Below, piece by piece: positions 1-47,532 of a stretch of DNA of 47,532 bases. Below the pieces are notes generated by a model. The model searched no databases. It was not told the origin of the DNA and saw only the letters and a program-made list of their open reading frames with translations. Numbering within the stretch: position 1 is the first letter of the stretch; each line of letters opens with the position of its first letter. Origin of the DNA: an uncultured bacterium (lineage in GTDB: Bacteria; Krumholzibacteriota; Krumholzibacteriia; LZORAL124-64-63); the NCBI GenBank assembly GCA_903859215.1, contig CAIOLW010000067.1, positions 1-47,532 of the forward strand. Direction: 5' to 3'. Both the position numbers and the translations under genes were made by a program.

Positions 1-30
1 CCGGGGCTTAACGCGAGCGATGCGCCCCGG
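1..30. terminator. GC-rich hairpin at window edge
   Basis: CCGGGGC at 1-7 is complementary to GCCCCGG at 24-30 with a 16-base loop. The stem may continue beyond the window edge. It lies about 60 bases past the stop of the minus-strand transporter ending at 92, so it could end that transcript. No clear U-tract is visible, so this is a weak call. No gene is seen in 1-91. Confidence 0.25.
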
Positions 31-91
31 GGTCCCTGTTTGTATCCAGCCGTCCGTGCTCGGGCCTCGCGCGCCAGACAAGGAAGGGGCG

Positions 92-1579
92 CTAGGCGGC
101 GCTCTTCTTGTCAGGGGCCTCCGTGGCCAGGTCCTGGATCAGGCGGCGCAGCAGGGGGATCAGGAGCATGAGGATGGCGCCGGCGACGACGCTGCCCCAG
201 CCGAGTTTCGCGAAGAGGGATGCGTAGTCGTGGTTCGTGGTCAGGGCCGTGCTGCCGGTCGGCTCGGGGACCATGCCGGAGAAGTCGCCGGCAAAGAGCG
301 AGGCCAGGCCGGTGACCAGCATCCAGCTGCCCATCATCACGCCCTGGTATTTGGCGGGGGCCAGCTTGCCGATCATCGCATAGCCGATGGGGGAGATGAG
401 CAGCTCGCCGATGGACTGCAGGACGTAGCTGAGGAAGAGCCACACGAACGGCGAGCGGCCCGTGGCGTCGGCCAGCATGATGCCGACCGGGAGCACCAGG
501 AAGCCGAGCCCCATCAGGAAGAGCGAGGCGGTGAACTGCTGCGGGATGTCGACCTTCCAGCCGCGGGCGCGCAGCTTCGCGAACCAGGCGGCCAGGATCG
601 GGCCGCCGATGACGACCACGACGGTGTTGATGTTCTGCACCCACTGCGGGGCGATCTCATGGCCAAAGGCGTGCAGGCGCACGTTGTTCACCGCGAACAG
701 CTGCAGGCCGCTGGGCGCCATCTGGTACAGCGACCAGAACACGAGCGAGCCCATCGTCAGGATGAGGTAGGCCCACATGTTGTTCTTCTCGCGCCGGTCG
801 GGGTGCCTGACGGTCAGCCAGACCAGCGAGAGGGCCACGCCGGCGCTGACGATCTTCATCAGGATCCCCGTCGACGCCGTGTGCTGGAGCAGCACCCAGA
901 CGACGGGCGGCACGGCCAGCAGGATGGCGATGCCGATGGCGCAGCGCGTGCGGAACTGCTTTGCCGTGGCCGCGAGCAGCGGCGTGTCCAGGTCGCGTAC
1001 GGCCTTCCAGTTCGTGAACGTCAGCACGATCGCCAGGAAGTTGCCGATGGTGGCGAAGGTGAACAGCCTGGCGTAGCTCTCCGTCTGCTGGAAGTAGCCT
1101 GCAACGGCGAAGCCGATGAAAAAGCCGATGTTCATGCCGGCGTAGTTCCACAGGAAGGCGCTCTCGCGCCGGTCGTCGCTGGGCGAGAAGCGCTGCGTCA
1201 GCATCATGTTCAGGCAGGTGACGTTCAGGCCGCTGCCGGTCAGGAAGAAGGCCAGCCCCCAGTACATGGAGGCCGCGCTGCCGAGCGCGATAAACGCGCA
1301 GCCGATCACCTGCAGGGCCATGCCGCCCACGAACAGGTTCCGGTTGCTGAGGAACCGCCCGCCCAGGTACCCGCCGAACAGGTGCAGCCCGTAGTTGAAC
1401 GCCCCGAACACGCCCATGATGGCGGTCGCGTCCTTGGCCGAGAAGTTCAGGTGCTTGGTCGTGTACAGCACGAGCGTGGAGTACAGCACCGCGAACCCGA
1501 GCGTCGAGAACATCTGGATGAAGAACAGCGCCGCGGTGGCCTCGGGGATCTTCGCAAGTCGCTCTTTGAGGGTCGGCAC
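92..1579 (-). CDS. POT/PTR2-type MFS transporter (first of a tandem pair)
   Basis: Inner-membrane major facilitator protein of 495 aa with about 12-14 hydrophobic helices, most like proton-dependent oligopeptide transporters. Supporting signs are the family's usual length, a glycine-rich loop after helix 2 (residues 69-80) and YAGMNIG (146-152), which matches the FYxxINxG signature. The helix-1 motif ExxERFxYYG of classical peptide:proton symporters is absent: residues 13-29 show no E..ER. Proton coupling or substrate may therefore differ from DtpA/PepT. GTG at 1579 is chosen because GGGAGA lies just upstream; no ATG fits. It lies downstream of a second POT-like gene on the same strand, separated by a long inverted repeat that probably ends or attenuates the upstream transcript. 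The family is fairly certain; the substrate is unknown. Confidence 0.8.
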   Translation of the reverse strand: MPTLKERLAKIPEATAALFFIQMFSTLGFAVLYSTLVLYTTKHLNFSAKDATAIMGVFGAFNYGLHLFGGYLGGRFLSNRNLFVGGMALQVIGCAFIALGSAASMYWGLAFFLTGSGLNVTCLNMMLTQRFSPSDDRRESAFLWNYAGMNIGFFIGFAVAGYFQQTESYARLFTFATIGNFLAIVLTFTNWKAVRDLDTPLLAATAKQFRTRCAIGIAILLAVPPVVWVLLQHTASTGILMKIVSAGVALSLVWLTVRHPDRREKNNMWAYLILTMGSLVFWSLYQMAPSGLQLFAVNNVRLHAFGHEIAPQWVQNINTVVVVIGGPILAAWFAKLRARGWKVDIPQQFTASLFLMGLGFLVLPVGIMLADATGRSPFVWLFLSYVLQSIGELLISPIGYAMIGKLAPAKYQGVMMGSWMLVTGLASLFAGDFSGMVPEPTGSTALTTNHDYASLFAKLGWGSVVAGAILMLLIPLLRRLIQDLATEAPDKKSAA

Positions 1580-1760
1580 GCCGTCTCCCGTCCCGGTCTG
1601 GTTGATTCTTCACACGAGGGAGACACGATAACACGACCCCGCCGTTAAATATCCCGTAATCCGACCGATTTTCTCGGCTACCCGCCCCATTTGGGCCGGG
1701 TGGTGCCCGTCCACCCACCGGCGCACGTCCGCGCGGGCGCTTCGCCCAAAGCGTAGCCTC

Positions 1761-1845
1761 GTCAGAGGATCGGAAAAACATGGGGGTCCGTGGGCGCATC
1801 GGCACGCTAAGCCCACGGACCCCCATGTTTTTCCGACCCTCTGAC
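1761..1845. terminator. Long inverted repeat, probable bidirectional terminator
   Basis: Arms at 1761-1795 and 1811-1845 are 35 bases each with a single mismatch, around a 15-base loop. The core is a GC-rich 14-bp stem (GGGGGTCCGTGGGC) flanked by an A5 run on one side and a T5 run on the other, the layout of a bidirectional intrinsic terminator. Complementarity continues 16 bp beyond the A/T tracts, and imperfectly further out (GCGTAG on both sides), longer than a terminator needs. It begins 8 bases after the stop of the upstream POT gene (1853). It could also be a dispersed palindromic element; no second copy was seen in the window. Confidence 0.6.
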
Positions 1846-1852
1846 GACGCGC

Positions 1853-3412
1853 CTACGCCTTGGTCTTGAAGTCCCGCCCAACCCACCCTTTGGACACCAC
1901 CAGCAGGATCGGCGAGACGATCGCCACCACGGCGAACATCAGCCACATCCGCTGCGGGTCCTGGTGCCCCTCGGCCGGCACGTACTTCTGCAGCGCGAGC
2001 CCGGAGTACAGCGGCACGAGCATCTTCGTCAGGAACCACGGGAACTGCGCCACTCCCATGTAGGCGCCGGTGCGGCCCTCCGGCGCGATCTCGGCGGCGT
2101 ACTGGAGGAAGCGGGGCTGCCACATCGCCTCGCCGATCGTCATGACCAGCAGGTAGGCCAGCAGCGAGTAGATCGTCGTCGAGAACGCGAGGAAGAAGGC
2201 GGGGAGCGCCATGACGAAGGTGCCGGCGATCATCATGCCGTAGACGTTCTTCTTCTGCGTCAGGGCGGCCACCATCGGCACCGCGATGAAGATCAGGATC
2301 GGGTTGAGGTTCGAGAAGACCTCGAACCGCTGGCTGACGAAACCGCCCGCGAACGCGCGCTCGAGGTACTGCGGCAGGATCAGCCAGTTGTAGGTGAACA
2401 GCGTCTGCACCGGGATCAGCGCGAAGATGAAGAAGAAGAACTTCACGTCCGACAGCGGGTGGTTGGCCAGCCAGACCTTGGACTTGTTCACGAAGCCGGC
2501 GCCGCTCGCCAGCACGCCGACGCCGGCCAGCATGACGGCCGCCAGGATGTAGCCGTACGGCTTGGGCGCGAAGATCCCGCACAGGGCGACAGCGGCCAGC
2601 GTGAACCACATGTGGATGGGGACGGGGCGCGCGTCGTCGAGCGCGGCCTGTTCCTTGGCCGTGGGCTTGGCTTCCTTCGGTGTCTTGTCGGCGGCCTCGA
2701 TCTCCTTGCGTTCGCGCTCGGCGCGGGCGATCGCCTCGCGTTCGACGCGCGGCGTCAGGATCAGCCACGTTGCCAGCAGGCCCAGCACCGTCAGGCCGGT
2801 GTAGACCCAGAAGGCGCCGGTGATGCCGACCTTCTCGCGCACGAACGTGAAGAACGTCGGCAGCCAGCCGCCGAGGTTCATCAGGGCGTACAGCATCGCG
2901 TAGCCCATCGGCGCGGTCTTGGGATTGGTGAACTGCCGGACGCCGGCGTATGCCGCGGGCTGGTAGAGACCGTAGCCGAGGACGACCAGCAGGATGCCCG
3001 CCATCGTCATCAGGTGCATGCCGCTCCACATGCCCGTCTTCGGGAACACCAGGGGCGCGGCCGACCAGATGATGCGCCCGACCAACAGCAGGATGAACGC
3101 CCAGAGCAGCGTCGTGCGGACGCCCTTCTTGTCGGCGACCGAGCCGAAGAAGAACATCGAGATGGTGATGCCGGCCGTCAGCACCATCACCATGTGGTGC
3201 GAATTCACGTCCGGGTTGGCCACACCCTTGAACACGAAGTCCGAGAAGTGGATGGCCAGGTAGCCGAGCATGCCGAAGTACACCCAGCCTTCCAGGAAGT
3301 AGGCCACGTTGATGCCCCACAGCGCGCGCGGGGCGTGCACCAGGTCGATGAACGGCTGCGTGATCTGCTGCAGCGGTGTCTGCTGGGGATCGTTTTCGGG
3401 TGCCGCGGACAT
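1853..3412 (-). CDS. POT/MFS-type transporter (second of a tandem pair)
   Basis: Polytopic inner-membrane MFS protein of about 519 aa, distantly paralogous to the transporter that follows it. Helix 1 carries FLEGWVYFG, which resembles the POT signature ExxERFxYYG but keeps only one glutamate and has lost the arginine. YALMNLGGW aligns with the FYxxINxGS motif. A long charged loop (roughly residues 230-265, rich in K/E/R) joins the two six-helix bundles. ATG 3412 is preferred over ATG 3418, because GAAAGG lies 9 bases before the former but only 3 before the latter. Substrate is unknown; di/tripeptides are the family default, but the altered motif makes this uncertain. A long hairpin follows its stop. 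Confidence 0.75.
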   Translation of the reverse strand: MSAAPENDPQQTPLQQITQPFIDLVHAPRALWGINVAYFLEGWVYFGMLGYLAIHFSDFVFKGVANPDVNSHHMVMVLTAGITISMFFFGSVADKKGVRTTLLWAFILLLVGRIIWSAAPLVFPKTGMWSGMHLMTMAGILLVVLGYGLYQPAAYAGVRQFTNPKTAPMGYAMLYALMNLGGWLPTFFTFVREKVGITGAFWVYTGLTVLGLLATWLILTPRVEREAIARAERERKEIEAADKTPKEAKPTAKEQAALDDARPVPIHMWFTLAAVALCGIFAPKPYGYILAAVMLAGVGVLASGAGFVNKSKVWLANHPLSDVKFFFFIFALIPVQTLFTYNWLILPQYLERAFAGGFVSQRFEVFSNLNPILIFIAVPMVAALTQKKNVYGMMIAGTFVMALPAFFLAFSTTIYSLLAYLLVMTIGEAMWQPRFLQYAAEIAPEGRTGAYMGVAQFPWFLTKMLVPLYSGLALQKYVPAEGHQDPQRMWLMFAVVAIVSPILLVVSKGWVGRDFKTKA

Positions 3413-3539
3413 GGGCATGCGCCTTTCACGAGTGCGGGGATCCGGAATGGGAGGCCGCCCGGGTGGGGCGGACGCGCCATCTTAGGCCCCGGCACGGGGC
3501 CGGGGCCAGCGAATTATCACGCGATGGGCGGTGTCGCTG

Positions 3540-5252
3540 TCACGCCTCGAGCCGGCAGCGGACGGCCCTGCGCACCGCGACGGCGGCCTGTTCGCAGGCG
3601 TCCTGGGCCGCGGTGGCGCGCGCGCGCAGGGCGACAAGGTCGGCGCCGGCAGGCGCGGTCGCCGGCAGCCCGCGCAGCGCCGCCAGATTGATCAGCACGT
3701 TGTAGTAGGCGCCCTCGGCGCCGGCCATCAGCGTGAGCGCGGCCACGCCGGCGTCGCTGAGGCTGTTCTCGTTGCCGTGGTCGGCCACCTCGCCGGCCAG
3801 CGACAGGGCCGCGGGCACGCGCTCGAGCACCGACAGCGGCACCAGCGTGGCGCGCAGCGTGGCCGCTGCGATGGCTGTGTCCCGCGCCGCGGCCTCGGCC
3901 GGCGAACCTTTGGGCAGGCCGAACGCCGCCATCACCGCGTTGAAGGCGGCGGTGTCGTCGTCGATCGCGGCGAGGAACGCGTCCTTCAGGTCCTGCGCCT
4001 GTTCGGCCAGGTCCTTCATGCGCTCCCATGAGGCGGCGTATTTCTTCTTGCCGACGGTCAGGTTCGCCACCATCGCCATCAGGGCGGCACCCTGAGCTGC
4101 GCACAGCGCTGCCACGGAGCCGCCGCCGGGGGCGGGGGAATCGGTCGACAGTTCGTCGACGAAGGCGCGGCTGGTCAGCGACACCAGCGGCCCGTCGACC
4201 AGCCCGGCCTGGTACTCGATGATCTTCTCGGCGGGGTCGAATGGGCCCAGCTCGCGCAGGCCCAGGCTCTGGATCGCGGTCTCGACCAGGTGGCGGCGCG
4301 GCACGCCGGCCGACTGGCCGGCGCGGCGCAGGTAAAAACGGCCGGCAGCCAGCAGGTCGCCCTCGGGAACGAGCCCGACCAGTTCGCTGCCGGTGGCGCG
4401 GGCGCCGCGGTCGGCGGCCGAGGCGGCGCAGGCCTCGAAGGCCTGGTGCGGCTTGGTGAGGTCGGTGTTGACGAGGTTGATCGACACCTGCGCGCGGTCG
4501 TAGCCGGGGATGAACCAGCCGACGGCCTTGCAGGCGGGCAGGCGGTAGGGCCCGGGCTCGAGCACGGGCTGCCCGGCGGCGTCCTTGACGATCTCGCCCT
4601 TTTCATTCCGCCTGGCGCGGCCGGCTTCCTTGATGTCGAGGGCGACCTGCGAGGCCAGCGCCTTGTCGCGCGTGTTCAGGTTCACGTTGTAGGCGACGAG
4701 GAAGCCGCGCGCCGAGACGTTGGTGGCGCCGGTGCGGGCCGTGCGCTCGTTCCATTCGTTGGGGCCGAAGTCGGGCGCCCACTCGGGCGTGCCCAGCTTG
4801 CGGGGCAGGGCTTCGTACTCGCCCTTGCGGACGTCGGCCAGGTTGCGGCGCTCGGGGCGCGAGGCGGCCGATTCGTACAGGTAGACGGGGATCTTCAGCT
4901 CGTCGCCGATCCGCCGGCCCACCTGGCGCGCCAGTTCGGCGCATTCTTCCATCGTCACGCCGCGCACGGGCACGAAGGGGCAGACGTCAGTGGCGCCGTG
5001 GCGCGGGTGGGCGCCGTGGTGGCGGCTCATGTCGATCAGCTCGGCGGCGCGGCGCACGACGCGGAAGGCGGCCTCGGCCACGGCTTCGGGCGGGCCGATG
5101 AACGTGATCACCGTGCGGTTGGTGTCGGCGCCCGGGTCGACGTCCAGCAGGCGGACGCCCTCGACCTCAGTGATGACGGCGGTGACGGCGTCGATGATGC
5201 CGCGATCGCGGCCCTCGCTGATGTTGGGAACGCACTCGACCAGCTTCTGCAT
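3540..5252 (-). CDS. ftcD: Bifunctional glutamate formimidoyltransferase / formimidoyltetrahydrofolate cyclodeaminase
   Basis: 570-aa fusion with the same domain order and about the same length as animal FTCD. Residues 1 to about 330 are the formiminotransferase, which moves the formimino group of N-formimino-glutamate to tetrahydrofolate. The N-terminus VECVPNISEGRD and the segment SRHHGAHPRHGATD contain the catalytic histidine (H82, the same number as in the porcine enzyme). Residues about 358-570 are the cyclodeaminase, with the conserved SPAPGGGSVAAL, giving methenyl-THF and ammonia. This is the last step of histidine degradation feeding one-carbon units into folate. ATG 5252 has GAGG 8 bases upstream. 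No hut genes are in the window, so it stands apart from the rest of the pathway. Cytosolic. Confidence 0.93.
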   Translation of the reverse strand: MQKLVECVPNISEGRDRGIIDAVTAVITEVEGVRLLDVDPGADTNRTVITFIGPPEAVAEAAFRVVRRAAELIDMSRHHGAHPRHGATDVCPFVPVRGVTMEECAELARQVGRRIGDELKIPVYLYESAASRPERRNLADVRKGEYEALPRKLGTPEWAPDFGPNEWNERTARTGATNVSARGFLVAYNVNLNTRDKALASQVALDIKEAGRARRNEKGEIVKDAAGQPVLEPGPYRLPACKAVGWFIPGYDRAQVSINLVNTDLTKPHQAFEACAASAADRGARATGSELVGLVPEGDLLAAGRFYLRRAGQSAGVPRRHLVETAIQSLGLRELGPFDPAEKIIEYQAGLVDGPLVSLTSRAFVDELSTDSPAPGGGSVAALCAAQGAALMAMVANLTVGKKKYAASWERMKDLAEQAQDLKDAFLAAIDDDTAAFNAVMAAFGLPKGSPAEAAARDTAIAAATLRATLVPLSVLERVPAALSLAGEVADHGNENSLSDAGVAALTLMAGAEGAYYNVLINLAALRGLPATAPAGADLVALRARATAAQDACEQAAVAVRRAVRCRLEA

Positions 5253-5311
5253 GCGCTTGACCTCGCGAAGGAAACGGTGACCTGCCGGCGCCGCCGGGAC
5301 TGCCCGGCCAC

Positions 5312-5317
5312 GATATA
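5312..5317 (-). promoter_or_regulatory. Possible -10 element for ftcD
   Basis: On the minus strand TATATC stands out in very GC-rich sequence about 60 bases before the ftcD start. No good -35 hexamer is visible at 16-18 bases, so it is only a candidate. Confidence 0.2.
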
Positions 5318-5432
5318 CCGGCCCGGGGCCGATTTCCAGCGCCGGCTGGCCGGGCGCGGAACTGACCGGCGCGCGGTGGGTTACGTGGCCCGGTAGCCGC
5401 AGCCCCCAAGGTGCCCGTTTCCGCGATTGCGC

Positions 5433-5438
5433 TAAAAT
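5433..5438 (+). promoter_or_regulatory. Possible -10 element for the NYN gene
   Basis: TAAAAT sits in the 306-base divergent gap (5253-5558) between ftcD and the NYN gene. It is the best -10-like hexamer there, about 120 bases before the start codon. No convincing -35 is seen. The rest of the gap shows no gene. Confidence 0.25.
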
Positions 5439-5558
5439 GGCGAAAACGCTAACTTGCCGGCCAAGAATAGGGTGGGCGCCGGCGGTATGTCGGCGGCTCC
5501 TCTTTCACTCGCCCAGCCGGCCGGATATCCGGCCCTTCGAGAACCGAGGTGACAGTCC

Positions 5559-6173
5559 ATGTATCAGCACAGTCCGCTGGATCGCGTCGCTGTATTCATC
5601 GACGGAGAGAACATCCACTACAGCGCCAAGCACATGAACATGCGGATGGACTACCTGAAGCTGTGCAAGCGGCTGGCGGGTGAGCGCCGCCTGGTGCGCT
5701 CCTATTTCTACACTGCGATCAGCAACCAGTCCGAGGGCAAGATCGACTTCATCAACTTCCTGAAGCTGAACGGCTTCACGGTCGTGACGAAGGAAGTCCG
5801 CAACTTCAGCGAGATGGACACGAGCACCCGCAGCGTGCGCAGCAGCCTGGACATGGAGATGGCGATCGACGTCCTGGACATGGCCGAGCACCTGGACAGC
5901 GTCGTGCTCTGCACCGGCGACGGCGACTTCCAGCCGCTGGTGGTGGCCCTGGCCCGCCGCGGCAAGCACGTCGAGGTGTGCGGCCTGCGCGAGATGACGA
6001 GCACCGACCTGATCGCGGCGGCCGACGAGTACGTCGACCTGGCCAGTCTGAAGGACGAACTGGTGCTGGCGGGCGCGCCGCCGCTGCCGCGCGAGATCAA
6101 GAACGAGCTCCCGACCACCGAGCAGGACGACTTCAACACGTTCAAGGTGCAGGACACGAGCTTCGACTTCTGA
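5559..6173 (+). CDS. NYN-domain (LabA/DUF88-like) putative ribonuclease
   Basis: Cytosolic 204-aa protein that is mostly one NYN domain, a PIN-fold nuclease domain. The metal-site acidic residues are visible: D15 with N18 in VAVFIDGENIH, D98 in SSLDMEMAIDVL, and D121/D123 in CTGDGDFQPLV. Members of this family are thought to cleave RNA or serve in regulation (for example cyanobacterial LabA), but substrates are mostly unknown. The last 40 residues are acidic and probably disordered. ATG 5559 follows GAGGTGACAGTCC. It is transcribed alone, divergent from ftcD and convergent with the aminotransferase gene. The domain call is firm; the role is unknown. Confidence 0.85.
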   Translation: MYQHSPLDRVAVFIDGENIHYSAKHMNMRMDYLKLCKRLAGERRLVRSYFYTAISNQSEGKIDFINFLKLNGFTVVTKEVRNFSEMDTSTRSVRSSLDMEMAIDVLDMAEHLDSVVLCTGDGDFQPLVVALARRGKHVEVCGLREMTSTDLIAAADEYVDLASLKDELVLAGAPPLPREIKNELPTTEQDDFNTFKVQDTSFDF

Positions 6174-6182
6174 GGAATCCCT

Positions 6183-6198
6183 GACTTCCGCGGAAGTC
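6183..6198. repeat. 16-bp perfect palindrome between convergent genes
   Basis: GACTTCCGCGGAAGTC is a perfect palindrome between the stops of the NYN gene and the aminotransferase gene. It could form a 6-bp stem with a CGCG loop. It has no U-tract and may be chance or a weak terminator. Confidence 0.25.
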
Positions 6199-6215
6199 CC
6201 GGGGGATGAACGTGA

Positions 6216-7121
6216 TCAGCCTGCCGGCGGCCCTGCTGCCGGCAGCGCCTTTTCCACGAGGTCGCGGAACGCAGCCTGCACGCGGCGCGTGACCGGCCCG
6301 GGCCGGCCGTCGCCCACCGGCCGGCCGTCCACGCGGACGATGGGCAGGATCTCGCGCACGCTGCTGGCGGTGAAGGCCTCGTCGGCGGCGTCGAGGTCGC
6401 CCCGCATCAGGACGCGGTCCGCGCAGGGCACGCCCAGGGCGGCCGCGAGCCCGAGGATGCGCGCGCGCGTGCGGCCGGCCAGGAGGTGGTCCTGGTCGGC
6501 CGGCGTCACCAGCACGCCGCCGCTGACCAGGAACAGGTTGCTGATGGCGCCCTCGAGCAGGCGGCCGTCGTCTCCGACGAGGATCGCCTCGCGGCAGCCG
6601 CGCGCCGCCGCCTCGCGCTGGGCCAGGACGGCCGGCAGCCCGTTGAGCGTCTTGAGGTGCGCCAGCCCGCCGCGCGCCGAGCCCGGCGCCAGCACGCAGG
6701 CCTCGATGCCCTCGGCGGCCCAGGCGGCCAGTTCGGCCGGCACCGGCGCCAGGGCCAGCATCACGGTCGGGACCAGGCGTTCAAGGTCGTGCAGCGGCAG
6801 CGGGTCGTCCGGGTCGCCGCCGCGGCTGACGGTGATGCGCAGGCGGCCATCGCGTTCGCGCAGGTCGTTTAGCGTCGCCAGGCGGTCGATGGCCGCGTCG
6901 AAGGCCGCGTCGTCCAGGGGCACCGGCAGCGACAGCGCCGCGGCGTGGCGGCGCAGGCGTTCCAGGTGCGCCGCCAGGTCGAGCGGATGGCCGCGATACA
7001 GGCGCAGCGTCGTGTAGACGCCGTCGCCGTACATGAAGCCGCCGTCGAAGGCCGACACGCGGGCCGCGGCGGCGGCGACGTATTCCCCGTTGAGATAGAC
7101 CACTCTGGTGCTGGCCGGCAT
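6216..7121 (-). CDS. Class IV PLP aminotransferase (BCAT / D-alanine transaminase / ADC lyase family)
   Basis: 301-aa fold-type IV PLP enzyme. Visible signatures are the N-terminal FDGGFMYGDGVYTTLR (residues 25-40), the Schiff-base lysine K157 in LKTLNGLPAVLAQREA, and E190 in LLEGAISNLFLV, the cofactor-contacting glutamate region. The family includes branched-chain aminotransferase, D-amino acid transaminase and aminodeoxychorismate lyase (PabC). Sequence alone does not separate them here, and the neighbours give no pathway clue. ATG 7121 is chosen because GGGAG precedes it by about 7 bases; the reading frame stays open upstream to 7298, but that extension is Arg/Pro-rich and unlike the family. 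Cytosolic. A 155-base gap separates it from the TPR gene upstream. Confidence 0.85.
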   Translation of the reverse strand: MPASTRVVYLNGEYVAAAAARVSAFDGGFMYGDGVYTTLRLYRGHPLDLAAHLERLRRHAAALSLPVPLDDAAFDAAIDRLATLNDLRERDGRLRITVSRGGDPDDPLPLHDLERLVPTVMLALAPVPAELAAWAAEGIEACVLAPGSARGGLAHLKTLNGLPAVLAQREAAARGCREAILVGDDGRLLEGAISNLFLVSGGVLVTPADQDHLLAGRTRARILGLAAALGVPCADRVLMRGDLDAADEAFTASSVREILPIVRVDGRPVGDGRPGPVTRRVQAAFRDLVEKALPAAGPPAG

Positions 7122-7276
7122 CGAACGCTCCCTGTGCGGTGCGCCCTGCAGCGAACGCACGCCGGAAAGATCCCACAGGCTTGGCCCGGCCGCAACGTGT
7201 CGCGCCAGGCCTGGGGGAAAACGGCCGCGCCGCCGCCGGTGGGGTCGGCGACGGCGCGGCGTGGATCGCAGGAGGC

Positions 7277-8029
7277 TCAGGCCTCGGCCAGGGCGCACTG
7301 GGGCGACTCGCCCAGCGCGTGACGCGCGGTCATCAGGCGACCGAGCTTCTGGCGCACGGGCGTATCGTCCGGGTGCGCGGCGAGCAATGCCTCGGCGGCG
7401 CCGCAGGCGGCGTCGAGGTGGGCGCGGCCGGCGGTCGCGTGCAAATCGAACAGGCGGCGGCGCACGGCGGCGTTCTCGTTCTCGGACAGGAATTGCCGGC
7501 AGCGCTCGACGGCGCGGCCGATCTCGCCGCAGGATTCATCCACGTCGCACAGGTTCATCAGGGCGTTGGCGTAGTCCGGGCGCAGGCGCAGGGCCTTCTC
7601 GAGGTGGCGCCGGGCGCCGTCCGGGTTGCCGCGCAGGTACTGCGAGACGCCCAGGTTGTTGTGCAGGTCCGGGTCGTTCGGCGACAGGGTCAGGGCCGCC
7701 GCGAAGTCGCCGCCGGCCTCGACGTGCCGGCCGAGGTGGCTGCGCATCACGCCCCGGTTGTAAAGGACATGGGGGTTTTCCGGGAGCAGCGCCACGACGC
7801 GGTCGAAGCAGGCCTCGGCCCGTGTCCATTCGCCCAGCGAAGCCCACAGGGCGCCGAGGTTGTTGTGTCCCTCGGGGCGGTCGGGGAAGGTCGTGATGAC
7901 CGATTCGTAGCATCCGAGGGCCTGGCGCAGGTCGCCGTCCTCGAGCGCCTTGGTACCGGCGGCGACCATGTCCGCGAGCCGTGCGTCCTCGGCGGACGCG
8001 GCGGCAGTGGGTCGATGGGAAACGTTCAT
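7277..8029 (-). CDS. TPR-repeat protein
   Basis: 250-aa soluble protein with no signal peptide. From about residue 20 it carries four or five consecutive 34-residue tetratricopeptide repeats. The repeat consensus is clear in HNNLGALWASLGEWTRAEAC, YNRGVMRSHLGRHVEAGGDF, HNNLGVSQYLRGNPDGARRH and the following NALMNLCDVDESCGEIGRAV. The C-terminal 70 residues are helical and less regular. TPRs mediate protein-protein contacts; no catalytic domain is present, so a scaffolding or adaptor role is all that can be said. ATG 8029 has GAGAGGA just upstream. It is divergent from the nuo operon. Confidence 0.8.
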   Translation of the reverse strand: MNVSHRPTAAASAEDARLADMVAAGTKALEDGDLRQALGCYESVITTFPDRPEGHNNLGALWASLGEWTRAEACFDRVVALLPENPHVLYNRGVMRSHLGRHVEAGGDFAAALTLSPNDPDLHNNLGVSQYLRGNPDGARRHLEKALRLRPDYANALMNLCDVDESCGEIGRAVERCRQFLSENENAAVRRRLFDLHATAGRAHLDAACGAAEALLAAHPDDTPVRQKLGRLMTARHALGESPQCALAEA

Positions 8030-8153
8030 GGGTCCTCTCCCGTTGGGGGCGTACGGCTGCCGCCGGGCGGCAGGTGGTTCCTGTCGGGAGTCTTACCGCA
8101 ACGTTCGTGCCGGGCCGCACGCCGGTAACGAGGGCGTCACGTTTGTGTAATTC

Positions 8154-8159
8154 ATTATA
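8154..8159 (-). promoter_or_regulatory. Consensus -10 element for the TPR gene
   Basis: On the minus strand TATAAT is a perfect -10 hexamer inside a short AT-rich island (8141-8172), about 125 bases before the TPR start. The expected -35 region (GTGCAT at 17 bases) is poor. Placement fits a leader of about 118 bases. Confidence 0.35.
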
Positions 8160-8280
8160 AGATAATGTTTTACGGGATGCACGAAACGTGAATGCCCTGC
8201 CCCGGACCCCATTCCGGCGCGCAAACTGGCCGAAAATCATCCCCGGCGGGCGGGGGATCGACCATCCGGAAAGCCCAAGA

Positions 8281-8308
8281 TTGACACCCCATTTCGGTCT
8301 GTTATTTT
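8281..8308 (+). promoter_or_regulatory. Sigma70-type promoter of the nuo operon
   Basis: TTGACA (8281-8286, perfect -35) is followed after 16 bases by TATTTT (8303-8308, 4 of 6 matches to -10). Transcription would begin near 8315, giving a leader of about 65 bases before nuoA. It is the strongest promoter-like match noticed in the window and sits where the 13-gene operon needs one. The rest of the 350-base divergent region (8030-8378) holds no gene. Confidence 0.6.
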
Positions 8309-8378
8309 GGCAACAGTTGCGCCCACGCCGGCTTGCGACACCATCTTCCGCGACACCGTCTTCTGCCCGGAGAGTCGT

Positions 8379-8750
8379 ATGTTCGCTCAGTACATGCCCG
8401 TGCTCCTGGTGCTGGCCGTAGCGTCCGCGTTCGCGGGCCTGTTCCTCGGCCTGAGCTACTGGCTGGGGCCCCGCCGGCCCTCGGCCCTCAAGGACTCCAC
8501 CTACGAGTGTGGCGTGCCGCCCCGCGGCACGACCCAGATCCGGTTCTTCGTCCGGTTCTTCCTGGTGGCGATCTTCTTCCTGCTGTTCGACCTCGAGGCC
8601 GTCTTCCTCTACCCCTGGGTGATCCAGTTCAAGGGGATGGTCGCCGACGGGCAGGGCCTGTTCGCCCTGGGCGAGATGGGGGCCTTCGTGCTCGTGCTCG
8701 TGGTCGGGTTCGTATACATCTGGCGCAAAGGCGGCCTGGAATGGCAGTAG
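8379..8750 (+). CDS. nuoA: NADH:quinone oxidoreductase subunit A
   Basis: 123-aa membrane subunit of respiratory Complex I with three hydrophobic helices. The conserved loop ALKDSTYECGVPP and the second-helix segment FFLLFDLEAVFLYPW are diagnostic of NuoA; its acidic residues help couple quinone reduction to proton pumping. ATG 8379 is chosen because GGAGAG lies 5 bases upstream and the resulting N-terminus begins directly with the first membrane helix; an in-frame ATG at 8307 would add a non-conserved stretch and overlap the promoter. First gene of the operon. Its last 10 bases overlap nuoB. Confidence 0.96.
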   Translation: MFAQYMPVLLVLAVASAFAGLFLGLSYWLGPRRPSALKDSTYECGVPPRGTTQIRFFVRFFLVAIFFLLFDLEAVFLYPWVIQFKGMVADGQGLFALGEMGAFVLVLVVGFVYIWRKGGLEWQ

Positions 8751-9247
8751 ATCTCGAGAACCCCAGCAACTACATGACCACCCGGCTGCGGCAGGCGGTC
8801 AACTGGGGGCGCAAGTACAGCCTGTGGCCGCTGCCGTTCGGCGTGGCCTGCTGCGCGATCGAGTTCATGAGCACCGTGTCGTCGTACAACGACATCAGCC
8901 GCTTCGGCGCCGAACTGGTGCGCTTCTCGCCGCGGCAGAGCGACCTGATGATCATCGCCGGCACCATCAGCTACAAGCAGGCGCCGATCCTCAAGACCAT
9001 CTACGAGCAGATGGCCGAGCCGCGCTGGGTGATCGCCATGGGCGCCTGCGCCTCGAGCGGCGGCTTCTACAACAACTACAGCACGCTGCAGGGCGCCGAC
9101 CGCGTGATCCCCGTGGACATGTATGTGGCCGGCTGCCCGCCCACCCCGGAGAACCTGCTGTTCGCCCTCACGCAGATCCAGGACCGGGTCGAGCGCGAGG
9201 GGCTGGTGCCGGCGGCCGTGCGTCACGCCGGTCGGATCCCGGTCTGA
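8741..9247 (+). CDS. nuoB: NADH:quinone oxidoreductase subunit B
   Basis: 168-aa peripheral-arm subunit that binds the terminal [4Fe-4S] cluster N2, which passes electrons to quinone. All four ligands are visible: the tandem cysteines C37-C38 in GVACCAIEFM, C103 in GACASSGG and C132 in VAGCPPTPE. ATG 8741 (GGAATGGCAG) lies inside the end of nuoA and gives an N-terminus of normal length; overlap with nuoA suggests translational coupling. 55 bases separate it from nuoCD. Confidence 0.97.
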   Translation: MAVDLENPSNYMTTRLRQAVNWGRKYSLWPLPFGVACCAIEFMSTVSSYNDISRFGAELVRFSPRQSDLMIIAGTISYKQAPILKTIYEQMAEPRWVIAMGACASSGGFYNNYSTLQGADRVIPVDMYVAGCPPTPENLLFALTQIQDRVEREGLVPAAVRHAGRIPV

Positions 9248-9302
9248 GGACCAGGCAAACTTCAGCGGCGCGCGCGGCCGACGGGTCGCGCGGCGGGAAC
9301 GG

Positions 9303-11030
9303 ATGAGCATGAGCCAGAAGCTGGTCGACAGGCTGCGCGGGGAGTTCGGGGACGCGATCCTCGCCGCAACCTCGTACCGCGGGGACGAGACGGTGACGGT
9401 CAGTCGTGACCGCCTGCTGGACGTCCTGGGGCACCTGCGCGACATCGAAGGCTGCGAGCAGCTGTCGGACATCGTGGGCGTCGACTACCCCAAGCGCGGC
9501 GAGCGCTTCGAGGTCAACTACCTGCTGCGCTCGCTGTCGAACAACCACCGCCTGCGGGTGAAGGTCGACGTGGCCGAGGACCAGCCGGTGCCCACCGCCT
9601 CGAGGCTGTGGCGCAGCGCCGACTGGCACGAGCGCGAGGTGTACGACCTCTTCGGCGTGCCGTTCGCCGGCCATCCCGATCTTCGCCGGATACTCTGCCA
9701 CCACGAGTTCGAGGGCCACGCCCTGCGCAAGGACTACCCGATCGAGCAGGGGCAGGAGTGCTCGCGGCCCGAGCACCTGTTCGCCGACGAGGACATCGTG
9801 CGCGCGGCCAGGCGCGCGTCGGTGATGGCGGCGGGTCCCGATGCGCTGCACGACGAGGTGCACCCGAGCGACCTGCTCACGGTCAACATCGGGCCGTCGC
9901 ACCCGGCGACGCACGGCGCGCTGCGCGCCGAGATCCTGCTGGACGGCGAGACCATCCTCGAGGCGCGCACCGAGATCGGCTACATCCACCGCTGCTTCGA
10001 GAAAGAGGCGGAAGACCACACCTGGGCGCAGGTGATGCCGTACACCGACCGCCTGAACTACTGCTCGGCGATGCTGAACAACTCGATCTACGCCGCCGCG
10101 GTCGAGAAGCTGCTGGGCGTGGAGGTGACGCCGCGCTGCCAGGGGATCCGCGTCATCGTCAGCGAACTGGCGCGCATCATCGACCACCTGGTCTGCGTCT
10201 GCGCGAACCTGGTCGACATCGGCGCCCTGACGAACTACTGGTACCTCTACAACATCCGCGAGAGCATCTATGAGTCGCTCGAGAAGCTGTGCGGCTCGCG
10301 CCTGACGACGAACTACGCGCGCATCGGCGGCCTGAGCCACGACCTGTACCCGGAGTTCGGCGCCGAGATCCGCATCAAGCTGGACGAGCTGATGGCCGGC
10401 CACACCGACGTGATGAAGCTCATCGCGCGCAACCGCATCTTCCTGGACCGCACCGTCGGCGTCGGCGCCATCAGCCGGGCCGACGCGCTCAGTTTCGGCT
10501 TCACCGGGCCCTGCCTGCGGGCGACGGGCCTGGACTACGACCTGCGCAAGGCGGCGCCGTACTCGGGCTACGAGCAGTACTCGTTCGAAATCCCGACCGG
10601 CACGAACGGCGACACCTACGACCGCATCATGGTGCGCATGGCCGAGATGGTGCAGAGCCGCTCCATCGTCCTGCAGGCGCTGGACAAGCTGCCCGCCGGG
10701 CCGGTCAACCTGGACGACCGCGCCATCACGCTGCCGCCCAAGCGGAACGTGTACCAGAGCATCGAAGGCGTGATGAACCAGTTCAAGCTCGTCTACGAGG
10801 GCATCCAGGTGCCCGCGGGCGAGGCCTACGGCTTCGGCGAGGGCGCCAACGGCGAGCTGGGCTTCTTCTGCGTCTCGGACGGGAGCGGGCACCCGTACCG
10901 CCTGAAGGTGCGGCCGCCGTGCTTCCCGATCTTCTCGGCGTACACGCACCTGATCGAAGGCGCGATGATCCCGGACGCCATCGCGACGCTGGGCAGCCTG
11001 AACATCATCGCGGGCGAACTCGACCGCTGA
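9303..11030 (+). CDS. nuoCD: NADH:quinone oxidoreductase fused subunits C and D
   Basis: 575-aa fusion of NuoC (about residues 1-180) and NuoD (about 190-575). The NuoC part shows the 30-kDa signature DWHEREVYDLFGVPFAGHPD followed by RILCHHEFEGHALRKDYP. The NuoD part has IGPSHPATHGALR, whose histidine lines the quinone site, and the 49-kDa signature IGYIHRCFEK. The C/D fusion also occurs in enterobacteria and several other phyla. It forms the quinone-reducing module with NuoB and NuoI. ATG 9303 is used; ATG 9309 two codons on is an equally good start. The adjoining domain sequences leave no room for separate genes. Confidence 0.96.
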   Translation: MSMSQKLVDRLRGEFGDAILAATSYRGDETVTVSRDRLLDVLGHLRDIEGCEQLSDIVGVDYPKRGERFEVNYLLRSLSNNHRLRVKVDVAEDQPVPTASRLWRSADWHEREVYDLFGVPFAGHPDLRRILCHHEFEGHALRKDYPIEQGQECSRPEHLFADEDIVRAARRASVMAAGPDALHDEVHPSDLLTVNIGPSHPATHGALRAEILLDGETILEARTEIGYIHRCFEKEAEDHTWAQVMPYTDRLNYCSAMLNNSIYAAAVEKLLGVEVTPRCQGIRVIVSELARIIDHLVCVCANLVDIGALTNYWYLYNIRESIYESLEKLCGSRLTTNYARIGGLSHDLYPEFGAEIRIKLDELMAGHTDVMKLIARNRIFLDRTVGVGAISRADALSFGFTGPCLRATGLDYDLRKAAPYSGYEQYSFEIPTGTNGDTYDRIMVRMAEMVQSRSIVLQALDKLPAGPVNLDDRAITLPPKRNVYQSIEGVMNQFKLVYEGIQVPAGEAYGFGEGANGELGFFCVSDGSGHPYRLKVRPPCFPIFSAYTHLIEGAMIPDAIATLGSLNIIAGELDR

Positions 11031-11042
11031 ACGCGGCGCAAT

Positions 11043-11064
11043 TGGAGGCCATGCAGTGGAGGCC
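11043..11064 (+). promoter_or_regulatory. Duplicated Shine-Dalgarno with a five-codon mini-ORF before nuoE
   Basis: TGGAGGCC occurs at 11043-11050 and again at 11057-11064. An ATG at 11051 right after the first copy opens a mini-frame of five sense codons (M-Q-W-R-P) that stops at 11066-11068, four bases before the nuoE ATG. The second copy is about 10 bases from the nuoE start and is its ribosome site. The first copy may be chance or may help reinitiation. Confidence 0.3.
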
Positions 11065-11072
11065 CTGAACCG

Positions 11073-11615
11073 ATGACACAGCCCATGGAAGACACGGCCG
11101 GCTTCGCGCTCTCGCCGGGCGCGCTGGCGCGGATCGACGCCCTGGCCGCGCGCTACCCGACGAAGGCCAGCGCCCTGATGCCCTGCCTGTGGGTCATCAT
11201 GGACGAGCTGGGCTGGGTGCCGCCCTCGGCCATAGACCTGCTGGTGGAGAAGCTGTCGGTGACGCACGCGCGCGTGAACGAGGTGCTGACCTTCTACACC
11301 ATGTTCCGCGAGACGCCGCAGGCGAAGTACACGCTGCAGGTGTGCCACAACATCTCGTGCCACATCATGGGTTCGAAGCCCCTGATCGCACACATGGAAC
11401 AGAAGCTGGGCATCAAGCTGGGCGGCCGCACGAGCGACGGGCTGTTCCAGATCGAAGGCGCCGAATGCCTGGGCGCCTGCGGCATGGGCCCCTGCCTGCA
11501 GCTGGGCCGCCACCTGTACGAGAACGTGACGCCGGCCAGGGCCGACGCGCTCCTGGACAGCCTGCGCAAGGGCATCGTGCCGCGCGCGGATACCGATCGC
11601 GAAGGGGTGGACTGA
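11073..11615 (+). CDS. nuoE: NADH:quinone oxidoreductase subunit E
   Basis: 180-aa thioredoxin-like [2Fe-2S] subunit of the NADH-input module. Cluster N1a ligands are C91 and C96 (CHNISC) and C132 and C136 (CLGAC). The N-terminal four-helix region (SALMPCLWVIMDELGWVP) is typical. ATG 11073 is used, with GGAGG about 10 bases upstream; ATG 11085 is also possible and changes only four residues. nuoF begins one base after its stop. Confidence 0.95.
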   Translation: MTQPMEDTAGFALSPGALARIDALAARYPTKASALMPCLWVIMDELGWVPPSAIDLLVEKLSVTHARVNEVLTFYTMFRETPQAKYTLQVCHNISCHIMGSKPLIAHMEQKLGIKLGGRTSDGLFQIEGAECLGACGMGPCLQLGRHLYENVTPARADALLDSLRKGIVPRADTDREGVD

Positions 11616-11616
11616 G

Positions 11617-12939
11617 TTGAACCCTAACGACGTCGCGGGCCAGGCCGGCCCGAAGATCCTCTCCGCGCGCTTCGGCCGTAAGGACGGGCATCGCCTGCCG
11701 GTCTACGAGCAGGAGGGCGGCTACACGGCCCTGCGCAAGGTGCTCGGCGGCATGCAGCCGGACGAGGTCACCGCGCTGGTCAAGGAATCGGGGCTGCGCG
11801 GCCGCGGCGGCGCCGGCTTCCCGACCGGCACCAAGTGGGGCTTCGTGCCCAAGGGCGCCGAGCAGGTCTACTTCTTCGTCAACGCCGACGAGTCCGAGCC
11901 CGGCACGTTCAAGGACCGCTTCCTGCTGGACTACGACCCGCACCAGACCATCGAGGGCACCATCATCAGCTGCTTCGCGGTGCGCGCGAACCTGGGCTTC
12001 ATCTACATCCGCGGCGAGTTCGGCTGGCTCATCGACCGCGTGCAGAAGGCCGTCGACGAGTGCTACGCGGCGGGCTACCTCGGGAAGAACATCCTCGGCA
12101 GCGGCTACGACCTCGAGATGATCGTGCACAAGGGCGCCGGCGCCTACATCTGCGGCGAGGAGACGGGCCTGATCAACTCGGTGGAGGGTCGCAAGGGCCA
12201 GCCGAGCATCAAGCCGCCGTTCCCCGCGGTGTCGGGCTTCCTGAAGAAGCCGACGATCGTCAACAACGTCGAGTCGGTGGCCTCGGTGCCCTGGATCATC
12301 AACAACGGCGCGGCGGCGTACCGCGCCTACGGCACCGAGAAGTCGCCGGGCAGCAAGCTGTTCTCGGTCAGCGGACCGGTGAAGCGGCCGGGCGTCTACG
12401 AAATCCCCCTGGGCATGCCGTTCCGCACGTTCTTCGAGGATATCCTCGGCGGCATGGCCGACGGCGAGGAACTGAAGGCCGTCATCGTCGGCGGCAGCTC
12501 GGTGCCCGTGTTGCCGGCGGACGAGATCATGGCCTGCAACCTCGACTACGAGTCGCTGGGTTCGGCGGGCACCATGCTCGGCTCGGGCGGGATGATCGTC
12601 ATCCCGAAGCGCTGTGACATGGTCGAGCTGATCCAGGTGCTGATGCACTTCTACTGGGACGAGAGCTGCGGCCAGTGCACACCGTGCCGCGAAGGCACCG
12701 GCTGGTTGCACCGGCTGGTGAAGAAGCTGCGCAGGGGCGAGGGCACGGCCGAAGACCTGGAAAGGCTCGAGCACGTGTGCGCGGGCATGGCCGGGTTGAC
12801 GATCTGCCCGCTGTCCGACGCCGCCGTGATGCCGATGCGCAGTTTCCTCGACAAGTTCCGGGGCGAATTCGAGGCCCTCATCCAGGACCAGGCCCCGGTC
12901 GCGGCTTCCAGCCGCTGGCCGCGCGGCGAGCGGGAGTGA
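11617..12939 (+). CDS. nuoF: NADH:quinone oxidoreductase subunit F
   Basis: 440-aa subunit that oxidises NADH with FMN and a [4Fe-4S] cluster. The FMN/NADH loop GRGGAGFPTG is at residues 62-71, followed by VNADESEPGTFKDR and GAGAYICGEETGLINSVEG. The N3 cluster ligands are C351, C354 and C357 (SCGQCTPC) and C397 (LTICPL). The start is TTG at 11617; no ATG precedes the conserved region, and AAGGGG lies upstream. It works with NuoE and NuoG as the electron-input module. Confidence 0.96.
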   Translation: MNPNDVAGQAGPKILSARFGRKDGHRLPVYEQEGGYTALRKVLGGMQPDEVTALVKESGLRGRGGAGFPTGTKWGFVPKGAEQVYFFVNADESEPGTFKDRFLLDYDPHQTIEGTIISCFAVRANLGFIYIRGEFGWLIDRVQKAVDECYAAGYLGKNILGSGYDLEMIVHKGAGAYICGEETGLINSVEGRKGQPSIKPPFPAVSGFLKKPTIVNNVESVASVPWIINNGAAAYRAYGTEKSPGSKLFSVSGPVKRPGVYEIPLGMPFRTFFEDILGGMADGEELKAVIVGGSSVPVLPADEIMACNLDYESLGSAGTMLGSGGMIVIPKRCDMVELIQVLMHFYWDESCGQCTPCREGTGWLHRLVKKLRRGEGTAEDLERLEHVCAGMAGLTICPLSDAAVMPMRSFLDKFRGEFEALIQDQAPVAASSRWPRGERE

Positions 12940-12943
12940 GCCC

Positions 12944-14464
12944 ATGGCCAAGTTGACCATCGACGGCGGCGCGATCGAGGTGGCGGACGGCACCTCGCTG
13001 TTCGACGCCTGCCGGTTGGCGCGCGGCGAGGCGCTGCCGCATTTCTGCTACCACCCGGACCTGTCCATCGCCGGCGTCTGCCGGCTGTGCCAGGTCGAGG
13101 TGGAGGGGATGCCGAAGCTGACCATCGCCTGCAACACGGCCGTGCGCGACGGCATGGTCGTGCACACGCGCAGCGAGAAGGTGCGGAAGGCCTCGCAGCA
13201 GATCCTCGAGATGCACCTGATCAACCACCCGGTGGATTGCCCCATCTGCGACCAGGCCGGCGAGTGCGGGCTGCAGAACCAGTACATGGCCTACGGCCTG
13301 TACGACAGCCAGGTGACGCAGGGCGACAAGGTGCACAAGACGAAGGCCCAGGTCATCGGCCCCGAGGTCATCCTGGACAAGGAACGCTGCGTGCTGTGCA
13401 GCCGCTGCGTGCGCTTCTGCAACGAGGTCACCAAGACCGGCGAGTTGGGCATCTTCAACCGCGGCGACCGCGCCGAGATCGGCGTCGCGCCGGGGCAGCA
13501 GCTGGACAACGCCTACTCGGTCAACACCGTGGACATCTGTCCCGTGGGCGCGCTGACCAGCCGGGACTTCCGCTTCCAGAAGCGGGTCTGGATGCTGAAG
13601 TCGGCCGACGGTGTCTGCGCCGGCTGCGCCACCGGCTGCAACGTGCGCATCGACCACGAGGCCGGTCGTGTCTACCGCCTGAAGCCGCGCCGCAACGCGC
13701 AGGTCAACGGCTCGTGGATGTGCGACGAGGGCCGCCACACCTACAAGGCCGTGCATGCCGACGACCGCCTGGTCGAGCCCATGTGGCGCGGGCAGGCCGT
13801 GACCTGGGCCGACGCGAAGGTGCGGCTGGCCGAGGTGGCCGCCGGCGGCTTCGCGCTGGTGGTCGGCAGCGCCCACCAGGCGCTCGAGGAACTGTGCCTG
13901 CTGAAGCAGGTGGCCGCGGGCGCCGCGTTGAGCGGCGGGCTCGCCGGCAGCGACATGGGCGTCGGTGACGATATTCTGCGCTCGGCCGACCGCACGCCGA
14001 ACCGGCGTGGCCTGGCGCTGGCGGGCTTCGCCGAGCACGGTGCGATCGAACTGGCCGCGCTGATCCGCGCGGCGAAGGGCGCCATCCTGGTGCACGGCGG
14101 GGACCCCGCCGCGGCGCCGGAAGTCGCGGCGGCGCTGGCCGGCCGCCAGGACGTCGTCTATGTGGGCACGCACCGCCGCGCGACGGCGCAGGCGGCGGCG
14201 CTGGCGCTGCCGGGCGCGACCTGGGCCGAGAAGGCCGGCATCTTCGTCAACAGGCAGGGCCGGGCGCAGGCCTTCGCCCAGGCCGTGGCGCGGCCGGGCC
14301 AGGCCCGCGAGGACTGGCGCGTGCTGGCCGAGCTGCTGCCCGCCCCGGCGGCCGCGCCGGGCAGCCTGAAGGTGCTGCGCGAGGCCGTCCGCGCGCAACT
14401 GGCGCTGGACGTCGACCTCGACCGCCTGCCGGCCGACGGCGCGCTGACCGGAGGGGAGGCCTGA
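12944..14464 (+). CDS. nuoG: NADH:quinone oxidoreductase subunit G (short form)
   Basis: 506-aa Fe-S subunit. Clusters are readable: N1b [2Fe-2S] C35, C46, C49, C63; N5 H95, C99, C102, C108 (the His-ligated cluster); N4 C149, C152, C155, C199; and the optional N7 C225, C228, C232, C260. After residue about 265 the molybdopterin-fold domain is much reduced: about 240 residues, Ala-rich and weakly conserved, against 400-600 in long forms (E. coli NuoG is about 900 aa). The frame is intact, so this is a natural short form rather than a broken gene. ATG 12944 starts 4 bases after nuoF; its TGA overlaps the nuoH ATG by one base. Confidence 0.95.
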   Translation: MAKLTIDGGAIEVADGTSLFDACRLARGEALPHFCYHPDLSIAGVCRLCQVEVEGMPKLTIACNTAVRDGMVVHTRSEKVRKASQQILEMHLINHPVDCPICDQAGECGLQNQYMAYGLYDSQVTQGDKVHKTKAQVIGPEVILDKERCVLCSRCVRFCNEVTKTGELGIFNRGDRAEIGVAPGQQLDNAYSVNTVDICPVGALTSRDFRFQKRVWMLKSADGVCAGCATGCNVRIDHEAGRVYRLKPRRNAQVNGSWMCDEGRHTYKAVHADDRLVEPMWRGQAVTWADAKVRLAEVAAGGFALVVGSAHQALEELCLLKQVAAGAALSGGLAGSDMGVGDDILRSADRTPNRRGLALAGFAEHGAIELAALIRAAKGAILVHGGDPAAAPEVAAALAGRQDVVYVGTHRRATAQAAALALPGATWAEKAGIFVNRQGRAQAFAQAVARPGQAREDWRVLAELLPAPAAAPGSLKVLREAVRAQLALDVDLDRLPADGALTGGEA

Positions 14465-15747
14465 TGGCCATCGTGCTCGAATCCCTGGCCAAGATCGTGT
14501 TCATGTTCCTGCTGATCATGGGCATGGTGCCGGCGCTGATCTGGGCCGAGCGCAAGGGCGCCGCCTACATCCAGGACCGCACGGGCCCCAACCGCGCCTC
14601 GATCGGCGGCGTGAGGCTGGCCGGCCTGGTGCACCCGATCGCCGACGTGCTGAAGCTGGTCTTCAAGGAGGACGTGGCGCCGACCAACCGGCACCGCGCC
14701 CTGTATGCGCTGGCGCCCTGGGTCGTGATGACCGTCGCGGTGAGCACCTACGCGGTGATCCCGTTCGGCGACTACCTGACCATCGCCGGCCGGAAGATCC
14801 CGCTGGTCGTGGCCGACCTGCAGGTGGGCCTGCTCTACGTGCTGGCGGTGGCCAGCCTGGGCACCTACGGCATCGTGCTGGCCGGCTGGGCGGCCAACAA
14901 CAAGTTCACGTTCCTGGGCGGCATCCGCGCCACGGCGCAGATGATCAGCTACGAGATCAACATGGGCCTGGCCATCATGGGCCTGATGCTGATCTTCGGC
15001 AGCCTGCGCCTGACCGACATCGTGGCGGGCCAGGGCGGGCTGCTCTTCGGCTGGCTGCCGATGTGGGGCGTCGTCCTGCAGCCGCTGGGCTTCGTGCTGT
15101 TCATCACCTCGGTGTACGCCGAGACGAACCGCAACCCGTTCGACCTGCCCGAGGGCGAGTCGGAGATCGTGGCCGGCTACCACCTGGAGTACAGCTCGCT
15201 GAAGTTCGCGCTGTTCTTCATGGCCGAGTACTGCCACATGGTCGTGGGCGCGGCGATGATCAGCGCGCTGTACTTCGGCGGCTACCAGATACCGTGGCTG
15301 CCGCGGCCGATGCTTGAGAAGCACGCCGGCCTGCTGCTGCAGCTGGTGCTGGGCCTGACCGTCGCCGCGAGCCTGCTCTTCGCGGTCCTGTTCCTGCGGC
15401 GCGTGCAGCGCGAAAAGGGCAAGTTCGGCGATGCGCGCGACCGCGAGCCGGTGCTCGGCGCCGGCTTCTGGATCATCGTCGCCCTGGCGGCCGCCGGCGC
15501 GTTCGCGCTGCGGCCCGGCGACATCGGCGCGACCGGGGCCAGCGTGTTTGCCAGCCTCTTCCAGGTCGGCGCCTTCGTGGGCAAGGTCGTGTTCTTCGCC
15601 TGGCTGTTCATCTGGGTGCGCTGGACGTTGCCGCGCTTCCGCTATGACCAGCTGATGCGCCTGGGCTGGAAGGTCATGCTGCCGCTCGGGCTGGCCAACC
15701 TCGTGGGGACTGCGCTGGTCGTGGCGCTGATTGGAAACGGCAAGTGA
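14464..15747 (+). CDS. nuoH: NADH:quinone oxidoreductase subunit H (extended)
   Basis: 427-aa membrane subunit that joins the peripheral and membrane arms and forms much of the quinone tunnel. Diagnostic segments are AERKGAAYIQDRTGPNRAS near the N-terminus and ETNRNPFDLPEGESE in the cytoplasmic loop; the C-terminal RYDQLMRLGWKVMLPL is also conserved. It is about 100 residues longer than E. coli NuoH (325 aa). The excess lies between about residues 284 and 370 and appears to add two hydrophobic helices linked by a charged loop (RVQREKGKFGDARDREP). It overlaps the nuoG stop by one base. Confidence 0.95.
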   Translation: MAIVLESLAKIVFMFLLIMGMVPALIWAERKGAAYIQDRTGPNRASIGGVRLAGLVHPIADVLKLVFKEDVAPTNRHRALYALAPWVVMTVAVSTYAVIPFGDYLTIAGRKIPLVVADLQVGLLYVLAVASLGTYGIVLAGWAANNKFTFLGGIRATAQMISYEINMGLAIMGLMLIFGSLRLTDIVAGQGGLLFGWLPMWGVVLQPLGFVLFITSVYAETNRNPFDLPEGESEIVAGYHLEYSSLKFALFFMAEYCHMVVGAAMISALYFGGYQIPWLPRPMLEKHAGLLLQLVLGLTVAASLLFAVLFLRRVQREKGKFGDARDREPVLGAGFWIIVALAAAGAFALRPGDIGATGASVFASLFQVGAFVGKVVFFAWLFIWVRWTLPRFRYDQLMRLGWKVMLPLGLANLVGTALVVALIGNGK

Positions 15748-15769
15748 ATCGCCATCGGCAAGTGAGTCG
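15738..15769 (+). repeat. 18-bp-period tandem repeat across the nuoH stop
   Basis: CGGCAAGTGAATCG at 15738-15751 is repeated as CGGCAAGTGAGTCG at 15756-15769. The first copy contains the nuoH TGA; because the period is 18 bases, the second copy holds another TGA in the same frame. It looks like a small local duplication in the nuoH-nuoI spacer. Confidence 0.6.
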
Positions 15770-15784
15770 GAAGCGGGAAATGAC

Positions 15785-16291
15785 ATGAGTTTCGAGGGAT
15801 TGTCCAAGGAGTCGACCGAGAAGCGGCGCTCGCTGCTCGAGTCGATCTACCTGTGGGAGGTGGTCAAGGGGCTTGCCGTCACCGGCCGGCACCTGGTCCA
15901 CAACATCTTCCACACCGGGGACATGCCGACGATGCAGTACCCCGAGGAGAAGCGAGTCTACAGCGACCGCTTCCGCGGGCGGCACCGGCTGATGAAGCGC
16001 GAGGACGGCACGCCCCGTTGCGTGGCCTGCCAGATGTGCTCGACGTACTGCCCGGCCGACTGCATCACGATCACGGCGGCCGAGCATCCGGACCCGGCCA
16101 TCGAGAAGTACCCGGCCACGTTCGACATCGACCTGTTGCGTTGCGTGTACTGCGGGCTCTGCGAGGAAGCCTGCCCGTGCGATGCCATCCGCATGGACAC
16201 CGGCATCTACGAGATCGCGGCCGACAGCCGCGACAAGTTCGTGGTCGACAAGGAGTTCCTGCTCAACGAGCAGACCCGGGGAACGCGTTGA
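15785..16291 (+). CDS. nuoI: NADH:quinone oxidoreductase subunit I
   Basis: 168-aa ferredoxin-like subunit carrying clusters N6a and N6b between NuoG and NuoB. Two full CxxCxxCxxxCP motifs are present: CVACQMCSTYCP and CVYCGLCEEACP. The N-terminal stretch to about residue 45 is amphipathic and would lie along the membrane. ATG 15785 is chosen because GGGAA precedes it and the upstream in-frame sequence (from 15731) is low-complexity Ser/Glu made from the tandem repeat. Confidence 0.95.
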   Translation: MSFEGLSKESTEKRRSLLESIYLWEVVKGLAVTGRHLVHNIFHTGDMPTMQYPEEKRVYSDRFRGRHRLMKREDGTPRCVACQMCSTYCPADCITITAAEHPDPAIEKYPATFDIDLLRCVYCGLCEEACPCDAIRMDTGIYEIAADSRDKFVVDKEFLLNEQTRGTR

Positions 16292-16310
16292 CCCCGCGAA
16301 AGGACGACTG

Positions 16311-16813
<503 letters not shown>

Positions 16814-16823
<10 letters not shown>

Positions 16824-17119
16824 GCCTGAACCTTTGCCTGGGGCTGGCGGCCGCGATCTTCGTCGTCGGCATGACCGGCTTCGTCGTGCGGCGCAACACG
16901 CTCGTGATGCTGATGTGCATCGAGCTCATGCTCAGTTCGGTCAACCTGGTGTTCGCGGCCTTCAGTCGCCAGCTGGGCGATGCGAGCGGCCACGTCTTCG
17001 TGCTGATGAATTTCGCGGTGGCGGCGGCCGAGGCCGCCATCGGCCTGGCGATGCTCGTGGAGATCTACCGGCGCCGCCGGACGGTCGACGTCGACGAACT
17101 CAAGTCCCTGATGGAGTAG
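16814..17119 (+). CDS. nuoK: NADH:quinone oxidoreductase subunit K
   Basis: 101-aa MrpC-like membrane subunit with three helices. CIELMLSSVNLVF and AAAEAAIGLAMLVEIYRRR match the family; the glutamates in helices 2 and 3 belong to the proton path. The start is GTG 16814, which has AGGAAG 5 bases upstream and gives the usual length of about 100 residues. GTG 16820, overlapping the nuoJ stop as GTGA, is the alternative. Four bases separate it from nuoL. Confidence 0.94.
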
Positions 17120-17123
17120 AGCC

Positions 17124-19157
17124 GTGCACAGTCCCGTCTCCGAAAGCGTGATCCAGGAGAGCCTGCTGCGCTGGATCGTGCTGTTGCCCCTGCTCGGGGC
17201 AGCCATCAACGGCCTCTTGAACCGGCGGCTGCCGAAGGCCGCCGTGGGCGCCATCGCCTGCGGCGCGGTGGGCCTCTCGTTCGTCCTGTCGCTGACGGCC
17301 TTCCTGCGCCTGGCGGCGCTGCCCGCCGAGTCGCGCCTGCTGGTCGACACGGTCGCCAGGTGGATCGGCTTCGGCCCGCTGCGCGTCGACATGGGCTTCG
17401 CGATGGACCCGCTGAACGCGGTCATGGCGCTCATCGTCACGGGCGTGGGCTTCCTGATCCACGTCTACTCGCTGGGCTACATGTCGCACGACAAGGGCTT
17501 CCAGCGCTTCTTCACGTACCTGAACCTCTTCATCTTCGCGATGATGACGCTGATCCTGGGCGAGAACCTGCTCATGCTCTTCGTGGGCTGGGAGGGCGTG
17601 GGCCTCTGCTCGTACCTGCTGATCAGCTTCTGGTTCAACGAGGAAGCCAACGCGATCGCCGGCAAGAAGGCCTTCGTGGTCAACCGCATCGGCGACTTCG
17701 GCTTCCTGCTGGGCGTGTTCCTGCTGGGCGCCACGCTGCTGCCGCACCTTGGCGCGGGCGAGGGCCTGTTCAGCTTCCGCGTCATGCAGCGCCACGCCGA
17801 CGTCCTGGCCCCGGCGGCCACGGCCATCGCGCTGCTGCTGTTCGTGGGCGCCACCGGCAAGTCGGCGCAGATCCCGCTCTACATCTGGCTGCCCGACGCC
17901 ATGGCCGGCCCGACGCCCGTCAGCGCGCTGATCCACGCCGCCACCATGGTGACGGCCGGCGTCTACATGATCTGCCGCATGAACTTCCTGTTCGTGCTCT
18001 CGCCGGCGGCCATGCACGTGGTGGCGATCGTCGGCGCGGCGACCGCCCTGCTGGCGGCGACCATCGCCATGACGCAGAACGACATCAAGAAGGTGCTCGC
18101 GTACTCGACCGTCAGCCAGTTGGGCTACATGATGCTGGCCTGCGGCGTCGGCGCGTTCGCCGCCGGCATCTTCCACGTGATGACGCACGCCTTCTTCAAG
18201 GCCCTGCTGTTCCTCGGCTCGGGCTCGGTCATCCACGCGATGAGCGGCGAGCAGGACATGCGCGTCATGGGCGGCCTGTGGAAGAAGCTGCCGATCACGT
18301 TCTGGACGTTCCTGGCCGGCACCTTCGCCATCGCCGGCGTCTTTCCGCTGGCCGGGTTCTTCTCGAAGGACGAGATCCTCTGGAAGGCCTTCAGCGGCCA
18401 GGGCGGCGGCGTCGGGCTGTACGCCGTGGCGTTCCTGGTGGCCGGCCTGACGGCGTTCTACATGATGCGGCTGGTGGTCCTGACCTTCCACGGCCAGAAC
18501 CGCGCCGGCGCCGAGGTCAGGCACCACATCCACGAATCGCCCCTGACGATGACGCTGCCGCTGGTCGTGCTGGCGGTGCTCTCGGTGGTCGGCGGCTGGA
18601 TCGGCTGGCCCGCGTTCCTGGGCGGCAGCAACCGTTTCGAGCAGTGGCTCGAGCCGGTGTTCGCCGGTGGGCACCACGTGGCGGCGGCGGTGGCCGGCCA
18701 TGGCGGCGAGGCGCTGGCCGAAGGCGCGGCGGCTGCCCATGGCGCTGCGCACGAGGGGATGGGCCTCGAGCGCGCGCTGGCCGGGGCGTCGTTGACCTGG
18801 GGGCTGCTCGGCCTGTCGCTGGGCTACCTGGTCTACTCGCGGCGCACGAAGGTGGCCGACACGGTGCGCGGCATCGCGGGCGGCTGGCCGTACCGCGTGC
18901 TGCTGAACAAGTACTACGTGGACGAGGCCTACGACGGCGCCTTCATCCGGCCGGGCTTCCGGCTGTCGAAGACGGTGCTGTGGAAGACCGTCGACGCCGG
19001 CGTGATCGACGGGCTGCTGGTCAACGGCTCGGCCCTCGTCGTGGCGGTGTTCGGGTCGCTGCTGCGGTTGCTGCAGAACGGCCTGGTGCGGTTCTACGCC
19101 TGGTCCTTCACCGTGGGCGTGGCGGTGTTCGTCGTCTACCTGAGCCTGAAGGGCTAG
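17124..19157 (+). CDS. nuoL: NADH:quinone oxidoreductase subunit L
   Basis: 677-aa antiporter-like proton-pumping subunit with about 16 helices and the long lateral helix expected at the C-terminus. Conserved segments are MLFVGWEGVGLCSYLLI, GKSAQIPLYIWLPDAMAGPTPVSALIHAATMVTAGVY and DIKKVLAYSTVSQLGYM, which hold the channel lysine and glutamate. A His/Ala-rich loop (about residues 515-550) is less conserved. GTG 17124 is the only fitting start, with GGAG 7 bases upstream. Confidence 0.96.
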   Translation: MHSPVSESVIQESLLRWIVLLPLLGAAINGLLNRRLPKAAVGAIACGAVGLSFVLSLTAFLRLAALPAESRLLVDTVARWIGFGPLRVDMGFAMDPLNAVMALIVTGVGFLIHVYSLGYMSHDKGFQRFFTYLNLFIFAMMTLILGENLLMLFVGWEGVGLCSYLLISFWFNEEANAIAGKKAFVVNRIGDFGFLLGVFLLGATLLPHLGAGEGLFSFRVMQRHADVLAPAATAIALLLFVGATGKSAQIPLYIWLPDAMAGPTPVSALIHAATMVTAGVYMICRMNFLFVLSPAAMHVVAIVGAATALLAATIAMTQNDIKKVLAYSTVSQLGYMMLACGVGAFAAGIFHVMTHAFFKALLFLGSGSVIHAMSGEQDMRVMGGLWKKLPITFWTFLAGTFAIAGVFPLAGFFSKDEILWKAFSGQGGGVGLYAVAFLVAGLTAFYMMRLVVLTFHGQNRAGAEVRHHIHESPLTMTLPLVVLAVLSVVGGWIGWPAFLGGSNRFEQWLEPVFAGGHHVAAAVAGHGGEALAEGAAAAHGAAHEGMGLERALAGASLTWGLLGLSLGYLVYSRRTKVADTVRGIAGGWPYRVLLNKYYVDEAYDGAFIRPGFRLSKTVLWKTVDAGVIDGLLVNGSALVVAVFGSLLRLLQNGLVRFYAWSFTVGVAVFVVYLSLKG

Positions 19158-19169
19158 GAGGAAAGCGCT

Positions 19170-20755
<1,586 letters not shown>

Positions 20756-20756
<1 letters not shown>

Positions 20757-22270
20757 TGAACGGATTCCTTGCGCCGGCGATCGGCGACCAGCTCGACGCC
20801 CTGCTGCCGTTCCTGATCGTGGCTGGCGGCGGCCTGCTGGTCATGCTCGTGGACGCGCTCTTCCGCACGAAGCGGAAGGACCACCTGTCGCTACTGACAC
20901 TGATCGTGCTGCTGCTGTCGGTCCTGGCGCAGCTGCGCTCCGGCTTCGGTGACGAGCGCGTGCTCCTGTCGGGGATGCTGACGGTCACCGACTTCAGCCG
21001 CTTCTTCGACTTCCTGTTCGTCGGCTGCGCGGTGCTGACGACCGTGTTCGCCGGCTCGGCCTTCGACCGCGGCGGCCGGCAGCGTCCCGAGTTCTTCCCG
21101 CTGCTGCTGTTCGCGGTCCTGGGCATGATGGTGCTGGCGTCGGCGTCCGACCTGCTGTCGGTGTTCCTCGGCCTCGAGACGATGAGCCTGGCGGTCTACG
21201 TCCTGGCCGGCGGCGTGCGGGGCGACGTCCGCAGCAGCGAGGCCGGCTTCAAGTACCTCCTGATGGGCAGCTTCGCCTCGGCGTTCCTGCTGATGGGCAT
21301 GGCCCTGCTCTACGGGTTCGCGGGCGGCACGGCGTTCAGCGACATCGGGCGCGCCCTGGCGGCGGGCCCCGGCGAGCGCGGCCTGGCGGCGCTCGCCGGC
21401 GGGCTCATCCTCGTCGGCTTCGGCTTCAAGGTGGCGATGGTGCCGTTCCACATGTGGACGCCCGACGTCTACGACGGCGCCCCGGCCTACGTGACGGGCT
21501 TCATGGCCACGGCCGTCAAGGCGGCGGGCTTCGCCATCCTGACGCGCTTCGTCCTGCTGATGCAGCCGCACCTGGCCTTCACCTGGTACCCGCTCCTGGT
21601 GGGCCTGGCCGTGGTGACGATGTCGGTGGGCAACCTGGTGGCGCTGGCGCAGAACGGCATCAAGCGCATGCTGGCCTGGTCGTCGATCGCGCACGCGGGC
21701 TACCTGCTGCTGGGCGTGGTCACGCTGATCTCGCCTGCGCACGGCAACAGCGGGCAGATGATGCTGGGCCGCGAGGTGGGCGAGGCGGCCGGCTCGGCGC
21801 TGCTGTTCTACCTGCTCGGGTACAGCCTGATGAACCTGGCCGCGTTCGGCGTGATCGGCGCCCTGTCGAAGGGCGGCAGGGAAGCGGACGAGATCGAGCG
21901 CTACGCCGGACTCAGCCGCCGCAAGCCGCTGGCGGCCGCGGTGCTCGCCATCGCGATGCTGTCGCTGGCCGGCATCCCGCCGATGGTCGGGTTCATGTCG
22001 AAGTTCTACCTGTTCTCGGCGGTCGTGCGCGCGGGGCTGGTGCCGCTGGCCATCATCGGCGTCATCAACTCGCTGTTGTCGGTGTACTACTACCTGCGCA
22101 TCCTCGTCGTGATGTACATGAAGAAGCCCGAAGAGGGCGGCTACGACGATGCCGATACCGTCGCCGTCAGCGCGGCCGCCGTGCTGGCCGGCCTGATCCT
22201 GCTGCTGGGCGTCATGCCCGAGGGCGTGCACCGCGCCGCCCAGGAGATCTTCCGGCAGATCACGTTCTAG
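20756..22270 (+). CDS. nuoN: NADH:quinone oxidoreductase subunit N
   Basis: 504-aa antiporter-like proton-pumping subunit, last Complex I gene of the operon. SVFLGLETMSLAVYVLAG and KVAMVPFHMWTPDVYDGAPAYVTGFMATAVKAAGF are diagnostic; NGIKRMLAWSSIAHAGYLL follows. ATG 20756 is preferred, with GGAG about 8 bases upstream; GTG 20753, one codon earlier, is possible. With it the operon is complete: A, B, CD, E to N, with no accessory gene inserted. Confidence 0.96.
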
Positions 22271-22300
22271 AGCGGCCGCCGCGGCCGCCAGGGAGTCGCG

Positions 22301-23671
22301 ATGAGCGTCGTCACGGTCAACCCCGCCACCGGCGGGAAGCTCGCCGAATACCCGCACCAGGACGCGGCCCAGGTCGCGGCCGCGCTGGCCCGCTCGGTGG
22401 CCGCCGGCCGCGAGTGGTCGCGCCGCACCGTGGCCGAGCGCACCGTCCTGTTGCCGGCGCTCGCCGCCCGCCTGCGCGCCCGCGCGCCCGAACTCGCCCG
22501 CCTGATGAGCCTGGAGATGGGCAAGACCATCACCGAGGCCAAGGGCGAGGTGGAAAAGTGCGCCTGGCTGTGCGAAGTGTACGCCGAGCGCAGCGAAGCC
22601 TGGCTGGCCGACACGCCGATGGAGGCCGATGGCCTGCGCCACCGCGTCGCCTACCAGCCGCTGGGCGTCGTCCTGTCCATCATGCCCTGGAACTACCCGC
22701 TGTGGCAGGCGCTGCGCTTCGGCGTGCCCACGCTGACGGCCGGCAACACCAGCATCCTGAAGCATGCCTCGAACGTCACCGGCTGCGGCCTGGCCATCGC
22801 CGAACTGTTCGCCGAGGCGGGCTATCCCGCGGGCGCGTTCCAGACGATCGTCGCCGACCACGCCACGGTCGCGGGGCTGGTCGCGCACGACGACGTGCGC
22901 GGATTGTCTCTGACCGGTTCGGTCGAGGCCGGGCGCCGCGTGGCCGAGCTGGCCGGGCGACACCTCAAGAAGGTCGTGCTCGAACTGGGGGGCAGCGACC
23001 CGTTCATCGTGCTGGCCGATGCCGACCTGGACGCCGCCGTGCGCGGCGCCGTCACCGGGCGCATGCTGTGCACGGGACAGAGCTGCATCGCGGCCAAGCG
23101 CTTCCTCGTCGCGCGCGAAGTCGTGGCCGACTTCACGGCGCGCTTCGGCGCCGCGATGGCCGCGCTGCCGGTGGGCGACCCGCTGGACGAGAAGACGCGC
23201 GTGGGGGCCATCGTGAACGAGCAGGAGATGCAGGTGCTGGCCGACCAGGTCGGCGACGCGCTGCAGCGCGGCGCGCGGCTGGTCACCGGCGGCAGTCGCC
23301 TTGACCTGCCCGGCTGCTTCTTCCCGCCGACGGTGCTCGCGGACGTCACGCCGGGCATGGCCGTCTGGCGCGACGAGGTCTTCGGCCCCATCGCGCCGGT
23401 GATGGCGTTCGCCGACGACGAGCAGGCGATCCGGCTGGCCAACGATTCGGTGTTCGGGCTGGGCGGCTGCGTGTGGACGCGCGACCTCGAGCGCGGCGAG
23501 CGCCTGGCGCGCCGGCTCGAGTCCGGGACGGTCTTCGTCAACTCGATCGTCAAGAGCGACCCGCGGATGCCCTTCGGCGGGGTCAAACAGAGCGGGCTGG
23601 GGCGGGAGCTGTCCTGGCACGGGCTGCGCGAGTTCACCAACGTCCAGGGCATCAACGTCTACCCGGCGTGA
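22301..23671 (+). CDS. Aldehyde dehydrogenase, Sad/YneI-type succinate-semialdehyde dehydrogenase
   Basis: 456-aa NAD(P)-dependent aldehyde dehydrogenase. The catalytic residues are E228 in VLELGGSDPF and C262 in CTGQSCIAAKRF; the Rossmann-binding LTGSVEAGRRVAEL and PWNYPLWQ segments are present. It resembles E. coli Sad (YneI) closely by eye, in LGVVLSIMPWNYPLWQ, VLELGGSDPFIVL and FGGVKQSGLGREL, which favours succinate semialdehyde as substrate; other short aldehydes remain possible. ATG 22301 follows AGGGAG. It begins 30 bases after nuoN with no terminator between except a short GC palindrome, so it may be read from the nuo promoter. NADH it makes could feed Complex I. Confidence 0.88.
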   Translation: MSVVTVNPATGGKLAEYPHQDAAQVAAALARSVAAGREWSRRTVAERTVLLPALAARLRARAPELARLMSLEMGKTITEAKGEVEKCAWLCEVYAERSEAWLADTPMEADGLRHRVAYQPLGVVLSIMPWNYPLWQALRFGVPTLTAGNTSILKHASNVTGCGLAIAELFAEAGYPAGAFQTIVADHATVAGLVAHDDVRGLSLTGSVEAGRRVAELAGRHLKKVVLELGGSDPFIVLADADLDAAVRGAVTGRMLCTGQSCIAAKRFLVAREVVADFTARFGAAMAALPVGDPLDEKTRVGAIVNEQEMQVLADQVGDALQRGARLVTGGSRLDLPGCFFPPTVLADVTPGMAVWRDEVFGPIAPVMAFADDEQAIRLANDSVFGLGGCVWTRDLERGERLARRLESGTVFVNSIVKSDPRMPFGGVKQSGLGRELSWHGLREFTNVQGINVYPA

Positions 23672-23704
23672 TCGCGCGGCGCGACCCTGGCCGGACAGGC
23701 GCGC

Positions 23705-23923
23705 TTAGATCTGTTCGACGCGCAGGACCTCGGGGATGCGCGCCTTCATGCGGGCCTCGACGCCCTGCTTGAGCGTGACCATGCTCATCGGGCACGAGCC
23801 GCAGGCCCCGCGCATGCGCACCGTGACGACGCCCTCGTGGAAATCGATGAACTCGATGTCGCCGCCGTCGGCCTGCAGCGTGGGGCGGATCTCGTCGAGA
23901 ACCGCCAGGATCTGTTCCTTCAT
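23705..23923 (-). CDS. NifU C-terminal-domain Fe-S scaffold protein
   Basis: 72-aa stand-alone NifU-like (Nfu) domain that carries or delivers Fe-S clusters. The conserved start IRPTLQADGGDIEFID and the CxxC cluster motif in RGACGSCPMSMVTLKQGVE are both present. ATG 23923 is chosen because AAGGA lies 9 bases upstream; the frame is open further (to 23995), but that stretch is Pro/Arg-rich and not part of the family. It is convergent with the aldehyde dehydrogenase gene. It could supply the many Fe-S proteins encoded nearby (Complex I, the Qrc-like complex), but that link is inference. Confidence 0.9.
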   Translation of the reverse strand: MKEQILAVLDEIRPTLQADGGDIEFIDFHEGVVTVRMRGACGSCPMSMVTLKQGVEARMKARIPEVLRVEQI

Positions 23924-24148
23924 GGCGTCATTCCTTCGCGGTTGCGGGGACGGATGCGGGCGCGGACCCGGCGGGGCAGCCACCGTGTCGCGCACCCCTA
24001 TGCTAGCTGCCGGGGGCGGGGCAGGTCAACCGGCGGCTTGTCCTTGTCGCGGTGCGCCGGGTGGCCTACGATGCCCGCGACGGCGTTCGCGCCCCCGGAG
24101 CCCCGGGGAAAGGTCCTGCCGCCGCCCTTCCAACCGTACGGAGTCCCC

Positions 24149-24979
24149 GTGAGCGACCGCCTGGCCGATGAACTGGCAACCCTGCGCGAACTGGCGCTCG
24201 CGGCCGGCCGCGAGCTGCTGGCCAGCCTGGGGAACCTCGGCCGCGTCGAGGCGAAAACCGCGACCGAGTTCGTCACCGATGTCGACCGCCGGGTCGAGGA
24301 ACTGGTCCTGGCGGGGCTCAGCCGCCATTTCCCGGCCGACGCCGTGCTGGCCGAGGAGTCCGGCGACCGCGTCGGCGCCCCGGGCGGGCGGACGTGGTAC
24401 ATCGACCCGCTCGACGGGACCACGAACTTCGCCCACGGCCACCCCATCTTCGCGTTCTCGGCGGGCTGCGCCGGGGCGGGCGGCCTTGAACTGGGCGCGG
24501 TCTACCTGCCGTACCTCGACGAACTGTACCTGGCGCGTCGCGGCGGCGGCGCCACGCTCGAACGCCCGCGGGCCGGCGAGCCCGCGCGCCCTTTGGCCCG
24601 CCGCGTGCCCGTCGACGTGAAGCAGTCCCTGCTGGCCACCGGCTTCCCGTACGTGCGCGACCACAACGTCGATCGCACGCTGGCCGCGGTCGGCGCGCTG
24701 CTCAAGGCGCCCTGCCACGGCATCCGGCGCGGCGGCAGCGCCGCAGCCGACCTCGTGCACGTGGCGGCGGGGAAGATGGACGGCTACTTCGAACTGCGGC
24801 TGCGGCCGTGGGACACCGCCGGCGGCACGCTCATCGCGCGCGAGGCCGGCGTCATCGTCACCGACCTGGCCGGCGTGGCCGTGGCCGTGCCCAGCCCGAC
24901 CATCGTGGCGGCCGCGCCCGGCCTGCACGCGCAGATGATGCAGGTTCTCGCGGCGACGGCCGGCCCGGAGCCCGCATGA
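24149..24979 (+). CDS. Inositol monophosphatase family protein (SuhB-like)
   Basis: 276-aa Mg-dependent sugar/inositol phosphatase. Metal ligands are E70 in LAEES, D86 and D89 in YIDPLDGTTNFAHG, and D222 in RPWDTAGGTLIAREAG, all in the standard order and spacing. Substrates in the family include inositol phosphates, fructose-1,6-bisphosphate, NADP and histidinol phosphate; SuhB also acts in rRNA transcription. The start is GTG 24149, with GGAG 5 bases upstream; an in-frame ATG about 80 bases earlier would add a Pro-rich tail with no homology visible. It overlaps the next gene by four bases (ATGA). Confidence 0.87.
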   Translation: MSDRLADELATLRELALAAGRELLASLGNLGRVEAKTATEFVTDVDRRVEELVLAGLSRHFPADAVLAEESGDRVGAPGGRTWYIDPLDGTTNFAHGHPIFAFSAGCAGAGGLELGAVYLPYLDELYLARRGGGATLERPRAGEPARPLARRVPVDVKQSLLATGFPYVRDHNVDRTLAAVGALLKAPCHGIRRGGSAAADLVHVAAGKMDGYFELRLRPWDTAGGTLIAREAGVIVTDLAGVAVAVPSPTIVAAAPGLHAQMMQVLAATAGPEPA

Positions 24980-25299
24980 ACCCGGCCGACCTCTACGTGG
25001 TGGCGACCACCTTCCCCGACCGCGAGGCGGCCGAGCGCGTTGCCGCGCTGCTGGTCGACGCGGGCCTGGCCGTGTGCGCGCAGGTGGGCGCCGACCTCGT
25101 CTCGTTCTACCGCTGGGAAGGCAAGGTCGCGCGCACGCCGGAAGTGGCGCTCGTGCTGAAGGTGCTGCCCGACCGCCTGGACCTGTGCCTGGGCGACCTG
25201 CGGCAACAGCACCCGTACGACGTGCCGCAGATCGCCGCCTGGGCCGTCGACCATGTCTCGCGCGAATACCTCGACTGGGCGCGCGGGGAGCCGCGGTGA
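24976..25299 (+). CDS. cutA: CutA-like divalent-cation tolerance protein
   Basis: 107-aa cytosolic protein with the whole CutA1 fold. Supporting segments are the N-terminal YVVATTFPDREAAERVAALL, the central VSFYRWEGKV, and the signature HPYDVPQIAAW before the C-terminal helix. CutA forms trimers related to PII proteins; it was linked to copper tolerance in E. coli, but its biochemical role is unsettled. It overlaps the phosphatase gene (ATGA) and the next gene (GTGA), so the three are surely cotranscribed. Confidence 0.92.
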   Translation: MNPADLYVVATTFPDREAAERVAALLVDAGLAVCAQVGADLVSFYRWEGKVARTPEVALVLKVLPDRLDLCLGDLRQQHPYDVPQIAAWAVDHVSREYLDWARGEPR

Positions 25300-26117
25300 G
25301 CGAGCACGCGAACGCCGGCGGCGTCCTCACGCTGCTCACCGATTTCGGCCTGCGCGACCCGTGGGTCGCCGAGGTCAAGGGCGCCATCCACAGCGCGTGG
25401 GCGCGGCGCCCGGGCACAGGCTTGCTGCCGTCCATCGTCGACCTCGGGCACGACCTCCCGCGCGGCGACATCGCCGCCGCGGCCTGGTTCCTCGAACGCG
25501 TCGCGGCGACGTACCCGGCCGGCACGGTGCACCTGGCGGTCGTCGATCCCGGCGTGGGTTCGGCGCGACCTGCGATCGCCTGCGCCGCGCGCGGGCAGGT
25601 CTTCGTCGGCCCGGGCAACGGCCTGCTGGCCTTTTTGCGGGATGAGCCCGGCCTGCTCGTGGTCGACCTTCGCGACCTGCCCGGCCGCGGCCACCCGCGC
25701 ACCGGGCTGGTCAGCGCGACGTTCCACGGACGCGACGTCTTTGCGCCGGCTGCGGCGCGCCTGGCGCTCGGCGATCCCGTGGCGCTGCTGGGACCGGCGT
25801 TGCCGGCCGCCTCACTTGGCGCCCTGCCGACCGCCGCAGATGTCCCGCGCGTGGCCTGGGTCGATGCCTTCGGCAACGCCGTCAGCGACCTGGCGGCCGG
25901 CTCGGCCGCGGGCGACCGCCTGGCGAACGGCGCGCGGCTCGTCGTCGCGGGCGCCGAGGTGCCGGGGCCGCATGCCTGCTACGCCGATGCCCCCGCCGAC
26001 CGCCCGTTCTGGTACTGGGGCAGCGGCGGCACGGTGGAGATCGCGGTGCCGGGGGGCGACGCCGCCGCCCGGCTGGGCTTGTGCCCGGGGCTGGCCCTGC
26101 AGGTGACCGGTCCTTAA
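25296..26117 (+). CDS. SAM hydroxide adenosyltransferase (DUF62 / fluorinase-chlorinase family)
   Basis: 273-aa enzyme of the family that attacks the 5' carbon of S-adenosylmethionine; plain members use water, giving adenosine and methionine. Conserved pieces are LLTDFGLRDPWV (D16, D21), VVDPGVGSAR (D84, R91) and TFHGRDVFAPAAA (H144). D84, R91 and H144 match the Asp-Arg-His set described for the hydrolytic enzymes. The usual GPDNG loop reads GPGNG here (residues 105-109), so one aspartate is lost. The GTG start at 25296 overlaps the cutA stop. Confidence 0.85.
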   Translation: MSEHANAGGVLTLLTDFGLRDPWVAEVKGAIHSAWARRPGTGLLPSIVDLGHDLPRGDIAAAAWFLERVAATYPAGTVHLAVVDPGVGSARPAIACAARGQVFVGPGNGLLAFLRDEPGLLVVDLRDLPGRGHPRTGLVSATFHGRDVFAPAAARLALGDPVALLGPALPAASLGALPTAADVPRVAWVDAFGNAVSDLAAGSAAGDRLANGARLVVAGAEVPGPHACYADAPADRPFWYWGSGGTVEIAVPGGDAAARLGLCPGLALQVTGP

Positions 26118-26207
26118 CTTGGTGTGTGGGCAACTGGGGTGATGGCGGCGCGTCCGGGAGACGGCCGCCGCGGCGCGGGAGACCTTCGTCCTGGCGAGGA
26201 AGTGGCG

Positions 26208-27005
26208 ATGACGTCAAACGAGCGGATCCGGGTGGCGGCGCTGGCCGCGATGGCGGCCGTGCTGATGGCCTGCGGCGGCTGCGGCAGCCAGCGCATCACG
26301 TTCATCTACCCGAACGAGGCGGTGAACCTGTCGCTGATCGGCAGCCGCACGCCCACGATCTACATCGACACGGTCACCGACATGCGCCCGTCGGTGCAGC
26401 GCGCGGGGGAGGGCCATTTCCTGAAGATCACCTTCCCGAAGGACCACGCGTGGGAGGCGCCGGCGACCACGATCTACGCCGAGGCGCTGGCGCAGGACCT
26501 CGAGCAGACCGGCCTGGTCGAACTGGTGCCCCTGGCGGGGCAGGCCGATTACCGCCTGTCGGCCGACCTGCTGTCGCTCACGTGCACGCTGCAGCGCTCG
26601 GCGACTTCGTATGTGGTGACGGGCCTGATCGGCGGCGCGGTCGGCGCGTTCCTCGGCGGCGGCAGCGGCAACAGCGTCAAGACCGGCGTGGCCGGCGCCC
26701 TGGCCGGGATGATGGCGATCCCCGTGCCGACGAACAACCACGCCGAGGCCGAGGTGCGCCTGACGCTGCGCGACCGCAGCGGCGAGATCGTCTGGCAGAA
26801 GACATGCCTCGGCGAGGTGGAACAGCGCAGCTACATCACGCCCACGGCGCGGCAGGACCAGGAACTGGTCAACCGCAACCTCACGCGCGCGGTCAAGCGC
26901 GCGGACGCCTGCCTGTTCGGGCAGCTGCGGCAGGTGCTGGGCGACCGCTCCAAGCCGACGCCGGCGCCGGCGCCCGCGAAGCCGGACAGCACGGCCGCGA
27001 AGTAG
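26208..27005 (+). CDS. Predicted lipoprotein with glycine-rich membrane hairpin
   Basis: 265-aa protein of unknown function. Residues 1-22 form a lipoprotein signal ending in LMAC, with C22 as the acylated cysteine. The middle (about residues 140-175) is a Gly/Ala-rich pair of hydrophobic stretches (GLIGGAVGAFLGGGSGN and GVAGALAGMMA) like the glycine-zipper segments of envelope lipoproteins. The surrounding beta-rich domain (SADLLSLTCTLQR, AEVRLTLRDRSGEIVWQKT) resembles uncharacterised lipoproteins of the DUF4136/LptE-like kind only loosely. The C-terminus is Pro/Ala/Lys-rich. ATG 26208 has AGGA upstream. A strong hairpin follows the stop. Confidence 0.7.
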   Translation: MTSNERIRVAALAAMAAVLMACGGCGSQRITFIYPNEAVNLSLIGSRTPTIYIDTVTDMRPSVQRAGEGHFLKITFPKDHAWEAPATTIYAEALAQDLEQTGLVELVPLAGQADYRLSADLLSLTCTLQRSATSYVVTGLIGGAVGAFLGGGSGNSVKTGVAGALAGMMAIPVPTNNHAEAEVRLTLRDRSGEIVWQKTCLGEVEQRSYITPTARQDQELVNRNLTRAVKRADACLFGQLRQVLGDRSKPTPAPAPAKPDSTAAK

Positions 27006-27027
27006 GCGCGCGCCACACCGTGACAAG

Positions 27028-27059
27028 GAAGCGGCCGGCCCCTCGGGACCGGCCGCTTC
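27028..27059. terminator. Hairpin terminator between convergent genes
   Basis: GAAGCGGCCGG (27028-27038) pairs with CCGGCCGCTTC (27049-27059) over a 10-base loop that can pair further. It lies between the lipoprotein stop (27005) and the PhoH stop (27085), so it can end transcripts from both sides. No long U-run. Confidence 0.65.
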
Positions 27060-27084
27060 GTCAACGCAATGCGCGAACCAGCCG

Positions 27085-28437
27085 CTACAGCAATTCCGCC
27101 GCCAGCGACGCCAGTTCGCTGCGCTCGCTCTTGGCCAGCGTGACGTGCCCGTGGATCGCGTGGTTCTTGAACCGCTCGACCACGTAGGTCAGGCCGTTCG
27201 ACGACGCATCGAGGTACGGGTTGTCGATCTGGTAGGCATCGCCCGTCAGGATCACCTTCGCATCCTCGCCGGCGCGGCTGACCACCGTCTTGATCTCGTG
27301 CGGCGTCAGGTTCTGCGCCTCGTCGATGATGATGAACAGCTTCGGCAGGCTGCGGCCGCGGATGTAGGTGACGGCCTCGGCCTCGACGACGCCGGTGTCG
27401 TACAGGTACTGCACCTTGTCGCCCGCGTGCTCCAGCTTCGGGTCGACCAGGAACTGCAGGTTGTCCGAGACCGGCTGCATCCAGCTGGACAGCTTCTCGT
27501 CCTTGGAGCCCGGCAGGTAGCCGATGTCCTTGCCCAGCGGCATGATCGGCCGCGAGACCATGATGCGCCGGTAGCGCTTCTCCTCGGCCACCATCTGCAG
27601 GCCCACGGCCAGCGCCAGCAGCGTCTTGCCCGTGCCGGCCTGGCCCAGCATCGTCACCAGGCGGATGTCCTCGCGCATCAGCAGCTCAAGCGCGAACTGC
27701 TGCTGCAGGTTCTTCGCGCTCAGGCCCCACGGGCGGCTGTCGCCGTGCTGCAGCGCCTCGATGATGCCCGTATCGGCGCGGTAGATGCCGCGCGCGGTGT
27801 GCTTCGGGTTGCTCTCGGACTTCAGCAGCACGCATTCGTTCGGGCACAGGGGCAGGTTCAGGTCCGCCAGCTGCCCGGCGTAGAACGCGTTGACGGCCTC
27901 GTCGGCCACCACGTGCTCGCTCCAACCCGTGTACAGTTCCTCGAAGTTGACGACGCGGTTGAGGAAGTCCTCGGCGCGGATGCCCAGCGCATCGGCCTTC
28001 ACGCGCGCGTTGATGTCCTTCGTGACGAACGTGACGTCGGCGCCCGCCTTGTGCATCGCGCAGGCGGCCGCCAGGATGCGGTTGTCCGGCTGGTTCTGGT
28101 CCATGCCCGTGGGCAGGAACTCGGTGAAGCTGCGCACCAGGATGTAGATCTTGCCGCCGCCGGGCAGGGACACGCCCTGGCTCAGCGAGCAACCGTCGCG
28201 CAGTGCGTCGATGTCGCGGATGACGCGGCGGGCGTTGCGGCCCTTCTCGTCGTTGCCGCGCTTGAACCGATCGAGCTCCTCGAGCACGTCGATCGTCAGG
28301 ATGAGATTGTGTTCCTCGAACGCGTGCAGGCTGTCCGCGTCGTGCAGCAGGACGTTGGTGTCGAGCAGGAAGCTGCGGCCGGCGGGGACGGGGATGGCAC
28401 GGTCGTCATCGAGCCAGTGACCGTTGTTGGCGTCCAC
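27085..28437 (-). CDS. PIN-domain / PhoH-like ATPase
   Basis: 450-aa two-domain cytosolic protein. Residues about 20-165 are a PIN nuclease domain (FLLDTNVLLHD with D26, DVLEELDRFK, and the acidic site VTKDINARVKADALG). Residues about 235-450 are a PhoH/P-loop ATPase with Walker A GQAGTGKT (265-272) and Walker B IIIDEAQNL (D372, E373). Such PIN-PhoH fusions are thought to be RNA helicase-nucleases. GTG 28437 is chosen because GGGAGGGA lies just upstream and the PIN domain begins soon after; the frame is open for 2 kb further but is antisense to the peptidase gene. It is divergent from that gene. Confidence 0.9.
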   Translation of the reverse strand: MDANNGHWLDDDRAIPVPAGRSFLLDTNVLLHDADSLHAFEEHNLILTIDVLEELDRFKRGNDEKGRNARRVIRDIDALRDGCSLSQGVSLPGGGKIYILVRSFTEFLPTGMDQNQPDNRILAAACAMHKAGADVTFVTKDINARVKADALGIRAEDFLNRVVNFEELYTGWSEHVVADEAVNAFYAGQLADLNLPLCPNECVLLKSESNPKHTARGIYRADTGIIEALQHGDSRPWGLSAKNLQQQFALELLMREDIRLVTMLGQAGTGKTLLALAVGLQMVAEEKRYRRIMVSRPIMPLGKDIGYLPGSKDEKLSSWMQPVSDNLQFLVDPKLEHAGDKVQYLYDTGVVEAEAVTYIRGRSLPKLFIIIDEAQNLTPHEIKTVVSRAGEDAKVILTGDAYQIDNPYLDASSNGLTYVVERFKNHAIHGHVTLAKSERSELASLAAELL

Positions 28438-28539
28438 GGGGATCCCTCCCAGGTCTGGGCCCGCGGCACAGGCATGCCGCAGGTCGTTCCGCGGGCCGCT
28501 GCGGGCGACCCGTGACCATGGTAGCGCGAGGCTCGCGTC

Positions 28540-28568
28540 TTGTCCCCTGCCGGTTGGCGGTGTAGAGT
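28540..28568 (+). promoter_or_regulatory. Candidate sigma70 promoter for the M23 peptidase gene
   Basis: TTGTCC (28540-28545) and TAGAGT (28563-28568) are 17 bases apart, each with 4 of 6 consensus matches. The start codon is 43 bases downstream. It lies in the 174-base divergent gap with the PhoH gene. Confidence 0.35.
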
Positions 28569-28611
28569 CCGCTGACCTTCCCGCCCGCAACCCGGTCAAG
28601 GACCGACCCGC

Positions 28612-30534
28612 ATGAGCCTGGCCCGACGTTCGTATCGGCTGTTGTTCCCGGCACTTGCCCTTTTTCTGCTTGTGGCTGCCCGGCCGGCCCCGGCGGCGGC
28701 CGCGCCGGCCCCGCGCTGGCCGCTCGACCTGCCCGCCCACTGGCTGACCAGCGATTTCATGGAGTACCGGGGCGGCCGGTTCCACGCCGGGCTCGACTTC
28801 AAGACGCGCGAGCAGGAGGGCTATCCGGCGCACGCCGTGGAGGACGGCTGGGTCGAGCGCGTGCGCGTGACGCCGGGCGGCTACGGGCGGGCCGTCTACC
28901 TGCGCGGCGCCTCGGGCCGCACCTTCGTCTACGCGCACCTGGGCCGGTTCAACGACCGCATCGCCGCCCGCGTGCGCGCGGCGCAGGAGCACGCCCAGGC
29001 GTGGCGCGTCGAACTGGAATTCGCGCCCGGCGACCTGCCGGTCACGGCGGGGGAGGTGCTCGGCCTGACGGGCCAGAGCGGCACCACGGGGCCGCACCTG
29101 CACTTCGAGGTGCGCGCTGCGGACGGCGCGCCCATCGACCCGCAGGCGGCGGGCTTCGCGGTGCGCGACACGATCGCGCCGGTCATCGTCCATGTCAGGG
29201 CGCTGCCGGCGGCTGCAGGCGTCCGGCTCGACGGGCAGGAGTGCGCCCGGCGCCTGGATGTCGGCAGCCACCGCTGGCCGGGCGGCGTGGCGCCGACGCT
29301 GCGCGCCACCGGCCCGGTGGCATTCAGCGCGAAGGTCGTCGAGGCGACCGACCCGGCGGGCCACCGCCTCGAGCCCTGGCTGCTGGAACTGCGGGTCGAC
29401 GGCGCCGTCGTCTGCCGCCGCGCCAACGAGCGCTTCGACTTCGCCCAGAACGCCCAACAACGCCTGGAGTGGCTGGAGTGCGGCGATGTCCGCGAGCAGT
29501 GGCTGCACCGCGACCCCGCCGTGCAGGTGCCGGGGCGCGAAGGCGGCCTCTGGTTCCGCGGCCCGGACGGCCAGGGGCTGGCCCCCGGTCGGCACCGCTG
29601 CGAACTGCTGGCGGTCGACCGCGCCGGGAACCGCGCGGCGGTGGCCTGGGACCTGGTTGTCGCGAGGACGGACACGACCCCGGGAACCGGGTGCTTCAGC
29701 CCGATCGGTCCGGACTCGACCTGGGTGGGCGACCGCGTCACGGCCAGCCTGCCGGACAAGTGCATGTGTTTCAGGGCCATGCGCCCGTTGATTGACGTAC
29801 CGCCTCAGCCCGGCCCCGGGCTGACCTGGTCCCGCGTGGGCCCGGCCGACGACCCGGTCTACCTGGCGCCGGTGCTGCTGGCGACGGCCGAAGCCGTCCT
29901 GGACACGGCCCTGACCGGCCCGGCCGCGCGGCAGGGCCTGCGCCCGGCAACGGGCGAAGGCGCCTGGTGGGAGGCCACGGCGTGGCCGGTCGATGGCGCG
30001 CCGGTCGTCGCGGTGCCGCGCCCTGCTTTCGCCGCCGTCCCGGACACGGGCGCCACGGCCCCGCTGCCGCTCATGTACCGCTGGGACGGCCACGCCTGGC
30101 GACCGGCCGGCCGGCTCCTGGCCGCGGCCACGGAGGGCGGCCCCTGGCGTTTCGCGCTGGCCGAACGGGGGCTGCACGCGGTCATGTTCGACGAGGCGCC
30201 GCCTCGGCTGGGCCCGGTCCCGGCGTCGGCGGCCCGGCATCCCGGCTTTCGCGCGGGTTGCGACGGCGTGACGCCGCCGCGGTGGGCGGTCCTGCCGGTG
30301 CCGGTGGCCGATGCGGGAGCCGGGGTTGCGCCGGCTTCGATCCGGGCCACCTGGGACGGCCGGGCGCTGGTCGTGGAACCGGACCTGCTGCGCGACCGGG
30401 TGCTCGTGGAGATCCCCGACACGTCGCGGGCGGGCGTGCACGTGCTGCAACTGGAGGCCGCGGACGAGGCCGGGCTCCGGGCGGGCGGGCGCTGGGTGGT
30501 CCGCTGCGAGGACCCTCCCGGCGCGGGACGCTGA
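28612..30534 (+). CDS. Secreted M23-family metallopeptidase with long C-terminal region
   Basis: 640-aa exported protein with a Sec signal peptide (residues 1 to about 30, AAAAPAP). Residues 45-170 are a LytM/M23 zinc endopeptidase domain: H58 and D62 in RFHAGLDF, H109 in YAHLGRF, and H162/H164 in GPHLHFEV. These enzymes cut peptidoglycan cross-bridges or, in inactive forms, activate amidases; all ligands here are intact. About 30 extra residues sit between YAHL and the GLTGQSGTTG loop. The remaining 470 residues are beta-rich and unlike known domains. They include two segments resembling Ig-like folds (PVIVHVRAL..., CELLAVDRAGNRAAVAWDL). Acts in the periplasm. Confidence 0.87.
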   Translation: MSLARRSYRLLFPALALFLLVAARPAPAAAAPAPRWPLDLPAHWLTSDFMEYRGGRFHAGLDFKTREQEGYPAHAVEDGWVERVRVTPGGYGRAVYLRGASGRTFVYAHLGRFNDRIAARVRAAQEHAQAWRVELEFAPGDLPVTAGEVLGLTGQSGTTGPHLHFEVRAADGAPIDPQAAGFAVRDTIAPVIVHVRALPAAAGVRLDGQECARRLDVGSHRWPGGVAPTLRATGPVAFSAKVVEATDPAGHRLEPWLLELRVDGAVVCRRANERFDFAQNAQQRLEWLECGDVREQWLHRDPAVQVPGREGGLWFRGPDGQGLAPGRHRCELLAVDRAGNRAAVAWDLVVARTDTTPGTGCFSPIGPDSTWVGDRVTASLPDKCMCFRAMRPLIDVPPQPGPGLTWSRVGPADDPVYLAPVLLATAEAVLDTALTGPAARQGLRPATGEGAWWEATAWPVDGAPVVAVPRPAFAAVPDTGATAPLPLMYRWDGHAWRPAGRLLAAATEGGPWRFALAERGLHAVMFDEAPPRLGPVPASAARHPGFRAGCDGVTPPRWAVLPVPVADAGAGVAPASIRATWDGRALVVEPDLLRDRVLVEIPDTSRAGVHVLQLEAADEAGLRAGGRWVVRCEDPPGAGR

Positions 30535-30538
30535 CCGG

Positions 30539-31783
30539 CTACTCGTACCGCAAAGCGTCAATCGGATGCAGTCGCGAGGCCCGGATCGCCGGCAACAGCC
30601 CGAACACGACGCCCACCGTCGAGCAGAACACGAGCCCGATCACGGCCCACTGCAACGGCACCTTCGCCTCGAACGAGGTGAAGAAGGTCATCACGTTGCC
30701 CAGCCCGAAGCCCACCAGGATGCCGACGACGCCGCCCAGGTTGCAGAGGATGACGGCCTCCAGCAGGAACTGGGTGAGGATGTCGGTCGGGTTGGCGCCC
30801 AGCGACTTGCGGATGCCGATCTCCTTCGTGCGCTCGGTCACCGAGACCAGCATGATGTTCATGATGCCGATCCCCGCCACGACCAGCGCGACGATGCCGA
30901 TCAGGAAGGCCGCGACCTTGATCTTCGCGGTCATCGTGTTGAACTGCGTGATCAGGCTGGCGCTGTTGAAGAACTCGAAGTTGTTCTCCTGGCCCGGGCG
31001 CACGCCGCGCACGCGCCGCAGGACCTGCGTCGTTTCCTCGATGGCGTCGTCGACGAGCGCCGGGGTCTTCGCCCGCACGGTGATGTTGACCGAGCGCTGG
31101 AAGCCGTCGCGGCCGGTCAGGCCGTACGTGTCGAGGAACACCGTCACCGGGATGAGCACGTAGTTGTCGTAGCCGGAGCCGAACGCCGACTTCTTCTCGT
31201 CGAAGACGCCGATCACATCGTACTTGCGCCCGTCCACGCGCACGTTCCGGCCGACCGGGTCGGTGAACGGGAACAGCTTCTGGGCGATGGCGTAGCCGAT
31301 GACCGCCACGTGGCGGTGGCCCTTGACGTCCATCGAGGAGATGTTGCGGCCCAGGCCGACGACATGCGTGTTGTTGGCGGCGTATTCCGGCGTGCCGCCG
31401 CAGATGGAGACGTTCGGGTTGGTCGCCTCGCCGCCGTACTCCACCTTGTACCCGAATTCCCACAGTTCCGAGCCCACCAGATCGACGCTGCCCACCTGCT
31501 CGCGGATGGCGTCGGCGTCCTCCATCGTGAGCGGCGGCCGCTTCATGGCGCGCCGGCGGTGATCGTGGGAGTTGAAGCCGGCCGGCCACTTCTGGACCTG
31601 GAACACCTGCGTGCCCAGGACGCTCATCTCCTTTTCCATCGTCGACTGCACCACGGCGATCGCGGTCATGACCGCGATGATCGACGCCACCCCGGCCACG
31701 ATGCCGACCAGCGTCAGCACCGAGCGCAGCTTGCTGCTCAGGAGCGCACTCATCGACATGGACAGCAGTTCGAGGAAACGCAC
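30539..31783 (-). CDS. MacB-like ABC transporter permease (second)
   Basis: 414-aa inner-membrane permease of the MacB/FtsX type: one helix near the N-terminus (VLTLVGIVAGVASIIAV), a periplasmic domain of about 230 residues, then three helices, ending with the typical RASRLHPIDALRYE. The motif VSVTERTKEIGIRKSLGA, which couples to the ATPase, is present. GTG 31783 is used, with AGGAG 8 bases before it. It is last in a four-gene operon and has the same length as its neighbour, so the two probably form a heterodimer. It ends only 4 bases from the convergent M23 gene. Confidence 0.9.
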   Translation of the reverse strand: MRFLELLSMSMSALLSSKLRSVLTLVGIVAGVASIIAVMTAIAVVQSTMEKEMSVLGTQVFQVQKWPAGFNSHDHRRRAMKRPPLTMEDADAIREQVGSVDLVGSELWEFGYKVEYGGEATNPNVSICGGTPEYAANNTHVVGLGRNISSMDVKGHRHVAVIGYAIAQKLFPFTDPVGRNVRVDGRKYDVIGVFDEKKSAFGSGYDNYVLIPVTVFLDTYGLTGRDGFQRSVNITVRAKTPALVDDAIEETTQVLRRVRGVRPGQENNFEFFNSASLITQFNTMTAKIKVAAFLIGIVALVVAGIGIMNIMLVSVTERTKEIGIRKSLGANPTDILTQFLLEAVILCNLGGVVGILVGFGLGNVMTFFTSFEAKVPLQWAVIGLVFCSTVGVVFGLLPAIRASRLHPIDALRYE

Positions 31784-31794
31784 GGTCCGTACTC

Positions 31795-33039
31795 CTACTC
31801 GTAGCGGAGGGCGTCGATCGGGTTGAGCCGCGCGCCCTTCCAGGCGGGCACGAAGCCCGCCACGATGCCGACGGCGATCGACACCACGACCGCGATGACG
31901 AGGATGCCCACCGATACGCTCGCCGGCATCACGAGGGCGTTGATCACGGCGGTCAGCACCGAGGCGATCGCGATCCCGGCCAGCCCGCCCACCAGGCCGA
32001 TGGCGGCCGCCTCGAACAGGAACTGGAACATGATGCTGTGCGGCTTGGCGCCGATGGCCTTGCGGATGCCGATCTCGCGCGTCCGCTCGGTGACCGAGAC
32101 GAACATCACGTTCATCACGCCGACGCCGCCGACGAACAGCGAGACGCTGGTGATCAGCAGCCCGACCAGCAGCACGACGCCCATCACGTTGTTGAACGTG
32201 CCCACCAGGGTGTCCAGCTTGTTGATCGAGAAGTTGTCCGGCTCGGAAGGGCGCAACTGGCGGATCTTGCGCATCTCGCCGATGACCGCGAACTCCACGT
32301 CGGCCAGCGCCTCCTGCGACGGGGCCTTGACGGCCAGGTTCACGTCCTGGCTCCGTTCGCCGCCGAACGCCTTCACGAAGGTGCTGATCGGAATGAACAC
32401 CTGGCGGTCGAAGTTCGGGCCGCCCAGGAAGCTGCCGCCCTGCTTTTCCATCACGCCGATGACGCGGAAGGTGAAGCGGCCGACCTTCATCTGCTGGTTG
32501 AGGGGGTTGGCCGTCCCGAACAGGGCGTCCCGCACCTCGGTGCCGATGACGCACACGTTCTTCTTGTAGGTGACGTCGAAGTCGGTGATGAAGCGGCCCA
32601 CCGCGGGCTGGGCGCTGGCCACGATCGTCTGCTTTTCAGTGGTGCCGACGACGGAGATGCCCTCCATCGTCTCGGAGCGGAATTTCAGGTCCTGCCGGCC
32701 GCCGAGGGTGGGGTTGACGATCGCGCTGCCGCGCAGGCGCCGCTCCAGGGCGTTTGCGCTGCGCAGGTCGAGGCGGGGGCGGTTCCGGTACAGGAAGAAG
32801 TCGTTGCGCATCACCCACGGGAAGCGCGACACGTAGATCACGTCGGAACCGACCGACGAGAAGCTCTGGCGGAACGTGGACTGCAGGCCGTTGGCCGCGG
32901 TCATGGTGAGGATGACCGCCACGATTCCGATGACGATGCCAAGGGTGGTCAGGAAGCCGCGCGCCTTGTTGGCCCGCAGCGCGCTCATGGCGATGCGCAG
33001 CGATTCCTCGAGGTCGATCTTCCAGCGCTTGCCCGCCAT
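31795..33039 (-). CDS. MacB-like ABC transporter permease (first)
   Basis: 414-aa inner-membrane permease with the same plan as the next gene: N-terminal helix (FLTTLGIVIGIVAVILTM), periplasmic MacB-PCD-like domain, three C-terminal helices and the ending ARLNPIDALRYE. The coupling motif VTERTREIGIRKAIGA is present. ATG 33039 is preferred because a strong GGGAGGGAA lies just before it; ATG 33072, overlapping the ATPase stop, lacks a ribosome site. It and the downstream permease look like an old duplication that has diverged strongly in the periplasmic part. Confidence 0.9.
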   Translation of the reverse strand: MAGKRWKIDLEESLRIAMSALRANKARGFLTTLGIVIGIVAVILTMTAANGLQSTFRQSFSSVGSDVIYVSRFPWVMRNDFFLYRNRPRLDLRSANALERRLRGSAIVNPTLGGRQDLKFRSETMEGISVVGTTEKQTIVASAQPAVGRFITDFDVTYKKNVCVIGTEVRDALFGTANPLNQQMKVGRFTFRVIGVMEKQGGSFLGGPNFDRQVFIPISTFVKAFGGERSQDVNLAVKAPSQEALADVEFAVIGEMRKIRQLRPSEPDNFSINKLDTLVGTFNNVMGVVLLVGLLITSVSLFVGGVGVMNVMFVSVTERTREIGIRKAIGAKPHSIMFQFLFEAAAIGLVGGLAGIAIASVLTAVINALVMPASVSVGILVIAVVVSIAVGIVAGFVPAWKGARLNPIDALRYE

Positions 33040-33068
33040 GGCGTTCCCTCCCTTCGGCATGCGGCTTG

Positions 33069-33786
<718 letters not shown>

Positions 33787-33800
<14 letters not shown>

Positions 33801-35103
33801 GCGCCTGCTCCGTCCTGGCCGGCTTGATGTCGTTGTTGACCTTCACGACGGCGCCGTTGACCAGGTCCTTGGAAATGGCGCGGTAGCTGCCGGTGACGAC
33901 AACGTCACCCTCCTTGAGGCCCGAGAGGACCTCGATCAGCTCGTCGCTCTGGATCCCGGTCTTGACCTGCCTGGCCATCGCCTTGCCGCCTTCGAGGCAG
34001 AACACGATCTCGACGAACCCGTCCTTGTCGGCGGTGTAGGCGCCCTTGGCGGTCGCGGTGTCCGCGGCGGCCGCCGCTACGCGGGCGCCCTTCGCCTTGC
34101 CGGGCTTCCCGTCCTTTTGCGCGAGCTGGTCCGGGGTGCGCACCGCGACGCACTGGATGGGGACGCTGAGCGCGCTCTCGTTGGCCTTCGTGAAGACGCC
34201 GGCGGTCGCCGTCATGCCGGGCCGCAACGTCGTGGGCGGGGTCGTGATGGCGATCTTGATCTCGAACTCGGTCTTCTGGTCGGACGAGCCCGCCCCGGCG
34301 ACGTTCGCCGTGTTGGCGATCTCGCTCACCGTGCCGGTGAGCATCTGGCCCGGCAGCGCATCGACTTCGACCTGCGCCTGCTGCCCGACGGCGACCGAGA
34401 CGATGTCGTTCTCGTCGACGTTGACCTGGGCCTCCATCTGCGACAGGTCGGCGATCACCAGGATGACATCCGGCTGGAACTGCGAGCCGATGGCGATCTC
34501 GCCCTGCTCCTTGTTCAGGTCGCTGACGGTCCCCGCCATGGGCGCGTAGATCGTGGTCTTGGACAGGTCGTCGCGCGCCTGCTTGAGCGCCGCGCGGGCG
34601 CGCTCGACCTGGTTCTTGGCCGAGTCGTAGCGGGCGACCTCGACCTGGAAGGCGGCCTGCTTGTCCTCGAAGACCGACTGGGACTCGAGGTTCTGGTCGA
34701 CCAGTTCCTTCGAACGCTTGTGCTCCCGGTCGGCGCGGACCAGGTTCTCGTGCACCAGGGCGGCGTCGGCCTCGGCCGAGCGGACGTTGGCCTCGGCGCT
34801 TTCGACGATGGCCAGGTAGCGTTCGCGGTCGAGCTCCAGCAGGAACGCGCCCTTCTCCACCCACTGCCCTTCCACGACGGCCAGCTTCGTGATCTTGGCG
34901 CTGACGTCGGCGCTGATCTTGACCTGCGTCTTCGGCTGGATCTTGCCCGTGGCGTCGACCTTCTGGACGATCTTCTGCCGCGAGACGACGGCCGTCTGCA
35001 CCTCGAGCGGCTTTTCGCGATGGGCGCGCGCCGTCAGCACGGCGATGGCGGCTGCGGCCACGACGACGACGGCGGCGCCGATCAGCAGGGGTTTCTTCTT
35101 CAT
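33787..35103 (-). CDS. MacA/HlyD-like periplasmic adaptor protein
   Basis: 438-aa membrane-fusion protein. One N-terminal helix ([18 protein letters not shown]) anchors it. A barrel/lipoyl half ([22 protein letters not shown]), a coiled-coil hairpin of about 80 residues ([19 protein letters not shown] to [12 protein letters not shown]), and the returning lipoyl half ([19 protein letters not shown]) follow in the usual order. It would link the ABC permeases to an outer-membrane exit duct; no TolC gene is in the window. A low-complexity Ala/Lys segment (about residues 325-350) interrupts the C-terminal domain. First gene of the efflux operon; possible substrates are antibiotics, lipopeptides or toxins. 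Confidence 0.9.
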
Positions 35104-35375
35104 CGGGCAGGTGCCTCCATGGGCGCGACGGCCGGCGCTGGGGTCGGTGACGGGTTGGAACAGGGGATACGGCCGGCGGGCTCCGTTGGTTGCACGCTAA
35201 ACGCGGGCGGGCCGGGCAGCTACCGCCGCGGACGACGGCGGTGCCGGCCCTGATGGCGGCCCGGGCGTGCGAAGCGGGCCCCAAAGTCATGGCCGGACCG
35301 GCCAACGCTTCGTAACGATATGTAACAGATGAATTTACTCCCATCTTGAATGTGTTGGATTTCCCTCCACCGACC

Positions 35376-35403
35376 TTGATTTATGTTGTTAAACACTTAA
35401 CAT
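35376..35403 (+). promoter_or_regulatory. Candidate promoter with overlapping operator for the kinase operon
   Basis: TTGATT (35376-35381) and TAACAT (35398-35403) are 16 bases apart. The palindrome TGTTAA-ACAC-TTAACA (35387-35402) lies over the spacer and -10, a good place for a repressor. It is in a distinctly AT-rich island (about 35311-35410) of the 386-base divergent gap 35104-35489. Transcription would start near 35410, about 80 bases before the kinase ATG. The minus-strand adaptor gene must also have its promoter here, but none is clear. No gene is seen in the gap. Confidence 0.4.
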
Positions 35404-35489
35404 AGACGACTGACACCCCGGTGGTCATCCGACCGGTCGCCTCACGCCGGCGGCCATGCCGGCCCCGGGGATGCCGCCTGGAGGATCCC

Positions 35490-37082
35490 ATGCCCCGGGG
35501 CATCGCCCGCAAGCTCGTGCTCTACCTGACCGCGATCATCATCCTGGTCGAGGGCCTCTTCGCGTTCACCGAGATCCGCGCCCAGCGCCGGCAGCTGCTG
35601 CACGAGATGACGCTCAGCGCCGAGCTCGCCTCGCAGACCATGGTCGCCACGACCTGGAACGCGATGCTGGAGGACCGGCGCGAGTACGCCTACCAGATGA
35701 TGGAGAACGTGGCCCGGCAGCCGACCATCGACAAGGTCCGCATGTTCAACAAGGCCGGGCGCGTCACGTTCTCGACGGCGGGCGACAAGGGCAACGTCGT
35801 GGACATCAACGCCGAGGCCTGCAACCTGTGCCACGCGGCCGGGCAGCCGCTGGTGCACGTGGACATGCCGTCGCGCACGCGCATCTACACGCGCGAACAC
35901 GGACAGCGCGTGCTGGGCCTGATCACACCCATCTACAACGAGCCGTCGTGCAGCACGGCGGCCTGCCACGCGCATCCGGCGTCGGTGCACGTGCTGGGCG
36001 TGGTGGACGTGACGATGCCCCTGGCGCGTGTCGACGGCCAGATGCGCGAGCTGGCGATGCGCTCGGCGTTGATGTCGCTGTTGTCGATCCTGGTCGTCTC
36101 CTTCTTCGTGATCGTCTTCGCGCGCCGCTTCGTGCAGCAGCCGGTGCGCAAGCTGATCGCCGCGACGAAGACGATGGGCCTGGGCGACCTGGACAAGCCG
36201 ATCGAGATCTCGGCCGACGACGAACTGGGGGACCTGGCCAATTCGTTCCGCACCATGCAGGACCGCCTGAGCTCGTCGACCGACCAGTTGCGCGAGTTCA
36301 ACGACACGCTCGAACGCCGCGTCGAGGAACGCACGCAGCGCCTGCGCGAGGCGGAGCGGAAGCTGATCCAGAGCGACCGGCTGGCCTCGCTGGGGCAGTT
36401 GGCGGCGAGTGTGGCGCACGAGATCAACAACCCGCTGGCCGGCGTCATCAATTTCGGCAAGCTGATGCAGCGGCTGACCGTGGACAACGAGGTGCCGCCC
36501 GCGCGCATGGGCGACTTCCGCACCTACCTGGGCCACGTCGTGACCGAAACCGAGCGGTGCGCGCGCATCGTGCGCGACCTGCTGGTCTTCGCGCGGCGCT
36601 CGGATCCGTCGCAAGCTCCGCACGACCTGAACGAGATCGTCCGGCGGACGCTGTCGGTCATCAACCATCGCCTGGAACTGGGCGCGGTGACGCCGGTGCT
36701 GGAACTGGCCGAGGGATTGCCGCCGCTGAGCTGCGATGCCTCGCAGATGCAGCAGATCATCATCAACCTGGTGCTCAACGGCGCGGAGGCCATGGCGCAG
36801 GGCAGCGTCACGATCCGCACCCGGCACGACCAGGCCGCGGGCACGATCGTGATGGAGGTGGCCGACACCGGCGCCGGCATTGCGCCGGAGCACCTGGCGC
36901 GCATCTACGATCCCTTCTTCAGCACGAAGAAGGAGGGGCAGGGCACGGGCCTGGGTCTGGCGGTGGTGTACGGGATCATCAACGCCCACAACGGACAGAT
37001 CGACGTGGACACCGCCGTGGGACAGGGGACGACGTTCATCGTGACGCTGCCGGTGGGCGGCGGCGATGCCCGGCCATGCTGA
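35490..37082 (+). CDS. Membrane sensor histidine kinase with heme-c-like motifs in the periplasmic domain
   Basis: 530-aa inner-membrane kinase. Helices at about 8-27 and 193-212 enclose a periplasmic sensor of about 165 residues. That domain contains CNLCH (111-115), a canonical CXXCH heme-c site, and CSTAACH (154-160), a CX4CH variant. HAMP (about 213-265) and a coiled coil follow, then HisKA with H310 in SVAHEINNPLAG and an HATPase domain (NLVLNGAEAM, DTGAGI, GQGTGLGLAVVYGI). The HEINNPL type usually pairs with NtrC-like regulators, and one is encoded two genes on. Heme binding would make it a redox or gas sensor; it is inferred from motifs only. ATG 35490 has GGAGGA upstream. It overlaps the next gene by 7 bases. 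Confidence 0.9.
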   Translation: MPRGIARKLVLYLTAIIILVEGLFAFTEIRAQRRQLLHEMTLSAELASQTMVATTWNAMLEDRREYAYQMMENVARQPTIDKVRMFNKAGRVTFSTAGDKGNVVDINAEACNLCHAAGQPLVHVDMPSRTRIYTREHGQRVLGLITPIYNEPSCSTAACHAHPASVHVLGVVDVTMPLARVDGQMRELAMRSALMSLLSILVVSFFVIVFARRFVQQPVRKLIAATKTMGLGDLDKPIEISADDELGDLANSFRTMQDRLSSSTDQLREFNDTLERRVEERTQRLREAERKLIQSDRLASLGQLAASVAHEINNPLAGVINFGKLMQRLTVDNEVPPARMGDFRTYLGHVVTETERCARIVRDLLVFARRSDPSQAPHDLNEIVRRTLSVINHRLELGAVTPVLELAEGLPPLSCDASQMQQIIINLVLNGAEAMAQGSVTIRTRHDQAAGTIVMEVADTGAGIAPEHLARIYDPFFSTKKEGQGTGLGLAVVYGIINAHNGQIDVDTAVGQGTTFIVTLPVGGGDARPC

Positions 37083-37618
37083 TCGGGCTGTTGCCGGTCG
37101 AAGGGGTTGCGGGCGCGGACATGGACGCGCTGGAAGCCTTCGTGACACGGCACTACGGGTGCGCGACGCGGCGGCTGCCGGACCTGGCGATGCCGGCCGA
37201 CGGGTACGACGCGCACCGGTCGCAGTACGAAGCGACGGCGCTCCTGAAGGCGGCGCTGCTCGTGCGGCCGGCAGACGTCGACCGGCTACTGGTGGTGACG
37301 GACAAGGACATCTTCATCCCGATGCTGACCTTCATCTTCGGGCAGGCGCAGGTGGAGGGACCGACGGCCCTGCTCTCGCTGGCGCGCCTGAAGCAGGAGT
37401 TCTACGGGATGACGGGAAGGCGCGACCTCATGCTTGAGCGCGCGCACAAGGAGATCGTGCACGAACTGGGGCACACCTTCGGCCTGGTGCACTGCCAGGA
37501 CCGGCAGTGCGCCATGGCGCTCTCGATCAACGTGACGAACATCGACATCAAGCGCGACTCGCTGTGTGGCGGGTGCGCGCGGAACCTGGCCGGGCGCCTC
37601 GAGGCGCTGGGCTGGTAG
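37076..37618 (+). CDS. amzA: Archaemetzincin-type zinc metallopeptidase
   Basis: 180-aa cytosolic zinc peptidase of family M54. The complete signature HELGHTFGLVHCQDRQCAM is at 129-147: zinc ligands H129, H133, H139, catalytic E130, and the archaemetzincin-specific cysteines C140 and C145. A second CxxC pair (C164, C167) completes the structural zinc site known for the family. Most members are archaeal or vertebrate and few bacterial ones have been studied; physiological substrates are unknown. ATG 37076 overlaps the kinase stop by 7 bases, and the response regulator starts 37 bases after its stop, so it is inside the two-component operon. Confidence 0.93.
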   Translation: MLIGLLPVEGVAGADMDALEAFVTRHYGCATRRLPDLAMPADGYDAHRSQYEATALLKAALLVRPADVDRLLVVTDKDIFIPMLTFIFGQAQVEGPTALLSLARLKQEFYGMTGRRDLMLERAHKEIVHELGHTFGLVHCQDRQCAMALSINVTNIDIKRDSLCGGCARNLAGRLEALGW

Positions 37619-37655
37619 GCGGCCGCCGCGGAAAGCGGCACAAAGGGGAGCACAG

Positions 37656-39014
37656 ATGAACAGCACGTGGAGGATCCTGGTGGTGGACGACGAGGTGGCC
37701 ATGCGCGAGTCGCTGGCGGCCTGGTTGCGGGAGGACGGCTATGTCGTCGACGGCGCGGCGTCCGGCCGCGAGGCGGTCGAGATGGCGCGCGCCGCCCCCT
37801 ACGACATCTACTTCCTGGACCTGAAGATGCCGCCGGGCATCGGCGGCATCGAGACGATGATCGAGATCCGGAAGCTGCAACCCGAGGCGACGGTGGTCAT
37901 CATCACCGCCTATGCGACCGTGGACACCGCGATCAACGCCCTGAAGGAGGGCGCGCAGGAGTACATGGTCAAGCCGTGCAACCCGGAGGAGATCTCGCTT
38001 TTCGTCAAGAGGACGATCGAGGTCAAGAACCTGCAGCGCGAGAACCAGTACCTCAGGCAGAAGCTGACCCGGCACTACTCGTTCCAGGACATCATCAGCA
38101 AGAACGCGGCGATGCACGCCATCTTCGAGCTGGTGAAGGAAGTGGCCAGCCAGCGCAGCACGGTGCTGATCCAGGGCGCCAGCGGCACGGGCAAGGAACT
38201 GGTGGCCCGGGCGCTGCACGAGGCGGGCGGGCGCGCGTCGCGGCCGTTCGTGGGGGTTTCCTGCGCGGCGCTGGCCGAGACGCTGCTGGAGTCCGAGCTG
38301 TTCGGGCACGAGAAAGGCGCGTTTACCGGCGCCGTCGCGCGCAAGCGCGGCAAGTTCGAAGTGGCCGGCGGCGGCTCGATCTTCCTGGACGAGATCGGCG
38401 ACATCTCACCGAAGCTGCAGATGGACCTTTTGCGGGTGCTGCAGGAGCGCCGGTTCTTCCGCCTGGGCGGCACCGAGGAGATCCCGATGGAGGCGCGCAT
38501 CATCGCCGCCACGAACCGCAACCTGCAGGAGGCCGTCGAGAGGGGCGACTTCCGCGAGGACCTCTTCTACCGCCTGAACGTCATCAACATCAGGCTGCCG
38601 AGCCTCTGCGAGCGGCGCGAGGACATCCCGCTGCTGGTCAACCACTTCATCGAGCGGCTGGCGCTCGAGGCCGGCAAGCAGGTGCGCGATGTCTCCAAGC
38701 CGGCGTTGAAGCTGCTGATGGACCACGACTGGCCGGGCAACGTCCGCGAGCTGGAGAACACCGTCGAGCGGGCCATCGTGACGGCGCGCAGCGCGACGCT
38801 GGACGTGGCCGACTTCGACTTCCTGGCGCAATCGCCCCGGGGCGGGGCGAAATGGAACGCTCCGGACGGGATGTCGCTGGCCGAGATCGAGAAGCACGCC
38901 GTCGAGTCGGTGCTCGACCGCACGGGCGGCAACATCAAGCTGGCCTCGGAGATCCTGGGTGTGGATCGCTCGACGCTGTACGCCATGGTGCGGCGGCACA
39001 ACATCCCGCGATAG
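37656..39014 (+). CDS. NtrC-family sigma54-dependent response regulator
   Basis: 452-aa transcription activator. The receiver domain (1-120) has D11/D12, phospho-acceptor D55 in YFLDLKMPP, T84 and K106. The AAA+ domain has Walker A GASGTGKE (174-181), the sigma54-contacting GAFTGA (221-226) and Walker B FLDEIG (243-248). The C-terminus is a Fis-type helix-turn-helix (VLDRTGGNIKLASEILGVDRSTLYAMVRR). ATG 37656 follows AAAGGGGAG. It should be phosphorylated by the upstream kinase. Likely targets include the sigma54-type promoters found about 7 kb downstream, but that is inference. A hairpin follows its stop. Confidence 0.95.
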   Translation: MNSTWRILVVDDEVAMRESLAAWLREDGYVVDGAASGREAVEMARAAPYDIYFLDLKMPPGIGGIETMIEIRKLQPEATVVIITAYATVDTAINALKEGAQEYMVKPCNPEEISLFVKRTIEVKNLQRENQYLRQKLTRHYSFQDIISKNAAMHAIFELVKEVASQRSTVLIQGASGTGKELVARALHEAGGRASRPFVGVSCAALAETLLESELFGHEKGAFTGAVARKRGKFEVAGGGSIFLDEIGDISPKLQMDLLRVLQERRFFRLGGTEEIPMEARIIAATNRNLQEAVERGDFREDLFYRLNVINIRLPSLCERREDIPLLVNHFIERLALEAGKQVRDVSKPALKLLMDHDWPGNVRELENTVERAIVTARSATLDVADFDFLAQSPRGGAKWNAPDGMSLAEIEKHAVESVLDRTGGNIKLASEILGVDRSTLYAMVRRHNIPR

Positions 39015-39060
39015 GGCCGGCGCGCCGCGCGGCAGGTGCATGAGGAAGCACACGAAGAAG

Positions 39061-39089
39061 GGCCCGGTGTCGCAGTGACGCCGGGCCCT
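39061..39089. terminator. Bidirectional hairpin terminator
   Basis: GGGCCCGG (39061-39068) pairs with CCGGGCCC (39082-39089) over a 13-base loop. It lies between the response-regulator stop (39014) and the minus-strand gene stop (39111). A-rich sequence on one side and TCTC on the other give only a weak U-tract. Confidence 0.6.
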
Positions 39090-39110
39090 CTCGATTGCCT
39101 TGCGCGGCCC

Positions 39111-39953
39111 CTACGGCTCGAGGCAGAGGTCGGCCAGGATGGCGTCCCAGTCCGCGTCCGGGTAGGCGCCCATGAGGTCGTCGACCAGCTCGCCGCCGTC
39201 GGCCAGCGCCAGGGCCTCGCCCGGGCGGGTCAGGCGCGCCTGCAGCAGCTCGAGCTCGCGCAGCATCCAGACGCGTGCTTCGGTGGCGCGCAGCAGCTGG
39301 TCGAGCCTGGCCTTGCCGTCGTTCGGGCGCAGGCGGTAGAGGCGGCCGCCCTCGTAGTCGCCGACGGCGACGACCGTGCCGGCGATGGGCGTCGTGATAT
39401 GGGCGTGGACATGGCCGCGCTGCAGGTCGGCCACGGCCGTGCCGGCCATCAGGCGCGTGCCGACGCCCGGCACCGTCACGCGGTCGGGGTTGCCGATGCA
39501 GGAGCGGAGCAGGTCGTCGACGCCGACGTCGTACGTGCCGTCGGTACGGGCCTCGACCCAGGTGTGGCCGCGGTGGTAGAGGCGGCTGTCGGGCGGGGTC
39601 GCGGGCGCGGCGGGCGCCGCCGCCAAGGTGGCCTCGCGGGTAGTTTCGTCTCCGCCGCCGGCGGCGGCCAGGGCGCGGTGCTGTTCGCAGTTGCCGCAGG
39701 CGAACTCGTGGCCGCAGACCTTGGCGTCGAACGTGCCGTCGAACTCGTGGCGGCAGGTCCGGCGCTCGGTCGACATCTCGGCGAACGACTCGTGCCAGGC
39801 GATGTCGGATTCGCGACGCTTGTTCATGTCACGCCGCGCTCGCAGCGAGGCGACAACGACGGTGCTCAGCACCACCGCCAGGACGGTGTAGAAGATACCC
39901 AGGAACACGATGTGTCCCGTATCCCAGTGGAACTCGTAGGCTGTGGGCAGCAT
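39111..39953 (-). CDS. Membrane-anchored protein with degenerate glycine-cleavage H-like domain
   Basis: 280-aa protein closing the Qrc-like operon. One helix (residues about 15-37) anchors it. A Cys/His cluster follows: C67 in CRHEF, C80 in KVCGHEF, C86 and C89 in ACGNC, suited to a metal or Fe-S site. After an Ala/Pro linker, residues 124-200 read like an H-protein/lipoyl domain (YHRGHTWVEARTDGTYDVGV, VTVPGVGTRLMAG, ITTPIAGTVVAVG). The lysine that would carry lipoate is missing; its place reads LQRGHVHAHI. It therefore cannot shuttle lipoyl groups as GcvH does, and a structural role in the complex is more likely. It starts 3 bases after the NrfD stop. Confidence 0.7.
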   Translation of the reverse strand: MLPTAYEFHWDTGHIVFLGIFYTVLAVVLSTVVVASLRARRDMNKRRESDIAWHESFAEMSTERRTCRHEFDGTFDAKVCGHEFACGNCEQHRALAAAGGGDETTREATLAAAPAAPATPPDSRLYHRGHTWVEARTDGTYDVGVDDLLRSCIGNPDRVTVPGVGTRLMAGTAVADLQRGHVHAHITTPIAGTVVAVGDYEGGRLYRLRPNDGKARLDQLLRATEARVWMLRELELLQARLTRPGEALALADGGELVDDLMGAYPDADWDAILADLCLEP

Positions 39954-39956
39954 GAC

Positions 39957-41201
39957 TCAGTTACTCCCGGTGGTGGTTTGGAGCTCCCGCTCGCGCGGGA
40001 ACAGGTTCAGGTAACGGAACGACAGCGAATAGAGGATGACGCCGTAGGCGACGACGCCGGCCAGCACGCCCCACTCCTGCTGCGAGGGCCAGTAGATCAT
40101 GAAGCGGTCGAACGACATCGTCGGCACCGACAGCGTCTGCAGCGTGAAGACGAAGCGGTTGAAGGCGACGCCGAAGCACGTCAGGAAGCCGCCGGCGATG
40201 AGCCAGGGCATCTTCTCGACGCGACGGCGGTTCAGCAGGATCGTCGCCGGCAGCAGGCCGAAGACGGTCAGTTCCAGGAAGAGCACCCAGGCGCCGAACA
40301 TGTCGCTGCGGTAGAACTCGGCGGCGTCGAAGCCCTTGCCAGGCAGCGTGACCATGATCCAGACCACGGTGTCGGCCACCTTGGCGATGATGTAGGTCGA
40401 CAGCAGGATGCCGGACAGGCGGCCCAGGCGGCTGAGCACGAAGTCGTCGACCAGCTTCTTCCGGGTGACGCCCTGCACGATCATCGTGATCAGCATGATG
40501 AACGACGGCCCGGCCGAGATGGCCGACCAGATGAACAGGAAGAACGTGGTCGGCCAGATGCCGACGCCTTCACGGTAGGCGAAGGGGCGCCCGTTCAGCA
40601 CGCCGAACATCCCGCCCAACGATCCCTGGTGGAAGAAGCTGAGGAAGGCGCCGACGCCGGCGAAGACCACCATCAGCTTGTGCAGGTTGAACTCGAGCAC
40701 CGTCGCGCCGGGCACCGTGCGCAGGCGGCGGTTCTTCAGCACGATGGGGATGTACTCGATCAGCAGCACCAGCAGGTAGCAGGTGATGCAGAACGTCACC
40801 TCGGTCAGCATCGAGTGGACGTTGGCGTGCCAGAACGCGAACCAGGCGCGGACGGGCTGCCCCACGTCGATCGCCAGCGTCACGATGGCCCCGCTGTAGC
40901 AGACGAAGCCGACGATCACCGCGGTGTTGAGCACCTGCTTGAACTCGTGGCGGCGCATCAGGTAGGTCATGAAGCCCAGGAAGAAGGCGCCCGCGCCCAG
41001 CGCGATGATCGCCAGGTCGAGGATGATCCACAATCCGAACGCGAACCGGTTGTCCATGTTCGTGTGGTAGAGGCCGTCGCGGAACAGCTGCGTGGCCGAG
41101 GTGCCGCCCCAGGCCGCCAGCAGCAGCCACGGCAGCAGCCACAGCAGGAAGCGGGGCAGGGTGGTGCGATCGAGGCCGCGCTGGATGAGTTGCCGGTCCA
41201 T
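39957..41201 (-). CDS. NrfD/PsrC-family quinone-interacting membrane subunit (QrcD-like)
   Basis: 414-aa integral membrane protein with about 9-10 helices and no cofactor motif, as expected for NrfD/PsrC/QrcD, which exchange electrons between quinone and the partner Fe-S subunit. Typical pieces are an N-terminal helix (LLWLLPWLLLAAW), AIDVGQPVRAWFAFWHANVHSMLTEVTF, and FFLFIWSAISAGPSFIML. ATG 41201 is chosen because AAGGAG lies 9 bases upstream and it starts just after the Fe-S gene; ATG 41231 would overlap that gene by 26 bases. It acts with the two preceding gene products. Confidence 0.9.
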   Translation of the reverse strand: MDRQLIQRGLDRTTLPRFLLWLLPWLLLAAWGGTSATQLFRDGLYHTNMDNRFAFGLWIILDLAIIALGAGAFFLGFMTYLMRRHEFKQVLNTAVIVGFVCYSGAIVTLAIDVGQPVRAWFAFWHANVHSMLTEVTFCITCYLLVLLIEYIPIVLKNRRLRTVPGATVLEFNLHKLMVVFAGVGAFLSFFHQGSLGGMFGVLNGRPFAYREGVGIWPTTFFLFIWSAISAGPSFIMLITMIVQGVTRKKLVDDFVLSRLGRLSGILLSTYIIAKVADTVVWIMVTLPGKGFDAAEFYRSDMFGAWVLFLELTVFGLLPATILLNRRRVEKMPWLIAGGFLTCFGVAFNRFVFTLQTLSVPTMSFDRFMIYWPSQQEWGVLAGVVAYGVILYSLSFRYLNLFPRERELQTTTGSN

Positions 41202-41205
41202 GTCG

Positions 41206-41985
41206 TCAGGCTCCTTCCGGGCCGTCGCCATGGCCGCGCACCCGGTCCAGACGGCTCAGGCCGATCCGGCGGATCCACGGTTCACGGGACAGGTACGTGA
41301 CCTTGGGTGCGGTGCCGAGGGCTTCCAGGAGGCGGAAGGCCTCGGGTTTCTTTTCGAGCGCGGCGATGGGGCCGCCCTCTTCAAGGCGGTTGCCGAACGT
41401 GATGGCGCCGTGGGGGCAGGCTTCGGCGCAGGCCGGCGTGTAGTGCACGGGCTCGGCGGCGGGGCGGCCCTCGGCGGCGGCCAGTTCGCGCGCGCGGTCG
41501 AGGCGGCCATGGCAGAAGTTGCATTTCTCGGCCACCCCCCGCATGCGCGGCGCGACGTCCGGGTTCAGCGTGTCCTGCAGGCCCTCGGGCCACTTCGGGT
41601 CGAACCAGTTGAAGTAGCGCGCGTGGTAGGGGCAGGCCGCCATGCAGTAGCGGCAGCCCATGCAGCGCGTGGGGATCTGCCCGATGATGCCCGTCGACTC
41701 GTCCAGCTGCACGGCGGTGACCGGGCAGACGTGGATGCACGGCGCGTGTTCGCAGTGCTGGCAGGGGATGGGCACGGTGACCGTGCGGTGGTCGGGCCAC
41801 GCCTTGCCGTTGTCGACGCGCTGCGTGCGCATCCAGGTCAGTCCGCGGTTCTCGAGGGCCTCGGGCGGCGGCACCGACACGTTGTTCTCGATCGCGCAGG
41901 CCACGTTGCACGTGCCGCAGCCGACGCACTTGTCGAGGTCGATCACCATCGCGTAGCAGACGGTGGCCTTGCTATGCGTTTCCAT
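41206..41985 (-). CDS. Four-cluster ferredoxin subunit (PsrB/QrcC-like)
   Basis: About 259-aa electron-transfer subunit. Sixteen cysteines form four cluster motifs in the DmsB/PsrB arrangement (numbering from ATG 41988): C21, C24, C27, C31; C76, C79, C84, C88; C109, C112, C115, C119; and C156, C159, C187, C191. No signal peptide is seen; it would be carried out with the Tat-borne MopB partner. AGGAGG stands 3 bases before ATG 41988 and 6 before ATG 41985, so the second is preferred. It overlaps the end of the MopB-like gene by 14-17 bases. It should pass electrons between the MopB-like subunit and NrfD. Confidence 0.93.
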   Translation of the reverse strand: METHSKATVCYAMVIDLDKCVGCGTCNVACAIENNVSVPPPEALENRGLTWMRTQRVDNGKAWPDHRTVTVPIPCQHCEHAPCIHVCPVTAVQLDESTGIIGQIPTRCMGCRYCMAACPYHARYFNWFDPKWPEGLQDTLNPDVAPRMRGVAEKCNFCHGRLDRARELAAAEGRPAAEPVHYTPACAEACPHGAITFGNRLEEGGPIAALEKKPEAFRLLEALGTAPKVTYLSREPWIRRIGLSRLDRVRGHGDGPEGA

Positions 41986-44191
41986 CATGAGCCTCCTGCA
42001 GGTCCGCGCGGACCAGGCGCCACACGGGGCGTTCGGCGGCCCCGCACAGGTCGGGGATGTCGGTCCGGTCGTCCGCGGACGCGGCGGGATCGCCCATGTC
42101 TGCGGGGTCGGGGCCCGCGGCGATTCGCGCCACGTCGGGCGGCAGCGAGTTGTCGAAGCGGACCTTGACGCGACGACGGCCGTGCGCCGTCGTCAACAGG
42201 GCCGACTTGCCTTCGGCCAAGCCGAGCGCGCGGGCCGTGGTCGCGCTGACTGCGAGCTGGCGCGAGCCCGGCTGCAGGCCGGATTCGCGGTAGAGCTTGT
42301 TGAGCACCGGGGCGGTGATCGCGCCGGCCGCCGGGGCCAGGCCGCCGCCGGCCATCAGCAGCAGCGAGCCGGTGGCGCCGGGTTTCGCGGCGTCGGCGCG
42401 GCCGCCCGCCAGCGAACGCCAGCGCGCCGCGAGGCCGCCGCCCTGGCCCAGCGGGCGCACATCGCGGTCGGCGAGCGTGAGCGTGGCCTTGTCGGACCAG
42501 CGGGCGCCGCGGGCCAGCGCTCCGGCCAGCAGGTCGGGATCGCTCATGGCCGCGACGTCGGTGGTGTTGCCGTCGGCCGGGTCGAAGACCTGGCCGCTGC
42601 CGCGCGACTGCAGCACGCCGGCGCGCCGCTTGAGCTCGGCTTCGTGGCCGGACTTGCCTCCCTCGGGCGGGACGACGAGGCCCGAGGCCGCTTCCAGCTG
42701 CGCCAGCCACTCGGCCGGGTGCAGCGCGAACGGGGCGGGAACGGCCACGGCCGTCGCCCATGAATAAGAGGAGCGCGCCGCCAGCGCGGGCGCCGGCACG
42801 TCCTCGACCCACTCGCCGGGGGCAAACACGGGCAGGATCAGGTCGGCGGGCGTGCCCGCGGCGCCGCCGGCGTATGGCGACAGCGCGACGAGCAGGCCGT
42901 CGGGGCCGCGCAGCTTGCGCCGCAGCTGTTCAGCGGAGACCGGGACGCCGGGGAACGAGCCGTCGACCAGCAGCACGTCGAGCGAGCCGTCGGGGATGTC
43001 GGACAGCGAACGTGCTGCCGGCCCGGCCGGCTCGTCGAACAACGCGGTGTCGGCCGGGCGAACGCCGAGTGCGCCGTCGGGGCCGACCGCGCCGAGCAGC
43101 AGGTTCAGGTTCCAGATGGCGGCTTCCTCTTCGCTCCCCAGCGGGCCGCCGCCGGCGTCGCCGACGCCCAGGACCAGCGCCGGGCGTCCGGCCGCCAGTT
43201 CGCGCGCGGTGTCGCGCAGCTGCGCGGGCGTCAGGCCGCTGTTCGCGGCGACGCGCTCGGGCGCGAAGTCGGCCAGAACGGTGCGCAGCGTGCTGCCGTT
43301 CTCGTGCGGCAGGTCGGCCAGGGCGTTCACGCGCGCGTCGGCCGCCAGCGCCTCGAAGACCAGCACATGGGCCAGTGCGAGGGCCACCGGCGCCTCGCTG
43401 CCCGGTCGGGCCGGCAGCCAGCGGTCGGCGCGCGCCGCGGTGATGGTGGCGGCGGGATCAACCTGGATCAGGCGCGGGCCGCCGGCCGCATGCGGGACGA
43501 TGTCGCGGCCGCGCCAGCCGGCGGTCAGTGGCGCGCCGAAGTTCAGCACGGTGCGGGCGCGCGCCGGGTCCGGGGCCGGGGCCAGCGCGCCGACGGTCGC
43601 CATTCCGGCGAACGCGGCGGCCGAGGCCTGCCATGCGTCCGGGGCCGTCGCGTAGATGCCGCCGCCCTGGCGCGCGAGGAACTCGCGGTACAGTCGCGAC
43701 ATCGCGCGGCCGGGCCGCAGGTCGACGATGGCAATGCTGTCGCCGGCGCCGCGGCTGCGGCAGGCGGCCAGGCGTTGGCCCAGTTCACCAGTCGTGGCGT
43801 CGGCGTCGACGATGCGCCACGCGGGGTCGGCTGCGGCGCGGGCGCGCCGCGCCACGCCGCGCACGCGCGACGGGTGGTAGCGCATCTGCGCCGCGGCCAG
43901 GCCGAGCGGGCACAGCGTGCCGGCGGCGGCCGGGTCGCCGACCACGGGCCACGCCGACACGAACGACGCGCCGATCAGGCGCGCGCGCATGCCGCAACCG
44001 ACCGGGCACAGCTGGCACGTCGTGAACATGTGGCTGACCGGCCCGCGCGGCGGGCGCGCGATCCATGACCAGTTCTGCGTCCAGATGGCGGCATCATCGA
44101 GCAGCTTCCAGGGCAGGGGGGAGAGCACCGAGCCCACCACGGCCCCACCCATGAACTTGAGTAGACTCCGTCTCGTAAGGTCCAGCGTCAC
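41972..44191 (-). CDS. MopB-superfamily (molybdopterin oxidoreductase-like) subunit, QrcB-like
   Basis: 739-aa periplasmic subunit with a twin-arginine signal (residues 1 to about 28, TRRSLLKFMGG). C59, C62, C66 (CQLCPVGC) and C94 (LCPLG) form the N-terminal [4Fe-4S] site of MopB enzymes. Beyond that the fold is recognisable (VLNFGAPL, DLILPVFAPGEWVED, LAEGKSALLTTAHGRRRVKV), but the usual Mo-ligand Cys/Ser/Sec segment is not evident near residues 180-200. The Desulfovibrio QrcB subunit likewise binds no Mo. Active-site chemistry is therefore doubtful, and an electron-relay role is favoured. GTG 44191 has GGAGGC upstream. It is larger than QrcB. Confidence 0.82.
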   Translation of the reverse strand: MTLDLTRRSLLKFMGGAVVGSVLSPLPWKLLDDAAIWTQNWSWIARPPRGPVSHMFTTCQLCPVGCGMRARLIGASFVSAWPVVGDPAAAGTLCPLGLAAAQMRYHPSRVRGVARRARAAADPAWRIVDADATTGELGQRLAACRSRGAGDSIAIVDLRPGRAMSRLYREFLARQGGGIYATAPDAWQASAAAFAGMATVGALAPAPDPARARTVLNFGAPLTAGWRGRDIVPHAAGGPRLIQVDPAATITAARADRWLPARPGSEAPVALALAHVLVFEALAADARVNALADLPHENGSTLRTVLADFAPERVAANSGLTPAQLRDTARELAAGRPALVLGVGDAGGGPLGSEEEAAIWNLNLLLGAVGPDGALGVRPADTALFDEPAGPAARSLSDIPDGSLDVLLVDGSFPGVPVSAEQLRRKLRGPDGLLVALSPYAGGAAGTPADLILPVFAPGEWVEDVPAPALAARSSYSWATAVAVPAPFALHPAEWLAQLEAASGLVVPPEGGKSGHEAELKRRAGVLQSRGSGQVFDPADGNTTDVAAMSDPDLLAGALARGARWSDKATLTLADRDVRPLGQGGGLAARWRSLAGGRADAAKPGATGSLLLMAGGGLAPAAGAITAPVLNKLYRESGLQPGSRQLAVSATTARALGLAEGKSALLTTAHGRRRVKVRFDNSLPPDVARIAAGPDPADMGDPAASADDRTDIPDLCGAAERPVWRLVRADLQEAHDGNA

Positions 44192-44216
44192 CGCGTCGGC
44201 CTCCGTCGTTGCGAAC

Positions 44217-44885
44217 CTATTTGTGGCACATCAGGCAATGGTCCCGGACACCGCGCTCGCGGTGGCAGTCGGTGCAGTCGCTCATCTTCATCGAATCCCA
44301 GGGATTCGGGCCGCCCCCGCTGATGCGCGGGCCCCAGATGTTGCGGCTGTACGTGCTGATCCGGTTGAACTGGTAGACCGGGGTGCCGGTCGACAGTCCC
44401 TGGTCCCCGTGGCAGCGTCGGCATTCGATGCCGGCCCGCCGCACGTGGGGGGCGTGGGAGAAGTACACGTTGTCCGGCTGGCGCGCGTAGACGAGCCAGG
44501 GGATCTCGCGGCCCGGGGTGACGAATTCGTCGACCAGCCTGCGCTCGGCCTTCGACGTGCCCTGGGCCTCGCTGTGGCAGTCGGCGCAGGCCTTCACCGC
44601 GGGGATGCCGGCGAAGCTGCCGTCGGCCCGGAAGCCGTGGCAGTTATCGCACGTCATGCCGGCGTCCTTCGTGTGCACGGCGTGGTTGAAGGCCAGCGGC
44701 TGTTCCTGGTGTCCGTACAGGAAGAAGGGCAGGGCCACCCAGCCGGCGAGCAGGCCGGCCGACAGGCCGAGCAGCGGCCACACGCGGGCCCACGCCGCGT
44801 TGCGGCGGGCGCTGCGCTCTTGCTCCGGGTTCGTCGTGGGGATGATCTCGATGCGAGGTTTCGGGTCACCGTCGTTGTCGTTCAC
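44217..44885 (-). CDS. Membrane-anchored multiheme cytochrome c (five CXXCH), QrcA-like
   Basis: 222-aa protein with one N-terminal helix (35-57) and a periplasmic domain. Five CXXCH sites are seen: 79-83, 100-104, 155-159, 204-208 and 217-221. Paired histidines precede two of them (FNHAVH, 66-71; FSHAPH, 142-147), the class III / c7-type pattern that gives bis-histidine hemes. QrcA of Desulfovibrio has six hemes; this has one fewer and ends directly after the fifth site. GTG 44885 overlaps the preceding stop as GTGA. It would connect the complex to periplasmic cytochromes. Confidence 0.9.
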   Translation of the reverse strand: MNDNDGDPKPRIEIIPTTNPEQERSARRNAAWARVWPLLGLSAGLLAGWVALPFFLYGHQEQPLAFNHAVHTKDAGMTCDNCHGFRADGSFAGIPAVKACADCHSEAQGTSKAERRLVDEFVTPGREIPWLVYARQPDNVYFSHAPHVRRAGIECRRCHGDQGLSTGTPVYQFNRISTYSRNIWGPRISGGGPNPWDSMKMSDCTDCHRERGVRDHCLMCHK

Positions 44886-45838
44886 GCGGATGCGCCTCCG
44901 TCACGATAGGAAAAGAACTCGTGGTGCAATCGGATCAGGGTGCGGCGGTCCAGCACCTCGGACAGTCGTCCTTCGGCGTGGCCGCCATCGGTCGCCAAAT
45001 CGCTGCCAGTCGTCAGGTCGTGGCCGCGCCGCTCGTCCAGGCACGTGTGGACGAACTGCGCCAGCCGATCGCGTTCACGCTGCAGCCAGCGGCGAGCCGC
45101 CACGCCGCGAAGCAGCAGGTGGGCGCCGACGGGGCTGGCGTCGTCGGCCACGGCGCCGGGGACCACGGGCAAACCGGCGAACAGCCAGCCGCGCCCGTAG
45201 GGATCCTGCGAGACCGTGCCGGGCGAAGCCGCGACGCGGGCATTCGTCTCGAATTCCCGCATGGCCAGCGGGAAGACCATCTCCAGGTCCATGCCGCCGA
45301 CGCGGATGAGGGCCGAGGGCCGGGCCTCGTCACGCCGGGTCGGGAAGGTGACCGACTCGACGGTGCCGAGCGTGTGGCAGAAGAAGGCGTCGACGCCGAT
45401 GTGCACCCGCTGGCTGTCGCCGTCGTCCAGCCACATGTGGTTGGGCGCGTAGGCCAGTTCATCGGGCAGGGCCAGCGTGGGGTCGGCGATCAGGTCATCG
45501 CCGTCCGCGGGCGCCGCGTGGACGCGCGGCTCGGCCAGCGCCAGGTAGAGGTCACAGTACCGGTGGCCGTCGCCGCCGCAGCGCGTGGTGGCGGCTTTGT
45601 TGCACGGGATCAGCTTCCGCACCGGGGCCAGGTCGCAGTAGTGGACATCCTCGACGCAGAGGTTGGGGCAGTGGTCCTGGACGGCGACGGCGGCCTTGTC
45701 GCGCATCAGCCGGCACTCGAGGTACTCGCGACTGAGGCAACGTTCGATGGCGCTGCTGTCGGCGCTGAGCGGGATCATCTTCATGCCGTAAAGGCCGCAG
45801 TATTTCACGTTCAGCTTGCGGAGAAATGGACACAGCAT
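44882..45838 (-). CDS. Cysteine-rich protein with degenerate glycine-cleavage H-like domain
   Basis: 318-aa protein heading the Qrc-like operon. Ten cysteines lie in the first 95 residues (C3, C14, C34, C42, C57, C61, C68, C79, C87, C95), a likely metal or Fe-S binding region of no family I recognise. Residues about 127-222 follow the H-protein plan: YAPNHMWLDD, VHIGVDAFFCHTLGTVESV and QDPYGRGWLFAGL. The lipoyl lysine is lost; its position reads about AMREFETNARV. The last 90 residues are helical and Arg/Asp-rich. There is no signal peptide, so it is probably cytosolic. ATG 45838 has AAGGAGG upstream. Its TGA overlaps the cytochrome start. Confidence 0.75.
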   Translation of the reverse strand: MLCPFLRKLNVKYCGLYGMKMIPLSADSSAIERCLSREYLECRLMRDKAAVAVQDHCPNLCVEDVHYCDLAPVRKLIPCNKAATTRCGGDGHRYCDLYLALAEPRVHAAPADGDDLIADPTLALPDELAYAPNHMWLDDGDSQRVHIGVDAFFCHTLGTVESVTFPTRRDEARPSALIRVGGMDLEMVFPLAMREFETNARVAASPGTVSQDPYGRGWLFAGLPVVPGAVADDASPVGAHLLLRGVAARRWLQRERDRLAQFVHTCLDERRGHDLTTGSDLATDGGHAEGRLSEVLDRRTLIRLHHEFFSYRDGGASA

Positions 45839-45876
45839 GGGATCGCCTCCTTCACGGCTTCAGCCAGGCGGGTAAC

Positions 45877-45892
45877 AGCAAGAGCAGGACCA
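45877..45892 (-). promoter_or_regulatory. Sigma54-like -24/-12 element for the Qrc-like operon
   Basis: Minus-strand TGGTCCTGCTCTTGCT keeps the invariant GG and GC at the correct spacing and matches TTGCW fully, but departs from TGGCACG at three positions. Transcription would start near 45866, and AAGGAGG and the ATG at 45838 follow. Weaker than the divergent element at 46124. Confidence 0.45.
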
Positions 45893-45990
45893 GACTGTGC
45901 GCGGTCGCTGAATCGGCCCTATTTGCAGGCGTTTCGGCGATTGGGCGGCGTGTTGCCGGCGAGGCCTGCGAACGTGCGCGCGCACTTGTG

Positions 45991-46019
45991 TAGGGAATCG
46001 CGACTGAGCGTAGGGAATC
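45991..46019. promoter_or_regulatory. Direct repeats midway between divergent sigma54-type promoters
   Basis: TAGGGAATC occurs at 45991-45999 and 46011-46019, 20 bases apart, about two helical turns. The second copy is also the small palindrome GGGAATCCC. A related CGGAATCGG lies at 46026-46034. The pair sits about 100 bases from each of the facing -24 elements, as expected for an NtrC-type upstream activating site. CGCAA-CCGC-TTGCG at 46079-46092 is a second candidate site. The rest of the 360-base gap (45839-46198) holds no gene. Confidence 0.45.
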
Positions 46020-46123
46020 CCCACACGGAATCGGCGCGGGTTCGGCGGGCAGGCAGTGTGCCGGCGTCCACGCGGCGGCGCAACCGCTTGCGGCGCGGCG
46101 TCTTCGGAGATGGTTCGCGGGTG

Positions 46124-46139
46124 TGGCAGGGCAATTGCT
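46124..46139 (+). promoter_or_regulatory. Sigma54 (RpoN) promoter, -24/-12
   Basis: TGGCAGGGCAATTGCT matches TGGCACGRNNNTTGCW at every defined position but one (C to G). The GG and GC are correctly spaced. Transcription would begin near 46151, 48 bases before the small membrane-protein gene. An NtrC-type activator is encoded at 37656. Confidence 0.65.
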
Positions 46140-46198
46140 GTTGGGAAGTTGCAGGACACGATTCGACAACGCCCATCACGCACGAGTCAGGAGCGAAC

Positions 46199-46474
46199 AT
46201 GGACACCGGCAACATGACCTTCGAGGAGATCCTCTTCAACGGTCGCTATCACATCATCGGCGCGGTGATGTTCCTGGTCTTCGTCGCCGCCTTCGCCCGC
46301 GAAGTCATCCGCGAGCTGGCCGCGACCGTGGCCGAGCGTCGCCGTGTGGCGCATCGCCACACCATGGGTGTCTTCGTTCCCGACATGATGCTCGGCGCGA
46401 CGATGACCGATGGCGGCGAGCCGGTAGAGCAGGAGAAGAAGCAGACGGACGAGACGCCCACGCCGCAGGACTGA
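46199..46474 (+). CDS. Small membrane protein of unknown function, divergent from the Qrc-like operon
   Basis: 91-aa protein. One strongly hydrophobic helix (about residues 18-33, HIIGAVMFLVFVAAFA) follows a short N-terminus (TFEEILFNGRY). After it come a basic segment (RRRVAHRHT) and an acidic, Pro/Thr-rich tail. By the positive-inside rule the basic tail lies in the cytoplasm. I recognise no family. ATG 46199 has AGGAG 6 bases upstream, and a sigma54-type promoter lies 60-75 bases before it. The shared control region makes it a plausible small subunit or assembly factor for the Qrc-like complex; this is inference from position alone. Confidence 0.65.
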   Translation: MDTGNMTFEEILFNGRYHIIGAVMFLVFVAAFAREVIRELAATVAERRRVAHRHTMGVFVPDMMLGATMTDGGEPVEQEKKQTDETPTPQD

Positions 46475-46580
46475 CGAACGATGCCGGGCTCGTGGTGACC
46501 GCTACGGTGGCCGGCGCGCGCGTCCTGATTCGGAGGGGGTCCTGATCGGGATGCGTGGCGCCGGCCGGCCGGTCAACGGC

Positions 46581-46604
46581 GTGAATTGCGCCGGCGCAAC
46601 TCAC
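46581..46604. terminator. 24-bp palindrome between convergent genes
   Basis: The arms GTGA-A-TTGCGCC and GGCGCAA-C-TCAC are complementary with one mismatched pair. It begins 8 bases past the dockerin-like gene stop and about 106 past the small membrane-protein stop. It could end both transcripts, though no U-run follows; an operator cannot be excluded. Confidence 0.4.
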
Positions 46605-46611
46605 GGCCACA

Positions 46612-47262
46612 TCACGGGCAAACCGCCCCGATCGCCGCCGTCATCAATGGAATATCGCTGATATTCACCACGCCGTCGAACTTGAGATCCGAACGCAGTG
46701 CGGTCGTGCCGTAATCCGCCGCGAACAGCGGAATGTCCGCCAGGTCGACCACGCGATCGCCGTTGATGTCCGCGCTGTTGTGACGCAGGACGAGACCGGA
46801 GTTGCTGGACAGGGCGGCGCCGTTGATGACGACCAGCGTCTTCGATGTCGACCACCCGCCGGCGCGCAGGGGGTTGGTCCAGCGGGTCACGCCCGCCGCG
46901 TCGGTGTTGGCGTCGGCGATGGTGCCGCCGGCGCAACTGGTGAAATTCCCTGTTCCCGCCGCGACCGACTTCTCCAGCCACATGTCGCTGGCCGCGAAGT
47001 TGGCGACCGGCATGCAGCCGTAGTCGAACAGGGTCAGGGTGATGGTCGCATCCACGAGGCCGGCGGTCGTGCGGGCCCGGGTCAGCGGCGCGCCTTCGCC
47101 GTTGGGCAGGTTGTACAGGACCGGTGACGAGCCGACGGGCGCCGCCGTGGTCGCCGTCGAGCAGTAGTCCCCCCACTGGGCTTCGGCGTCGGGCGCCAGG
47201 CACGCGGTCAGGCAGGCGGCCAGGATGGCCGCGAAGATGATGCCGGATCTCACTGGATTCAT
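46612..47262 (-). CDS. Secreted protein with dockerin type I-like C-terminus
   Basis: 216-aa exported protein with a signal peptide (residues 1 to about 28; cysteines at about 17 and 21 leave a lipoprotein possible). Residues about 30-160 are a beta-rich region with no family I can name; scattered cysteines (C34, C83, C110) could form disulfides. The C-terminal 55 residues contain two EF-hand-like loops, ADINGDRVVDLADI and DLKFDGVVNISDI, in the dockerin I pattern. Without a cohesin nearby this is probably a calcium-binding stalk or anchor, not a cellulosome part. ATG 47262 has GGGGGAG upstream. Confidence 0.75.
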   Translation of the reverse strand: MNPVRSGIIFAAILAACLTACLAPDAEAQWGDYCSTATTAAPVGSSPVLYNLPNGEGAPLTRARTTAGLVDATITLTLFDYGCMPVANFAASDMWLEKSVAAGTGNFTSCAGGTIADANTDAAGVTRWTNPLRAGGWSTSKTLVVINGAALSSNSGLVLRHNSADINGDRVVDLADIPLFAADYGTTALRSDLKFDGVVNISDIPLMTAAIGAVCP

Positions 47263-47532
47263 GAAGATCTCCCCCGATCGACAGACATCCGGGACCGCGT
47301 GGCAGTCCGGCGGAAAGCCCTGGGCGCCGCGCGATCTATTTCACTGGAAGGCGAGTTTAGCATACGTCGGGGGTGGGATCACGGGCTTCTTCCGCCGGTC
47401 GGCTCCGAATGGCTGATTCGAATTCTGTCGATGCCCAGGCGCAGCCCGGCGCCGCAGGATGCCGACCGGCGATCTCACTCCCGGCGGCTTGTTCGCCTCA
47501 GCAGCGGCGTGGAGAAATCCAGGAACGTGCCG
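47263..47532. other. Window-end intergenic region
   Basis: 270 bases upstream of the dockerin-like gene. It must hold that gene's promoter; TATGCT on the minus strand around 47360 is the only -10-like hexamer noticed, without a clear -35. A minus-strand frame of 18 codons from the window edge ending in TGA at 47475-47477 could be the tail of a further gene, but is too short to judge. Confidence 0.25.

Follow-up and report, generated by a model that had tools for sequence, protein, structure and literature searches.

An operon of six genes in the window, the whole 47,532-nucleotide stretch of DNA that was analysed, is predicted from its sequence to encode a Qrc-type menaquinone/cytochrome c oxidoreductase (QrcABCD) together with a dedicated accessory pair, H1 and H2, built on a glycine-cleavage H protein (GcvH) domain that would no longer be open to lipoylation. 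The most likely reading, to which we give a probability of roughly 0.4, is that H1 and H2 serve the quinone complex as regulatory subunits in the cytoplasm. According to the gene listing of the window, the six genes lie on the minus strand in the order H1-QrcA-QrcB-QrcC-QrcD-H2; core and GcvH domains were identified by Pfam, NCBIfam and PDB sequence searches, and structural matches are given as target-normalised TM-scores of AlphaFold2 models.

44882-45838, minus strand: H1 (Pfam GCV_H, 24.6 bits; TM-score against GcvH 0.80; 59 of 60 loci)
44217-44885, minus strand: QrcA, membrane-anchored cytochrome c with five CxxCH motifs (NCBIfam NF041781, 220.6 bits, cut-off 180)
41972-44191, minus strand: QrcB, molybdopterin-oxidoreductase-like subunit (NF041783, 214.3 bits, under the cut-off of 440)
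41206-41988, minus strand: QrcC, iron-sulfur subunit (NF041782, 330.2 bits, under the cut-off of 400)
39957-41231, minus strand: QrcD, NrfD-type membrane subunit (NF041784, 555 bits, under the cut-off of 570)
39111-39953, minus strand: H2 (Pfam GCV_H, 35.2 bits; TM-score against GcvH 0.76-0.79; 75 of 75 loci)

The original prediction, made from the letters alone, had proposed a Qrc-like core in QrcA-B-C-D order, GcvH-like genes at both ends, and spacing given by overlaps of 4-17 bases and a 3-base gap. The core is borne out: only QrcA passes its NCBIfam equivalog cut-off, and the best match of QrcB, QrcC and QrcD is in each case their own Qrc model. So are the ends, where both proteins exceed the Pfam GCV_H gathering score of 22.2. 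The spacing had to be amended in part. The overlaps of 4 bases (H1/QrcA) and 17 bases (QrcB/QrcC) and the 3-base spacing of QrcD and H2 stand, but QrcA and QrcB are separated by a 25-base gap and the longest reading frame of QrcD runs 26 bases into QrcC; a start at an internal ATG would leave the two genes slightly apart instead.

The same four core subunits occur in the same order in QrcABCD of Nitratidesulfovibrio (Desulfovibrio) vulgaris, to which this locus adds the two GcvH-like partners and a linked kinase triad. Five CxxCH motifs are present in all 64 QrcA homologues, whereas the D. vulgaris protein has six haems (PMC8076601). QrcB, whose N-terminus is twin-arginine-like, keeps C59, C62, C66 and C94 (C-x2-C-x3-C-x27-C) in 66-67 of 68 sequences; this spacing is that of the first [4Fe-4S] cluster in its superfamily, whereas D. 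vulgaris QrcB is reported to be cofactor-free. Among the D. vulgaris residues that have been mutated, QrcC Y113 and QrcD D70, Y110, S138 and Y150 are essential (PMC13059093). By a near-constant offset, in an alignment built without the D. vulgaris sequence, these correspond to QrcC Y114 and QrcD D72, Y112, S140 and Y152, all of which, together with QrcD D122 and R359, which likewise match positions mutated in D. vulgaris, are invariant across 76 sequences. Because the quinone-reduction and proton-uptake residues of QrcC and QrcD are conserved, the complex looks competent for quinone chemistry. A search of the host genome returned no clear formate dehydrogenase, and the hydrogenase result was a split match only. 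The same contig also carries a respiratory complex I cluster (window 9123-22270, plus strand). Elsewhere in the host genome lies a second, distant QrcC/QrcD-like pair (L088:6319-8680, G000:C257), beside which no GcvH-like neighbour was detected.

We then considered what the two flanking proteins are. AlphaFold2 models, built from 54 aligned homologues for H1 and 65 for H2, had pLDDT values of 85.1 and 88.5 and a pTM of 0.81 each, and in the PDB both match GcvH structures best. H1, H2 and GcvH thus share a fold and a sequence family, yet the pair departs from GcvH in lacking the lipoyl lysine, in having an additional Cys-rich N-terminus or membrane helix and a further C-terminal region with a DGG motif, and in being linked to respiratory genes. 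The lipoyl position is G182 in H1, where none of 54 homologues has lysine, and H181 in H2, where 5 of 65 do. Two residues before that site, which is not the lipoylation position, H2 homologues have lysine in 34 of 65 and arginine in 19 of 65, the H2 of the window having arginine. The gcvH equivalog TIGR00527 scores 29.1 bits for H1 and 30.9 bits for H2, below its cut-off of 115.85, and the true GcvH of the host, which retains the ESVKA motif, is encoded on another contig of an assembly of 391 (the window being C67). A role for H1 and H2 in glycine cleavage or lipoate chemistry was ruled out by the lysine loss, the low gcvH score and the conserved linkage. The Pfam domain name, GCV_H, is what would speak for ordinary glycine-cleavage H proteins that lie here by chance; with the lysine lost, about 30 bits against 116 for the equivalog, a true GcvH elsewhere in the genome and a linkage conserved across phyla, we regard this as wholly improbable.

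H1 consists of an N-terminal Cys domain, a GcvH domain at about residues 124-222, a C-terminal helix and a DGG motif; by inspection it shows no sign of a signal peptide or of a membrane helix and is soluble. Ten cysteines fall within residues 1-95, and eight of them (C3, C14, C34, C42, C57, C68, C87 and C95) are invariant in 57 sequences. H2 has a single N-terminal membrane helix (residues 12-44 in the model), then a Cys/His cluster (C67, H69, C80, C86 and C89, each in 94-97% of 74 sequences), a GcvH domain at about residues 121-210, and DGG. The loss of the lysine from both proteins, the ten-cysteine N-terminus of H1 and the helix and Cys/His cluster of H2 had all been proposed from the letters alone and are confirmed here. 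Since a strongly positive stretch comes after the helix, the positive-inside rule places the head of H2 probably in the cytoplasm. DGG is 97-100% conserved near the C-terminus of H1 and H2, and [AT]DGG is also found near the C-terminus of the small membrane protein encoded at 46199-46474; one might speculate that the shared motif is a protease target or a docking signal. A role in a defence system was set aside, as PADLOC returned no match for H1, H2 or the archaemetzincin described below.

As their conserved cysteines could ligate iron-sulfur clusters, H1 and H2 might be extra cytoplasmic electron-transfer subunits. This is very unlikely, because QrcD is free of cofactors and its quinone site is periplasmic (PMC13059093), leaving electrons with no known route into the cytoplasm. 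A Cys-rich, cytoplasmic H1 encoded by the first gene would also suit an assembly or maturation factor, for example one inserting iron-sulfur clusters into QrcC or QrcB before export, and dedicated cytoplasmic chaperones do serve related molybdoenzyme-like complexes (PMC4464133). We consider this account of the pair improbable, though less so than electron transfer: Pfam and NCBIfam searches found no match to NarJ-type or other chaperone families in H1 or H2, and a membrane anchor fits such a factor less well.

To define the distribution of the locus, we searched genome contigs with a QrcD alignment. The scan, seeded with Krumholzibacteriota QrcD, favours that lineage and is uninformative on the classical Qrc of sulfate reducers; it yielded 80 loci from Krumholzibacteriota, Eisenbacteria, Acidobacteriota, Ignavibacteria/Bacteroidota, KSB1, Kryptoniota and Myxococcota. 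The closest QrcD relatives, in uncultured bins, are 94-98% identical, and the next, in Candidatus Krumholzibacteriia, is 76% identical; on this basis the host would belong to Krumholzibacteriota. No Desulfobacterota Qrc appeared among these loci, the matches labelled 'Deltaproteobacteria' grouping with Myxococcota. H2 directly follows QrcD wherever there is room to see it (75/75), H1 directly precedes QrcA at 59 of 60 loci (all but L139, from a Myxococcales bin), and all six genes occur in order at 56 of the 80. This linkage is far above chance, and predicted Qrc relatives with a fixed H1/H2 pair occur in several phyla. The original prediction had named a fold unlike GcvH, a lysine at the lipoyl site or homologous operons without both genes as grounds for abandoning it; none of these was found.

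Gene linkage alone fits a subunit, a regulator and an assembly factor alike. Near-perfect co-occurrence and order, the translational overlap of H1 with QrcA, the 3 bases between QrcD and H2 and the membrane helix of H2 could all be accounted for if the pair were structural subunits of an enlarged Qrc, stabilising QrcD from the cytoplasmic side without sensing. This is a possible reading, if less likely than the regulatory one: the Qrc of sulfate reducers is described with four subunits, and that of D. vulgaris was isolated and works with four (PMC13059093, PMC6303296).

The genes around the operon bear on this choice. The conserved block proved larger than first read; the six-gene operon stood, and a small membrane protein and a triad of kinase, archaemetzincin and regulator were added to it.

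46199-46474, plus strand: small one-helix membrane protein ending LGATMTDGGE, with homologues upstream of H1 at at least 51 of 57 loci
46124-46139, plus strand: sigma-54-like site TGGCAGGGCAATTGCT upstream of the small membrane protein (15.2 of 15.9, uncalibrated scheme)
45877-45892, minus strand: weaker sigma-54-like site TGGTCCTGCTCTTGCT, 39-54 bases upstream of H1 (12.9 of 15.9, uncalibrated scheme)
37656-39014, plus strand: NtrC-type sigma-54 response regulator, convergent with the operon (Pfam Sigma54_activat, Response_reg, HTH_8)
37076-37618, plus strand: archaemetzincin-like peptidase, M54 (Pfam Peptidase_M54, 84.3 bits, cut-off 24.4)
35490-37082, plus strand: sensor histidine kinase (Pfam HisKA, HATPase_c, HAMP)

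The small membrane protein is divergent from the operon here and on the operon strand in most loci; clustering of flanking reading frames gave TMADGGE as the family ending. The NtrC-type regulator was found at 34 of the 47 loci with room, and the full triad at 32 of the 47 with at least 4.5 kb downstream, being absent within 4.5 kb in about a third. The extracytoplasmic region of the kinase carries CxxCH and CX4CH motifs, both present in 38 of 45 homologues, which are possible haem c sites. Every one of 43 archaemetzincin homologues at these loci has the HExxHxxGxxHC motif and the full Cys motif. Upstream sigma-54-like sites scoring at least 12 of 15.9 in our own, uncalibrated scheme occur at 22 of 36 loci, where mononucleotide shuffles predict 4.9; no sigma-70 promoter was found by an upstream scan. 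The triad was also seen at three loci without a detected NrfD gene (L180, L183 and L186).

GcvH-like proteins that by inspection lack the lysine also flank a simpler NrfC-NrfD pair, a module after which the same triad frequently comes. One of its H-like proteins has an N-terminal membrane helix; another, at L175, L176 and L181, is soluble and carries the motif CxWMxAG...C..C. In the tree, H1, H2 and true GcvH form one group each with strong support, and the soluble H-like proteins of the second module group with H1 with modest support (84/80). Two genomes encode fusions to receiver domains. One has a membrane-anchored protein with the receiver between the helix and a lipoyl-less GcvH domain (L182:7635-8786). 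The other has a soluble receiver-GcvH protein and a membrane-anchored one (L190:5571-6350 and 6441-7562), likewise lipoyl-less. In both genomes the fusions lie beside a haem-motif kinase and an NrfC-NrfD pair. Such fusions were found only beside the second kind of module and none beside Qrc. At L182:10388-10756, between the NrfD-type gene and the kinase, lies a gene for a small Cys-rich protein with no family above cut-off. Of 78 genomes in the phylum, 18 have such H-like genes, and 16 of these encode archaemetzincin; among the 60 that lack them, 1 does (Fisher p ~1e-13, indicative only, since kinship is ignored and the classes were read from score lists after the linkage had been seen).

These observations weigh on the alternatives. 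Receiver-domain variants and a recurring kinase triad are not expected of pure scaffolds, and for assembly factors the receiver fusions again fit less well, and NrfC-NrfD modules without QrcB have H-like proteins too. The wider context of triad, receiver fusions and second NrfC-NrfD module points more to a regulatory role. The GcvH-like domain beside an NrfD-type subunit is constant, and the N-terminal module, a Cys cluster or a receiver, varies; the simplest reading would be an input-output protein whose N-terminal part senses and whose GcvH domain acts on the quinone complex. On the regulatory reading, the helix of H2 would tether it next to QrcD, its head projecting into the cytoplasm, where H1 would also be located, and the GcvH domains of both would bind the NrfD-type subunit from its cytoplasmic side, close to where protons are taken up. 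As input modules, the N-terminal parts (metal- or redox-binding Cys clusters here, receivers in some relatives) would adjust how active or how stable the complex is. Expression would be governed by the haem-motif kinase and NtrC regulator acting through sigma-54 promoters, and the archaemetzincin would act on a component, either processing or removing it. More tentatively, lipoyl-less GcvH may be a class of output domain that docks on NrfD-type quinone complexes and governs them directly from the cytoplasmic side, with interchangeable inputs (Cys clusters or phospho-receivers) and a dedicated haem-motif kinase, NtrC regulator and archaemetzincin, amounting to post-translational two-component control of respiration at the level of the complex.

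To our knowledge, alternative complex III has no GcvH-like subunit. It likewise combines a cytochrome, a cofactor-less MopB-like part, FeS and NrfD-type subunits (PMC6303296), but its MopB-like and FeS parts are fused in ActB (PMC6303296), unfused here, and its NrfD-type subunits are two, ActC and ActF (PMC8076601). LbpA of Hdr-like sulfur oxidation (PMC6067878) is also a GcvH-like protein with an obligate link to a redox system distinct from glycine cleavage; compared by description, LbpA binds lipoate, whereas H1 and H2 are not modifiable at that position. The qrc cluster of Desulfococcus multivorans adjoins ccsAB (PMC5109826). In Acidobacteria, qrcABCD has been noted, with transcription detected under anoxia (PMC10564751); glycine cleavage is nowhere mentioned in that paper according to a search of its text. 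A literature search covering few subscription journals and no bioRxiv found no account of this arrangement, no paper with both GcvH and NrfD and none joining Qrc, menaquinone reductase and glycine cleavage.

A 2021 survey placed QrcD only in Deltaproteobacteria (PMC8076601); the loci described here would make Qrc broader than described, with relatives bearing a fixed accessory pair in several phyla, and their H1 and H2 genes are probably being mistaken for those of glycine cleavage. The peptidase shares the HExxHxxGxxHC and four-Cys motifs of archaemetzincins, a family whose biological importance in bacteria is little known (PMC3427221), and its place here within a kinase-regulator-respiratory gene set gives bacterial archaemetzincins a recurring, testable genomic context. 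The recurring set suggests an undescribed mode of control for a respiratory complex.
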